Assembly (NCBI GenBank): GCA_035499655.1
Contig: DATJYL010000236.1
Coordinates: forward strand, 1 to 50,108
Reading direction: 5' to 3'
DNA from: Pirellulales bacterium
Lineage (GTDB): Bacteria > Planctomycetota > Planctomycetia > Pirellulales > JADZDJ01
Length of the DNA stretch: 50,108 nucleotides
The translations under genes were made by a program, and so were the position numbers. Each line of letters begins with the position of its first letter. Position 1 is the stretch's first letter. Below the pieces are notes generated by a model. The model was not told where the DNA came from and did no database searches. It saw only the letters and a list, made by a program, of their open reading frames with translations. Shown here piece after piece: positions 1-50,108 of this stretch.

Positions 1-41
1 TCGTTCCTTTATTCACGCACCCGCAAGGAGGGTCCCGTATT

Positions 42-377
42 ATGGGGAAAGTTGCCGTGTCAAACGCTAAAAAAGCTCCGTCAAAAAGTGAAGTTCTCGC
101 CAACATTTCCGAGGCCACTGGCGTCGCCAAAAAAGAAGTCAGCGCCGTGCTCGAAGCGCTCAGCAGCGAAATCAAAAAGTCGATGGGCGGAAAAGGCTCC
201 GGCGTGTTCGCCATTCCGGGCCTGGTCAAAATCGAAAAGAAGAAGGTTCCCGCCCGCCCCGCTCGGAAGGGTGTGCCTAATCCCTTCAAGCCCGGCGAGT
301 TGATGGATGTTGCGGCCAAACCGGCCAGCACCAAAATCAAAGTTCGCGCTTTGAAGCAACTCAAGGCCATGGCCTAA
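42..377 (+). CDS. HU-family DNA-binding protein
   Basis: A basic 111-residue protein of the HU/IHF (bacterial histone-like) family, which bends and compacts DNA as a dimer. The N-terminal part (about residues 13-60) gives the HU helical pair (SKSEVLANISEATGVAKKEV), followed by the strand region with FAIPGLVKIEKKKVPARPAR. The tail from about residue 72 (RKGVPNPFKPGELMDVAAKP) ends in the usual short C-terminal helix (KIKVRALKQLKAMA). Length is slightly above the 90-100 residues common in HU. A strong ribosome site (aaggaggg) lies about 10 bases before ATG 42. The gene is probably monocistronic, because the next gene starts 380 bp away behind a terminator and a promoter. The family is clear from sequence; the exact paralogue is not. 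Confidence 0.9.
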   Translation: MGKVAVSNAKKAPSKSEVLANISEATGVAKKEVSAVLEALSSEIKKSMGGKGSGVFAIPGLVKIEKKKVPARPARKGVPNPFKPGELMDVAAKPASTKIKVRALKQLKAMA

Positions 378-495
378 GTTTTGGTTCCGTAAGTCAGTGC
401 CGCCAGAACCAGTGCAGTAAAATCCCGCCGGGTGTCCTCACCCCAGTGATTCCAACTGATCACTGAGAACTGACCACCGACCACTGAATCCAACG

Positions 496-560
496 GCCGC
501 TTGAGCGTGTGTTTTGCGAGCATCTTGCCCGCAGACTCACGCCCAAGCGGCTGTTTTTTT
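496..560 (+). terminator. Rho-independent terminator
   Basis: GCCGCTTGAGCGTG (496-509) pairs with CACGCCCAAGCGGC (538-551), with one mismatch, and is followed by a run of T to 560. It would end + strand transcription from the HU-like gene before the next promoter. The rest of the 378-755 gap holds a degenerate 'actgaccactga' word repeat (about 455-487) and no convincing gene. Confidence 0.8.
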
Positions 561-702
561 GAGCTGGTTTCTCCGCGCTGTGCGAACATTCATGGATTGT
601 GGGAGGGCGAGGCTCCTGCCGAGCTTTGCCTGAACGATTTCTTCTTTGTGTGCCGCAAATCCGACTCACTGCGTCCGGAATATATTTGCTTGCAAGCCGC
701 GC

Positions 703-740
703 TTGACATAAACTTACTGTACTGGTACAACTAGTACAGT
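703..740 (+). promoter_or_regulatory. Promoter with GntR/YtrA-type operator
   Basis: A TTGACA -35 box at 703-708 is followed by a perfect inverted repeat, ACTGTACT (716-723) and AGTACAGT (733-740), covering the expected -10 region (weak TACAAC, 726-731). The palindrome lies 15 bases before the start of a GntR-family gene. YtrA-type regulators usually repress their own ABC-transporter operon from such a site, so autoregulation is inferred. Confidence 0.75.
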
Positions 741-755
741 GGGGAGTGAACCACC

Positions 756-1157
756 GTGCAATTCTCCATCAGCCCAACTTCCGGAGTTCCAATTTATCAG
801 CAGCTTACCGACCAAATATGCGCCGCTGTGGCCCGCGGCCATTTGCGGGCGGATCAGCGGTTGCCCTCGGTCCGTGAGTTATCGCAACTGCTGGTCGTCA
901 ATCCCAACACCGTAGCTCGGGCTTATACTGAGCTGGAGCGAGAAGGCGTGCTTTACACGCGGCCGGGCCTGGGGGTGTTCGTGGCGCCGCTCCCCTCGCC
1001 GTTGTCGAAAAAATCGCGTCGCGAACGGTTGTTAGGCAACGTCGATCGCCTGCTGGTCGATGCCGTCCGCTGGGGATTCTCGTCCGAAGAACTTCTTGAT
1101 TTCGTGGCCGAACGCGCCAAACAATATCAATGGAATCTGGCCGGAACCGCGTCATAA
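756..1157 (+). CDS. GntR family (YtrA subfamily) transcriptional regulator
   Basis: A 133-residue regulator with an N-terminal GntR winged helix: PIYQQLTDQICAAV, then the helix-turn-helix LPSVRELSQLLVVNPNTVAR and the wing (GVLYTRPGLGVFV) at about residues 10-75. The short C-terminal helical region (about 60 residues) has no FadR- or UTRA-type effector domain, which is typical of the YtrA subfamily. The start is GTG 756, preceded by a ggggag ribosome site. It heads an ABC-transporter operon (ATPase, permease, zinc-ribbon membrane protein). It probably binds the palindrome at 716-740 in its own promoter and controls the whole set. The inducer cannot be read from sequence; in other bacteria such operons respond to cell-envelope stress. 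Confidence 0.9.
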   Translation: MQFSISPTSGVPIYQQLTDQICAAVARGHLRADQRLPSVRELSQLLVVNPNTVARAYTELEREGVLYTRPGLGVFVAPLPSPLSKKSRRERLLGNVDRLLVDAVRWGFSSEELLDFVAERAKQYQWNLAGTAS

Positions 1158-1203
1158 ATTGTGCTAAACCGCAAGCGCGGTGCAAACACCGCGGATAAAT
1201 GAA

Positions 1204-1224
1204 CCCCTAACCCCTAACCCCTAA
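1204..1224. repeat. Tandem heptamer (CCCCTAA)3
   Basis: Three exact copies of CCCCTAA lie in the 95-bp spacer between the GntR gene and the ABC ATPase gene. This is one of several low-complexity word repeats found between genes in this window. No function is evident. Confidence 0.85.
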
Positions 1225-1252
1225 CTCCTGCCCTTTACCCCCTTCGCCCGCC

Positions 1253-2176
1253 ATGCCCGACGCCATTTCTATCCACCGCTTAACCAAGCACTATGGTTCG
1301 CGCCGCGTCGTCGATGTGGTGAACCTCAACGTGCCCACCGGCTGTGTGTACGGTTTTTTGGGCCGCAACGGGGCCGGAAAATCGACCCTCATCAAAATGC
1401 TGCTGGGCATGGTCCAGCCCGATGCCGGCCACGCCACGCTGTTGGGCGAAGATATTTCCCAACTGCGTTCCGCCAAGCGGGCCCGCATTGCCTACTTGGC
1501 CGAAGGGCACCCGCTGTATCGCTGGATGACCGTGGCCGAAGCCGTCCGTTTCACGCGCCGCTTCTACGATGTATGGCGCGACGATTTCCTCCGCAGCGTT
1601 CTTGATCACTTCCACCTTTCGCCGCGACAAAAAATCGGCCGCCTTTCCAACGGCCAGCGCGCCCAGGTGTCGCTCGCTTTGGCGCTGGCGCCTGATCCGG
1701 AATTGCTGATTCTCGACGATCCCACGCTGGGGCTCGATACCGTCGTTCGCCGCGATTTTTTGGAATCGATGATCCATCTCATTCAGCGCCAAGGCCGGAC
1801 GATTTTTTTCAGCTCGCACATTCTCGGCGACGTGGAGCGCGTGGCCGACCGCATCGGCCTTGTCATGGACGGCGTGCTGCGCGTCGACTGCCCCACCGAC
1901 CATTTCAAATCGTCGCTGCGCAAGGTGGCGTTGGAATTCACCGGCAGCGTGCCGGAAATTCCTCCGCTGGCCGGCCTGGTAAGCCGTCGTCAATACGGCG
2001 GAAAGCTGGAGCTCATCATCGTCGGCTACGGCCAGGAGCAAGCCGCCGTCGTGGAATCGCTCGGCGCTGCTTCCGTCGACGTGGCCGAGATGAATTTGGA
2101 AGACGCCTTCGTCGCCTACACCCGCGACCCCGCCCCGCCCCTGCCCAGCTTTGAACGGGAGATGGCGACATGCTAA
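1253..2176 (+). CDS. ABC transporter ATP-binding protein
   Basis: A 307-residue cytoplasmic ATPase of an ABC-2 type exporter. Visible motifs are Walker A GRNGAGKST (37-45), the ABC signature LSNGQ (131-135), Walker B LLILDD (151-156) and the D-loop/H-loop region (SSHILGDVERVADR). The residue after the Walker B aspartate is Asp rather than the usual catalytic Glu, as I recall for other YtrB-like ATPases. A C-terminal domain of about 90 residues follows the ATPase core. The stop overlaps the permease start by 7 bases, so the two are translationally coupled. The GntR regulator lies just upstream. Substrate unknown. Confidence 0.93.
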   Translation: MPDAISIHRLTKHYGSRRVVDVVNLNVPTGCVYGFLGRNGAGKSTLIKMLLGMVQPDAGHATLLGEDISQLRSAKRARIAYLAEGHPLYRWMTVAEAVRFTRRFYDVWRDDFLRSVLDHFHLSPRQKIGRLSNGQRAQVSLALALAPDPELLILDDPTLGLDTVVRRDFLESMIHLIQRQGRTIFFSSHILGDVERVADRIGLVMDGVLRVDCPTDHFKSSLRKVALEFTGSVPEIPPLAGLVSRRQYGGKLELIIVGYGQEQAAVVESLGAASVDVAEMNLEDAFVAYTRDPAPPLPSFEREMATC

Positions 2177-2871
2177 AGACCATCGTGCGAAAAGAACTGC
2201 GCGAATTGCTGCCGTTCGTGGCCCTGGCGCTGTTGATCCAAATTTTTTTGATCTGCGCCGCCACCGGAGCAAACTTAGGTGGCTTGGCGTGGATTGTGTA
2301 CGTGTTGCTGCCTAGCGCCGGAAACGGCGTCATCCCCTTCGTCGGCGATTTGTACTGCGTGGCGATGTTAGTTGTATCCGGTTTGTTGGCCGTCGCCGTG
2401 GGTTTGTGGCAAACCATGTGGGAAGCAAACCGCGGCACGTTTCAATTTCTTCTTCACCGGCCATTTTCACGAAGCGGCGTGATTGCCGCCAAGCTTTCGG
2501 TGGGCATCGCCCTCTGTTTGTTGACGGCTTTCTTGCCGCTGGTGTATTACGCCGTTTGGGCCGCCTCGCCCGGAACCAATGCCAGTCCCTTCGACTGGTC
2601 GATGACGACCAACACCTGGGTCAATTGCGCCCAAATTCCGTTGCTCTATCTGGCCGCCTTTTTATGCGGGTTGCGCGAAGCCCGCTGGTTCGGCAGCCGC
2701 TGCTTTCCGCTGGCGGCCGGTCTTCTTCTGCTGTTCGTGTTCTTGCTTTCGCAGGTGTTGTCAGTCTGGGTCGTTGGCGCTTCGCTGATGTTGCTGCTGC
2801 TATCGCTGGCCGCGGAAAGTTGTTTTGCGCTGGTCATTCTTCAAGTGGGCCGTACACGTGACTTTTCCTGA
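2170..2871 (+). CDS. ABC-2 type transporter permease
   Basis: A 233-residue integral membrane protein forming the membrane half of the upstream ATPase. It begins with the ABC-2 signature-like MLKTIVRKELRELLPF and has about six hydrophobic segments: FVALALLIQIFLICAATG, GLAWIVYVLLP, AMLVVSGLLAVAVGLW, VGIALCLLTAFLPLVYYAVWA, IPLLYLAAFLCGL and LLLLFVFLLSQVLSVWVVGA. The start overlaps the ATPase stop. The downstream membrane protein begins 11 bases after the stop, so the operon continues. The direction of transport is probably export, based on family only. Confidence 0.85.
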   Translation: MLKTIVRKELRELLPFVALALLIQIFLICAATGANLGGLAWIVYVLLPSAGNGVIPFVGDLYCVAMLVVSGLLAVAVGLWQTMWEANRGTFQFLLHRPFSRSGVIAAKLSVGIALCLLTAFLPLVYYAVWAASPGTNASPFDWSMTTNTWVNCAQIPLLYLAAFLCGLREARWFGSRCFPLAAGLLLLFVFLLSQVLSVWVVGASLMLLLLSLAAESCFALVILQVGRTRDFS

Positions 2872-2882
2872 TCGGTGTTGCC

Positions 2883-4316
2883 ATGAACCATCGTGCTTCC
2901 CAATCCCGCGCAAGACCAATCCTCTTGGCCGCCGCTTTGGCTCTGGGTGCGTTGGGCCTTTGGATGGCTGCGTGGGGCATCGTCGCTTCCATCATCGATC
3001 AATGGACCTCTGGGAAACTGTGGGAATACTTACAGATCAATGGCCGGGGAGAAGTCGTGATCGAACAAGTTCATCGCGGCAGCGACATGACCTTCCGCAA
3101 CACAGCCGGACAACCCATCACCGATCCGACGGCCATCTATCCCCGCCCTGGTTCCTCGTTGCCGGCCGACGACGCCGCACGCTTTCAGGGCCCGCTCGAT
3201 TGGCCCCAGCGCATTGTTAGTTTCGAGGACGATCAAACCCCGCGCAACTTTTGGTATTTGGTTCGCGAAGCCCAGCCAAACGGCCACAATTATTTCGTTG
3301 GTTACAACAGCCAGTCGAAGCAGCGGATTGGCTATCTGTGCCTAGAAGGCTTCCGCAGCACTCCGCCCCCAATGGATCAGCAATTCGTCCTTTCCACGCA
3401 AAAAGTCGGCGGCGTTTTCGCCGGAAATTATCGCGAGGGCACGCAACCTACTAACTACACCTACCCTGCCGAAGTCGGCGATTTGGGGACGGCATTTCTG
3501 GTTTCCGACGCCAAGCTATTCGAAGTGAATTTCAAGCAGCGTTCTGTTCAATCGCTGCCTCTGTCCGGCGAAGCGCTTTCCGTGGCCCAAGCCTATGAAC
3601 CGAACTCCGCATCGCTCAATTCCGGCTACAAGCGAGAAATCGCCGTCCGCACCTCGGACAAAGTGCTGATCTTGGATTACGATGGCAAAACGCTCCGCAC
3701 GATTCTCATTCCGCCGGAACTGCGCGGTCAAGGCTTTGATGCGTACGCCTGGTGGAACCCAAACGCGGTGCTTGTGACCGATATTAGCGGCTGGGTCCAT
3801 CCGCCGGAAGTTTATTGGGTGGACAACCAAGGACAAATCGTTCGGCATGAGAAAGTGGATTTGTACGTCAATCCTCCCACCGATCCTCGGCTGATTTCCT
3901 GGGGCTGCGCTTTTTTGATGCCCGCGCCGCTGATTTTTGGCCCCATCATGTTGATCGACGCCCCCTTGGCCGATGTGCTCAATGGCAGGCAGCCCGCTTA
4001 CGCCGCCGCGCTGGCCCACTGGTGGAGCGCCGCTTGGCCGGCCCTGTTGGCCGTTTGTGTGCTGGGCGTCGCCGTGGGCATTTACGGTTTCCGCCGCCAC
4101 AAACGCTTCAGCGAATTTGGGTCGATCCGCTGGGCCGTGTTCGTCGCTTTGCTGGGCGCGCCGGGCTTAATCGGCTATCTATTGCATCGGCGCTGGCCAG
4201 CGACAGAAAAATGCGCCCATTGCGGCACGGTCAGTCCCCGCAATCGCGATGCTTGCCTGGCTTGCAGTGCCGAATTTCCGCTCCCGCCGACCAAAGGCAT
4301 CGAAATTTTCGCCTGA
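2883..4316 (+). CDS. Membrane protein with C-terminal zinc ribbon (ABC operon)
   Basis: A 477-residue protein of unknown function, last gene of the GntR/ABC operon. Residues about 12-40 form a membrane anchor. A large extracytoplasmic beta-rich domain follows (about 45-345), then further membrane segments near 345-365 and 375-440, and a C-terminal zinc ribbon with CAHC and CLAC pairs (CAHCGTVSPRNRDACLAC). The zinc ribbon would face the cytoplasm if the helices are counted correctly. Operon position suggests a sensor or accessory subunit of the transporter, but no family signature confirms this. A hairpin terminator follows at 4342-4390. Confidence 0.75.
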   Translation: MNHRASQSRARPILLAAALALGALGLWMAAWGIVASIIDQWTSGKLWEYLQINGRGEVVIEQVHRGSDMTFRNTAGQPITDPTAIYPRPGSSLPADDAARFQGPLDWPQRIVSFEDDQTPRNFWYLVREAQPNGHNYFVGYNSQSKQRIGYLCLEGFRSTPPPMDQQFVLSTQKVGGVFAGNYREGTQPTNYTYPAEVGDLGTAFLVSDAKLFEVNFKQRSVQSLPLSGEALSVAQAYEPNSASLNSGYKREIAVRTSDKVLILDYDGKTLRTILIPPELRGQGFDAYAWWNPNAVLVTDISGWVHPPEVYWVDNQGQIVRHEKVDLYVNPPTDPRLISWGCAFLMPAPLIFGPIMLIDAPLADVLNGRQPAYAAALAHWWSAAWPALLAVCVLGVAVGIYGFRRHKRFSEFGSIRWAVFVALLGAPGLIGYLLHRRWPATEKCAHCGTVSPRNRDACLACSAEFPLPPTKGIEIFA

Positions 4317-4341
4317 GGAATCTTGACTAGCAGAAGCCATC

Positions 4342-4390
4342 AACTCCACAAAAGACCAAGGGCTGCAATCCCTAGATTTTTTGTGGAGTT
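4342..4390. terminator. Bidirectional hairpin terminator
   Basis: AACTCCACAAAA (4342-4353) pairs with TTTTTTGTGGAGTT (4377-4390) around a 23-base loop. The A/T tracts can serve both strands. The hairpin sits between the convergent ABC operon (+) and the DUF11 gene (-). Confidence 0.75.
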
Positions 4391-4437
4391 GTCGCGAGCC
4401 GCTGGGATATCCCGGCAATCCACCCAGCCCTGGCCAC

Positions 4438-4474
4438 TGCGGCATTACCGCGGCATTACTGCGGCATTACCGCG
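4438..4474. repeat. 11-bp tandem repeat at the end of the DUF11 gene
   Basis: Three and a partial fourth copy of (T/C)GCGGCATTAC run from 4438 into the last codons of the minus-strand DUF11 gene. Read on the minus strand, each unit carries a TAA, and the innermost one is the gene's stop codon. Confidence 0.85.
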
Positions 4475-6884
4475 GCACGGCCGGAGCCGAGTTTTCGGTG
4501 GGCGAAATGGGCGATCCGGGCGCTGCCGGATTGGGACGTGCGGCGATGCGCTGCTCCGTCGGGGTTTTGCCGTCGCCGTAGAACAGTGTCGTTTCTTCCG
4601 ATGCCAACTTCGAGCCCATCGACGGACAGTTGACTTCGACGCGGAACACATGATTGCCCGGCTGATCGGCGCGGGCGGTGATTTTCAACACGACCTCCGA
4701 GCCCGCAGAGATCGAGGCGATGGGTTGGAACACAACTTGTCCGGGCGAGATTTCGTTCTGTCCGCCTTGGGCAGCGATCGGTTCAATTCCATTGGAAAAG
4801 AAGCCGGCGACGTCGACGTTTTCCGCCGCCTTCGTGCCGCGGTTGCGAATGTGCACCTCATACGACATTTCGTCTCCCACGGCTAACGGTCCTGGCGGAT
4901 CGCTGACTTCCAGCTTCAGATCGGCCAACGCTTCCACATTGGTCGTGGCCGCGGCGTTGTCGTACAAATCGTTGGTCGCCGTGGTCAAAACTTGCAGCCG
5001 GTTGGCGCCCGGCGCGTTAAGAGCGCACGAAAATTGCAATTCCTGTTCGGCGCCGGCCCGCAGGCTGGGCAAACTCCACACGATTTTGTTTTCGCTCTCT
5101 ACGAACTGTCCGCCGGGGCTGGAAACATACTTGGCGCCCGGCGGCAGCACCGCCGAGACCGAAATGTTTTCGCTCGTGGCGTTGCCCGGGTTGGCGACTA
5201 CCACGTTGTAGCTGGCAGGCGTGCCGGCAAATTTGATTTCAGGACCCGTCAAGCTTGCCTTCAGTCCGGCGCGGCGAACCAGCACCTCTTCAGCCACTTC
5301 GGCGTGCAGGTTTCCGTCGGCAACCGCCATCGCCTTGACGGACAATTTTCCAGCCTGCCGAGCGGAAAGTTCCACTTCCACCGGCTTGGTTTCGCCGGCG
5401 CGAATCAGGCCAATTTCCTGCCGCGTGGGAGCGCCTGGCCCGCCGTCGACCGGCGCCAGCAACAGCTCCACGTTTTCCGCATCGCCGGTGCCCGGGTTGC
5501 TCAACGTCAGTTTATAAAGTTTGGTTTGTCCATAGAGTATTTCTGACGGGCCATCCAGGGCCAGCGCGATTTTGGGTTCTTTTACTTCCACCATGGCTTG
5601 CAACGTGGCCGGCGCGCAGGCCCATTGCACGGCCAAATCGAAGGGACGGCTTTCCCGCGCCACCAGGCGGATGCTCAATTGTTCCTTGCTGTGCGATTCC
5701 AACCGCGGCAAACGCCACAGCAACGGTTCGCCACGGTGTTCGGAAGCGGCCAGGGTTTCGCCGGTAGTCACTTTGGTGCCCAATATTTCCGACCATTCGG
5801 GAGTTTTGATCGACACCGTCACGTTTTGCGCCGCCATCTCGCCCGTGTTGGAAATGGAAACGTTGTACGTCGCTTCTTTTCCAACCGAAATGCTGCGCGG
5901 CCCCGTGGTTTCTACCGCCAAGACCGGACTCTGCTCGGAAAACAGCACGTTGTCGTTGGGAATCGCAATCGGTTTTGTGAATGTGGAAGCCCGCGGAGTA
6001 TCTTCCTGCGAGCTGACGGCATCGGTATCGGTTGTGGTGCTTGTGGCCGTCGAAGGAGGGCGCCGTACCGCGTTGATCGGTTCGCCGACGACCGGCGTCC
6101 TGGGCATGACCGGCACCGACGCGACCGCATCGCCGGATTTAATCGTCATTGTATCTGGAACCGGTCGGTCAGCTTTGGGAGATAACGATGTGGAGCGGAG
6201 GTCAGGCATGTTCGGCGGAGGCGAAGAAGCATCAAGAGCCGCCACTTTTTTGGCAGAGGCCGGCGCCGTCAAGGGACCAGCGACAACCGGAGCAGTAACC
6301 ACCGGCGCATTAAACACCGGCGCTGCCGTGGAAGCGTTGGGCATTTCGACCACCGGCGGATGCAATTCCGCGGCGGGAGTTGCCCCCGCAGTGGGCGATT
6401 TGCGTACAGCCGAAAGCCGCTGCTGCAAACTCCGGAGCGGACTAATCATGGAATCGCTGCTGTCTCCGGCGGCACGGCTTTTAGCCGTTGCGGAGTCTTG
6501 GTTGGAGTTGGTTGTGCCGTTGGAAAAGATGGATTGTGTCCCGCTGCTGGGCTGTTGCAGTGCATAGGGCGCGGCTGCACTATCGGGCTGGCCATTGCTC
6601 TGCGCGGCGCCAAATGGGGGGGCCATGGTATTCGCTGTGCCGCTGGACGATGATTGGCTGGGCGCGCCGAAATTCATGTCTTGCGCTTTGCGTGTGACGC
6701 TGAAGGGATCCGCAGCGTCGGCCAATAAGACCGGCTCGCTTCGGTCATTACCGCCCGTGGTGTTCCACGATGCGTAACGATTGGAGTTCTCGCTTGTGCT
6801 TGGAATGACTTGCCCATGAACCTCGAAGGTAATGAGCAAGCCAACCGCCACAAACAGCCCAAGACCAATGAATGCTGAGCGCAT
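4467..6884 (-). CDS. Secreted DUF11-domain repeat protein
   Basis: An 805-residue secreted protein. The N-terminal hydrophobic segment (MRSAFIGLGLFVAVGLLI, ending near HGQ) looks like a signal peptide. Residues about 25-320 are a low-complexity Ser/Ala/Pro/Thr-rich region. From about 325 to 770 come repeated DUF11/CARDB-like beta-sandwich domains with the recurrent pattern 'NxGxxxAxNVxVxxxxP' (for example SISNTGEMAAQNVTVSIKTP, ANPGNATSENISVSAVLPPG, RNRGTKAAENVDVAGFF). Such domains act as stalks or adhesive modules in envelope proteins; no enzyme motif is seen. The C-terminal 30 residues are Pro/Ala-rich. The gene stands alone between a hairpin terminator and the nuclease gene. Confidence 0.85.
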   Translation of the reverse strand: MRSAFIGLGLFVAVGLLITFEVHGQVIPSTSENSNRYASWNTTGGNDRSEPVLLADAADPFSVTRKAQDMNFGAPSQSSSSGTANTMAPPFGAAQSNGQPDSAAAPYALQQPSSGTQSIFSNGTTNSNQDSATAKSRAAGDSSDSMISPLRSLQQRLSAVRKSPTAGATPAAELHPPVVEMPNASTAAPVFNAPVVTAPVVAGPLTAPASAKKVAALDASSPPPNMPDLRSTSLSPKADRPVPDTMTIKSGDAVASVPVMPRTPVVGEPINAVRRPPSTATSTTTDTDAVSSQEDTPRASTFTKPIAIPNDNVLFSEQSPVLAVETTGPRSISVGKEATYNVSISNTGEMAAQNVTVSIKTPEWSEILGTKVTTGETLAASEHRGEPLLWRLPRLESHSKEQLSIRLVARESRPFDLAVQWACAPATLQAMVEVKEPKIALALDGPSEILYGQTKLYKLTLSNPGTGDAENVELLLAPVDGGPGAPTRQEIGLIRAGETKPVEVELSARQAGKLSVKAMAVADGNLHAEVAEEVLVRRAGLKASLTGPEIKFAGTPASYNVVVANPGNATSENISVSAVLPPGAKYVSSPGGQFVESENKIVWSLPSLRAGAEQELQFSCALNAPGANRLQVLTTATNDLYDNAAATTNVEALADLKLEVSDPPGPLAVGDEMSYEVHIRNRGTKAAENVDVAGFFSNGIEPIAAQGGQNEISPGQVVFQPIASISAGSEVVLKITARADQPGNHVFRVEVNCPSMGSKLASEETTLFYGDGKTPTEQRIAARPNPAAPGSPISPTENSAPAVPR

Positions 6885-7042
6885 AGCTTTCCATCCTAGA
6901 CAAAGGCCGAGTTGAAACTGTCGTAGCGGTTTATCGGTCCGGCAGAGACTTCCGATGAAGCAAATTCTGTCGATTTTCTTGAGTTAACCGCGTGGGCAAT
7001 TTAGAGAACCCGAATCTGTCGCCACTCACGATTTGAAGAACG

Positions 7043-9427
7043 CTAGCAGAAGCGTCGCCGCAACAAAAAGAGACCCCCGAAACTCAGCAGGAGAAGGGAA
7101 GACGGCTCGGGGACTCCCAAGCTGCTACCATGACCTGCATTTAACTGAGATAGCAAGGCTTGCATGTCAGCATAGCTAACGGCGCCGTCGCCGTTGACAT
7201 CGCCGATGTCGAGCAGATCTGCGGGGGTCAAGCGATTATTGGTTTCGTAATAGTTCAGATCAGCCAGTGCCGCCAGCATGGGGGCGATGTCTGCCGCGTC
7301 GACATGATGGTCCAGATTAAAATCTCCGGCGCCGTACTTGGTGACGACGCCTGTCAGCGTGAGGGTTAACGGAGTGGCCTGAGCCACGGCTCCGGGAAGC
7401 GATGCGTAATCAGACAGCCCCAAGGAATAAGTGGCGGAGAAATTTCCAATGTTGGTAGTGTTCAGATCGGCCTGAAATCCCAGATTGCCGTTGGCCGCAA
7501 GATTATGAAACGTGGAAAGTGTGGTCGAAAGCGCGCCGGTATCGCCGCTTCCGAGAACGCTGTTGAGATCTAATCCGGCGGTAAAGCCCGCGGTGGTGAC
7601 CAAGTTGTATAGATTGAATGGCGTTTGGTGGACGCCGGTCGATTGACCAAACGAACCCAAGTTGATGGTGATCGAGTCGGTATCTTGCGTGCTGCTAAAA
7701 CTTGCATCGGCATGATTGAGCACGGTGGCGGAATAACCGACGCTGAGGGAGGAATACGTTCCTTCGCCACTCAAGCCGGCGCCGCCGTTTTCCGCCGTGG
7801 TGACGGCCAGTGAAAGCGAGCCAGACTTATTTCCGACTGTATTCAACATTCCGCCCAGGCTGCGGCTGGAGGTCGATGAAGCGGAGTTGAACAAGGCTGC
7901 AGAGCCCGTGATTTGCATGCCATTGGCATCGGTGGATGAAGTGCCGGCCACATTGACGCGGGTATAGGAGTTGTCGTCGCCCGTGGTGGTGAGATTGAAC
8001 GAATTGCTGACGTTTGCTCCCACAACGACGCTGCCGAAGTTGACGTTCGACTCACTGGGGGTTACCGAGCGTTTGCTGAGCACCGCGCCGGAAATGTTAA
8101 TGGTGTCGTTGGCGTCGGCGGAACCGTGGCCGGCGCCGGAGGTAGTGAGATCGGAATTGTGAAGCGTCACGATGCCACTTTTCAGTCCGTTGGTGGCGGT
8201 CGAGGCGTTCAATCCGACGGTAATGGTGCGGCTTTGCGTGCCGAAATCGATTCCTTGGCCGACACCGGCGGTAAGGTTGGTTGACCCACCGGCATTTGTG
8301 ACGGCGTTTCCGGAGGTGGTAAGGTCAAAGGTTGTCGGATCTGCGCCGGTTTTGTTGAAAGCCACATTACTGGCGCCAAATGTGCCATTCACCATAATGC
8401 GTCCCAAGCTCACCGTGGCGGTGGACGAGCCATCAGAACCTACCGTGTCATTTCCCACCGATAATTGCGAATTGTTTACAATGTTGCCGCTAACTTTGTC
8501 GGTACCGAAAATCGCCCAGACGTATTCGGGATGGTCAATATAAGGGTTGCGATTCCCCTGGTAATACGACGGGTTCAGGGCGCTGCTGTAAACGTATTCG
8601 TTTAACCGCCGCTCGTAATTGTCGACGCCGTCCTCATAAACCCAATGCAGCAAAGCATCGAGATCGCCCATTTGATACGTGGACAGGGATGTGCCGCTGA
8701 CAATCGAGAGATTATTCGTCGACGGAGTGCCTGATCCATCGTAGTAACGGGTGGCCATGTAGAACATGGAACGAGCGATATCGCCTTTGTCTTCGTCGCC
8801 TGGAAAAAAGTATGAGGGTTGATTGTTATACGTGCCGGAAGAGGTGCTGAGGCCGTAACCATCGTTGCTGCGGCCGGAATTGACACTTGAGTCGCAAGGC
8901 TTGAGTTCGAACTCATCGGTGCCGGCGTTCTTTGACGATTCGCTGACACTGACGCCCAGGAGCGATTGGGGCCACAAATGCTCTCGATTCCAGGTTACGC
9001 CGCCGGAAACCCAAACCCCGGGAACGTCATCGTCCGTGTAAATGCGAATCAAGTCGCCGGTGTTGTTGGGATCCTGACAGAGAATCGGCAGGTAATTTTT
9101 TGCATCGCCATAACTCCGGGCTACGAACCCAGCGCTGATGATATTGTGAAGATTCATGCGCAAGGTGGCGCCGGTTCCAGTGGCGGCGTTGTAATAGCTT
9201 GCCGGGGGGTCGTAGGCTGAGTTGTTCGGCGCTTCGTAGCCAAAGCCGGCAGCCAGCGCGGAACGATAGCTTAAAAGCAAGCCGGCTGCGAAAACAACCG
9301 CCGCGAGCCATCGGCGCAATCCCGAAAGACGCGCGGCGAGTTGATGCAATGTGTCAGTGATTTTGTGCGCGAGTGGACGAAGCAAATTCAGTGGTGTCGT
9401 TTGATCCGAAGTTGACTTCCACGCCAT
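7043..9427 (-). CDS. Secreted EndA-type endonuclease I with dockerin and PEP-CTERM anchor
   Basis: A 794-residue multidomain exported protein. A hydrophobic stretch near residues 38-60 (RWLAAVVFAAGLLLSYRSALA) is a signal peptide placed late, so a start downstream of ATG 9427 is possible. Residues about 65-320 match bacterial endonuclease I (His-Me finger family), with the catalytic-site motif NREHLWPQS. Residues about 325-680 are beta-rich repeats like those of autotransporter or choice-of-anchor proteins. A dockerin type I pair follows (NFDLDHHVDAADI and DVNGDGAVSYADM). The end is a PEP-CTERM signal (VPEPSSLLLLSFGGLFLLRRR). It would cut extracellular DNA at or near the cell surface. It lies about 5 kb from the broken comEC gene. 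Confidence 0.9.
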   Translation of the reverse strand: MAWKSTSDQTTPLNLLRPLAHKITDTLHQLAARLSGLRRWLAAVVFAAGLLLSYRSALAAGFGYEAPNNSAYDPPASYYNAATGTGATLRMNLHNIISAGFVARSYGDAKNYLPILCQDPNNTGDLIRIYTDDDVPGVWVSGGVTWNREHLWPQSLLGVSVSESSKNAGTDEFELKPCDSSVNSGRSNDGYGLSTSSGTYNNQPSYFFPGDEDKGDIARSMFYMATRYYDGSGTPSTNNLSIVSGTSLSTYQMGDLDALLHWVYEDGVDNYERRLNEYVYSSALNPSYYQGNRNPYIDHPEYVWAIFGTDKVSGNIVNNSQLSVGNDTVGSDGSSTATVSLGRIMVNGTFGASNVAFNKTGADPTTFDLTTSGNAVTNAGGSTNLTAGVGQGIDFGTQSRTITVGLNASTATNGLKSGIVTLHNSDLTTSGAGHGSADANDTINISGAVLSKRSVTPSESNVNFGSVVVGANVSNSFNLTTTGDDNSYTRVNVAGTSSTDANGMQITGSAALFNSASSTSSRSLGGMLNTVGNKSGSLSLAVTTAENGGAGLSGEGTYSSLSVGYSATVLNHADASFSSTQDTDSITINLGSFGQSTGVHQTPFNLYNLVTTAGFTAGLDLNSVLGSGDTGALSTTLSTFHNLAANGNLGFQADLNTTNIGNFSATYSLGLSDYASLPGAVAQATPLTLTLTGVVTKYGAGDFNLDHHVDAADIAPMLAALADLNYYETNNRLTPADLLDIGDVNGDGAVSYADMQALLSQLNAGHGSSLGVPEPSSLLLLSFGGLFLLRRRFC

Positions 9428-9595
9428 GCCTTTGATCCTTACTGATTTTGGTCAAAGTGCCATCTTAACTGACGCCTTAACTTTTGGCGCGTTCGTTTTT
9501 TGGTGCTTCGTTTTTCCTGTACCCTGATAGGGGGAATGAGAAGCGGCAGGGGTTCCCCCGAATGGGTAGGAGAACAGACTGGAAACGCAGATTGT

Positions 9596-10747
9596 ATGGC
9601 ATACAATCGTGTTTTGCTGGTTGATTTCTCATCGAGTTCTAACCGGGGCGTAATTGTGGCGAACCAACTTTCGGCTTTGCAAAATCAGTCGGCGCCTAAT
9701 TTCGAAAACGCGCCGGTGCTAAATCCCGCGCAACTGGGGGGCATTGAAACATCGGTGCTCGATAACGGACCGGGCCGTGGCGTGCGCATTGCCTGGGTCA
9801 ATACCGGCGGTGGCTTGCGATACAAAGTGGTCGTTGACCGGGGGCTGGATATTGCCGACGCGGAGTTTTTTGGACAATCGCTAACGTGGCATTCGCTGAC
9901 TGGCATTACGGCTCCCACGGCGGCGTATGACCAGGGATTGGATTGGCTGTGGAGCTTTTACGGCGGCCTGGTGGTCAGTTGCGGGCCGTTGAATACCGGT
10001 GCGCCGTTTACGGAAGACGGAAAATCGTACGGGCTGCACGGCACGCACTCCAACACGGCGGCGATTGTGGAATCGATCGTGAATCCTGATCCGCTGCGCG
10101 GACAGTTGGAAATGAGCATTGCCGGGCTCATTCGGACGGCGCGCGTGTTTGGGCCGAACATCGAATTGCGGCGAACAATAACCAGCCGGCTGGGCGTGCC
10201 GGCGATTCACATTTCCGATGAATTTACCAACCGCGATAATCAGCGATTACCGCTGGCGTGGCTGCTGCACATCAATTTTGGTTATCCGCTGTTGGAGCCT
10301 GGGGCCAGTACGTATTGTTATCGTGGAGTGGTGAAAGCGATTCGGGGGGAAGATTGGTTTCGGCCGAATGTAGATTACAAAGCCGCTCCGCCGCCCATGG
10401 ATGCTCACTGTGGGACGGGAGAGTTTTGTGCTTACGTTGATCCGGAAGTCGATGCGAGTGGGCAAGTGATTTCGGGCTTGGTGAACCGAACGCGCGGCTT
10501 TGGGGTGAAAATTGAACATTTGCGGCACGATTATCAACGGTTAGCCAACTGGCAGCATTGGGGCCCGGGCGGTTCGTACATGGGCGCCTTGGAACCGACG
10601 AATGCCGGCGTGGAAGGGCGACCGAAGGACGCCCAGCGCGGTTGGCTGCAGTATTTGGAGCCTGGCGAATCGCGCACGCTGCAATGCACCATTTCGGCCA
10701 CGAACGATCAGACCGAGCTGCAGCGGTTGCTGGCGTTGAACGGGTGA
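9596..10747 (+). CDS. DUF4432 family (aldose-1-epimerase-like) protein
   Basis: A protein of about 383 residues matching the DUF4432 family, which has the galactose-mutarotase beta-sandwich fold and probably binds or isomerises a sugar. Family-like segments include VVVDRGLDIADAEFFGQSL, SFYGGLVVSCGPLNTGAP, YGLHGTHSN, HISDEFTNRD and HINFGYPLLEPG; the conserved His, Asp and Glu residues expected of mutarotase folds are present. The start is uncertain: the frame is open from 9500, ATG 9596 is the first plausible start, and GTG 9656 has a better-spaced ggggcg. No operon partner is visible, since both flanking genes are on the other strand. Confidence 0.82.
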   Translation: MAYNRVLLVDFSSSSNRGVIVANQLSALQNQSAPNFENAPVLNPAQLGGIETSVLDNGPGRGVRIAWVNTGGGLRYKVVVDRGLDIADAEFFGQSLTWHSLTGITAPTAAYDQGLDWLWSFYGGLVVSCGPLNTGAPFTEDGKSYGLHGTHSNTAAIVESIVNPDPLRGQLEMSIAGLIRTARVFGPNIELRRTITSRLGVPAIHISDEFTNRDNQRLPLAWLLHINFGYPLLEPGASTYCYRGVVKAIRGEDWFRPNVDYKAAPPPMDAHCGTGEFCAYVDPEVDASGQVISGLVNRTRGFGVKIEHLRHDYQRLANWQHWGPGGSYMGALEPTNAGVEGRPKDAQRGWLQYLEPGESRTLQCTISATNDQTELQRLLALNG

Positions 10748-10885
10748 GTGGGCGGTGGCCGGTGGTGAGTGGTCAGTTGTTGGCGGCGACGGCGGACGGT
10801 GGCTGAGCGTCTTTTTGCGCGATTGTTTTGGGGCGCGATGTGCAAAAGTCGGGCAAGTTTCTGCACTTTTCTCGAAGGAGATGCT

Positions 10886-11893
10886 TTACTCTGGCTTTTG
10901 CCAGGCGGGGACTTTGTGGACGACGTTCCAGGCGAGGCCGAGTTTTTCCAGGGCGCAAATGGAATAGTAGGTGAGATCGATTTCCCACCATTTGTGGCCG
11001 TGGCGGGCCATGCGCTGGTAGGCGTGATGGTTGTTGTGCCAGCCTTCGCCCCAGCCCAGCAGGCCGACCCACCAGAGGTTTTTGCTGTCGTCGGTGGTTT
11101 CGTAATTGCGGTAACCCCAGATGTGCGTGGCGGAATTGACGAACCAAGTGATGTGGTAGACCCAGACCATGCGGACGAACATGCCCCACACGACAAACGA
11201 CCAGGCGGTGTAGGAATCCCAGAAAGCGTAACCGATGGTCCATAGCGCGCCGGCCAGCACAAAGAACCAAGCCAAAAATGTTTTGTCGAGAAAGCGGATG
11301 ACCGGGTCTTTCACCAGGTCGGGTGCATAATGCTGGCCCATTTCGTCGTGCCATTTGCGGCCGAAGTTGGGCATGAACCAGAGCATGTGGCTCCAGAGTC
11401 CGCCATCGCGCGGCGAGTGCGGGTCGCCCTCTTTATCGCTGTGGGCGTGATGCTTGCGATGGTTGGCCACCCAGATGACGGCCGAGCCTTCGCCAGCCAA
11501 GCCGCCGAGGAAAGCGATCAGCCATTTCACGGGTCGATAGGTTTGAAAACTGCCGTGCGTGAGCAGGCGGTGGTAGCCCAAGCAAATACCAATGCCGCCG
11601 GTGAGCCAGTAGAGGCCGAGGAACAGGCCGACGGCTTTCCAAGTGAAGAAGAAAGGTGCGGCCAGCGCGCCGGCGTGAACGATGGCGAACCAAATGACGG
11701 TGCCCCAATCGACGCCGCCCTGCCAGGGATCGACGGGTTGGAGCGGTTTGGATGGGCGACGAGGGGCGAGGGGCGAGGGGTGCGAGGTGAGGGATGAGTG
11801 GCGATCGGCAATGGGTGGATCGGCGAGCGTGGAAGAAGTGGAAGAAGCAGTATTGAGTAAGCTGGCGCTTCCGGTGGGTTCCAACAGCGACAT
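10886..11893 (-). CDS. Acyl-CoA / fatty-acid desaturase
   Basis: A 335-residue integral membrane di-iron desaturase that introduces a double bond into fatty acyl chains. All three histidine boxes are present: HRLLTH, HRKHHAH and HNNHHAY. Hydrophobic segments lie between them (for example AIVHAGALAAPFFFTWKAVGLFLGLYWL and LAWFFVLAGALWTIGYAF). The first 50 residues are low complexity, and the part encoded at 11755-11800 comes from a 'gaggggcgaggggcgag' word repeat, so the true start may be internal, although ATG 11893 fits the frame. The gene is monocistronic on the minus strand. Confidence 0.92.
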   Translation of the reverse strand: MSLLEPTGSASLLNTASSTSSTLADPPIADRHSSLTSHPSPLAPRRPSKPLQPVDPWQGGVDWGTVIWFAIVHAGALAAPFFFTWKAVGLFLGLYWLTGGIGICLGYHRLLTHGSFQTYRPVKWLIAFLGGLAGEGSAVIWVANHRKHHAHSDKEGDPHSPRDGGLWSHMLWFMPNFGRKWHDEMGQHYAPDLVKDPVIRFLDKTFLAWFFVLAGALWTIGYAFWDSYTAWSFVVWGMFVRMVWVYHITWFVNSATHIWGYRNYETTDDSKNLWWVGLLGWGEGWHNNHHAYQRMARHGHKWWEIDLTYYSICALEKLGLAWNVVHKVPAWQKPE

Positions 11894-12308
11894 GAAAATC
11901 TCCCTATATGTCCACGAGTGATTGGATTTGTGATTGGCTTGCAGAGTTAGACCGGCAATTAATGCCGGTCGTCACATTGTGCTGCAGTCGGCGAACGGAT
12001 TCGCCTCCTACAAACATCGTCGTGATTGTAGGGATTTCGCGATTTTCGAGTGTCATGGGAGCGCACGGCGATTGTAAAAATTGGGTAAAAGCCGGCGAAG
12101 CGGCCCAAAACAACCGGAAAACAAGGATTGATTTACCGCCGTGAGAACGCGGGACCCGGAGAGATTGGCCGCAAATGAACGCGAATACACGAGAATAAGG
12201 CAAATGTTTTTAGTGGAACTACGACTCTCCCGACAGACACAGTCGGGCTAGTGATCCAACCACTGATTAGCATTCATTCGCGTTTATTCGTGGCGATTTA
12301 TGCTGGCT
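11894..12308. other. Intergenic region without a gene
   Basis: This 415-bp spacer lies between the desaturase start and the S9 peptidase stop. I see no coding frame with a ribosome site. It holds an 'aacgcgaat' word pair (about 12176-12190 and, inverted, 12274-12292) and a small hairpin CCCGAC...GTCGGG (about 12229-12247). Confidence 0.6.
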
Positions 12309-14612
12309 TCAATTCGTCGCTTTGACTTCGGCGGGTTTGTCGGCGGCGGTGGGCTTGTCGTCCGCAGGCTTATCGTCGGCCGGAGGCTTGGGCATGGCGG
12401 CGAGGGCGGCGGGGAGGCCTGGGACATCGTCGGCGCCGGTGGGAACAGTGATGGTTGAGCCCTCGAAAGCCGTGCCGATGGGCTCGTAGCGGCCACCCAG
12501 GATTTTCGCCAGAAACGCTTCCGAAACGGCGTTAAACGCCATTTCGTTTTCGGGGCGCGCAAAACCGTGCCCTTCGTCGGGGAACAGGACATAAGTGACG
12601 GGGATATTTTTATCCTGCATGGCTTTGACCATTTGCTCCGCCTCGCGCACGTTTACGCGCGGATCGTGTTGGCCCTGGCCGATGAGCAGCGGCTTCTTGA
12701 TTTGATCGACCTTGGACAGCGGCGAGCGCTGCCAGAGAAATTTTTTGCCTTCCTCGGTCGTGAAATCGCCGATGCGGTTTTTCAAATCTTCGATGGCCGG
12801 TTCCCAATACTTGGGAATACTTTGGACCAGCGTGTTGAGATTCGAGGGACCCACTTCGTCGATGCCGCAGGCGAACACATCGGGCGTGAATGTCAGACCG
12901 ACCAGCGTGGCATAACCGCCGTAACTGCCGCCGATGATGGCGATTTTATCGGGCTGGGCAATTTTTTCATTGACGGCCCAATTGACGGCGTCGAGCAAAT
13001 CGGTGTGCATTTTTCCAGCCCATTCGCGGTTGCCGGCGTTGAAGAATTTTTTGCCGAAGCCCGTCGAGCCGCGGTAGTTCACGCTCAGCACGGCGTAACC
13101 GCGATTGGCCCACAATTGATGCTCGGGATTCATGCCCCAATCGTCGCGCGCATTGGGGCCGCCATGCACGTCCAGCAGCATCGGCACCGGATGGTCGGGC
13201 CGGCCGGTATGATTGGGATCGGTTCCTGGCGGCAGGGTGAGATAAGCCACCATGTTCAGGCCGTCGCGGCTGGGAATGATGACCGAGTGCATTTTTTGCA
13301 GCGGCAAATCGGCCAGCTCGGGACGGATGGCGAAGATGAATTTGGGCTGCTTGGTGTCGCGGTCGTAAAAGTAATAGCGCACGGGGCCATCGTCGGGCAA
13401 AATTCCGAGCAGCCATTTGCGATCGTCCAGGGTAGTGCTCACGATTTTAATGTCGCCGTCGCCCAATTGCTTGAGGCGGTTAAAATCGTCCTCCACTTCC
13501 TTATCGAAGAATTGCCACTTGGTCCGATCGTACGTGGTCGCCACGCCTTGAATGGTGTTTTCCGTGGGGTGAGACATCACGCCGTCGATTTCGCCCAACG
13601 TGCCGGCGGCAATGACTTTCTCTTCTCCGGTTTTCAGATTCATGCTTTTCAGCACGCCGGTGTCATTGCCGCGGCTGTCGATCATGTACAACACGTCGCC
13701 GGTTTTGTCGAACCCGGAAAGGCTGGTGGTTTCGTTGTCTTCCTTGCCGACTTTCAAAAAATCTTTCCAACCGCCGTTGCCATCGGGCTGCTGGTACAAC
13801 GTGCCGCCGTCGGGAGTCATTTTTTCGGCAAACCGGACTTTATCATCTTCGTCGAGCACGAAGCCGGCGAAATCGGGATTTTGCTGCAGTAGTTTTTTTT
13901 CGCCGGTGTTGATGTTCACGAGATACAAATCGTGATAGCGCGGATCGCGGTCGTTCAGACCGATGACAATTTCCTCCGGGCGCCGCCAACTGACGGCTTC
14001 GATTTCGGCCCGCACTTTTTTCTTTTCCCCCTTTTCATCGACGGCATTGGCGGGGTCCAAGGGGGTAATATCTTTCACATCGCCGGTTTCTAAGTTAACG
14101 GCGAAGACGTGAAAGTTTTCGTCTCCCTTGTCGTCCATGGCATACAGGATGTGCTTGTCGTCGAAGGCCCAAAAGTAGCCTTCGATGGGACGTGCGGTTT
14201 CGTGAGTCACCGGCTTGGCGGCGTCGGGGTTGTCCATTGGCCCGACAAAAACATTGAGAACGCCGTCGCCATCACTGTTTTTCACCGGCGCCAAATAGGC
14301 CAGCCGTTTGGCGTCGTGGCTCATGCGGGCCATGGCTTTGTCAGGGTTGCCGAACAGCACGTCGCGGGGAATAAGGGGCGCGACCTGATCGAGCGGATGG
14401 GGCTGGGCGGAGGTAGTTATATCGGCGGATGCTTTATCGGATGAAGTTGGAGCGATAGCTTTGTCCGGCGATGCTGGGGCGGCATTTTTGTCTTGTGGAG
14501 GAGCTTCCTGATTTGGAGAACAGCCCGTCACTTGCCCGATGAAAATGGCGGCAACCAGGAGGGCGCCATAACTGCATAACTGCCGCACACGAGAATTTGC
14601 GAGAACCATCAT
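12309..14612 (-). CDS. S9 family peptidase (prolyl oligopeptidase), lipoprotein
   Basis: A serine peptidase of about 767 residues. The start is set at ATG 14612, because an aaaggag site lies 9 bases upstream and the protein then begins with a lipoprotein signal (VAAIFIGQVTGC, lipobox cysteine). The middle region is a seven-bladed-propeller-like WD/TolB segment (for example KRLAYLAPVKNSDGDG, YLVNINTGEKKLL). The C-terminal alpha/beta hydrolase has the nucleophile motif GGSYGGYA, the acid in GQGQHDPRV and the histidine in PDEGHGF. It would clip oligopeptides, probably at the cell envelope. The end is an Ala/Lys/Asp/Pro-rich tail (KPADDKPTAADKPAEVKATN). Monocistronic; divergent from comEC, about 280 bp away. 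Confidence 0.92.
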   Translation of the reverse strand: MMVLANSRVRQLCSYGALLVAAIFIGQVTGCSPNQEAPPQDKNAAPASPDKAIAPTSSDKASADITTSAQPHPLDQVAPLIPRDVLFGNPDKAMARMSHDAKRLAYLAPVKNSDGDGVLNVFVGPMDNPDAAKPVTHETARPIEGYFWAFDDKHILYAMDDKGDENFHVFAVNLETGDVKDITPLDPANAVDEKGEKKKVRAEIEAVSWRRPEEIVIGLNDRDPRYHDLYLVNINTGEKKLLQQNPDFAGFVLDEDDKVRFAEKMTPDGGTLYQQPDGNGGWKDFLKVGKEDNETTSLSGFDKTGDVLYMIDSRGNDTGVLKSMNLKTGEEKVIAAGTLGEIDGVMSHPTENTIQGVATTYDRTKWQFFDKEVEDDFNRLKQLGDGDIKIVSTTLDDRKWLLGILPDDGPVRYYFYDRDTKQPKFIFAIRPELADLPLQKMHSVIIPSRDGLNMVAYLTLPPGTDPNHTGRPDHPVPMLLDVHGGPNARDDWGMNPEHQLWANRGYAVLSVNYRGSTGFGKKFFNAGNREWAGKMHTDLLDAVNWAVNEKIAQPDKIAIIGGSYGGYATLVGLTFTPDVFACGIDEVGPSNLNTLVQSIPKYWEPAIEDLKNRIGDFTTEEGKKFLWQRSPLSKVDQIKKPLLIGQGQHDPRVNVREAEQMVKAMQDKNIPVTYVLFPDEGHGFARPENEMAFNAVSEAFLAKILGGRYEPIGTAFEGSTITVPTGADDVPGLPAALAAMPKPPADDKPADDKPTAADKPAEVKATN

Positions 14613-14889
14613 CGCTGAGAACTCCTTTGAAAAATCCGGCCCGATCCGCTCTGCTTGCTGCTTGTGAAGGCCCTCCCTGGGACCGACCAACATAGCCGAT
14701 GGCGATGGCGTTCGCCAAGGCGAAGTGCGCGCAATCTTTCCGTTCGATAGGAGAGCGTATAAGTTCCATACGTGCTGGGTAAGAGCTGGGTTTGCAGTGT
14801 GGCGTGGTGAGGTGGGACTTTTTGCGATAGGGCGGCAGTGGCGGCAGAAATGATTCCCTTACCCCGTCAAACGTGGTAGATTCGCTGCC

Positions 14890-15948
14890 ATGAGCACGCC
14901 GCTGGTTGCATTGCCGAAAGTTCAACCGCGTAATTTGCCGGCGCCGGTGTCGGGCGTGGTTCCGCAGCGCGACTTGGACGAAGCGCGACCGGCGGCGCAA
15001 TATCTGCCGCTAGTGTTGGTTCTGTGCGCGATGTGCGCGGGAATTGTGGCCGATCGGCTGGTTGGATGGAGCGAATTCATTTCGTTTCCGCTGTGGTGGG
15101 CATTGGCGGGCGCGGCGCTGGCGGCGTGGTGGTGGTTGAGGAATAAGGGGCGCGAACGGCTGGCGAGCGTGGCGGTGCTGTTGGCCGTGGGGGCCGCCGG
15201 GGGCGCATGGCATCACGAACAGTGGAACTTATTCGGCGCCGATGAGTTGGGCTTGGTCACCACCGAAACGCCGCAACCGGTGTGTGTGGAAGTGGACGTT
15301 GTTGGCACGCCGGAAAGTATTCCGGCTCCGCAATTTGATCCGCTGCGATCTCTACCAGCAGGCTTGCAAAGTCGTTGGCTGGCAGATGTGGTGGGATTGC
15401 GGGACGGTGCGCAATGGCGACAGGCATCGGGGCGGGCAGAATTTTCGTTGGAAGGCGAATTGCACGACGTGCATGCCGGCGATCGGCTGCGGATATTCGG
15501 CCAACTGGAAGCGCCGCTGCCGGCGGGGAATCCGGGGGAGTTCGACACGGCGTTGTACGAGCGCTCCAAGCGCGAACTGAGCATGATTCGTGTGAAAAAG
15601 CCCGAATGCGTAAGCGTGGTGGCGCACAGTTCGATGTGGAGCCCGACGCGGTGGATCGACCAGGCTCGGCAATTTGGCGACCGGATGCTGTGGGGTTATT
15701 TATCGCGGGAGCGGGCTGGAATGGCGGCGGCGGTGCTGTTGGGTCAGCGCGAGCAGGTCGATCAGGAAACGAACGAGGCGTTTTTGGAAACGGGGACGAT
15801 TCATATTTTGTGCATTGCCGGTTTGCACGTGGGAATTTTGGCGTGGGTGTTGTTTGCGGTCTTCAGCACCGGGTGGCTGTCGCGGCGGACTTCACTGCTG
15901 GGCGTGATGCTGGTCACCGGCGCTTACATGCTGCTGACGATGGCCCAG
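14890..15948 (+). pseudogene. comEC: comEC, 5' fragment (interrupted by element A)
   Basis: The first 353 codons of a ComEC/Rec2 DNA-uptake channel. ComEC carries single-stranded DNA across the inner membrane during natural transformation. This part holds N-terminal membrane segments (YLPLVLVLCAMCAGIVADRL, LWWALAGAALAAWWWL), the soluble DUF4131/OB-like region, and the start of the competence domain with the hallmark ILCIAGLHVGILAW. The frame is intact up to the target duplication TGGCCCAG (15941-15948). There it runs into element A and stops about 14 codons later at 15990. Joined to 20737-22050 and 26323-26520, it gives an uninterrupted 856-residue ComEC. Any product of this piece alone would lack most of the channel, so it is called a gene fragment. 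Confidence 0.95.
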
Positions 15949-15974
15949 GGCACTGTACCTCTAAACCCACACAG
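15949..15974. repeat. Element A left terminal inverted repeat
   Basis: Matches the reverse complement of 20703-20728 at 21 of 26 positions by my alignment, including the outer 11 bases and an inner block ACACAG. The 8-bp target duplication TGGCCCAG lies immediately outside it. Confidence 0.92.
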
Positions 15975-16020
15975 CCATTCTAACACTTGAAGGCCGGCGC
16001 GCCAGTCTTAAACTAGCGGA

Positions 16021-16626
16021 ATGGATGCGTTTGAACTTCTCCGCAAGCAAGCCGCCCAAAAGCGCGATGCCCACGTTAAGGCCGCGCGTGCTGAATTCTG
16101 GCGGACTGTCGTAGCAATAAAAGCCCTGCGCCAGCGGCTCGACAGCAACGCCCCCAAGCCCCCTGTGCCGAACCCCAAATCGCTGATGGTTCTACTGCGG
16201 GAAAACATTCCGCATGATCGGTTGTTTTCTGCGGCAGACGCGATTGCGCTAATGGCCGATGCGGACCCGGAGCGGCGTATCCGCTTTCGCACCATCAGGC
16301 CCTACTTGGAACGGCTCGAAAAAAAGGGCATCGTTCACAAGATACGTCGTGGCACCCAAGGGGTGTTTTGGGCCGCTGCTGATTATGCGGGGCCGCTGGA
16401 CCTATCTAGCACGCGGTTCATAACCGAAGTAGCGGCGGAAGCCCTGCACAAATTCGGACCGCTCACAAGCCTAGAGCTGGTTGTGGCGCTGCGGGCGGGT
16501 GGTTATCGAACCGACGCTCCGGCGCGGGCACTACTGAATAATGTTGCTACGTCACTGAGGCGCAATCGGCTGTTTCGGAAGGACGGCAAACGGTGGTCTC
16601 TCAAATCTGCTCTCGCTTCGCCTTAA
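16021..16626 (+). CDS. Coiled-coil / double winged-helix protein of element A
   Basis: A 201-residue protein of unknown function. Residues 1-45 are a charged helix, probably a coiled coil (MDAFELLRKQAAQKRDAHV). Residues about 55-110 look like a winged helix (LFSAADAIALMADADPERR ... YLERLEKKGIVHKI). Residues about 130-197 look like a second one, resembling HARE-HTH domains (LTSLELVVALRAGGYRT ... SLRRNRLFRKDGKRWSL). A homologue with the same three-part layout is encoded in element B at 25655-26239. The start codon lies 72 bp inside the left terminus and the gene reads inward. Two DNA-binding-like domains next to a transposon end suggest a role in end recognition or in silencing the termini; this is inference only. 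The 3' end overlaps the convergent gene at 16601 by 26 bp. Confidence 0.78.
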   Translation: MDAFELLRKQAAQKRDAHVKAARAEFWRTVVAIKALRQRLDSNAPKPPVPNPKSLMVLLRENIPHDRLFSAADAIALMADADPERRIRFRTIRPYLERLEKKGIVHKIRRGTQGVFWAAADYAGPLDLSSTRFITEVAAEALHKFGPLTSLELVVALRAGGYRTDAPARALLNNVATSLRRNRLFRKDGKRWSLKSALASP

Positions 16627-16876
16627 CGTCGGCCAGTTTGCGGCCGGTTATCTTCGCAATCTCCGCGTCAGTAAAGTTGCGGAACAATCCAAGTTCGGTC
16701 GGTCCCCATTTGCCCGGCATCCTTACTTGTCGCGTCCAAGAGGCGATTCCCAGCTTGCGGCGCTTGAGAGCGACCGACTGATGCGAAACACCAAGTTTCT
16801 TGGCAATCACGCTGTCCGACATCGTGCCTAGCAGGGCGATTTCGGGGGCGGTCCAATGGTGATGGCCGGGGTGCAT
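16601..16876 (-). CDS. Small Myb/SANT-like HTH protein (element A cargo)
   Basis: A 91-residue protein made of two tandem helix-turn-helix units. The first is WTAPEIALLGTMSDSVIAKK followed by LGVSHQSVALKRRKLGI; the second is KWGPTELGLFRNFTDAEIAK followed by ITGRKLADVKAKREQI. The W-x-x-x-E-x-x-L-L-G pattern is like that of Myb/SANT-type HTH proteins common in planctomycetes and phages. I chose ATG 16876, preceded by a G-rich run, over an upstream ATG at 16933, which would add a tail of low-complexity sequence. It is convergent with and overlaps the winged-helix gene. Probably DNA-binding; no target known. Confidence 0.6.
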   Translation of the reverse strand: MHPGHHHWTAPEIALLGTMSDSVIAKKLGVSHQSVALKRRKLGIASWTRQVRMPGKWGPTELGLFRNFTDAEIAKITGRKLADVKAKREQI

Positions 16877-16953
16877 CCCCCCATTGTAACGCGGGGGCAG
16901 CAGAAACGTGTATAATGCTGGCCCCCCCCCCAAATAATGGCAAATTTAACCAC

Positions 16954-16982
16954 TTGACTTGCGCTATATAATTTTATATAGA
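16954..16982 (+). promoter_or_regulatory. Promoter with palindromic operator of the toxin-antitoxin pair
   Basis: TTGACT (16954-16959), a 17-bp spacer, then TATAGA (16977-16982). A perfect 18-bp palindrome, CTATATAATTTTATATAG (16964-16981), fills the spacer and -10 box. This is the expected arrangement for autorepression by the XRE antitoxin encoded downstream. Confidence 0.75.
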
Positions 16983-17028
16983 ATAACTGTGGGGCAGGTA
17001 CCTACAGGCCCGATATAAGGAATCGGTG

Positions 17029-17472
17029 ATGACAATAAGGCATGACGCATCGCACAAATTAAATTCTCCAAAGTACCTGGTGGTGGCAGTTGGCCCAGCA
17101 AAAATCGAAGGCAGAAAAATCCTAACGCCAGTTCAATACGCACACATGGTAGCGATTGAAAAAAGACTCGAAGATTGGGGCAATCGTGACGAATTGGCTG
17201 ACTTGGATATTGAAAAAGTTACGAATCAAATCTGGGAATTGAAAGAAAAAGGTGGGCCGCTCCACAAGAAGAACATTCGAGTTTATTTTTCCGTATTGGA
17301 AGAGAGCCGTGAGGTTGTCGTTTTGAAAACCTACAAAAAGGAGCAAGATGGACAAGTTTCTAGGCATGTTTTGATTAGCGCTGAAGATCGGCTTGATGAT
17401 TACGAGGCCGGGCTATTAAACGCCGGGAAATCCGTTCACATACCGACCGCAGTGCCAAAAAACGCCCGCTAG
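17029..17472 (+). CDS. RelE/HigB-like toxin (element A cargo)
   Basis: A 147-residue protein whose central part fits the RelE/ParE/HigB (Gp49-like) toxin fold. Residues about 65-105 contain IWELKEKGGPLHKKNIRVYF followed by SVLEESREVVVLKTYKKEQD, which parallels the core strands and the K/R-rich catalytic region of ribosome-dependent mRNA interferases. The N-terminal 50 residues (KYLVVAVGPAKIEGRKILTP) are an extension. ATG 17029 follows ataagg at suitable distance; a GTG at 17026 is an alternative. The XRE antitoxin gene starts 40 bp downstream, giving the toxin-first order of HigBA-type pairs. The likely role is maintenance of the element; toxicity is not provable from sequence. Confidence 0.68.
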   Translation: MTIRHDASHKLNSPKYLVVAVGPAKIEGRKILTPVQYAHMVAIEKRLEDWGNRDELADLDIEKVTNQIWELKEKGGPLHKKNIRVYFSVLEESREVVVLKTYKKEQDGQVSRHVLISAEDRLDDYEAGLLNAGKSVHIPTAVPKNAR

Positions 17473-17512
17473 GATCGACCATCGCAACCCAATCGCTTCG
17501 GAGGACTAACAC

Positions 17513-17980
17513 ATGTCATTAACAGTGAGCAACGACAGGAAGCGCAAGCTCACAAAAGAGGAGGAATCCTTACTGAATTTACTGGAAAGGTTGCCCTTGA
17601 AAAAACAGGAGCGACTATTGGAACTTTCCAGGCTATTCAAAGATGCGTGCGACGATGCTGAGAAGTGCGAAATTCGCGAAACTATGGCTGAGGTTATATT
17701 CCGTGCTCGGCCATTAACCGCTTCGCCAGTCGATGATGACGTAACAAAAGTCGAGATCGACAAACTTTCTAATCATCGCCGTTATGTAGCTAAGCAGATC
17801 AAAAAACTCAGAGTCAAGTCAGGAATGACGCAAGGGCAATTGGCAAAAAAAGCCAAACTGCCTCAGCCGCATATTGCCCGACTTGAATCGGGGTACCATG
17901 CGCCGACGTATAAGACAATAGAAAGGATCGCTGGTGCTTTGGGAGTAGAACCAGGAATAATTGATCCAGCCTATGATTGA
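17513..17980 (+). CDS. XRE-family antitoxin (HigA-like)
   Basis: A 155-residue protein with a C-terminal Cro/CI helix-turn-helix at about residues 95-150 (IKKLRVKSGMTQGQLAKKAK, then LPQPHIARLESGYHAPTYKT and IERIAGALGVEPGIID). The N-terminal 90 residues are a charged helical domain (LTKEEESLLNLLERLPLKKQ) that could bind the toxin. The start ATG 17513 has a strong ggagg site 8 bases upstream. It is the second gene of the pair and would both neutralise the toxin and bind the 16964-16981 palindrome. The stop lies 52 bp before the tRNA-like RNA. Confidence 0.85.
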   Translation: MSLTVSNDRKRKLTKEEESLLNLLERLPLKKQERLLELSRLFKDACDDAEKCEIRETMAEVIFRARPLTASPVDDDVTKVEIDKLSNHRRYVAKQIKKLRVKSGMTQGQLAKKAKLPQPHIARLESGYHAPTYKTIERIAGALGVEPGIIDPAYD

Positions 17981-18031
17981 TTCAGCAACATATCTGTTTT
18001 TTCCAAGTGACGGGCCGTTCTCTGAGTTTAC

Positions 18032-18121
18032 GGAGAGCGGCCCGCGCTTTGGAAGTGCAGCGACTTTATAACTCGCCTGTGGAACGGTTCGCGCCGTGGG
18101 GTTCGATTCCCACCCTCTCCG
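18032..18121 (+). ncRNA. tRNA-Ser-like (allo-tRNA-like) RNA of element A, anticodon UAU
   Basis: A 90-nt class-II tRNA-like fold. Acceptor: GGAGAG (18032-18037) pairs with CTCTCC (18115-18120). It can be lengthened by two more pairs if C18038 bulges, or read as 9 positions with two mismatches. The discriminator is G18121, as in tRNA-Ser. D arm: GCGC/GTGC with a GG-containing loop. Anticodon arm: 18060-18076, loop TTTATAA, anticodon TAT with U33 and A37; the closing pair is C·C. Variable arm: ACGG/CCGT (18084-18097). T arm: only 3 bp GGG/CCC with loop TTCGATT. CCA is not encoded, as in the host tRNA-Thr here. Element B carries a homologue with compensatory changes in the anticodon stem. A bona fide tRNA reading AUA, or a regulatory tRNA mimic, are both possible. 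Confidence 0.72.
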
Positions 18122-18126
18122 CTAGC

Positions 18127-18312
18127 CTATTGCTGGCGTTTGGCTGCCCGGCTGAGGCAGCCCCTAACCCACTCAGATAGCGAAAGTCGCGCCTTATCGG
18201 CTGCCCGTTGATATAAGGCCCGTTCCGCGTCTGTCATGCGTATAGGCACGATTTTGGCCGGCTCCCCGCTGGGGTCACGGGCTGGCCTGCCCGGTTCGCG
18301 TTTGGTTTCCAT
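18127..18312 (-). CDS. Small ribbon-helix-helix-like protein (element A)
   Basis: A 61-residue basic protein. After a Lys/Arg/Pro-rich start (METKREPGRPARDPSGEPAK) comes a strand (IVPIRMT) and two helices (DAERALYQRAADKARL, SLSEWVRGCLSRAAKR), the layout of ribbon-helix-helix proteins of the CopG/Arc or MobC type. It is divergent from the transposase across a 204-bp spacer holding the transposase promoter, so it probably regulates that promoter and its own. Its stop is 5 bp from the 3' end of the convergent tRNA-like RNA. Element B has the same gene in the same place (23134-23322), with a different N-terminus but a similar size and helix plan. Confidence 0.72.
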   Translation of the reverse strand: METKREPGRPARDPSGEPAKIVPIRMTDAERALYQRAADKARLSLSEWVRGCLSRAAKRQQ

Positions 18313-18358
18313 GCCAATAACGTAATACGAAATTCTTTGAAAATCAAGTGCAAAGTTA

Positions 18359-18387
18359 TTGACAGAAACCCGATAGTTTCGTATATA
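18359..18387 (+). promoter_or_regulatory. Transposase promoter, element A
   Basis: TTGACA (18359-18364), 17-bp spacer, TATATA (18382-18387): a near-consensus sigma70 promoter pointing at the transposase. The sequence GAAAATCAAG occurs about 10 bases upstream (18339-18348) and also about 10 bases upstream of the matching promoter in element B, which makes it a candidate regulator site. Confidence 0.75.
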
Positions 18388-18407
18388 CGTAAATAGAGCA
18401 AATGAAA

Positions 18408-18494
18408 CCCCGGTCTTGCTGATAACAAGGCCGGGGGAACGAAACTAGGCTTTCGCCCAATCTCGCCTGAGAAACCTGATTGTAAGCGAAGGCC
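18408..18494 (+). ncRNA. Conserved two-hairpin leader RNA before the transposase (element A)
   Basis: Hairpin 1 (18408-18436): CCCCGG and CTTG pair with CAAG and CCGGGG, with a T·G at the joint. Hairpin 2 (18448-18494): GGCTTTCGC pairs with GCGAAGGCC, then CAATC with GATTG, around a 15-nt loop containing CGCCTGAGAAA. The tail GGCCGCAACGAAA leads to the ATG. Element B has the same two hairpins, the same loop size and related loop and tail sequences, but different stem sequences. The role could be translational control of the transposase or binding of a factor; nothing in the sequence decides between these. Confidence 0.7.
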
Positions 18495-18516
18495 GCAACG
18501 AAAGAAAGCAGCGGCC

Positions 18517-19476
18517 ATGATACGGATAACCTGCCAGCACGAAACCCGGAAGAAACACGGCAAGGATCGTAAGGGCAATCAGCGGTGGAAGTGCTGCCTC
18601 TGCGGCGCAACGATTACGTCCGCCGAACACCGCCGGCCACTCGGCGATATGCGGATTGACCTGGACGATGCCTGCCGCGTGTTGTCGATGCTCTTGGAAG
18701 GAATGAGCATTCGCGGTTGCTCGCGGCTAACCGGCATCAAAGCCAACACCATTTGCGACTTGATTCTACTCGTCGGCGAAAACTGCGAAAAGTTTCTCCG
18801 CGCCAACGTCAAGAATGTTGCCGCCGATCAAATCGAATTGGACGAAATTTGGGATTTCGTCGGAATGAAACACCGCACGAAAGAGCGCAAGGGATATATT
18901 AGCGAAGATGGCGATGCGTGGACGTGGCTGGCCATCGACGTTAAGAGCAAGCTGATTTTGTCGCATACGGTCGGCGGACGCGATGAATACACTTGCAACC
19001 GATTCTTGCAACAGTTGAACGGCGCTACGGCCGGCCCCTGCCAAGTGACAAGCGATGGCTTGCGAACCTACACAAACAGTGTGCCATTTTTCATGGGCAG
19101 CCGTTGCTCGTTCGCTCAATTGGTCAAAACGTATTCCAGCACGCAGACCGAAACACGTTACAGCCCGGCCACGATAATAAGCGCCGAAAAGCATCCAGTG
19201 TTCGGCAATCCAGACCCAAACAAAATCAGTACTTCGCGGTCGGAACGTTTGAATTTGTCGGTTCGGATGCACTGCCGTCGCTACACACGATTGACGAACG
19301 CTCACAGCAAAACGCATCGGCATCATGCCGCGATGACTTCGCTTTTCGTGGCGTGGTACAATTACTGCCGTTGCAACTCGGCGTGCGGCAAAAAAACGAC
19401 GCCTGCGATGAAAGCAGCCCTGGCCGACAAGGTCTGGAGCGTGAAAGAATTGCTGGAGCTGGCGGCGGGGGCTTAG
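18517..19476 (+). CDS. IS1-family DDE transposase (element A)
   Basis: A 319-residue single-frame transposase. Residues 1-45 form an InsA-like zinc finger (C6, H8, C26, C29). Residues 46-100 form the HTH (MSIRGCSRLTGIKANTICDL). The catalytic domain gives D109 (LDEIWDFV), D180 (TSDGLRTY) and E243 (SERLNLSVR), followed by the IS1 signature RRYTRLTNAHS. E. coli IS1 makes its transposase by frameshifting, but here InsA and InsB parts are fused. It would cut and join the 26-bp ends and make the 8-bp target duplication seen. It is about 60% identical to the element B enzyme by eye. Codons 2 and 4 are ATA, and codons 220-221 are a tandem ATA-ATA shared with element B. Intact, so possibly active. Confidence 0.93.
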   Translation: MIRITCQHETRKKHGKDRKGNQRWKCCLCGATITSAEHRRPLGDMRIDLDDACRVLSMLLEGMSIRGCSRLTGIKANTICDLILLVGENCEKFLRANVKNVAADQIELDEIWDFVGMKHRTKERKGYISEDGDAWTWLAIDVKSKLILSHTVGGRDEYTCNRFLQQLNGATAGPCQVTSDGLRTYTNSVPFFMGSRCSFAQLVKTYSSTQTETRYSPATIISAEKHPVFGNPDPNKISTSRSERLNLSVRMHCRRYTRLTNAHSKTHRHHAAMTSLFVAWYNYCRCNSACGKKTTPAMKAALADKVWSVKELLELAAGA

Positions 19477-19830
19477 TGCGAACTGGACGTTCAGAGTCCG
19501 CGTAGACAGTGGTTAGGGGGAGATTTCTTCTGCGAACCAAAGCAATGGATGACAGATGATAAATCTGTGACCACTATAGGGTTTGTAGGGGCATGAGACT
19601 TGCAATCTCCTTAAATTGCCAAATCTCATACAACCAAAAGCTTGACGCTAATTTACCTAACAGCTATGATGCCAATGGGTTACGAATCGGTATTCGTTTT
19701 TAAGCAATCGCAGGTGTATAATACTTCCTCTTTTTTTCGATCAATTTAACAGCGCGAAGGACGCCACACGACCATCACTAATCGGCGCATGCAGGGAAGC
19801 GAAGCGCAGTCTCAAAAAGTGAGGCCGACC
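19477..19830. other. Intergenic region, element A
   Basis: About 350 bp without a convincing gene. It contains a TATAAT -10 box at 19717-19722 with a poor -35, probably the promoter of the downstream 84-residue protein/retropepsin pair, and a T-rich run at 19729-19737. Confidence 0.5.
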
Positions 19831-20085
19831 ATGGCAACGACAGAACACCTGAAAACAGAACTTGAAACGTACGAAAACAATCGCCAAAAACTAATGGTCA
19901 ATGGCGTGGGCAGGTACGTTCTAATCCAAGGTTCCAGCATCTTGGGAATCTGGTCATCCTACGAGGATGCGCTTAAAGCCGGTTATGAAAAATGCGGTGT
20001 TGATGGTAAATTTCTTGTGAAGCAAATTCAGGGGCCAGTTGATGGCATCCAGTTTTTCACAAGAGATTTCGCATGCCCAGTGTAA
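19831..20085 (+). CDS. Small protein paired with retropepsin-like protease (element A cargo)
   Basis: An 84-residue soluble protein starting at ATG 19831 (gagg site 6 bases upstream). It has an N-terminal helix (HLKTELETYENNRQKLM), then an alpha/beta segment (GVGRYVLIQGSSILGIWSSY, EDALKAGYEKCG) and FLVKQIQG. I recall similar small proteins next to retropepsin-like genes in many bacterial genomes, but cannot name the family with certainty. Its stop overlaps the protease start by 13 bases, so the two are translationally coupled and probably act together. Function unknown. Confidence 0.7.
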   Translation: MATTEHLKTELETYENNRQKLMVNGVGRYVLIQGSSILGIWSSYEDALKAGYEKCGVDGKFLVKQIQGPVDGIQFFTRDFACPV

Positions 20086-20513
20086 CCGCTACAATTACTT
20101 CAACAGGGCCTGTTGTTCGTTTAGCTGTCTTAGTTAGCGTTCCGAAGGCAGACGCGCTTAGAGCTGCGGGTCGTCCAGTTCCCGTTCCTGTGGTTATAGA
20201 CGGTCTATTAGACACTGGCGCATCAGGAACCTGCATTGACCCATCGACAATCAGCCAGCTAGGACTCACTCCCACTGGCTCTGTTCCAATAATAACTCCA
20301 TCGACCGGGACAACGCCGCACATTTGCGATCAATACGATGTTGCGATTGCATTGCTTTTAGGTGCTGGAGGAGTTCACATCATTGACACGTTGCCGGTAA
20401 TTGCGTCCCCTCTTGCGCACCAAGGACACTCAGCTTTAATTGGGCGTGACATTCTTTCGCGTGCAATCTTGATTTACAACGGCCACGAAAGCCACCTGAC
20501 GTTGTGCTTTTAG
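20073..20513 (+). CDS. Retropepsin-like aspartic protease (element A cargo)
   Basis: A 146-residue single-domain aspartyl protease. The catalytic motif is VIDGLLDTGASGTCID (D-T-G at about residues 48-50). A flap-like region follows, and the second conserved block is SALIGRDILSRAILIYNG near residue 125. Single-domain retropepsins work as homodimers and cut proteins. Bacterial versions occur as two-gene units with a small partner, as here (19831-20085). It also contains an ATA-ATA codon pair (P-I-I-T region). The substrate may be the partner or a host protein; unknown. No signal peptide, so cytoplasmic. Confidence 0.82.
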   Translation: MPSVTATITSTGPVVRLAVLVSVPKADALRAAGRPVPVPVVIDGLLDTGASGTCIDPSTISQLGLTPTGSVPIITPSTGTTPHICDQYDVAIALLLGAGGVHIIDTLPVIASPLAHQGHSALIGRDILSRAILIYNGHESHLTLCF

Positions 20514-20563
20514 TGGACGCATCAGCGGGGCTTTTTCTTTGCGCCCGTGGTAGAATGCCGTGC

Positions 20564-20656
20564 ATGAAACCCGGCGCTTGGATAATGCTGATTGCCTTAC
20601 TCTGCGGGCTCTTGTTTGCCCCTTACTTATACATTCGCCGTCGCCCACGGCTGTAA
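20564..20656 (+). CDS. Possible 30-residue membrane peptide (element A)
   Basis: A short frame beginning MKPGAW, with one hydrophobic helix (IMLIALLCGLLFAPYLYI) and a basic end (RRRPRL). It follows the protease gene by 50 bp and lies just inside the right terminus. Only a weak ribosome site is visible. The shape resembles small membrane peptides of type I toxins, but no antitoxin RNA is evident. It may also be chance. Confidence 0.35.
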   Translation: MKPGAWIMLIALLCGLLFAPYLYIRRRPRL

Positions 20657-20702
20657 AATCAAAAATAATTTCAACCCCTAGCCGCTACCGGCCTTCCGTC
20701 CC

Positions 20703-20728
20703 CTGTGTTGTTCTGGCGGTACAGTGCC
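20703..20728. repeat. Element A right terminal inverted repeat
   Basis: Inverted match to 15949-15974. The outer 11 bases (20718-20728) are identical. The second copy of the target duplication TGGCCCAG follows at 20729-20736. Confidence 0.92.
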
Positions 20729-20736
20729 TGGCCCAG

Positions 20737-22050
20737 CCGCCGGTGATGCGAGCTACGCTGCTAGTGTGGATTGTGTGCATAGGCATGTGGCTGGGGCGAA
20801 CGCGCATTGGCCTAAACAGCTTGGCGTTGGCGGGATTGGTGGTGCTGGCGATCAATCCGGCGGGATTGTTTCATGCGGGGGTGCAGTTGTCGTTTTTGTC
20901 GGTGGCGGTTTTGATTTGCGGCGGAGAGCGAATGTTTGGCGTGCGGCCGAGCGATCCGCTGGATCGGCTGATCGCCACGACTCGTCCGTGGCCGGAGCGG
21001 ATGGTGCGCCGCGGCGTGGGGCATGTGTTCGAATTGTTTGTGTTGGGGGCGCTGTTGTGGGTGGCCGTTACGCCGCTGGTGATGGCGCGGTTTCATTTGT
21101 TCGCCCCGGCGGCGCTGGTGCTGAATGTGCTGTTGCTTCCCGTGGTGGTGGTGGCCATGTTGTCGGGATTTGGCGTGCTTTTGTTTGGGTGGTGGCTGAC
21201 GCCGGCGGCCACAGTTTTTGCGTGGGCGTGCAACTTCAGCTTGAATGTGCTGGAATCGACGGTGAAGTGGTTTGCCCACTTGCCCGGCGGACGGTTTTGG
21301 GTGGCCGGGCCAAGCCCGTGGTGGTTGGCGGTGTTTTACCTGGGCGTGGCTGCCGTGGTGCTGTTGCCGCAGTGGCTGCCACCGCTGCGGTGGCGCGCGG
21401 CGCTGTTGGCCGGGTTGTGCGGCGTGGGCTTGATTGGCGCGCTGCCTGCCCGGGCAGATCATCACACGTTGCGCTGCGAATTTATTGCCGTTGGACACGG
21501 CGGCGGCGAATTGTTGGAACTGCCTGATGGCAAAACGTTGTTGTTCGACGCTGGCCGGATGGGCGCGCCCGTGGGGGGAGCGCGATCGATCAGCGCGTTT
21601 TTGTGGTGGCGGGGGATTACGCACTTGGATGCGGTGGTTCTGTCGCATGCCGATACCGATCATTACAATTCGCTGCCAGAATTGTTGCAGCGGTTTTCGG
21701 TGGGAGTGGTGTACGTATCGCCGGTGATGTTTCGCGAAAAATCGAAGGCGTTGCACGTTTTGAAAGACAGCATCGAAGAGTCGGGGACGCCGCTGAAATC
21801 GATCTATGCGGGCGACCGGTTAAAATTGGACGACGGCGTAACCATCGACGTGCTGCATCCGCCGCCGGGCGGTGTGGTTGGAAACGACAACGCCAACTGC
21901 CTGACGCTGGCGATAGAATACAGTGGGAGGCGGATATTGTTTACCGGTGATTTAGCGCCGCCCGGCATGGATATGGTGATGAACGGCGAGCCGTTTCATT
22001 GCGATGTTTTGCAAGCACCTCATCACGGCAGCGCGTATTCGGAGCCGGAA
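20737..22050 (+). pseudogene. comEC: comEC, middle fragment (between elements A and B)
   Basis: This continues the ComEC frame directly from codon 353. It carries the rest of the competence domain membrane helices (ATLLVWIVCIGMWLGRTRIG, LVVLAINPAGLFHAGVQLSF) and most of the C-terminal metallo-beta-lactamase-like domain (HADTDHYNSLP, ILFTGDLAPPG and HHGSAYSEPE). There are no stops or frameshifts in 438 codons, so the insertions are probably recent. It ends at the target duplication AGCCGGAA (22043-22050). An upstream in-frame extension into element A (from 20560) could give an artificial start, but the product would lack the N-terminal half. Confidence 0.95.
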
Positions 22051-22075
22051 GGTACTGGTAAACGAACGTGTGGGA
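22051..22075. repeat. Element B left terminal inverted repeat
   Basis: A perfect 25-bp inverted copy of 26290-26314. Target duplication AGCCGGAA lies immediately outside at 22043-22050. Confidence 0.95.
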
Positions 22076-22162
22076 AAAATAAATTCCCGCCGGTCGTGTA
22101 AACAGTGCCTTCCTGGAAATGCTGATACGTGACGGGCAACCAAATTACAACCCAGAAATAGG

Positions 22163-22882
22163 CTACGGACCTCCCGCTTCAAGAATTCCGACGGAGATTA
22201 TTGCATACTCTTTGTCTGGCATCGCCTTATTAAAGCGATTTAGAAGTTCATCTACTGTTTTGACGTTTTCGTCTACAGCTATAAGTTCTGGATATTTATC
22301 GGTAATTATTTGCGGTATATGTCCGGTAGTTCTTAGGACCTGCGCTAGTTGTTTAATGGCCGGAGTTTCTTTCTTGGCCAAGATTGCAATGCCTTTGTGT
22401 TGTGCAGACTCAAAGACTATCGGCGGTGAACGCACGGCTGTTTTGGATTCCCAGGTCGCTCTGTTTAGAACATTTGCATATTGCCAACTGATGCTCGGAA
22501 ATCTGGGTGCGGCAATATCAAGTGCGATTGGAAATTGTTTTCCTAGTTCGCGCAGGGCAGGAACCAATTCATCGAATTGGTCCGTTGTAATAATGCCTTG
22601 GTTGGAAACGTATTCCTTTCCTGATTCAGCCATTGCTTTCAAAGCGGACTGCAACTCCTCGATTCGTTTTGCAGAGGTACTTTCAACCGTTTCAGCGCGA
22701 CTTCTAAGGGTTACTATCTCTTGTTTGTTCGCTGCTGCTATCGCACTTCGGTGCCTCTCCTCGAATATCCCGCAAACTACTTCAAGCACAATTCCGCCCA
22801 GTACAGCAAAACCGCCAATGAGTACAAATACGTGCCAAAAATTAGCCCACCATTCGGCATTTGCAATTGCGGAAGCGTCCAT
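22163..22882 (-). CDS. Membrane-anchored coiled-coil protein (element B cargo)
   Basis: A 239-residue protein of unknown function. ATG 22882 is preferred, because a gaggg site lies 7 bases upstream; the frame is open to 22993. One membrane helix lies at residues about 15-40 (VFVLIGGFAVLGGIVLEVVC). It is followed by a coiled coil (KQEIVTLRSRAETVESTSAK, RIEELQSALKAMAES) and a C-terminal alpha/beta domain of about 130 residues (PIVFESAQHKGIAILAKKET, IKQLAQVLRTTGHIPQIITD). That domain has alternating strands and helices reminiscent of a receiver- or sirtuin/TIR-like fold, but I see no diagnostic motif. It reads out toward the left terminus and is not present in element A. Confidence 0.65.
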   Translation of the reverse strand: MDASAIANAEWWANFWHVFVLIGGFAVLGGIVLEVVCGIFEERHRSAIAAANKQEIVTLRSRAETVESTSAKRIEELQSALKAMAESGKEYVSNQGIITTDQFDELVPALRELGKQFPIALDIAAPRFPSISWQYANVLNRATWESKTAVRSPPIVFESAQHKGIAILAKKETPAIKQLAQVLRTTGHIPQIITDKYPELIAVDENVKTVDELLNRFNKAMPDKEYAIISVGILEAGGP

Positions 22883-23043
22883 AGACTTGCCCTCAAGCGA
22901 TGTCGAAAAGATTTCATTCGGGCTAGTAGCATTGTGGCTGCTACTGCGCCAACGCAGACGCCGGTACAGGCGATAAATAGCGTTTCCTAGCATGGCGCGA
23001 ACCTGCCCATTGATTTGCTCTCTTAATCGCTCTGTACTTTTAT

Positions 23044-23132
23044 GGAGAGCGACGCGCGCCTTGGTGGCGCAGCAGCTTTATACCCTGCCGGAGCGGTCGT
23101 AACAACGATGGGATCGAAACCCTTGCTCTCCG
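23044..23132 (+). ncRNA. tRNA-Ser-like (allo-tRNA-like, 9/3) RNA of element B, anticodon UAU
   Basis: An 89-nt class-II tRNA-like fold. The acceptor has 9 consecutive pairs: GGAGAGCGA (23044-23052) with TTGCTCTCC (23123-23131), including one G·T. The T stem is only 3 bp, GGG (23110-23112) with CCC (23120-23122), loop ATCGAAA. Together these give a 12-bp branch as 9/3 instead of 7/5. D arm GCGC/GCGC with a GG loop. Anticodon arm 23072-23088, loop TTTATAC, anticodon TAT, with a C·C closing pair as in element A. Variable arm of five pairs (23096-23100/23105-23109). Discriminator G23132. 9/3 and 8/4 Ser-like 'allo-tRNAs' have been described; this fits from memory. Its 3' end is 1 bp from the stop of the convergent RHH gene. 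Confidence 0.78.
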
Positions 23133-23133
23133 C

Positions 23134-23322
23134 TTAGCCGCGCCGTTGTGCGGCCTTTAGAAGCACCGTACGCGCCCATAAGCGGGCCTCAGTTGCGTCT
23201 AGTAGTTGCTTTTCGTCCAGAGTTAGCTTGACGGAAAACACTTGATCCCGCCGCTCCGAGGCGTCTTTAGGCTTGCGCCCGGCCCCTTCCCGTTTACCGC
23301 CGTGTTGTGGTTGTTTTGCCAT
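23134..23322 (-). CDS. Small RHH-like protein (element B)
   Basis: A 62-residue basic protein. The N-terminus (GGKREGAGRKPKD) is an AT-hook-like Gly/Arg/Lys stretch common in small DNA-binding proteins of mobile elements. It is followed by a strand (QVFSVKLT) and helices (LDEKQLLDATEARLWART, VLLKAAQRR) compatible with a ribbon-helix-helix fold. It is divergent from the transposase by 210 bp. It sits in exactly the position of the element A gene at 18127-18312, although sequence similarity is low. Probably represses the transposase promoter; this is inferred from position. Confidence 0.7.
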   Translation of the reverse strand: MAKQPQHGGKREGAGRKPKDASERRDQVFSVKLTLDEKQLLDATEARLWARTVLLKAAQRRG

Positions 23323-23367
23323 GCCCAGATTATTTGAAAAAAGTTTCCGAAAATCAAGCCCAATCTA

Positions 23368-23395
23368 TTGCAATCCCTTTTGATTTTGGTATACT
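23368..23395 (+). promoter_or_regulatory. Transposase promoter, element B
   Basis: TTGCAA (23368-23373), 16-bp spacer, TATACT (23390-23395). GAAAATCAAG (about 23349-23358) lies just upstream, as in element A. Confidence 0.65.
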
Positions 23396-23417
23396 GAAAT
23401 CAAGTGAGAAACAAAAA

Positions 23418-23511
23418 CCCCGTCAAAACCCGGCAAGGTTTCGGCGGGGCAAGACAATCCAGGCCGCTAAGCCCGAATCGCCCAAGTAAACGAATTCTAG
23501 CTTAGCCGGCC
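23418..23511 (+). ncRNA. Conserved two-hairpin leader RNA before the transposase (element B)
   Basis: Hairpin 1 (23418-23449): CCCCGTCAAAACC pairs with GGTTTCGGCGGGG with one mismatch. Hairpin 2 (23462-23511): GGCCGCTAAGC pairs with GCTTAGCCGGCC with one bulge, then GAAT with ATTC, around a 15-nt loop containing CGCCCAAGTAA. The tail GGCCGCAACTGAAAAGG supplies the ribosome site of the transposase. Stem lengths, order, loop size and tail match element A although the stem bases differ. Confidence 0.7.
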
Positions 23512-23532
23512 GCAACTGAAAAGGTTACGGCA

Positions 23533-24486
23533 ATGGTTATCTCAACTTGCTCCCATGAAAAAGCCCACAAACACGGCAAAGCGGCCAGCGGTGCGATTCG
23601 TTACAAGTGCGCTCTGTGCGGCAAATCTTTCGTCAAAGAATCCTCCAAGCCCATCGGCAATATGCGGATTGACGCCGACAAGGCCGCATTGGCGCTGTCG
23701 ATGCTGTTGGAAGGAATGTCGGTCCGAAGCGTCCAGCGCCTAACCGGCTTGTCTCGTCCGACGTTGGCCGACTTGATTTTGGTGGTCGGTGAAAACTGCC
23801 AACGGTTGCTCGACTCCAAGATTCGCAACGTCGCCGCGAAAGATGTCCAGCTTGACGAAATTTGGTCATTCGTCGGCATGAAAGAAAAGACCCGTTTCGC
23901 CCGCAACCACGCACTGGAGTTCGGCGATAGCTGGACGTTCATTGCGATTGAGCGCGATACGAAATTGATCCTCGCCCATCAAATCGGACAACGTGACACC
24001 GAAACGTGCTGTGCGCTGCTGCAAAAGCTAAACGCTGCCACCACGGGCCACTTTCAATTGACCACCGATGGTCTACGTGCCTACACGTTGAACGTGCCGT
24101 TCATTCTCGGCACGCGGGTGGACTTCGCACAACTGATAAAAGTCTACTCCAGCACGCAAGAACAAACCCGCTATAGTCCGGCCAAAATAATAAGCGCTGA
24201 AAAGCATCCGATATTCGGCAACCCGGATGAAAACAAAATCAGCACTTCCCATATTGAGCGGCTCAATCTCACGGTGCGCATGACTCTGCGTCGTTTCACG
24301 CGGCTAACGAACGGCCACAGCAAGAGCTTAAAGCACCACGCGGCCATGCAGGCGATTTTCTTCGCCTACTATAACTTCACCCGCAAGCATGAAACGCTAA
24401 AGGGCCAGACGCCGGCAATGGCCAGCGGATTGGCCGACAAGGTTTGGAGCGTGAAGGAGTTGCTGGAGAAAGCAGCGACAGATTGA
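23533..24486 (+). CDS. IS1-family DDE transposase (element B)
   Basis: A 317-residue transposase with the same architecture as the element A enzyme: a zinc finger (C6, H8, C26, C29), an HTH (MSVRSVQRLTGLSRPTLADL), and catalytic D108 (LDEIWSFV), D179 (TTDGLRAY) and E242 (IERLNLTVR), then RRFTRLTNGHS. It ends with TPAMASGLADKVWSVKELLE, also shared. The ribosome site (aaagg) lies about 9-10 bases upstream. Codons 219-220 are ATA-ATA at the position equivalent to element A. No frameshift or damaged catalytic residue, so possibly active. It should act on the perfect 25-bp ends of this element. Confidence 0.93.
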   Translation: MVISTCSHEKAHKHGKAASGAIRYKCALCGKSFVKESSKPIGNMRIDADKAALALSMLLEGMSVRSVQRLTGLSRPTLADLILVVGENCQRLLDSKIRNVAAKDVQLDEIWSFVGMKEKTRFARNHALEFGDSWTFIAIERDTKLILAHQIGQRDTETCCALLQKLNAATTGHFQLTTDGLRAYTLNVPFILGTRVDFAQLIKVYSSTQEQTRYSPAKIISAEKHPIFGNPDENKISTSHIERLNLTVRMTLRRFTRLTNGHSKSLKHHAAMQAIFFAYYNFTRKHETLKGQTPAMASGLADKVWSVKELLEKAATD

Positions 24487-24488
24487 CG

Positions 24489-24698
24489 CTACTTACTTTC
24501 GTCACTGCCTTCGCTAGAAGACGATAATACAATTCCGCTGGCAGTCACGAATGCGCGTGATTGTTTGTTCAAATGCTGATTGACGCTCGGAGTATCGCTT
24601 TCGATTTGACTAACGCGATCAGCAAAACTTTGCGGAAAAGGTACTAACTCTATCTCCTGCCGCGATGCACGTAAGATTTGACTAATAGATTCTGGCAT
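24489..24698 (-). CDS. Small hypothetical protein (element B cargo)
   Basis: A 69-residue Ser-rich soluble protein (MPESISQILRASRQEIELVP ... SSSSEGSDESK) of unknown function. It has a strong aggaggt ribosome site upstream of ATG 24698, and that site overlaps the end of the membrane GAF-like gene (12 bp apart), so the two form an operon. Its 3' end lies 2 bp from the convergent transposase stop. No domain recognised. Confidence 0.6.
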   Translation of the reverse strand: MPESISQILRASRQEIELVPFPQSFADRVSQIESDTPSVNQHLNKQSRAFVTASGIVLSSSSEGSDESK

Positions 24699-24710
24699 GT
24701 AGGGGACCTC

Positions 24711-25559
24711 CTAGCCGCCTGTTATAAAAGGGTACACGATACCTAGCGCGTCGGCAAATGCCATTAGAGGTTCAATGTGCATTTGCATAAAAGGATTTTC
24801 GGCAGAAGAAACATACAAAATGCCCACCATTGCCTTTTTACCTCGAATATATCCGTTAATCGGTGCTACCATCACAGTTTTAATATCAGTCAGGCTATCT
24901 GTGGCTGTTTCAACCCATACTCCATTTTCAATCGCTTGCCTAATGTTACGGATAAAATAAACTCCAAGTTTATTTTTTATTCGGAGTAATCTAGCAATGC
25001 CTTGTTCAGCAGGAAAGGACTGCGAAAGTTCAGCCCGGTTTGGATTTAACCTTTTTGATCTTCCAACCGTGGTGTATTTATCCGGCGACTCAGCTAATCG
25101 AATGGACGCGCCGACGCTGTGGTCGCCAGTAGCGCTACGAAAATAATCTGCAATCCGCTCTGCTGCATCACAGTGAAATTGCCTGTAGCGATGCCGATAG
25201 AGTTTTTTGTCGCTTTCTTTGTCGCTCACTGCCATTTTGATTATCTCATTTACATCCTCTCTCAGGCAGTGAAAAAATTGGTGCGCTGCTTTTCCAACCC
25301 AAAGTTGTGCAACACGCAATCGACGTACCACATACAAAGAAACCGTGAGAACAGTGAATGCTAAAACAAGAGATAATGTGACCCACCAAGGCTTCTCCAA
25401 CCAAATAGAGACAATCGTGGAGATTCCCTCAATCACCGTCGCACCAAAAATTGTGCGAGCCCGTAGTGCCCAACCGAATCCTTCTCGCCAGGCAGTTGAT
25501 GGATCGGCTTCGGGATACCAACAATTTTTGCTTAGGCTTTCGGCAAGACTAATATCCAC
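24711..25559 (-). CDS. Membrane protein with GAF-like domain (element B cargo)
   Basis: A 282-residue protein of unknown function. Two adjacent hydrophobic segments lie at residues about 33-82 (IFGATVIEGISTIVSIWL and WWVTLSLVLAFTVLTVSLYV). A helical linker follows, and then a C-terminal domain resembling GAF (TDIKTVMVAPINGYIRGKKA, MVGILYVSSAENPF, IEPLMAFADALGIVYPFI). GAF-type domains sense small ligands, and similar membrane-GAF proteins are found as sensor parts of bacterial defence and signalling cassettes. The 69-residue downstream gene is probably its partner. The pair could be a defence or maintenance cargo, but no effector motif is seen. Confidence 0.62.
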   Translation of the reverse strand: MDISLAESLSKNCWYPEADPSTAWREGFGWALRARTIFGATVIEGISTIVSIWLEKPWWVTLSLVLAFTVLTVSLYVVRRLRVAQLWVGKAAHQFFHCLREDVNEIIKMAVSDKESDKKLYRHRYRQFHCDAAERIADYFRSATGDHSVGASIRLAESPDKYTTVGRSKRLNPNRAELSQSFPAEQGIARLLRIKNKLGVYFIRNIRQAIENGVWVETATDSLTDIKTVMVAPINGYIRGKKAMVGILYVSSAENPFMQMHIEPLMAFADALGIVYPFITGG

Positions 25560-25654
25560 TGAAATAACTCCATGTTGCTAATCATGGTGTAAACCGGTGA
25601 AGATAAGGTCTGGGAAAATCAAGGTGTTAGCTGAACAGCCATACACAGCAGAGA

Positions 25655-26239
25655 TTACTTTGCTACACTCCACTTGCCGGACCTCTCGGCAAACCAGCCC
25701 CGGTTCTTTTTCATCGCCACCGCCAGCGCATTCCGCAGGCCCCGCTGCGTCATGGTGGTGCGATAGCCTTGCTCCAACATGCTCACGGCTAGCTCTGTGA
25801 TATTCAGACTGCGCCCCTGTAGCACTTGCGCCGCTACGTCCACGAGCCGCATATCCTCAAATGGTGCTGGCTGATGATCTACGCCTACCCGGACATAGAC
25901 TGCCGGTTGTGGCCCCTTAGCCTTGGTGAGCCGCTTGACGATGCCCCGCTCCCGTAATCGGCTGATATGGCTGTCGATGGAATGCCGCTGCCACACGCGG
26001 CGGGAGTTCATTGCTTCCAGGGAAGCCATGACATCGACGGTCGTAAACTCACGGTCCGATGGCAAGACGCTGTTAATGCACTCAGCGATGGATTTATGGC
26101 CCGATAGGTCTTTGCCGAGAATATCCTGTTCCAAGGCCGCGATTCTTACGAGCGTCGTTTCGTAAGCGTCTTTGATGGCGTAGATGGCCTTGTCTCTTTT
26201 CTCACGCGCTTTGCGCCGCAATTCGTTGAAGGCTTCCAT
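25655..26239 (-). CDS. Coiled-coil / double winged-helix protein of element B
   Basis: A 194-residue homologue of the element A gene at 16021-16626. The N-terminal helix is alike (MEAFNELRRKAREKRD here, MDAFELLRKQAAQKRD in A). A first winged helix (FTTVDVMASLEAMNSRRVWQ ... HISRLRERGIVKRL) and a second (LNITELAVSMLEQGYRTTMT ... MKKNRGWFAERSGKWSV) follow. ATG 26239 is chosen by alignment to element A; the frame is open 9 bases further. It starts 76 bp inside the right terminus and reads inward, whereas the element A copy sits at the left terminus. Its retention with unrelated cargo in both elements points to a function for the element itself. Confidence 0.78.
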   Translation of the reverse strand: MEAFNELRRKAREKRDKAIYAIKDAYETTLVRIAALEQDILGKDLSGHKSIAECINSVLPSDREFTTVDVMASLEAMNSRRVWQRHSIDSHISRLRERGIVKRLTKAKGPQPAVYVRVGVDHQPAPFEDMRLVDVAAQVLQGRSLNITELAVSMLEQGYRTTMTQRGLRNALAVAMKKNRGWFAERSGKWSVAK

Positions 26240-26289
26240 GCCCAGCAATGTAATACTGGCGCGCTGGGGCGTAAAATGCTATGATGAAA

Positions 26290-26314
26290 TCCCACACGTT
26301 CGTTTACCAGTACC
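26290..26314. repeat. Element B right terminal inverted repeat
   Basis: A perfect 25-bp inverted copy of 22051-22075. The second target duplication AGCCGGAA follows at 26315-26322. Confidence 0.95.
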
Positions 26315-26322
26315 AGCCGGAA

Positions 26323-26520
26323 AATTTTTCGGCTTGGACCGCACCCAAATGGGCCATCATCTGCGGCAGCAATCTCGACGGCAAAATTGCCGGGCCCATT
26401 TACCAATCGCACGGAGCCACGGTTTTGAATACTGCCCAATACGGCGAGGTGACTGTAACCATCGATCACGGACAGCTCGATGTGCAAACGTTCCGGCAAC
26501 CGAAAAACAGAGATAAATGA
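26323..26520 (+). pseudogene. comEC: comEC, 3' fragment
   Basis: The last 65 codons and stop of ComEC, completing the metallo-beta-lactamase-like domain (NFSAWTAPKWAIICGSNLDG, ATVLNTAQYGEVTVTID). It joins in frame to 22050 after removal of element B and one copy of AGCCGGAA. A start inside element B (26281) could translate it as an 80-residue peptide, but that has no expected function. Confidence 0.93.
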
Positions 26521-26589
26521 CGGCTCACTTGATATATTCGGAAATCCACCCGAGGTGCCAGATATTCAGTCACAATCGAGGATTTAACG

Positions 26590-27087
26590 ATGAGCTCACC
26601 GACAACCAACACGCCCGTCAACACAACCAAAGTTACCGGGCGGCGGGAATTGCACTTCACCAAACTCGCCGACATTCAGGCCGAAGCGGAGCGCTTGGCG
26701 GCCGGGCCGGTGCGGCAGCTGGGGAACTGGACGCTGGGGCAAACGTTTTCGCACTTGGCGCGAACGATGAAAATGTCGCTCGACGGCAGCGATTTTCGCG
26801 CGCCATGGTACATTCGATTGCTCGCGCCGCTGTTGAAGAACAAATTTTTGCGCCAGACGATGAAGCCCGGTTTCAAGCTCACGGGAGATGCCGCCAGACA
26901 GTTAGTGGCCGAAGTGCCGGTTCCCACGCCCGATGGTTTGGACGATTTGCGGAAAACCATGGACCGGATGAATTGCGAACCGCAGCGGCACCCCAGCCCC
27001 GTGTTTGGCCCGATGACGCGCGAAGAATGGGATCAACTGCACCTGCGGCACTCCGAAATGCACCTGAGCTTTTTCGTGCCGGAGTGA
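26590..27087 (+). CDS. DUF1569 family protein
   Basis: A 165-residue protein of the DUF1569 family, which has the DinB/YfiT four-helix fold. Visible family features are REL(H)FTKLADIQAEAERLA, the LGNWTLGQTFSHLARTM helix with its histidine, a short region after residue 70 with hydrophobic helices (IRLLAPLLKNKFLRQTM), and the closing HLRHSEMHLSFF. Members often bind a metal through histidines; the biochemical role is unknown. It follows the comEC stop by 69 bp on the same strand and is convergent with the nucleotidyltransferase gene. Confidence 0.85.
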   Translation: MSSPTTNTPVNTTKVTGRRELHFTKLADIQAEAERLAAGPVRQLGNWTLGQTFSHLARTMKMSLDGSDFRAPWYIRLLAPLLKNKFLRQTMKPGFKLTGDAARQLVAEVPVPTPDGLDDLRKTMDRMNCEPQRHPSPVFGPMTREEWDQLHLRHSEMHLSFFVPE

Positions 27088-27097
27088 GCGGGCTGGG

Positions 27098-27673
27098 TTA
27101 TGATGGTTCGCTCGTTAATTCTTTCCACTGTGCGATGCGTGGATCACGCGCGCCGTAAATCTGCGTGATTTGGTTCAAAATCCAAGTGCGATCGAGGCTG
27201 TGCTGGAGTTGTAGCATTTGTTCGATATCGGCAAGATCTTTGCGCCGAAAAAACATCATTTTGAACACGCACAGCGTTTCTGCATCCCAAATCATGATCG
27301 GTTGTGTTCCCAATAGTACCTGTTGTCGGCGTTGCCGCGCCAACTCGTAAAATGGCATGGTCGGGAGAAAGGCATCGACGCGTCTGCCTTCAAATTCCAC
27401 CTGGCAAAATCCGTGCTGCATTAGCGACTGAACAGCTTGATCGGCGTGCAATTGGCAACCGACTGATTGGAGCAATCGCACAAAGCCAGTCGGCTGCTCC
27501 GGCGGCAGAAATAGCGTAATATCGACATCGACGGTGCCGCGCGGCTGTGACCAAAAGCCGAGTGCGATGGCGCCTCCCAAGGCATATTCGCAACCAGCCC
27601 TCTCCATTGCCGCGGCCAGATGTGCGGCAACTTCAACGGCGTCCGAAGGAGAATTACTGCTGCCTGACACGAC
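27098..27673 (-). CDS. Nucleotidyltransferase-fold protein
   Basis: A 191-residue protein from GTG 27673, with an MNT/AbiEii-like nucleotidyltransferase motif: YALGGAIALGFWSQPRGTVD followed by VDITLF. The G-G and the D-x-D are the metal- and nucleotide-binding signature. Further conserved positions include RRVDAFLP and KMMFFRRKDLADIEQML, as in 'nucleotidyl transferase of unknown function' families, some of which are toxins or antibiotic-modifying enzymes. The frame is open upstream to 27778, but that would overlap the preceding 80-residue gene by 125 bp; the GTG reduces this to 20 bp and preserves coupling. The pair may be a toxin-antitoxin-like unit, which is inference. Confidence 0.72.
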   Translation of the reverse strand, partial: VVSGSSNSPSDAVEVAAHLAAAMERAGCEYALGGAIALGFWSQPRGTVDVDITLFLPPEQPTGFVRLLQSVGCQLHADQAVQSLMQHGFCQVEFEGRRVDAFLPTMPFYELARQRRQQVLLGTQPIMIWDAETLCVFKMMFFRRKDLADIEQMLQLQHSLDRTWILNQITQIYGARDPRIAQWKELTSEPS

Positions 27674-27896
27674 TGGCGCACTCCGCGAGAAATTTCCAGG
27701 TGGATTCCGGCCAAGGGGCAGGCTGGGCTGGTGGGAAGCCCATTGCGTTTCGGCTCGCTTCCAAACGGGCAGCGCCACGACAGGCTAGGCGCAGCAATTC
27801 ACCCCGCTCGGTGAGCGACATATTTCGAATCCGGTCCAGATCGCGCGCCTCGAGCGCCGAGATCGCCGTGGTGTTCAATGTCTTCTGGGAATTCAT
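27654..27896 (-). CDS. Small hypothetical protein upstream of nucleotidyltransferase
   Basis: An 80-residue mostly helical protein (ALEARDLDRIRNMSLTERGE, LLRLACRGAARLEASRNAMG) of unknown function. ATG 27896 has an agga site 7 bases upstream. Its first 98 bp lie inside the 3' end of murA in another frame, and its last 20 bp overlap the nucleotidyltransferase start. The tight packing indicates co-transcription from murA onward. A partner or antitoxin role for the nucleotidyltransferase is possible. Confidence 0.65.
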   Translation of the reverse strand: MNSQKTLNTTAISALEARDLDRIRNMSLTERGELLRLACRGAARLEASRNAMGFPPAQPAPWPESTWKFLAECASRVRQQ

Positions 27897-29232
27897 AAGA
27901 GAATCCTGGTTTCGGCTGATTGCCAGGGGAGGCCAGCATCATATCAGAAGTATAACACGTGTGCGTCGGCGATTCGATTTCCGCGCCCAGCGATTGCAGT
28001 TTTTCGGGGAGCGCTTCGTAACCGCGGGCCAAATGCTGCGCCTGGTGAATCAGGGTGCGGCCGGGAGCGGTCAGGCCGGCTAAAACCAGGGCGGCGCCGG
28101 CGCGCAAATCGGGAGCGGTCAATTCGGCGGCCGATAATTGTTCCACCCCGTGGATGGCGAGCGCATCGCGGATGTGTTCGATTTGTGCGCCCAAGCGGTT
28201 CAGTTCGGGCACATATGCAAAGCGGTAGGGGAAAACGCAATCGCCGATGGTGCTCCCGCCGTCGGCAATGGCGGCCAATGCGGTGAACTGGGCCTGCAAA
28301 TCGGTCGGCACGCCGGGATATGGAAGCGCACGGAAGTGGAATGAGAGGGGCCGATCGGCAATGGCGGCGCGAATCCAATTCGGGCCGGTGTCGAGCGTGA
28401 CGCCGGCATCGTCCAGCACGGCGAGGACGGTTTCTAAATGGTCGGGACGGCAACTTCGCACCGTAACGTCGCCGCCCGTGATGGCGCCGGCCAAGAGGAG
28501 CGTGCCGGTTTCGATGCGATCGGGTATGACCCGGTGGCCCGCCGTCCCGGTGCCGCCGAGTTGCTTCACACCGTGGATGTGCAACGTGGAGGAGCCGAGG
28601 CCATCGATGCGGGCTCCCAGGCAGATTAAAAATTTTCCCAGGTCGATAATTTCCGGTTCGCGGGCGGCGCCGTGGATAATGGTTTCGCCGTGGGCCAATA
28701 CGGCAGCCATGAGCACATTGGCCGTACCGGTGACCGTGGGACCGTGCAGGCCGGCGAGATTCATTTCGGCGCCGTGGAGAAATTTGGCTTCGGCGACAAT
28801 GTAATTATGATCGAACCGAATTTTCGCGCCCATCGCAGACAGGCCTTGCAAATGCAGGTCGACGGGACGGGGGCCGATGGAACATCCGCCGGGAAGCGCC
28901 ACGACTGCCCTGCCCCGCCGCGCTAATAGCGGCCCGAGCACGCAAAAACTGGCCCGCATGCGATCGACCAATTCGGCTGGTGCGGTGACGGGGGTGGAGT
29001 CGACGGTATGGACGTGGAGCGTAGCGTCGGCGTGGCGTTTGACTTCGACGCCCAGGTGGCCGAGCATTAAGGCCATGGTGTTGACGTCGGCGACATCGGG
29101 CGCGCCGACCAACACAATGGACTCATCGGTCAAAATGCTGGCCGCCATGATTGGCAAGGTGGCGTTTTTTGAGCCTGCGGCGGTGACGGCGCCGCGCAGA
29201 GGGCGGCCGCCGTGAAGGGAAAGAACGTCCAT
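27799..29232 (-). CDS. murA: UDP-N-acetylglucosamine 1-carboxyvinyltransferase
   Basis: A 477-residue enzyme transferring enolpyruvate from PEP to UDP-GlcNAc, the first committed step of peptidoglycan synthesis. The N-terminal GGRPLRGAVTAAGSKNATLP holds the conserved Lys-Asn. The catalytic cysteine is in PGGCSIGPRPVDLHL. Tandem EPSP-synthase-like repeats run to SLGAEIE near residue 410. About 60 further residues follow the point where MurA normally ends. This tail is unlike MurA and overlaps the 80-residue gene, suggesting a lost original stop. It is part of the murA-prmC-prfA-rpmE minus-strand group. A peptidoglycan gene matters here because planctomycetes were once thought to lack the polymer. 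Confidence 0.95.
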   Translation of the reverse strand: MDVLSLHGGRPLRGAVTAAGSKNATLPIMAASILTDESIVLVGAPDVADVNTMALMLGHLGVEVKRHADATLHVHTVDSTPVTAPAELVDRMRASFCVLGPLLARRGRAVVALPGGCSIGPRPVDLHLQGLSAMGAKIRFDHNYIVAEAKFLHGAEMNLAGLHGPTVTGTANVLMAAVLAHGETIIHGAAREPEIIDLGKFLICLGARIDGLGSSTLHIHGVKQLGGTGTAGHRVIPDRIETGTLLLAGAITGGDVTVRSCRPDHLETVLAVLDDAGVTLDTGPNWIRAAIADRPLSFHFRALPYPGVPTDLQAQFTALAAIADGGSTIGDCVFPYRFAYVPELNRLGAQIEHIRDALAIHGVEQLSAAELTAPDLRAGAALVLAGLTAPGRTLIHQAQHLARGYEALPEKLQSLGAEIESPTHTCYTSDMMLASPGNQPKPGFSYEFPEDIEHHGDLGARGARSGPDSKYVAHRAG

Positions 29233-29359
29233 GTTCTATAACCTGTGATTGTGTGTGATTGTCGCCAGTGCTTGCTAAACCGCTAGCGGTTTAGCAGGTG
29301 TAAGCGGCAATTCAACCATTTTCATTTTCTGCTGTGAACTACAATTTCACGACGACGAA

Positions 29360-30256
29360 CTAAATACGTTTGGCTTGCACAATCCGCGGGTGTCGGGCGG
29401 CGTCTTTGAGCGTGGGGCCTAATTCGAAACCGCCGTGGTGCGAAATCAACTCGCGCACGGCGGGCTCGGTCATCGGGCTGACTTCCAACAGCAGCCAACC
29501 GCCGGGTTCCAAATGTTGGGCGGCCTGGGGCACTAGCCGCTCGATGACTTCAGTTCCGCGCGGTCCGGCGACAAGCGCTTGTCGTGGCTCAAAGTCGCGA
29601 ACCGAAGGGGGGAGTGTAGCAAATTCCGCCTGGCTGACATACGGCGGATTGCTGGCAATGATGTTAAATTTAAGTTCGGGCGGCAGGGCTGACAGCAGAT
29701 TGCTTTCGAGAAATTCGATGCGGTCGGCGACTTGGTGATCGGCGGCGTTTTGTTTGGCGACGGTGAGTGCGGCCGTGCTGGAATCGAGAGCCAGGATCTG
29801 GGCCGCCGGCAAATGTTTGGCCGCGCAAATGGCAATGATGCCGCTGCCGGTGCCAACGTCGGCAATGCGTAACACACCGCTCCCTGACGGTCGCGGCTCT
29901 TTGCCAACGGATTTCGCCAAATCCAACAGGCGCACCACCAGCGTTTCGGTTTCGGGGCGCGGGATCAACACGTCAGGCGTCACACGGAACGAAAGCGAAA
30001 AGATTTCTCGCTTGCCGACGAGGTACGCCACCGGCATGCCTTTTGCGCGGCGGCGGACTAATTCGCGGAAGGCGGTGCGAGTTTGCTCGTCGGCGATTTC
30101 GTCAAAGGCCGTGTAGAGTTGAATTCGTTGGCAATTACGGGCCGTAGCCAACAGTACTTCGGCATCGAGGCGGGGGGAATCGGCGCCGTGCTGACGGAGA
30201 TAATCGGTCGTCCAAGTGAGCAGCCGCCCGATGGTCCAGGGTTCGGATTGAGACAT
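29360..30256 (-). CDS. prmC: Peptide chain release factor N5-glutamine methyltransferase
   Basis: A 298-residue SAM-dependent methyltransferase that methylates the glutamine of the GGQ motif of release factors. The N-terminal helical domain (TWTTDYLRQHGADSPRLDAE) is followed by the Rossmann domain with ADVGTGSGIIAICAAKHLP and the catalytic NPPYVS. It lies just downstream of prfA, its substrate, on the same strand (about 140 bp apart, with a palindromic repeat in between). Confidence 0.95.
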   Translation of the reverse strand: MSQSEPWTIGRLLTWTTDYLRQHGADSPRLDAEVLLATARNCQRIQLYTAFDEIADEQTRTAFRELVRRRAKGMPVAYLVGKREIFSLSFRVTPDVLIPRPETETLVVRLLDLAKSVGKEPRPSGSGVLRIADVGTGSGIIAICAAKHLPAAQILALDSSTAALTVAKQNAADHQVADRIEFLESNLLSALPPELKFNIIASNPPYVSQAEFATLPPSVRDFEPRQALVAGPRGTEVIERLVPQAAQHLEPGGWLLLEVSPMTEPAVRELISHHGGFELGPTLKDAARHPRIVQAKRI

Positions 30257-30303
30257 CGGTCGCTGCCCATCTCCGCTCCCTTACGGTCGCGGCTATCAAG
30301 TAG

Positions 30304-30399
30304 AAATGACGAATGACCAAATCCCAATGACCAATTATTATTTTCCGATCATTGTCATTGGCGCATGGTCATTGGTCATTTATTCGACATTCGTCATTT
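30304..30399. repeat. Palindromic dispersed repeat between prfA and prmC
   Basis: AAATGACGAATG (30304-30315) pairs with CATTCGTCATTT (30388-30399), and CCAATGACCA pairs with TGGTCATTGG further in. It is built from the words 'tgaccaatgac' and could form a long hairpin in the prfA-prmC transcript. Confidence 0.85.
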
Positions 30400-31471
30400 A
30401 TTCAACCGTGCCCATTAGTTGGCGTTGTTCTTGGCGGTCGTGATCGAGTAAAGCCTGGATTACCGGATCAAGATTGCCGGCCAGAATGTTGTCGAGCTTG
30501 TAAAGCGTGAGATTGATGCGATGATCGGTGAGGCGGTTCTCGGGAAAATTATAAGTGCGAATGCGCTGGCTGCGGTCGCCGGAACCGACGAGCGTGCGGC
30601 GGTGTTCGGCACGCTTGGCGTGTTCCATTTCGCGCTGGCGTTCGTAGAGCCGGGTTTTGAGGACGCGCAGCGCCTTGGCTTTGTTTTTGTGCTGGCTTTT
30701 TTCGTCCTGGCATTGCACGACGAGGCCGGTTTCCAAATGCGTCAGCCGCACGGCCGATTGCGTTTTGTTCACATGCTGGCCGCCGGGGCCGCTGGCGCTG
30801 AATAAATCGAGCCGATAATCTTCCGGCTTGATATTGATTTCCACATCTTCCGGCTCGGGCAGCACGGCGACTGTGGCGGCCGAGGTGTGAATGCGCCCCT
30901 TGGCTTCGGTTTCCGGCACGCGCTGCACCCGGTGCCCGCCGCTTTCGTACTGCAAATGACGGAAAGCGCCGTCGCCATCGATGCCCAAGATGATTTCCTT
31001 GAAGCCGCCCAGCTCGGTCGGGTTCATATCGAGCAGTTCGACTTTCCAGCCGTGATCTTCGCAGTAATGCTTATACATGTCGTAGAGATCGCGGGCGAAC
31101 AGCGCGGCTTCTTCGCCGCCGGTGCCGGCGCGGATTTCCATGACGCAGCGATTGCGGTTGGCGTCTTCGCCGCCGATGGTCATATCGAGCAGTTCGTCCC
31201 ACAATTTTTCGCGCTCGGCCCGGAGGGTAGGAAGTTCCGATTCGGCCAGTTCGCGGAGATCGGCGTCGGCGCCTTTGATCATTTCGTTAGCGTCGGCGAT
31301 TTGCTGATTTAGATCTTTGAAGCGGCGATATTTGGTGGCCAGGCGGTTCAGCGTGCCATGCTCGCGAGCAATGGCTCCCACGCGCGCAGAGTTGGCGAGC
31401 ACTTCCGGATCGGAGAGTTGCCGTTCCAGCTCTTCAAAGCGGGCCAGTTGTTGGTCGAGTATTTCGCGCAT
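30398..31471 (-). CDS. prfA: Peptide chain release factor 1
   Basis: A 357-residue class I release factor recognising UAA and UAG. The stop-codon-recognition motif P-x-T appears as PET in [20 protein letters not shown]. The peptidyl-tRNA hydrolysis motif is GGQ in [19 protein letters not shown]. The C-terminal [20 protein letters not shown] is typical. Full length. Upstream is rpmE and downstream prmC, the common translation cluster. Confidence 0.97.
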
Positions 31472-31602
31472 GACTGTTTTTCACTGCAGAGACACGGAGA
31501 CACAGAGAAGACACATCCAGACGGCGAATGCAAACTAATCCAGCCCAGCAGCACAATTCCTGGGCTTAACGATTGCACAGAATGGCAATTAAAGAAAGAG
31601 CG

Positions 31603-31869
31603 CTAAGATTCGGCGGCGGCGGGCTCGGGAGCCGGAGCTTCCTTCTTCTTTTTCTTTTGCAGGCTGGAGTAGCCGGCCGCGAACTTGCTCTTGAATTTTT
31701 CGATGCGGCCGGCCGTGTCGACGAATTTTAGCTTGCCCGTGTAAAACGGGTGGCAGACATTGCAAATATCGACCTTCATTTCCGGCACCGTGCTGCGAGT
31801 GGTGAAGGTGTTGCCGCAGCCGCACTTGACCACGGTGTTCATGTATTTCGGATGGATGCCTTTTTTCAT
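31603..31869 (-). CDS. rpmE: 50S ribosomal protein L31
   Basis: An 88-residue ribosomal protein L31. ATG 31869 gives the canonical start [20 protein letters not shown]; the frame is open further upstream, but that extension is Pro-rich and not L31-like. The zinc-site cysteines are present ([11 protein letters not shown] and [11 protein letters not shown]). The C-terminal tail is Lys/Glu/Ala/Pro-rich ([17 protein letters not shown]). First gene of the rpmE-prfA-prmC-murA group. The rpmE-prfA spacer (31472-31602) contains a 'cagagacacggagacacagag' word repeat. Confidence 0.96.
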
Positions 31870-32069
31870 GATCGCCCGTCCCGCATCGGTTGCTCTTGGT
31901 GGCTGCAATGCCGCAGCCAACGAACCTGATGCCTTAAGTGCAGCCTGGCGTGTACAGGTTGCAGAGTTTGAAATCGTCGAATCACAAATAATACTGCATT
32001 GTACGGGCGGCGGCAAGGGCGGCGGCGGGAAGGCGAAATGATGTGGTGCAAGAAACGGCAAAGCCGCGG

Positions 32070-33926
32070 TTAGCTCTTTGACGCAGCGGTGGGCTTTTCG
32101 TTAGTCTTTTCAGGCTTCCGCTGCTTTGGCAATTGTTCTTTCAGGCGTGCGGCGCGCAAGCGGTTACCGTAGCGCTGGGGCGATTTATCCGCCTCGTACA
32201 GTTGGATGGCTTCGGCCAGATTGCCCTGCAGTTCGTTGCAGCGCGCGAGGTTAAAGCGGGCGCCGTTGGACCAGGGGCCATCGGGAAAGGGATCTAACGT
32301 CATGGGCCCGAAGTATTGGGCGGCGGTCTTATAATCGCCCTGTTCAAACGACACGATGCCGAGCCAGTAGGCGGCATCGTCGCGGCGCTGTTGGATTGCG
32401 AGAGGGAACTCGGGGGATAACGCGCGACCGGGGGAAATTTCTATGTGATCGCGGACCAGGCGATTGACTTCGTCGATTTGCTCCTGCGTGGATAACGACC
32501 GAACATAGTAATATTTGGCGCCGTTTTCCATGATTTCGCTGAGTTCCCCGGCCTGCTGGTTGGCCGGGCGCTGACGATCTGAACCACCGAGCAGACCGCG
32601 CAGTTGCAACAGCCGGCCCAAGCGCAACGGAAGCACGGTGCGTTGAGGGCGCTGGGGCTCTTCAGAATCGGATTGATGTTTGGCTTGTTCCGGATCAGCC
32701 GGGATGGCAAATGGCATATATTCCAGGCGCTGTGCCAGTTGCAGCGGGGGCGGAAGCGAACGGCGCTGTTCTAGCACCTCGTACGGCTGCGGCCAAAGTT
32801 TGATTTGGTCGACGTGCTTTATGCCGCGTAGCTTCTCGGCTAAATCGGCGGGTGAAGCGCTGAGCACGAGGCGATCGTGGCCGGTCAAATGCGATTCCAA
32901 CATTTTCATGCGCGGCTCCAAATAGCCGGGGGACGCTTCCAGCAGCGCGGTCACTTTTTGGAGATCGGCTGCTTTGCGCGGATAGATGCGGTCGCCGGGA
33001 ATATCCATTTGCCGCAGCACGGCGTCGTCGGCTGCCGCCTGCGACAGCGTGGCCACGCCTTGGCCGCCCGGGCCGGGAATGGGAAGCCCATAGGTTGGGT
33101 CGAACAAATAGAGTTCACCTTCGCTTACCAGGGCCGTGACCCAGGGACGAAATTGATTGGGACTGCGGGGATCGGGCGTGGCGAGGAGCACGACATCGAG
33201 GCCGCGTTGCCGCGCCAGCAGCATGAACACCCAAGCGCGCTGCAGAGGCGTTCCGGCGCCGAAGTAAACGGTTTCGACCGGCAGATGCAGGGCCGGCCAT
33301 TGCTGGTTGGGCGGGTCGTCAGCGAGGGGAGGCGGTTCGGATTGGATGTTCCGCACGGTCCAATCGAATAGGGCTTGGGCCACGGAGACATCGTCCAATT
33401 TATCGGGTTCAATGGAATTGGCGACATCGCGCAATAGCGCGGCTTCGCGCAGGAAGTTGCCGTCATAGGCGGGGTCAAACGGTTCATCGTTCAGATGACG
33501 GACGAAGTGGGTTTTGAGCAAATTGTCAGGAAGCGTGGCGAGTAAAGAATCTTGTGGATTGGGCGCGGAAGTTTGTTCGTTTTCGCCCGCAGGCGCTGAT
33601 GCACTGTCGCTCTGTTTTGCGTTGGGTTCGGCCCCCTTGGCCAACCGCCGCCACTGATTGAAGCGTTCCACAAGCTGGGCGGCATTCTGAGCATCGTCGT
33701 CGAACTGCTCGGGCGAATTCAGCAGGCCGACGGCGCTTATCAGAAGATCGTTGCGATACTGGACTTGCCCGTTGTAGCTGGAAGTGGTGTTCGAACTGGA
33801 TGGAGAACCGGAGCTCGACGGCGGAGACGCAGGGCCGCAGCCGGGAAGAAACAGGGCGCAACATGAAAGCACGGTAAAAGCCACGATGTCGCGGACGCAA
33901 TGGAAGCGGCTTTGAAAGCGGATCAT
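32070..33926 (-). CDS. Lipoprotein with transglutaminase-like and TPR-like regions
   Basis: About 618 residues from ATG 33926, where a lipoprotein signal begins ([17 protein letters not shown]). The frame is open further up, but that part runs antisense to kdsA and is Arg-rich, so it is not coding. Residues about 150-290 resemble a transglutaminase-like domain ([45 protein letters not shown]), although the usual catalytic Cys in the core helix is not evident. The C-terminal 200 residues include TPR-like repeats ([40 protein letters not shown]). Probably an envelope protein in a non-catalytic or peptide-binding role. It follows kdsA by 32 bp and is likely co-transcribed. Confidence 0.78.
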
Positions 33927-33958
33927 GGCAGTGGATGGCTCGATAAGAATGGATGGGT

Positions 33959-34798
33959 TCACTGCCACTGGTCGACGGTTTCGCGAATGCGCAACATGCG
34001 GTCCAGCACTGCCGCGAATTGATCGAGCGGGATCATGTTCGGCCCGTCGCTGGGAGATTGATCGGGCGCCGGATGCGTTTCGAAGAAGAGGCCATCCACA
34101 CCCAAGGCCGTGGCGGCGCGGGCCAGCGGTTCGACCATGGCCCGATTGCCGCCGGTTTTTCCGCCCAAGCCGCTGGGCTCCTGCACGCTGTGCGTGGCAT
34201 CGAAGACGACGGGCACCCCGAGCGATTGCATTTCGGGAATGGCTCGCATGTCGTTCACCAACCGGCCATAGCCGAAGAAAGTGCCGCGTTCGCAGAGCAA
34301 AATGTTTTGACAACCGGCGCCGTGCAACTTGGCGACGACGTGCTTCATGTCCCAGGGGGCGACGAACTGCCCTTTTTTTACATTGACGGCCCGACCGGTT
34401 TGGGCGGCGGCGACGAGCAGATCGGTCTGGCGGCAGAGGAAGGCGGGAATTTGCAACACATCGCACACTTCGGCCACCGGCGCCGCCTGCTGCGATTCGT
34501 GAATGTCGGCGGTCACAGGCAGGCCGGTTTCGGCTTTCACGCGGGCCAATACCGCCAAGCCGGATTCCAGGCCGTGGCCGCGGAACGATGCCGCACTGGT
34601 GCGGTTGGCTTTATCGAACGAGGCTTTGTACACCAGTTGCACAGGCAGGCCCTGGGTGATTTTTTTCAGTCGCGTGGCGATAGAAAGCGTGAGGTCCAGC
34701 GTTTCAATCACGCACGGACCGGCAATCAGCAACAACGGTTGGCCGCGCCCGCAGCGATAGGGTCCGATGATGGCAGGATTATTGGGCACGGCGGGCAT
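33959..34798 (-). CDS. kdsA: 3-deoxy-8-phosphooctulonate synthase (KDO-8-P synthase)
   Basis: About 279 residues. It condenses PEP with arabinose-5-phosphate to KDO-8-P, a step in lipopolysaccharide core synthesis. Motifs seen: [79 protein letters not shown] and [20 protein letters not shown]. The cysteine in IAGPCVIE is where metal-dependent forms bind metal. ATG 34798 is chosen by comparison with the family; ATG 34855 would add 19 residues. It indicates an LPS-type outer membrane. Confidence 0.95.
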
Positions 34799-34953
34799 CC
34801 AGCATAAATTTGAAATCAAAATTTCGGCGGAGATCGGTGCCGGTGAGCATAGCAATTCTGTGGAGAGCGATAAACCTCAGACCGATTTGTGCGAACCTAG
34901 CGGCGGACTTGCTTAATCATTCGTTTGCAGACGAATTGGATGCTCAATTCATT

Positions 34954-35994
34954 TTAGTCGATCGAAGGCCAGCGTGCGGGAACCAGTAAGCACAAACGCC
35001 GGGGAATAGTGTCGATGGTTAGCGGCAGCGCGCCGCCGGGGTCGCCGTCGAGTTCGTAAAGCACTTCCGCATCGGATTCGATTCGAAATTGCACGCCACG
35101 CCGGCTTGTACAATCGGGAATTTCGCTGTGTCGACCGCGCAAAATGGCGAATAAGTATTTCAAGCCCGAGAGCAAACCGCCGCGCTGGAAGGTACACAAA
35201 TCGAGTTGGCCGTCAGAGCCGCTGGCCGTGGGAGCGAAGTTCAACCCGGCTGCATAACGCGATACATTGAACACAAAGGCCCAGCGGCAAACGAGCGGCC
35301 CCTCCCACTGAACGCTGCCTGAACTTGACAGGGCATTGTCGTTGCCGGCCAAGGTGGTTGAACCGGCAACGACGTTGCCTGCCTTCTCTGTTCCGGCCCT
35401 TGCGCAATACACACGCAGTTCCGGATATCTGTATGTACGGATGGCATGCCAAATTGGTTTGGCATACGTCCATCCGCGGATATTGCCGGAACGAGTGGCG
35501 TGAAGTCGGCGGACCACTTCGGCATCGAAACCAACGCCCGCCATCAGCAGGAACACGCGGCCGTTGGCTCGACCGGCATCGAGCCAGGTGTAATGGCCGT
35601 CGGCGATGATTTGAGCCACTTGTGTTGGGTTGTGTGCGATTTCCAAATAATGGGCCAGCAGGTTGGCGGTTCCCATGGGAAAGATGGCCAGCGGCGTGCC
35701 GGGGGGCGTTCGATTGGCGATTTCGGCCGCTGTGCCGTCGCCGCCGGCAGCGACGATGGCTCGCAGTTGACCGGTGCGTTGCAACTGCGTGGCCGCATCG
35801 GTCAGTTCGTCGAACGCTTCGATCCGTTGTGGGTGCAGTCCGCGATGGATTAATTCGACCGAAAGCTGTTCCAAGGATGCGTGTCGTTGGCCAGTGCCCG
35901 CCGTGGGATTAGCAAAGAGCAACACGGTTTGTGCCGCGTCAGGTAAGCCAGCCAGCGGTTGAGTCTGATCAGTCAAGCTCGAAAAAGAAGCCAA
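34954..35994 (-). CDS. Diacylglycerol/lipid kinase family protein
   Basis: A 346-residue protein of the DAGK catalytic family (YegS/DgkB-like), which phosphorylates a lipid such as diacylglycerol or a sphingoid base. Family motifs are LLFANPTAGTGQR, IVAAGGDGTAAEIANR (G-G-D-G-T nucleotide site) and IFPMGTANLLAHYL. The C-terminal beta-sandwich contains GVGFDAEVVRRL, LDLCTFQRGG and ELDGDPGGALPL. Full length and monocistronic. The true lipid substrate is not predictable. Confidence 0.9.
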   Translation of the reverse strand: MASFSSLTDQTQPLAGLPDAAQTVLLFANPTAGTGQRHASLEQLSVELIHRGLHPQRIEAFDELTDAATQLQRTGQLRAIVAAGGDGTAAEIANRTPPGTPLAIFPMGTANLLAHYLEIAHNPTQVAQIIADGHYTWLDAGRANGRVFLLMAGVGFDAEVVRRLHATRSGNIRGWTYAKPIWHAIRTYRYPELRVYCARAGTEKAGNVVAGSTTLAGNDNALSSSGSVQWEGPLVCRWAFVFNVSRYAAGLNFAPTASGSDGQLDLCTFQRGGLLSGLKYLFAILRGRHSEIPDCTSRRGVQFRIESDAEVLYELDGDPGGALPLTIDTIPRRLCLLVPARWPSID

Positions 35995-36308
35995 GGAAAT
36001 GTGAAGCAGAGGGTGAGGATCGATTTGCGTCTCAAATTGGGACGGGTGGCGAAGCTAAAATGTCCCTCTGTAGATGTAGTGCGGGTGCAGCATCGATCAG
36101 TAAATTGCGACAGGTGTAGCAACTCGATCCGTATGATACATCGGCGGAAATGTCGTTGAAATAGAATTGCACGATTGATGTAACTCTTTATGACAGCAGT
36201 TGATAGCAAATGGTTGAAATGCGCGAAAGACAGCGATTTTAGGCGGTGGCACAGCGGTTGCATTTTAGAATGGCGTTTGGCTCCGCCAACATTCCTAAGA
36301 TGGCCCGC
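35995..36308. other. Intergenic region without a gene
   Basis: About 310 bp upstream of the lipid kinase gene. No coding frame with a ribosome site and no clear RNA was found here. The structured element at 36309-36403 follows. Confidence 0.5.
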
Positions 36309-36403
36309 GGGGTCTCTGACGGGTTTGGCTAGATGGTTGCCTTGCCCCTGACCATCTGGCACGGTCAATGCGTCATTGACACGTCAGGGACCCCGATTTT
36401 TTT
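36309..36403 (+). ncRNA. Y-shaped structured element with U-run (ncRNA or palindromic repeat)
   Basis: A 13-bp closing stem pairs GGGGTCTCTGACG (36309-36321) with CGTCAGGGACCCC (36382-36394), with one G·T. Inside are two hairpins: AGATGGT/ACCATCT (36331-36337, 36351-36357) and GTCAATG/CATTGAC (36364-36370, 36374-36380). Seven or more T follow. This is a three-way junction with a terminator tail. A related CTGG(C/T)...TCTGGCACGG segment occurs at about 44169-44190. It could be a small RNA or a REP-like repeat. Confidence 0.6.
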
Positions 36404-36590
36404 GCGCCCCTGTGACTGGAGCGCTTTCAGCGTCTGTCGCTCCAAAGTGCGATTCTCTTGATGCTTGGCGGACGTTGACAGTGATTGTGGTTCTATGGCA
36501 CCCAAAAAGCGAGGGGAAAACTAACGGGCTAGAGAATGGGCCGGCGGATTTCGTTTGGCGCGACTGATTTTAGCGTGCGAATGGACTCTC

Positions 36591-36620
36591 CTGACAAGCG
36601 GTGTGGGTTTGAGCTACAAT
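36591..36620 (+). promoter_or_regulatory. Probable tRNA-Thr promoter
   Basis: CTGACA (36591-36596), 18-bp spacer, TACAAT (36615-36620). Transcription would start about 7 bases before the tRNA 5' end at 36635. The preceding stretch 36404-36590 holds no convincing gene. Confidence 0.6.
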
Positions 36621-36634
36621 TCGTCAGTTGTAGC

Positions 36635-36708
36635 GCCAGCCTAGCTTCAATTGGCAGAGCACCGCATTCGTAATGCGGGGGTTGCGGGTTCGACTCCCGC
36701 GGCTGGCT
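36635..36708 (+). tRNA. tRNA-Thr (anticodon CGU)
   Basis: A canonical 7/5 cloverleaf. Acceptor GCCAGCC (36635-36641) pairs with GGCTGGC (36701-36707), discriminator T. The anticodon stem CCGCA/TGCGG holds loop TTCGTAA with anticodon CGT. T arm GCGGG-TTCGACT-CCCGC. CCA is not encoded. It serves as an in-window comparison for the unusual tRNA-like RNAs. Confidence 0.95.
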
Positions 36709-36716
36709 TTTTAATG

Positions 36717-36756
36717 CAGCTCGTTTTCTGGACGCGGAAAACGGGCTGTTTCTATT
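36717..36756 (+). terminator. Terminator after tRNA-Thr
   Basis: CAGCTCGTTTTC (36717-36728) pairs with GAAAACGGGCTG (36737-36748), followed by TTTCTATT. The remaining spacer to 37004 shows no gene. Confidence 0.75.
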
Positions 36757-37004
36757 GGCAGAACCGGCGCCAAAGCATGTTCGCGCGTGAAAGCGCGGTC
36801 TGCCTTGTTCTTCTAAAGCTTTGCAATCGCCTTCCAGTGACTGTCGGGCTGCGAGCCTAAGTCATTGCCCGCCTGAGGATTTGACATTCTTTGAATATTT
36901 TGTGTCCGGATGTCCGCCTGGGTTCCGCAGTCATTAGATAGGGGGGGCAAGAAATGACTAGCGTTCCCGGGGAAGCACCTCGGCCTATTTGAAGGAGACC
37001 CGCC

Positions 37005-37934
37005 ATGAGAACCCTATTGTGCATGGGCATTTTACTTTCCGCGGTGCCAGCGTTTGCCCAAAACATACAGCCGAATTCGGCCCAACAGGCCTCGGCTGAG
37101 TCCGCTTCGCCGGCAGCGCCGCCACCGGTCACTTACGTCGTGTGGGGATTTCAATGGGATGGCCGCGAGTACATGCGGCAAGCGCCGCAAACTTTGAACA
37201 CCACCAATCTGCAGAAGGCCGCCGACTATGTGAATGTGGTCAACGGCTACGCGGGCTGGACGGCCGCCACGAATCTGCCGCAGGCCAGTTATGTGCACAA
37301 AATTTTCCACAGCCCTATTGTTACCAACGCACGGCCTGCATCGACGCCCGACAAACCTACGTATGCGGTTTGGGCGTATCAGTTGATCAATGGGCAGTGG
37401 GTCAAAAGCGAGCAGTATTCATGGACCACGCAGAATCCACGAGCCGGCCTGACTTACGCAGCAAAAGTTAACGCTGTGCCCGGCTGGAGCGCCACCACCA
37501 ATTGCCCGCCGGTTGTGCCGAAAGCGCAACGCTACATCGATGGCGGAATGGTTCAAGGCGCTGAATACTATTACGCCCAATCGTTCGGAGTCGACCTCGG
37601 CGCACGCACCATGCGCATCCCGTATTTGAACATGACCATTCGTCTGCCGGCAGGCACGCATTGGAATCAGGGCAATTCCGGCGACAGCGACAGCTCCGGG
37701 TATTACGACAATTCGGCCGACATCTCGGCGGCTGAAACTGATTGGGAGAACACGCAAAACATGCTGAACACGCAGGCCGCGATCAACCAGCAGAACATGC
37801 TCGACACCCAAAACATGCTGAACAATCAGCAGCAGTTCCAGGACATGGAAAACATGATCAACACACAGAATCAGGTTAACAATCAGATGCAGATGGATGC
37901 CGTAAATGCGATGAACGCGCAAATGAATCAGTAG
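37005..37934 (+). CDS. Secreted protein with Asn/Gln/Met-rich C-terminus
   Basis: A 309-residue exported protein of unknown function. The signal peptide is MRTLLCMGILLSAVPAFAQ, with AFA-Q as cleavage site. Two similar segments of about 60 residues follow (YVVWGFQWDGREYMRQAPQT, YAVWAYQLINGQWVKSEQYS), each with an aromatic V-W-x-(F/Y)-Q start, suggesting an internal duplication. Residues 240-309 are an Asn/Gln/Met-rich run with repeated 'QNMLNTQ', 'NMINTQNQ' words. Such polar, low-complexity tails may self-assemble or bind surfaces. A strong aaggaga site precedes ATG 37005. It is followed by the TPR gene 66 bp away. Confidence 0.78.
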   Translation: MRTLLCMGILLSAVPAFAQNIQPNSAQQASAESASPAAPPPVTYVVWGFQWDGREYMRQAPQTLNTTNLQKAADYVNVVNGYAGWTAATNLPQASYVHKIFHSPIVTNARPASTPDKPTYAVWAYQLINGQWVKSEQYSWTTQNPRAGLTYAAKVNAVPGWSATTNCPPVVPKAQRYIDGGMVQGAEYYYAQSFGVDLGARTMRIPYLNMTIRLPAGTHWNQGNSGDSDSSGYYDNSADISAAETDWENTQNMLNTQAAINQQNMLDTQNMLNNQQQFQDMENMINTQNQVNNQMQMDAVNAMNAQMNQ

Positions 37935-38000
37935 TGGTCTGGGTATTCCATCACCGCACCAGAGATTTCCATCCAATCAATTTTTCAGAGAGACCTCATC

Positions 38001-38846
38001 ATGAAAACGTCAACAAACAATACCGCTGGTCGCCGGAGCTTGAAACTGATGCCATTCGTCGCATTGATCTGCGGCTGCCTTTTTCACGGCACGCCAGCTC
38101 AGGCCGGCGACAATTGCTATTTCAATTGGGCACTGCAGTGGGATAGCCAAGGAAATTACGACAAGGCCATTGCCGATTACAACTGTGCGATCGAAATTTG
38201 CCCCGACGATGCCGTGGCATACAACAATCGCGGTTACGACTGGTACATGAAAGGAGACTTCGACAAAGCCATCGCCGATTACAACCAAGCCTTGGCGATT
38301 TGCCCGCGCGATGGAGCCTACTACAGTAATCGCGGCGTGGCCTGGAACGATAAAGGAGATCTCGATAAGGCCATGGCCGATTACAACCAGGCGCTGGCCG
38401 TCGATCCCAACACGGCCTCTGCCTACAACAACCTGGGCTGCATTGAATCGGCGCGGGGCGAATACGAAAAAGCCAAAGACGATTTTTATCGCTGCCTGTC
38501 GGCCGACCCCAATTACGTCGCCGGGCTGGAAAATCTTGGCTTTTTTCAAGCAACGTGCCCCGATCCGAAATATCGTGACGGCAAAAAAGCGTTCGAGAAC
38601 GCCAGCCTAGGTTATCAGTTGGATAACGGGGCCGATCCTTATTCTTCGCACAACGCGCTGGCCGCCGCCTATGCGGAAAGCGGCGATTTCGCCAAGGCCG
38701 CCGCCTGGCAGGAGCAAGTTGTCCAACTCGCACCGGCCAAAGACAAAACCATGCAAACCGCGAGATTGGAATTGTTCAAGCAACATCAACCCTATCGCTC
38801 CAAACAATACACAGAATTAACAAAGCAAACCCAAAACGCGAACTGA
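38001..38846 (+). CDS. Secreted tetratricopeptide-repeat protein
   Basis: A 281-residue protein with an N-terminal hydrophobic signal (LMPFVALICGCLFHGTPAQA, near residue 30) and at least four TPR units with the pattern 'DKAIADYNxAxxIxPxDxxxYxNRGxxW' (for example GNYDKAIADYNCAIEICPDD, GDFDKAIADYNQALAICPRD, GDLDKAMADYNQALAVDPNT). These give a helical solenoid for protein binding. The C-terminus has two less regular repeats. It lies between the Asn/Gln-rich secreted protein and the Cys/His-rich peptide and may share a transcript with them. Envelope function unknown. Confidence 0.85.
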   Translation: MKTSTNNTAGRRSLKLMPFVALICGCLFHGTPAQAGDNCYFNWALQWDSQGNYDKAIADYNCAIEICPDDAVAYNNRGYDWYMKGDFDKAIADYNQALAICPRDGAYYSNRGVAWNDKGDLDKAMADYNQALAVDPNTASAYNNLGCIESARGEYEKAKDDFYRCLSADPNYVAGLENLGFFQATCPDPKYRDGKKAFENASLGYQLDNGADPYSSHNALAAAYAESGDFAKAAAWQEQVVQLAPAKDKTMQTARLELFKQHQPYRSKQYTELTKQTQNAN

Positions 38847-38923
38847 GGCATCGCACCCGCGATTCCAGAGCAAAGCCCACGGCTCTTTGATAGTGGGCAA
38901 TTCCATCTTGGAGGAGGCATTCT

Positions 38924-39058
38924 ATGAAGCGGTTGTTATTTTCCCTGTGTGCGTTGGGATTGATTGGAGCCGGCACCGCCAGCGCGGCGTGTTGCCACTC
39001 TCATTCCCATTGCTACCACCACAGCCATCACTGTTGCTCCAGCTCCTGCTGCCGCTGA
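38924..39058 (+). CDS. 44-residue secreted Cys/His-rich peptide
   Basis: A small frame with an excellent ribosome site (ggaggagg) upstream of ATG 38924. Residues 1-21 are a signal peptide (MKRLLFSLCALGLIGAGTAS, then AA). The mature part of about 22 residues contains 7 Cys and 7 His plus Ser, with a final Arg: C-C-H-S-H-S-H-C then Y-H-H-S-H-H-C-C, three Ser, C-C-R. This composition suggests metal binding (Zn, Cu or Ni) outside the cytoplasm, like a miniature metallothionein, or a disulfide-rich peptide. It lies 77 bp after the TPR gene. No known family recognised. Strong translation signal and signal peptide make it a probable gene. Confidence 0.7.
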   Translation: MKRLLFSLCALGLIGAGTASAACCHSHSHCYHHSHHCCSSSCCR

Positions 39059-39078
39059 GTGATTGCTAGTCGATGGCC

Positions 39079-39170
39079 GATCCTGTGAGTCAATTGGCGA
39101 GACAATGGTGTTGAGGCAGGCGATGCTGGGGCAAGCACCATTTAGCCGGGTTCGATTCCCGGGCAGGATC
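39079..39170 (+). ncRNA. Atypical tRNA-like RNA
   Basis: GATCCTGT (39079-39086) pairs with GCAGGATC (39163-39170), 8 bp with one T·G. The outer G-C pair sits where tRNA-His has G-1:C73. The T arm is canonical, CCGGG-TTCGATT-CCCGG (39146-39162). A D-like arm GTC/GAC with loop AATTGGCGA is present. Instead of an anticodon arm there is a long hairpin, AATGGTG (39104-39110) with CACCATT (39136-39142), extendable by TTG/CAA, so no clear anticodon can be assigned. It may be a tRNA-derived regulatory RNA, a decayed tRNA, or a recombination site. Confidence 0.5.
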
Positions 39171-39193
39171 ATTGAGGTTCACGATACAGGAGA

Positions 39194-40720
39194 TTAAGAC
39201 GTCGGCGGATCGGCTGGTTTCGCAGTTTGCAACCGCCAAGTGAAGTCGTCACCGCCATTGGTCCAGGCAGCTCGGCCGCGAATGGTCGAGCCGTCGGGTT
39301 GCAATTGGGCGGTGCACACTTGCGGTTTAGAAGGCTCGGGCCGAGGCGGATCGGTGTGCACCAGCTGCGCGGTAATTTTTCCATCGCGGGAAATGGTTCC
39401 GTCAGCCCGCCAATGAACCGTGACATCAGGCTGGCCGTAAGTGCAATCGGCCGAAATGTGATCGCCCTGTTGGGTAATATCGAGCACGATTCCGTCCCAC
39501 TGTTTCCAAATGCCCGCGACCAGCGGATTCTCGCCGGTCATGCGCCACGTTTGCTGAACCGGCGAACTTGGCCATAAAAATTTGATCGCTGCTCCGGCGA
39601 TTACAACAGCGATTATCAGCAGGGCCGCGAAGAGCGCCGCTGAGGGATGTTTTTTGCGCTGCGGCGCACATTGTTGCTGTAGCGCCGAGACCACTTCCAC
39701 TATGGTCTGAATGCGATCTTCAGGCCGCTTGGCGATCATCCGTTGAAAAACTTGGGCGAGCCAAGCCGGTGCTGCGGGACAGGCGGTGCGAAGCGAAGGG
39801 CAACGATGTTCGCGATGTGCAACCAGTCGCTCCATGACAGTCTCGCCGCCATATACCGGCTGGCCGGTCAATAGAAAATGCAGCGTGCAACCCAACGAAT
39901 AAATGTCTGCCCGGTGGTCTGCTTTGCGCGTGCTAAGGGCTTGTTCCGGCGCCATGTAATCGACCGTGCCGAGGATCGAGCCGGTGCGAGTTAAATCGGC
40001 CGGCGCTTCTTCCTGCTCCACGACGCGGGCAATTCCTAAATCAAGAATTCGCACTTTTCGCTGCGAATCGAGCATTAAATTCGAAGGTTTAATGTCTCGA
40101 TGAACAATGCCCGCCGCATGAGCATACGCAAACCCCTGTGCGGCCTGCAGAATACAATCGATGGCTTGCTCAACGGGCAACGGACCGCTGTCGCGAACCA
40201 AACGAGAAAGGTCCTTGCCCGGCACCAGCTCCATTACAAAAAAAAGTGTTCCGCCCGTATTGCCGGCATCAGACACCGTCACAATGTTGGGATGCGATAA
40301 TTTCGCCAGTACCTTAATTTCGCGCTCAAAGCGCTGAATCGATTCCCGCGATTGCCCGTCCGCCGGCGGCAATATTTTCAGCGCCACTTCCCGATGAAGT
40401 TGGCGATGGACCGCCCGAAACACGCGTCCCATTCCGCCGCCGCCCAAATCTTCCAGGAGTTCGTATTCACCGAGCGTTTGATGCGGCTGGTAACAGGCAA
40501 CGGTCAACTTGTCGGCGCCGCCCAAGGTTTCGGACGCGGCTTCAGCGGCGGGCCGAGTCAGCCAGTCCGACATTTTCAGCATCCGCGTCCAATCGCGTAA
40601 CCGCTCGGCAAGTTGCGGACAGTCCCGGCAAAGTTCGTCAATATTTGGCTCTTGCCCGGCATCGCGCAATTCCTCCCAACGGTCGAGCAGATCTCGGAAT
40701 GGATCGATTTGATTCGTCAT
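39194..40720 (-). CDS. Membrane Ser/Thr protein kinase
   Basis: A 508-residue Hanks-type kinase. The N-terminal about 75 residues are a typical planctomycete kinase leader. The kinase domain (about 75-335) has the Gly loop GGGGMGRVF, the ATP lysine in VALKILPP, the catalytic loop HRDIKPSNLML and DLGIAR in place of DFG. A membrane helix follows (ALFAALLIIAVVIAGAAIKFLW, about 370). The extracytoplasmic C-terminus of about 110 residues is beta-rich (GIWKQWDGIVLDITQQGDHI ... GTISRDGKITAQL), probably a sensor. The start lies 3 bp after the stop of the ECF sigma gene, so the two are one operon. The kinase probably signals to or regulates that sigma factor. Confidence 0.93.
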   Translation of the reverse strand: MTNQIDPFRDLLDRWEELRDAGQEPNIDELCRDCPQLAERLRDWTRMLKMSDWLTRPAAEAASETLGGADKLTVACYQPHQTLGEYELLEDLGGGGMGRVFRAVHRQLHREVALKILPPADGQSRESIQRFEREIKVLAKLSHPNIVTVSDAGNTGGTLFFVMELVPGKDLSRLVRDSGPLPVEQAIDCILQAAQGFAYAHAAGIVHRDIKPSNLMLDSQRKVRILDLGIARVVEQEEAPADLTRTGSILGTVDYMAPEQALSTRKADHRADIYSLGCTLHFLLTGQPVYGGETVMERLVAHREHRCPSLRTACPAAPAWLAQVFQRMIAKRPEDRIQTIVEVVSALQQQCAPQRKKHPSAALFAALLIIAVVIAGAAIKFLWPSSPVQQTWRMTGENPLVAGIWKQWDGIVLDITQQGDHISADCTYGQPDVTVHWRADGTISRDGKITAQLVHTDPPRPEPSKPQVCTAQLQPDGSTIRGRAAWTNGGDDFTWRLQTAKPADPPTS

Positions 40721-40723
40721 CGG

Positions 40724-41344
40724 TTATTCCGGCAGCGGTTCGCCGAGCCGCGCTTTGGAAAGTTTATAGCGTGCGTCCTGCCAACGCCGGCGGATGGTTC
40801 GAGTGGTCACGCCCAACAGTTCCGCAGCCTGTTCTTGGGTGAGTTGCTGGTACCACAACAAATCGACAATCTCTCGCTCTTCGGGCGGCAGCGAATCGAC
40901 CAATTCGTGGAATTCGGTCCATTCCAGCAGTGTCGCAGGCTCATCGCGGGAATCGGCCGAGTCGTACTTAGGCGGAGCATTTTCGTTGGAGTTTAAGTGG
41001 GCCGTTTCGTGGTGAGCGCCCAAACCTTCCGCGCCGCCATAATGCCGTGCGAAATCGATCAGTACGCGCCGCATCTGCGTCGCAGCCAAATTGTAAAAAT
41101 GACGCGAATTTTCCGGTTGAACGCTGGATAGCGCGCGATGAAGTTTGGTCACGGCTTCGCAAAAAACATCGTCGGTTTGCTCCCAGCGCTGAACCTGTGG
41201 AAAGCGACGCAGCATGCGGCGGGCAATTTCTCGCAAGCGCTCGCAGGTATGCTCGATTAATCGCGGGGCGGCTGCTGGATCGCCGGCGCGCAACAGGTTC
41301 AACCAGTGTGTGGTCGAAGCAGGAGGACCGGCAGTTTCTGACAT
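40724..41344 (-). CDS. ECF-type RNA polymerase sigma factor (planctomycete subfamily)
   Basis: A 206-residue sigma factor of the ECF-type family often encoded with Ser/Thr kinases in planctomycetes. Region 2 is around LIEHTCERLREIARRMLRRF and VQRWEQTDDVFCEAVTKLHR, and region 4 ends with EEREIVDLLWYQQLTQEQAA followed by ELLGVTTRTIRRRWQDARYK, its HTH. A linker of about 50 residues with acidic/Asn content lies between. The kinase gene follows 3 bp downstream. It likely directs RNA polymerase to a small regulon under kinase control. Confidence 0.92.
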   Translation of the reverse strand: MSETAGPPASTTHWLNLLRAGDPAAAPRLIEHTCERLREIARRMLRRFPQVQRWEQTDDVFCEAVTKLHRALSSVQPENSRHFYNLAATQMRRVLIDFARHYGGAEGLGAHHETAHLNSNENAPPKYDSADSRDEPATLLEWTEFHELVDSLPPEEREIVDLLWYQQLTQEQAAELLGVTTRTIRRRWQDARYKLSKARLGEPLPE

Positions 41345-41654
41345 ATGGTGCGGAACATGAATCAGACAACTGTTTCAGGAGCGTTACCATCCTAGCCGAG
41401 TGCACGGCTTGGAACAACGGATTTACGCTCTGGAAAAGCAGCCCGGCAGTTTTGCGCAAGCTCTTTGCTTGCTTCCATTGTAACTGTATTCACTTGTAGC
41501 TGTTGGGCCATTGAATTTGTGCGATCCCCGCATGTATCGCACGGCAAGCGAGATTATTTATAGTAAACACAGGCGGTCTGTCTGGTAACGCAGACCCTTT
41601 GCGGATTTGTCCGGTTTTTGTCTTCCCGCGCGTCTTAAGAGATGGGAGCGTGCT
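41345..41654. other. Divergent intergenic region
   Basis: 310 bp between two divergently transcribed ECF sigma genes. It must hold promoters for both, but no clear sigma70 boxes or gene were found. A degenerate hairpin is possible near 41560-41640. Confidence 0.45.
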
Positions 41655-42818
41655 ATGAGTGAAGATCGACAATTATTGCGTGCCTATACCGAGCAAGGGT
41701 CGCGGCAAGCGCTGGAAGAGTTGATTCAGCGCCATTTTGGGCTGGTCTATTCCTCCGCGCTGCGGCAAGTGCGCGATCCGCACCTGGCAGAAGACGTTTC
41801 GCAAGCAGTGTTCCTAGTGCTGACGCAAAAGGCCCGCAGCATTCGACACGCAACGGCGCTCGGAGGCTGGTTACTGTCGGTGACGCGCTGCGTGGTGGTA
41901 AATGCCATGCGAAAACAAATTAATAAAAATAAATGCGAACATTTGGCCGCCAAGCCCGAGGCACTGCAAGCGGCAGCCGATGAATGGGGTGAGATTGCTC
42001 CGCTGTTGGATGCCGAATTGAATCGATTGAAGACTGCGGACCGTGACGCATTGGTGCTGCGGTTTTTCGAGGATCGGAGTTTTGCGGAAATCGGCGCTGA
42101 GCTTGGCCTTTCGGAAGATGCGGCGCGAAAGCGCGTGACCCGGGCGCTAGAGCGGTTACGGGCGAGACTTGAAGATCGAAAAATTTCCATTACGGCGGGG
42201 ACGTTGGGCCTGGCCATAGGAGCCTATGCCGTCCAGGCTGCGCCGGCGCATTTGCCGGCGGGGACCATTGCCGCCAACGTTGCCCATCCCACGCCGCAAA
42301 TCATTTCATTAACGAAAGGAGCGTTGAAAATGTTAGCGTACGCCAAGGCCAAATTGATCGGAACTGTAGCCGCTTCGCTGGTTCTGGGCGGAACGGGCAT
42401 TGTGGTATCGCACAATGTTTTTGCGCGGGCTGGGCACGAACCATCTACGGTTCTGGTCGCCTCATCGCAGGGTTTAGCAACTGCCAGGCCTGCTGACGGC
42501 GCGCCTGCTGCTGCGACTGCAAAACCAACGGCGGACGACGCAACGATTAACATGGACGAGCCCCTGCCCGGTGATTTAGAAAGCCCCAATGCGCCTTCAA
42601 TAGTACAGGGCGGGGCCGGCTCCATCACGCTTGTTACCGTCGGTCCACAACTTTCCCGTGGTGCGGTCGAATTTACGAAAATCACGCCCGGTGCCAAAAA
42701 CCCCAGTTCCGTCGTGATGACGGGCGCTAACTTAGGCGCGACCACGTTTGTCACAGTGGGCAACCCTAATACATCACGACCGGCCGGTGATGGCATAGGA
42801 AAAACAGAAGAAAAGTGA
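41655..42818 (+). CDS. ECF sigma factor with membrane-anchored C-terminal extension
   Basis: A 387-residue protein from ATG 41655 (gggag site). Residues 1-170 are a sigma-70 ECF factor: region 2 (LIQRHFGLVYSSALRQVRDP, HLAEDVSQAVFLVLTQKA) and region 4 (LKTADRDALVLRFFEDRSFA, EIGAELGLSEDAARKRVTRA). After a hydrophobic stretch (TAGTLGLAIGAYAVQAAP) and MLAYAKAKLIG, a membrane helix occurs (TVAASLVLGGTGIVVSHNVFA, about 240-262). A Pro/Ala/Thr-rich and beta-like tail of about 120 residues follows (ITLVTVGPQLSRGAVEFTKI). Such fused sigma factors are known in planctomycetes and may be released or signalled through the tail. The redoxin-like gene 78 bp downstream is probably co-regulated. Confidence 0.88.
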   Translation: MSEDRQLLRAYTEQGSRQALEELIQRHFGLVYSSALRQVRDPHLAEDVSQAVFLVLTQKARSIRHATALGGWLLSVTRCVVVNAMRKQINKNKCEHLAAKPEALQAAADEWGEIAPLLDAELNRLKTADRDALVLRFFEDRSFAEIGAELGLSEDAARKRVTRALERLRARLEDRKISITAGTLGLAIGAYAVQAAPAHLPAGTIAANVAHPTPQIISLTKGALKMLAYAKAKLIGTVAASLVLGGTGIVVSHNVFARAGHEPSTVLVASSQGLATARPADGAPAAATAKPTADDATINMDEPLPGDLESPNAPSIVQGGAGSITLVTVGPQLSRGAVEFTKITPGAKNPSSVVMTGANLGATTFVTVGNPNTSRPAGDGIGKTEEK

Positions 42819-42895
42819 TGGTGGATCCTGCGGCGGCAAACAGTTCGGCGAATTTCGACGGATATCAAACCATTGCGTTGTTGGGGAGGCATTTT

Positions 42896-44083
42896 ATGAA
42901 ACGTGAATTTCAACGGCTGCTGTTCGGCTGCATTCCGTCTGCGCTGTTCCTGGCGATAGCCTGGGAAGTAAGCGGGCAACAAGTGGTGCAATTTCCGGCC
43001 TCGGGAATGAAAATCGTGAAATGTCCGTATAACGATGCAAACTTTCTCGCCAACATGGCCGCGGAAAAAGTGTTCGGCAGTCTGGAGGGGCGTAAAGCCT
43101 ACACAGCGGAACTGCTGCAAACGCTGGATCGCTTCATCCCTATCCTTCAGGCTGAACTGGAACATCCCGGCTCTCAACTCGGATCAGACCCAACCGCAGC
43201 CTTGGCAAAAATGTACCACGATCACCCGGAGGTCGCAGAAAAAAACAAGGCGCTGACGTCTGAACGAATTCGAATGTGCAACGTGTATCGTCTGGCGGTC
43301 GATGAACCAAGGGCCGTCAGTGCAAATCAAGCCGCCTTGGCCCAGGGCGGCGAACACGCTGCCCAGGCCGCGATCGATCGCGCTGCCGCCGATTGGCTCA
43401 ACGCTTATGAAAACTCGGCGTCGCAAAATACCGCGCTGGATGCCCTGCATTCCGCGATTGATGCCGCGGCGCAAAAGCCGTCGTTCCAACTGTGGTGGAC
43501 GCTATGGGAACATCGGCCGCCTGCGTCGGAGGCCGTTGCCCAAAAAATCATCGCCAATTTACAACCCTATGCCAACGAGCAAGGGGCAGCGCGGATGAAT
43601 CTGCTGCTACAATTCCAAATCAAGCGGATGCAGTTGGCCGACAAACCGCTAACGATCGACGGCACACTGATTTCCGGCGCGCATTTTTCCACCGCGCGAT
43701 GGAAAGGAAAAGTTGTTTTGATCGACGGCTGGTACACGCACGGCCCAAAACCGGCCAGCCAGATTGCTGAAGCACAGAATTTTCTGACTAAACATCAGAC
43801 CGAGGGCTTGGAGGTCTTGGGCCTGAGCTACGACGAAACGCTGAATGGCGCGAAAATATTTCTGGCGGCGCATCCTGAATGCAAGTTTCCCGTGATGTAC
43901 CAATTGACGAAAGCCAACGCCATCTACAGCTGTGTGCCATTGGGAGAGTATCGGTTTGGCGATGACGCCATGGGTCCGTCGATGGTGATCGATCGTAAAG
44001 GAACGATGCACTACCTCGACCAAAAGCATGATCCACAACAAGTCGAGGCCCAACTAATCAAGTTGCTGGCGGAAGCGCCCTAA
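42896..44083 (+). CDS. Redoxin-like (TlpA/AhpC fold) protein lacking the CxxC motif
   Basis: A 395-residue exported protein starting at ATG 42896 (ggggagg site); the frame is open 81 bases further. The N-terminal signal is FGCIPSALFLAIAWEVSGQ. A helical middle region of about 220 residues precedes a C-terminal thioredoxin-fold domain (about 255-390: FSTARWKGKVVLIDGWYTHG, EGLEVLGLSYDETLNGAKIF, PSMVIDRKGTMHYLDQKHD). Where TlpA-like proteins have W-C-x-x-C, this one reads WYTHGPKPAS, so it has no redox cysteines and cannot be a thiol oxidoreductase. It could act as a binding or chaperone-like version. It follows the sigma factor with the membrane tail. Confidence 0.8.
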   Translation: MKREFQRLLFGCIPSALFLAIAWEVSGQQVVQFPASGMKIVKCPYNDANFLANMAAEKVFGSLEGRKAYTAELLQTLDRFIPILQAELEHPGSQLGSDPTAALAKMYHDHPEVAEKNKALTSERIRMCNVYRLAVDEPRAVSANQAALAQGGEHAAQAAIDRAAADWLNAYENSASQNTALDALHSAIDAAAQKPSFQLWWTLWEHRPPASEAVAQKIIANLQPYANEQGAARMNLLLQFQIKRMQLADKPLTIDGTLISGAHFSTARWKGKVVLIDGWYTHGPKPASQIAEAQNFLTKHQTEGLEVLGLSYDETLNGAKIFLAAHPECKFPVMYQLTKANAIYSCVPLGEYRFGDDAMGPSMVIDRKGTMHYLDQKHDPQQVEAQLIKLLAEAP

Positions 44084-44426
44084 GGAGTGAGGAAACGTCT
44101 TAAGGCGGTCGAAGTGCCGATTTCGCTCAGCAGCTTGAGCGCCTGGCTGCGGCGTCGGAAGTTAGTCAACTGGCCCGTCTGGCACGGCCAAGCGATCAGC
44201 GCCGGCCCTTTTTTCTAGGGGGTATCTTGAAATGCGATCCCTCATATTAAGGGGGTTCTTGTTCTTCGGCATTTTAGCCCATGCTGCCCCCGCGCCTGGC
44301 GAACGCTAGTGGCCGTTCAACTGTGGTCGACGGTGGAGTATATTTAAGGACAGGTGGCCGAGCGCAGTTGGCATAACCTGGAGCGTGGTGTATCGGCGCT
44401 ACGTTGGCCCCAAATGAAGGCCCCGC
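44084..44426. other. Intergenic region before xdhA
   Basis: 340 bp with no full gene. Noted: a hairpin GCTCAGCAGCTTGAGC (about 44126-44141); a CTGGCCCGTCTGGCACGG segment similar to the Y-shaped element at 36309-36403, then a T-run (44210-44215); and a possible 25-residue signal-like peptide (44232-44309). Confidence 0.5.
44232..44309 (+). CDS. Possible 25-residue signal-peptide remnant
   Basis: A frame beginning MRSLILRGFLFFGILAHAAP and ending five residues later, with a G-rich ribosome-like site (ctaggggg) 11-16 bases upstream. It looks like an intact export signal with its mature part lost, perhaps a decayed gene. It may be chance. Confidence 0.25.
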   Translation: MRSLILRGFLFFGILAHAAPAPGER

Positions 44427-45971
44427 ATGGGCATCCGCGATCATCTTGTCCTGTTTCTGAATGGAAATCGGCATGAGGTAACCGGCAGCGATTGCTTCCT
44501 GAGCCTCAGCGATTTTATTCGCTACCGCCTCGGACTGACCGGCACCAAAATTGTCTGCTCCGAGGGCGATTGCGGCTCTTGCACAGTGCTGGTGGGGAAA
44601 CCGCAAGGGATGGCTTTTGAATACCTGCCGATCGACTCCTGCATCCGGCAAATGTTCCAGCTCGATGGCATGCACGTGGTCACGGTGGAAGGCATCGGCG
44701 GTCTCAATGATCGATCAAATGCAAACGGGCCGGGCGAACATCACGCACCACATCTAACGGCAGTGCAGCAAGCGATGGTCGAGTGCCACGGCTCGCAATG
44801 CGGTTTCTGCACGCCGGGCTTCGTGATGGCCATGCACGGCGTGTGCGAAACGATCAACGGCCACGCGCCCAGCGAAGAAGACTGGCGGCACTCGCTGACC
44901 GGCAACTTATGCCGCTGCACGGGCTACACGACGATTTTGAAAGCGGGCCTAAAAGCCGTTGCGGAAGGCACGACAAAACTGAACGATTTATATCCGTCGG
45001 CAGCGATATTGAACGAATTGAGCCCGCTGCGTGGTGGCACACTCGATTTACAATGCACCGTCGACAGCGTCCAGCGGCGGGCGTATTGTCCCACGACGAT
45101 TGCCGAGGCGGTGGCCTTTCGGCGCGATCATCCACAAGCAAAAGTCGTGGCCGGGGCAACGGATGTTGGCGTGCAATTGAACAAGCGCGTGATTGCGCCG
45201 GCGGTGTTTTTGGATTTGAACCGTGTGGCGGAGTTGGAAAACATTGAGGTCAAACAATCCAGCAATGGCATTCAACAAATTATCTCTGGCGCGCGGGCCA
45301 CGTGGACGCAACTGCTTGAGTTGTGCCGTACCGAAGCGCCGGAGTTTGCTGAAATTGTGTCGGTGTTCGGCTCGCCGCAAATTCGCCATGTGGGAACGAT
45401 CGGCGGAAATATCATCAACGCTTCGCCGATTGCCGATTCGCTGCCGTTTTTGTTTGTGATGGAAGCCGAATTGGAATTGGCCGGACCGTCTGGACGCCGC
45501 TCTGTGAACATCAACAACTTTTATCACGGCTATAAAAAATTCGACCTGCGGCCGGATGAATTGCTTGTCAGGGTGCGGATTCCGCTGCCGAAGCTGCGGC
45601 ACCCTCACCCCAGCCCTTTCCCAAAGGGCGAGGGGGAAGAAATCTTGCGATTGTACAAAGTGTCGCGCCGGCGCGATTTGGATATTTCCACGTTCACCGC
45701 GGCTATTCGCCTGGAATTGGCTGGCGACACCATTTCGCATGCGGCTCTAGCTTACGGCGCCGTGGGACCGATTGTTCTGCGGCTGCGAAAGACCGAACAA
45801 TTTTTGCAAGGGCGAGCCTTTACGGCCGAGACGATGGAAGCGGCGGGTGACATTGTCGTGGCCGAAATCACTCCGATTAGCGACGTGCGTGGCAGTCAAG
45901 ATTACCGTTTACAGTTAGCCCGCAACGTGCTGTTGAAGTTTTATCACGAACGAGAATTAGCAACGGTGTGA
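44427..45971 (+). CDS. xdhA: Xanthine dehydrogenase small subunit (2Fe-2S and FAD)
   Basis: A 514-residue subunit carrying electrons from the molybdenum site to FAD in purine catabolism. The N-terminal ferredoxin domain has CSEGDCGSC for the first [2Fe-2S] and CGFCTPGF with CRCTGY for the second. The FAD-binding part has VVAGATDVGV and TIGGNIINASPIADSLPF. The CO-dehydrogenase C-terminal FAD domain follows (YKVSRRRDLDISTFTAAIRL). An in-frame repeat-derived stretch sits between RIPLPK and ILRLYK (encoded at about 45601-45636). xdhB follows 41 bp downstream. Cytoplasmic. Confidence 0.94.
   Translation: MGIRDHLVLFLNGNRHEVTGSDCFLSLSDFIRYRLGLTGTKIVCSEGDCGSCTVLVGKPQGMAFEYLPIDSCIRQMFQLDGMHVVTVEGIGGLNDRSNANGPGEHHAPHLTAVQQAMVECHGSQCGFCTPGFVMAMHGVCETINGHAPSEEDWRHSLTGNLCRCTGYTTILKAGLKAVAEGTTKLNDLYPSAAILNELSPLRGGTLDLQCTVDSVQRRAYCPTTIAEAVAFRRDHPQAKVVAGATDVGVQLNKRVIAPAVFLDLNRVAELENIEVKQSSNGIQQIISGARATWTQLLELCRTEAPEFAEIVSVFGSPQIRHVGTIGGNIINASPIADSLPFLFVMEAELELAGPSGRRSVNINNFYHGYKKFDLRPDELLVRVRIPLPKLRHPHPSPFPKGEGEEILRLYKVSRRRDLDISTFTAAIRLELAGDTISHAALAYGAVGPIVLRLRKTEQFLQGRAFTAETMEAAGDIVVAEITPISDVRGSQDYRLQLARNVLLKFYHERELATV
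45601..45636. repeat. Word repeat inserted in frame in xdhA
   Basis: A 'cctcaccccagccctttccc-aaaggg-cgaggggga' sequence, of the kind usually found between genes, lies inside the reading frame and encodes about HPHPSPFPKGEGEE. It forms a hairpin (CCCTTTCCC/AAAGGGCGAGGG, imperfect). Confidence 0.7.
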
Positions 45972-46012
45972 GTTCCCCCGGTCATTGACTGGGGGCTAAA
46001 TAACGGAAAACC

Positions 46013-48550
46013 ATGCCTAGCGTTGGCAAACCACTACCGCACGATTCGGCTGTCGGTCATGTGACCGGGACAGCGCCGTACATTGACGATATGCCCGCAC
46101 GCGTCGATGAGTTGCACGTGGGCTTTGTCGGCAGTCCGGTGGCCAGCGGGTTGATTGAAGCGATCGAGTTGGATGCCGCCCGCGCGATTCCCGGCGTGGT
46201 GGCGCTGCTCACAGCGAGTGACTTGCCTGGCAAAAACGTGTTCGGCGCGATTATTTGCGACGAACCGGTACTGCCCAAGGAAAAAGTGCTGTACGTTGGC
46301 CAGCCGGTCGTGATCGTGGCGGCGGAAACGCGGGCCGCTTTAGAAACAGCTCGGCGAGCGGTGAAAATTAAAGTGGCGGCCAGCGAGCCGATTCTGACGA
46401 TCGAACGGGCCATCGAATTGCGGCGGTTCATCGGCCCGGCACGAACGATTGCTCGGGGTGATGTTGACGGCGCACTGAAAGCGGCTCCGCATCGGTTGAG
46501 CGGCGTGTTTCACAACCTGGGGCAAGAGCAGTTCTATTTAGAATCGCAGGCGTCGCTGGCTTATCCGGGCGAGCAAGGCGAAATTTTAGTTTACAGCTCC
46601 ACGCAAAACCCAACCGAAACGCAGCACGTGGTGGCCGAAGCGCTGGGCCTGCATATGCATCAGGTGGTGTGCATTTGCAAACGGATGGGAGGCGGCTTCG
46701 GTGGCAAGGAAACGCAAGGGAGCATTCCCGCGGTGATGGCCGCGCTGGTCGCGCAACAAACCGGCCGCTCCGCCCGTGTGATTTACAACAAAGATGACGA
46801 CATGTGCTCCACTGGCAAGCGGCACGCTTACCAGGCAGAGTGGGAAGTGGGCTTCGACGATGCCGGCCAAATTCTGGCGTACCGGGTGCAGTATTATTCC
46901 GACGGCGGGGCGGCGGCCGATCTTTCCACTTCGGTGATGGAGCGCACCATGCTCCACACCGACAATTCGTATTATCTGCCGAACGTGGAAATTCGCGGGC
47001 AGGTGTGCTTCACGAATTATCCGCCGAACACGGCCTTTCGCGGCTTCGGCGGTCCACAGGGAATAGCGGCGACGGAAAATATGATTCACGAAGTGGCCGG
47101 ATATTTGAAATCGCGCGGAATCGTGCTGCACGACGGCGCGGCGAAGCAACATGCGGCGCTGTCGAACGGCCGAGACTCAAGCAACGGAAAAGTGATCCCT
47201 CCGGCCGGTACAGCAACCATCGGCTCACTCGACGTGCAATTGCGAAATTTGTACGGCATGGAGGATCGCAACATTACGCCGTACGGGCAACTGTTCAAGA
47301 AAAATCATTTGCCCGAAATTGTGACGCAGTTGGCCCGCAGCAGCGATTACCAGCAGCGGCTGGCGGAAATCGAAACGGCCAACACCACCGACCGGCTCTG
47401 GCTGCGCGGGCTGGCCCTGTCGCCGGTAAAATTTGGCATTTCGTTTACGACGAAATTTTTGAACCAGGGGAACGCGCTGGTCAACGTGTATCACGACGGT
47501 ACGGTGCAAGTTTCCACTGGCGGCACGGAGATGGGCCAAGGCCTGAACGTGAAAATCCGGCAGCTTGTGGCCGACGAGTTTGGCTTGCCGATCGAGCGCG
47601 TCATCGTAATGGCCACCTCGACTGAAAAGAACATCAACACTTCGCCTACGGCCGCTTCGGCCGGGACCGATTTGAACGGCGCGGCGGCGGTGAACGCTTG
47701 CCGGCAAATTAAATCACGGTTGGCGGTGTTCGCAGCCAGGCAGTTGGCCTCCGCGGAGTTGGGGTTAAGCGAATCGTCGAACAGCATTGTGTTTGAAGAT
47801 GGCCATGCTTTTGATATTCGCTATCCGCGGCACCGGATAGCTTTTGGAAAACTGTGCGGCGACGCCCGGCGGGAACGCGTCGATTTGGGCGCTCGCGGGT
47901 TTTACGCCACGCCGGGAGTCGATTTCAATCGCGAAACCGGCCGCGGCAATCCATTTTTCTATTTCACGCAGGGGGCGGCGGCGGGCGAAGTGAAAATCGA
48001 CCGCTTCACCGGCGAGTTGACCGTGTCGCGAGTTGACATGCTTATGGATATCGGTCGGTCGATTAACCCAGGCGTGGACATGGGGCAGATCGTCGGCGGG
48101 TTCATCCAAGGCATGGGCTGGGTGACCGGCGAATGCCTGGTATACAACTGGACGGCGGACAACAAGCCGATCGATCCGCGACAGCCGGCCGGCACGCTGC
48201 TGTCGCACTCGCCGACAACCTACAAAATTCCGGCCGTGACCGACGTGCCGCCGATTTTCAATTGCGATTTATTTCCCAATGACGACAACACCGACAACGT
48301 GGCCAGCAGCAAGGCCGTGGGCGAACCGCCGCTGATGCACGCCACCTGCGTGTGGACGGCGGTCAAACATGCGCTGGGCTGCGTTGACATGGTCGCGGCC
48401 AGCGAGTTGCACCTGCCGGCGACGGGCGAAGAAATCATGCGATGCTTAATGCTGGCGAAAGAAAGCAGACAGCAGAAGGCAGAAAGCAGAACCGGCAACG
48501 GGCATTTCACCACGGAGCGACGCGGAGAGGCAGCGGCAAAGAAATCATAA
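46013..48550 (+). CDS. xdhB: Xanthine dehydrogenase molybdenum-binding subunit
   Basis: An 845-residue catalytic subunit that oxidises hypoxanthine/xanthine at a molybdopterin centre. Motifs: HDSAVGHVTGTAPYIDDMPA at the N-terminus, RMGGGFGGKE (cofactor), FRGFGGPQ, QVSTGGTEMGQGLNVKIRQL and the catalytic Glu in AVGEPPLMHAT. Three intact domains; usual bacterial length is about 780-800. The last about 30 residues (ESRQQKAESRTGNGHFTTER...) come from 'gcagaaagcag' and 'accacggag' word repeats that run into the gene, apparently displacing the original stop. Followed by the repeat-flanked cassette and xdhC. Confidence 0.95.
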   Translation: MPSVGKPLPHDSAVGHVTGTAPYIDDMPARVDELHVGFVGSPVASGLIEAIELDAARAIPGVVALLTASDLPGKNVFGAIICDEPVLPKEKVLYVGQPVVIVAAETRAALETARRAVKIKVAASEPILTIERAIELRRFIGPARTIARGDVDGALKAAPHRLSGVFHNLGQEQFYLESQASLAYPGEQGEILVYSSTQNPTETQHVVAEALGLHMHQVVCICKRMGGGFGGKETQGSIPAVMAALVAQQTGRSARVIYNKDDDMCSTGKRHAYQAEWEVGFDDAGQILAYRVQYYSDGGAAADLSTSVMERTMLHTDNSYYLPNVEIRGQVCFTNYPPNTAFRGFGGPQGIAATENMIHEVAGYLKSRGIVLHDGAAKQHAALSNGRDSSNGKVIPPAGTATIGSLDVQLRNLYGMEDRNITPYGQLFKKNHLPEIVTQLARSSDYQQRLAEIETANTTDRLWLRGLALSPVKFGISFTTKFLNQGNALVNVYHDGTVQVSTGGTEMGQGLNVKIRQLVADEFGLPIERVIVMATSTEKNINTSPTAASAGTDLNGAAAVNACRQIKSRLAVFAARQLASAELGLSESSNSIVFEDGHAFDIRYPRHRIAFGKLCGDARRERVDLGARGFYATPGVDFNRETGRGNPFFYFTQGAAAGEVKIDRFTGELTVSRVDMLMDIGRSINPGVDMGQIVGGFIQGMGWVTGECLVYNWTADNKPIDPRQPAGTLLSHSPTTYKIPAVTDVPPIFNCDLFPNDDNTDNVASSKAVGEPPLMHATCVWTAVKHALGCVDMVAASELHLPATGEEIMRCLMLAKESRQQKAESRTGNGHFTTERRGEAAAKKS

Positions 48551-48585
48551 GAAAGAATTTATTAGGAAGCCAGGAATTCAGGAAA
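48522..48585. repeat. Left inverted repeat flanking the kinase-leader cassette
   Basis: This contains GCGGAGAGGCA, then TAGGAAGCCAGGAATTCAGG. The reverse complement of 49001-49048 contains GCGGAGAGGCA and AAGGAAGCCAAGAAATCAGG. The two imperfect inverted copies bracket the gene at 48585-48980. Confidence 0.75.
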
Positions 48586-48980
48586 TGGGCAGTCAGCCGC
48601 TTGATGATCTGAATACGCTAACAAGGCTTCTCGTGGCAAGCGGGTTAATTGGTGAGGCGCAATTTGCCAAGGTGTGGAAGGGTTTTGAATCAATTTCCAC
48701 CAACGAAGCAAAAGGAAAAGGCGAAGTCGCAACATTTTGCGACTACTTGATTCGTAAGCAGATCATCACTGGCTGGCAACGCAACATGCTTTGTAAAGGT
48801 CGTTACAAAGGATTCTTTTTTGAACAATACAAGCTTATGGATCATCTAGGTTCGGACAACCAATGCATGCGCTACGTCGCCGAGGAATTAGCTTCACGCA
48901 AATCTGTGGTCTTGGTGATTGAGGCGCGGCCGCCCGGCGACGTAAAATTTCAATACACTGTTGAAACGTATTCGCCGTAA
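48585..48980 (+). CDS. Truncated/degenerate Ser/Thr-kinase leader protein
   Basis: A 131-residue protein resembling the N-terminal region of planctomycete Ser/Thr kinases: a helical leader with FCDYLIRKQIITGWQRNMLC, then KGRYKGFFFEQYKLMDHLGS, then a damaged nucleotide loop (DNQCMRYVAEELASRKSVVL). In active kinases this loop would be G-x-G-x-x-G-x-V-Y-x-A-E followed by VAIK. The glycines and the lysine are lost and the protein ends soon after. It is flanked by inverted repeats, so it may be a moving or decaying fragment. It separates xdhB from xdhC. Function doubtful. Confidence 0.65.
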   Translation: MGSQPLDDLNTLTRLLVASGLIGEAQFAKVWKGFESISTNEAKGKGEVATFCDYLIRKQIITGWQRNMLCKGRYKGFFFEQYKLMDHLGSDNQCMRYVAEELASRKSVVLVIEARPPGDVKFQYTVETYSP

Positions 48981-49000
48981 CTCAATAAAATTATTAATTC

Positions 49001-49048
49001 TTTCCTGATTTCTTGGCTTCCTTATAAAATTTTGCTTTGCCTCTCCGC
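49001..49048. repeat. Right inverted repeat of the cassette, with 'cagagacac' word repeat beyond
   Basis: Inverted partner of 48522-48585. It continues to about 49113 as a run of 'ctctgcgtctctgcgg' and 'ctccgtgtctctgtgcctccgtgg' words, the same dispersed family that occurs at 31484-31513 and 48507-48530. Confidence 0.75.
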
Positions 49049-49127
49049 GTCTCTGCGTCTCTGCGGTTATAAAGAATCGTCTCCGTGTCTCTGTGCCTCC
49101 GTGGTAAATCCTGCCGATTGAATTCCT

Positions 49128-49940
49128 ATGAGCGTTCCGCACGGGTTTGTTGAAAAGCTGGCCGAACTTTCTTCCGCGGGGCGGCCGTTTGCGGCGGTCA
49201 CGCTGGTGGAAACCGTCGGCAGCACGCCTTCGGACGCCGGCACGAAAATGCTGGTCGATGGGTCCGGTCTGGTGTTCGGCACGGTTGGCGGCGGCAAGGT
49301 GGAAAGCAAAGCCATCGGGCATGCCCAGGAACTGCTCACTCATGCCGACAACGGCGCGCCGACCTGCGCCCTGGTGGAGTGGAATTTGCAGCGCGACGTG
49401 GGCATGACCTGCGGCGGTGTGGTGAAGCTGCTGTTCGAGGCGTACAACTTTCACGAATGGCGGATCGTGGTGTTCGGCGCCGGTCACGTGGCCCAGGCGC
49501 TTGTGCGGCTCTTGTTGTTGCTCGAATGCCGTGTGATTTGTGTCGATCAGCGCGAAGAATGGCTGTCGAAACTGCCACATTCGCCGAAGCTGCGCACCGT
49601 GCTGCTGCCCGAGCCGCGAGATTTTGTGAGTGAGCTGCGCCCCGACGATTACGTGATTTGCATGACGATGGGTCACAAAACTGACCGCCCGATTTTGCAG
49701 GCGGTGTTGGATCGCAAAGTCAAAGACGCCGGTTTCGAACTGCCTTATTTAGGCGTCATCGGCAGCCAAGCCAAGCGCAAAGTACTGGTACGGGAGCTGA
49801 TCGAAGCGGGTCTTTCCAAAGAATTGGCCGAGCAATTCCGCTGCCCCATTGGCCTCCCATTGGGAAGTAATCAGCCGGGCGAAATCGCCGTCAGCATTGC
49901 CGCCGAACTCATCCAATGCCGCGATGCAGTGCGTGCATAA
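49128..49940 (+). CDS. xdhC: XdhC/CoxI family molybdenum-enzyme maturation protein
   Basis: A 270-residue accessory protein that, in known members, binds the molybdenum cofactor and aids its sulfuration and insertion into xanthine dehydrogenase. The N-terminal XdhC/CoxI domain has FAAVTLVETVGSTPSDAGTK and GTVGGGKVESKA. The C-terminal Rossmann domain has IVVFGAGHVAQALVRLL, DDYVICMTMGHKTD and LPYLGVIGSQAKRKVL. It ends with the family motif CPIGLPLGSNQPGEIAVSIA. Located after xdhA and xdhB; a small cassette interrupts the likely ancestral operon. ATG 49128 follows the word-repeat region. Confidence 0.94.
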   Translation: MSVPHGFVEKLAELSSAGRPFAAVTLVETVGSTPSDAGTKMLVDGSGLVFGTVGGGKVESKAIGHAQELLTHADNGAPTCALVEWNLQRDVGMTCGGVVKLLFEAYNFHEWRIVVFGAGHVAQALVRLLLLLECRVICVDQREEWLSKLPHSPKLRTVLLPEPRDFVSELRPDDYVICMTMGHKTDRPILQAVLDRKVKDAGFELPYLGVIGSQAKRKVLVRELIEAGLSKELAEQFRCPIGLPLGSNQPGEIAVSIAAELIQCRDAVRA

Positions 49941-50085
49941 AGTTGGCAAGGTCCGTCTTCGCGAGGTCATGCAGGCATTCCCAAGCGCGGACATGTTTGG
50001 TACATTATTGGATTCGATTGTCGGCGGAAAATAGTCACGGAGGCGGGGGTCGTTTCATCGTCAACCTGAATGCTGGAGTGGCGTT

Positions 50086-50108
50086 ATGTCTATTGGAACT
50101 GTCGGATC
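50086..50108 (+). CDS. Start of a gene cut by the window end
   Basis: ATG 50086 begins MSIGTVG and runs to the edge of the window, with a ggag ribosome site 7-10 bases upstream. Too short to identify. Confidence 0.4.

Follow-up and report, generated by a model that had tools for sequence, protein, structure and literature searches.

A family of bacterial IS1-family transposons carries its own unusual tRNA-like RNA with anticodon UAU, and the matching codon, AUA, is concentrated in the transposase gene just before the presumed active-site Glu. This combination suggests that the element controls its own transposition through a private tRNA, although there are no expression or charging data and the direction of this control remains unresolved. 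All 31 transposases with an upstream UAU tRNA have AUA codons within residues 201-236, against 24 of 155 relatives without one, and in one relative with anticodon UAC the corresponding positions are filled by GUA codons.

Two transposons carrying a tRNA-like RNA

The analysis started from a stretch of 50,108 nucleotides (hereafter the window) of a Pirellulales bacterium (assembly GCA_035499655.1, contig DATJYL010000236.1), in which an earlier note had recognised two tRNA-like RNAs and proposed that they are core components of a transposon family. Both RNAs are real and lie at 18032-18121 (copy A, plus strand) and 23044-23132 (copy B, plus strand). In copy B, GGAGAGCGA/TTGCTCTCC gives nine consecutive acceptor pairs, one of them G-U, and GGG/CCC a 3-bp T stem, with a 5-bp D stem. 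Copy A follows the same plan but is weaker, position 7 being C-C and position 9 G-A, so that nine consecutive pairs hold only for copy B, as the note had claimed. Both copies have G at the discriminator position, a 5-bp variable arm, a 5-6-bp D stem and anticodon UAU. The compensatory changes described in the note, G-C to A-U and A-U to G-C at pairs 3 and 4 of the anticodon stem, were confirmed, but the innermost pair (31-39), which the note did not mention, is C-C in both copies. ARAGORN and Rfam at its gathering score miss both RNAs, and neither is a canonical 7/5 tRNA. At a lax threshold Rfam gives copy A a weak tRNA-Sec match of 25.7 bits, and its other low-threshold hits (mir-1323, DUF3800-VI) are chance matches, although the mir-1323 hit pointed to a real leader hairpin (see below).

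Both RNAs are contained in transposons of 4.8 and 4.3 kb that interrupt comEC. Element A (15949-20728) has terminal inverted repeats at 15949-15974 and 20703-20728, with 81% complementary ends, and is flanked by the 8-bp direct repeat TGGCCCAG at 15941-15948 and 20729-20736. Element B (22051-26314) has 25-bp perfect terminal inverted repeats and the 8-bp target duplication AGCCGGAA at 22043-22050 and 26315-26322. Each element has, in order, cargo, the RNA on the plus strand, a small ribbon-helix-helix-like gene on the minus strand and an IS1-family transposase on the plus strand. The small gene of element A (18127-18312) is NikA-like (PF21983, E 2.4e-6), whereas that of element B (23134-23322) has no Pfam match and was assigned by its position and by the WARxxLxxAA-like pattern shared with other elements. 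The transposases of element A (18517-19476; PF03400, E 1.6e-9) and element B (23533-24486; PF03400, E 1.1e-11) both exceed the Pfam cut-off, and the RNA ends 396-401 nt before the transposase start. The RNA could in principle have been a host gene at the insertion site. This is refuted for A and B, where the RNA lies inside the terminal repeats and the target is comEC, and relatives in different genomes keep the RNA mostly about 360-440 nt upstream of the transposase. The RNA is a passenger of the element, not its target.

Conservation of the RNA and its linkage to the transposase

A genome scan with the transposase, whole-genome searches and viral contigs gave 195 different transposases for a phylogenetic tree. 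A UAU tRNA-like RNA lies upstream in 31 of them (relatives are designated here by L numbers). Of these RNAs, 25 are of the 9/3 type, L019 is cut by the contig end, L020 is a 7/5 tRNA-Ser-like RNA, and L026, L235, L255 and L260 have a class-I body with a short D arm and A at the discriminator position. A strict cloverleaf scan missed most relatives and was replaced by looser scans and a covariance model, R2, built from six relatives, which finds 25 copies at 74-101 bits, with 86.3 bits for copy A and 93.3 bits for copy B. Across the alignment of the 25 RNAs, 92% of cells pair (helix 1 91.6%, helix 5 100%), 22 of 27 pairs show changes on both sides, including covariation in the variable arm, and the covariation score is 0.396 against 0.164 in shuffles, with 0 of 500 reaching it. 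Part of this signal is expected because the alignment was fitted to the model, but a MAFFT alignment of six sequences gives the same picture (15 of 27 pairs, 0 of 500 shuffles).

In an unbiased search of 397 Planctomycetia genomes, R2 found 35 RNA copies at E below 1e-6 in 27 genomes. We count 24 of them upstream of an IS1-family transposase or a remnant of one, one of these at 2.2 kb. By eye, 34 of the 35 copies have anticodon UAU, the solo copy L349 having UUU. The remaining 11 copies have no IS1-family transposase nearby, and we infer that they are remnants or half elements. One of them, in the window's own genome, keeps a short stretch like the tail of the ribbon-helix-helix gene. The allo-tRNA shape, the selection on the fold and the conserved linkage to an IS1-family transposase, all proposed in the earlier note, thus hold in further homologues. 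The note missed, however, the strongest clue, which lies in the transposase gene.

Codon coupling in the transposase gene

Codons were mapped onto transposase B. The association between a UAU tRNA and AUA within residues 201-236 (31/31 against 24/155) has a Fisher p of 1e-20, and is 31/31 against 18/143 among genes with GC3 above 0.5. In the tRNA-bearing elements AUA makes up 60 of 120 Ile codons in this stretch and 10 of 27 in the first five codons, against 7 of 344 in the rest of the gene, and ATA is the strongest codon enrichment in the stretch. At the eight well-filled Ile positions 64, 70, 78, 82, 110, 139, 146 and 248 AUA is used in 1 of 109 cases, but in 17 of 18 at 219, 9 of 10 at 230 and 10 of 20 at 236. 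Transposase A has tandem AUA codons at 19174-19179 (219-220 in B numbering), and transposase B has AUA at codon 202 (24136-24138), codons 219-220 (24187-24192) and codon 227 (24211-24213). The limits of the stretch were set after seeing the first elements, but a later class-wide search and the relatives L261 and L260 fit it. The stretch lies just before Glu242, the presumed third catalytic residue, and an AlphaFold model of moderate quality (mean pLDDT 70) puts residues 196-207 and 217-228 on two predicted strands before it.

There is also one codon switch. L033 (Gemmataceae) has a Ser-like tRNA with anticodon UAC (L033:257-360), and the only four GUA codons among the 22 Val codons of its transposase are at 218, 219, 220 and 236. 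This is a single case, strong but not a test on its own. A small prediction also came true, as L260, known only by its AUA219, turned out to have a UAU tRNA-like RNA with another, class-I, body. L239, an apparent exception, has an RNA 2.2 kb upstream, although the above counts still hold it as UAU-less. Some relatives in or beside the tRNA-bearing clades (L203, L204, L212, L045, L234, L252) keep AUA in the stretch with no RNA found upstream. Coupling was also looked for with other tRNAs near related transposases (L028 GCU, L039 UGC, L073 GUU, L076 UGC, and second tRNAs in L084, L235 and L255) and was not found. A +1-frameshift reading, in which AUA followed by a purine gives a +1 stop, was rejected as a general rule, since it applies to 43 of 60 AUA codons but five elements have none.

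INDEPENDENCE

The UAU-bearing elements fall in two clades (18 and 12 rows), with 14 changes on the tree, at least 8 of them forced by well-supported branches. Related sequences are therefore counted repeatedly, and the independent-pairs test, which never goes the wrong way (1.9 same, 0 opposite of 6), is too small to reach significance. The AUA cluster might accordingly be a pausing signal for folding, a mutational relic or a product of shared ancestry, with the tRNA as an unrelated passenger. We consider this unlikely, as the transposases are down to about 33% identical, control Ile positions show no AUA conservation, the two clades use different AUA positions (219/220 against 201/230/236) while the anticodon stays, and L033 shows the codon switch.

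Possible role of the RNA in the control of transposition

We favour, with fair confidence, the explanation that the RNA is a tRNA of allo-tRNA type that belongs to the transposon and acts on the transposon's own transposase mRNA. We infer that it is transcribed, matured and reads the AUA codons on ribosomes in competition with the host's tRNA-Ile2, so that the output of full-length, active transposase depends on the ratio of the two tRNAs. The host has TilS, and host ORFs of the window use AUA for only 22 of 437 Ile codons. It appears somewhat more likely than not that the transposon family regulates itself by a private tRNA and that codon and anticodon evolve together, AUA with UAU and GUA with UAC. 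Some observations speak against this view. UAU allo-tRNAs did not work in E. coli translation (PMC7609411), and the conserved weak points of the fold, with pair 31-39 broken in 18 of 25 and pair 7 in 12 of 25, are odd for an efficient tRNA.

The same defects, together with the leader of the RNA, could point to a non-translational part of the element, either a processed regulatory RNA or a DNA hairpin site, whose tRNA shape is a relic. The leader strand of copy A (18005-18031, plus strand) is complementary to its 5' acceptor strand and D arm, within a long hairpin at 17992-18061, and in the leader of copy B (23012-23043, plus strand) TCGCTCT can pair with AGAGCGA of the acceptor strand. The 45 nt before the RNA pair with its first 14 nt better than swapped leaders do (mean -15.5 against -13.2 kcal/mol; 0 of 20000 permutations). 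Many elements thus have an alternative hairpin that would hide the 5' acceptor strand and may control maturation, although several lack it (L084, L243, L249). A non-translational role nevertheless seems improbable, as it does not explain the conserved UAU on two different tRNA bodies, the AUA cluster or the UAC/GUA switch.

As to the direction of the control, we tentatively and only slightly prefer a self-limiting brake. The class-II body with G73 should be charged with serine, in line with the seryl-tRNA synthetase identity carried by (9/3) allo-tRNAs (PMC7590224). AUA, rare in the host, where tRNA-Ile2 normally puts in Ile, would then be misread as Ser at hydrophobic positions near the active site and give dead transposase, the more so with more copies. 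However, AUA is absent at Ile110, beside the presumed catalytic Asp, where misreading should hurt as much, and the class-I A73 tRNAs do not look serine-specific.

Alternatively, though we hold this less likely, the tRNA could open a gate. The AUA codons would slow or abort translation, leaving a DNA-binding but inactive N-terminal fragment, and the element's tRNA would let ribosomes through and so switch the transposase on. The codons cluster just before the presumed catalytic Glu, so that an abort yields a product without it. AUA is also raised in the first five codons, where misreading would be harmless but slow decoding is not, although this signal is not significant against relatives (p 0.1). 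UAU-less relatives mostly have Ile, Val or Leu at 201, 227 and 236 (Ile or Val at 236), so normal reading gives a normal protein (at 219 the residue is mostly Cys or Val), and canonical IS1 seems likewise to control its transposase by translation. The gate better explains the raised AUA at the first codons and the avoidance of Ile110. On the other hand, since the host has TilS, AUA can be read anyway, and G73 and the class-II body do not suit IleRS.

Either mechanism would be a new way for a mobile element to control itself, by a dedicated tRNA and matching sense codons instead of an antisense RNA, a frameshift or an inhibitor protein. It would also give a role to the still unexplained allo-tRNA(UAU), and offers an evolved tRNA-codon pair that may be of use in genetic-code work.

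Comparison with known systems

The RNA belongs to the UAU group of allo-tRNAs, and the idea of a transposon-borne allo-tRNA, considered new in the earlier note, is not wholly so. According to a review (PMC7609411), Mukai et al. 2017 found allo-tRNA(UAU) to be the commonest allo-tRNA group in soil and sediment metagenomes, overlapping a transposon-related ORF in Edaphobacter C40, and suspected a transposon or toxin-antitoxin link. Our RNAs share with that group the 12-bp acceptor branch, here as 9/3 in copy B and most of the 25 aligned RNAs but not in L020 or the class-I relatives, as well as the long variable arm, the Ser-like elements, the non-Ser anticodon UAU and the stem defects. That group was known from metagenomes and one pseudogene, whereas we describe a defined element with ends, a mostly fixed place of the RNA in 31 elements, a leader complementary to the acceptor strand in many of them and matched AUA codons in the transposase. 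We found no report of a defined element with a matched codon in the part of the literature surveyed, so that priority is not certain, but as far as we could check it is the system, and not the molecule, that is new in kind.

With the IS1 family (PF03400) the elements share a DDE transposase, the 8-bp target duplication, terminal inverted repeats of 25-26 bp and, apparently, a control of the transposase at translation. They differ in their size of 4.3-4.8 kb with extra genes and a tRNA, in a control apparently exerted by codon and tRNA, and in the single uninterrupted transposase frame of A and B in place of the two frames joined by programmed frameshift of canonical IS1. As single-frame IS1 relatives seem to exist, the latter excludes only the canonical subgroup and not the family. 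Finally, horizontally acquired or phage tRNA-Ile(UAU) (e.g. PMC6582537) and, presumably, the suppressor tRNAs of recoded phages are also cases where a mobile element brings a tRNA for a codon rare in the host. Those are ordinary tRNAs, often in phage-derived clusters, whereas here a single tRNA is tied to codons at fixed positions of one gene of the element.

tRNAs upstream of related transposases

Related IS1-family transposases, mostly in Acidobacteriota, have tRNAs with nonsense anticodons (UUA, CUA) about 130-160 nt upstream, as seen in transposase loci L039 (4671-4844), L265 (1551-1638), L031 (4779-4867) and L014 (about 120-200 nt before its transposase), but no matching in-frame stop codon was found in the transposase. 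Other tRNAs with unusual anticodons (GCU on a class-I body, UGC on class II, CGU) are located 80-130 nt upstream of related transposases in L028 (1929-2003), L307 (1592-1665), L076 (1006-1101) and L064 (about 82 nt before its transposase), and no codon coupling was seen in L028 and L076, the two loci in which it was examined. The class-I UAU tRNA-like RNAs of L026, L235, L255 and L260 are about 66 nt long, with a very short D arm and A at the discriminator position. L235 and L255 have a second tRNA (GUC, UAC) next to it, as has the related locus L084 (UGC). Additionally, contig C240 of the window's own genome carries about 30 tRNA genes packed within 3 kb (736-3688), a tRNA array perhaps belonging to a mobile element.

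Neighbouring genes and hairpins

Solo RNA copies, in L340, L341, L347 and L350, lie beside cargo-like genes, namely a TOPRIM/ATPase-like pair, a HigBA-like pair and other unknown proteins, and element A also has a Gp49/HTH toxin-antitoxin-like pair (window 17026-17980) just before its RNA. In many planctomycete members, two hairpins (CCCCGG...CCGGGG and a second) lie between the ribbon-helix-helix gene and the transposase start, at 18400-18516 and 23420-23532 in the window. Each of the two elements has a similar-looking protein of about 200 aa, possibly winged-helix, near one end (16021-16626 on the + strand and 25655-26248 on the - strand), in different orientation relative to the transposase.
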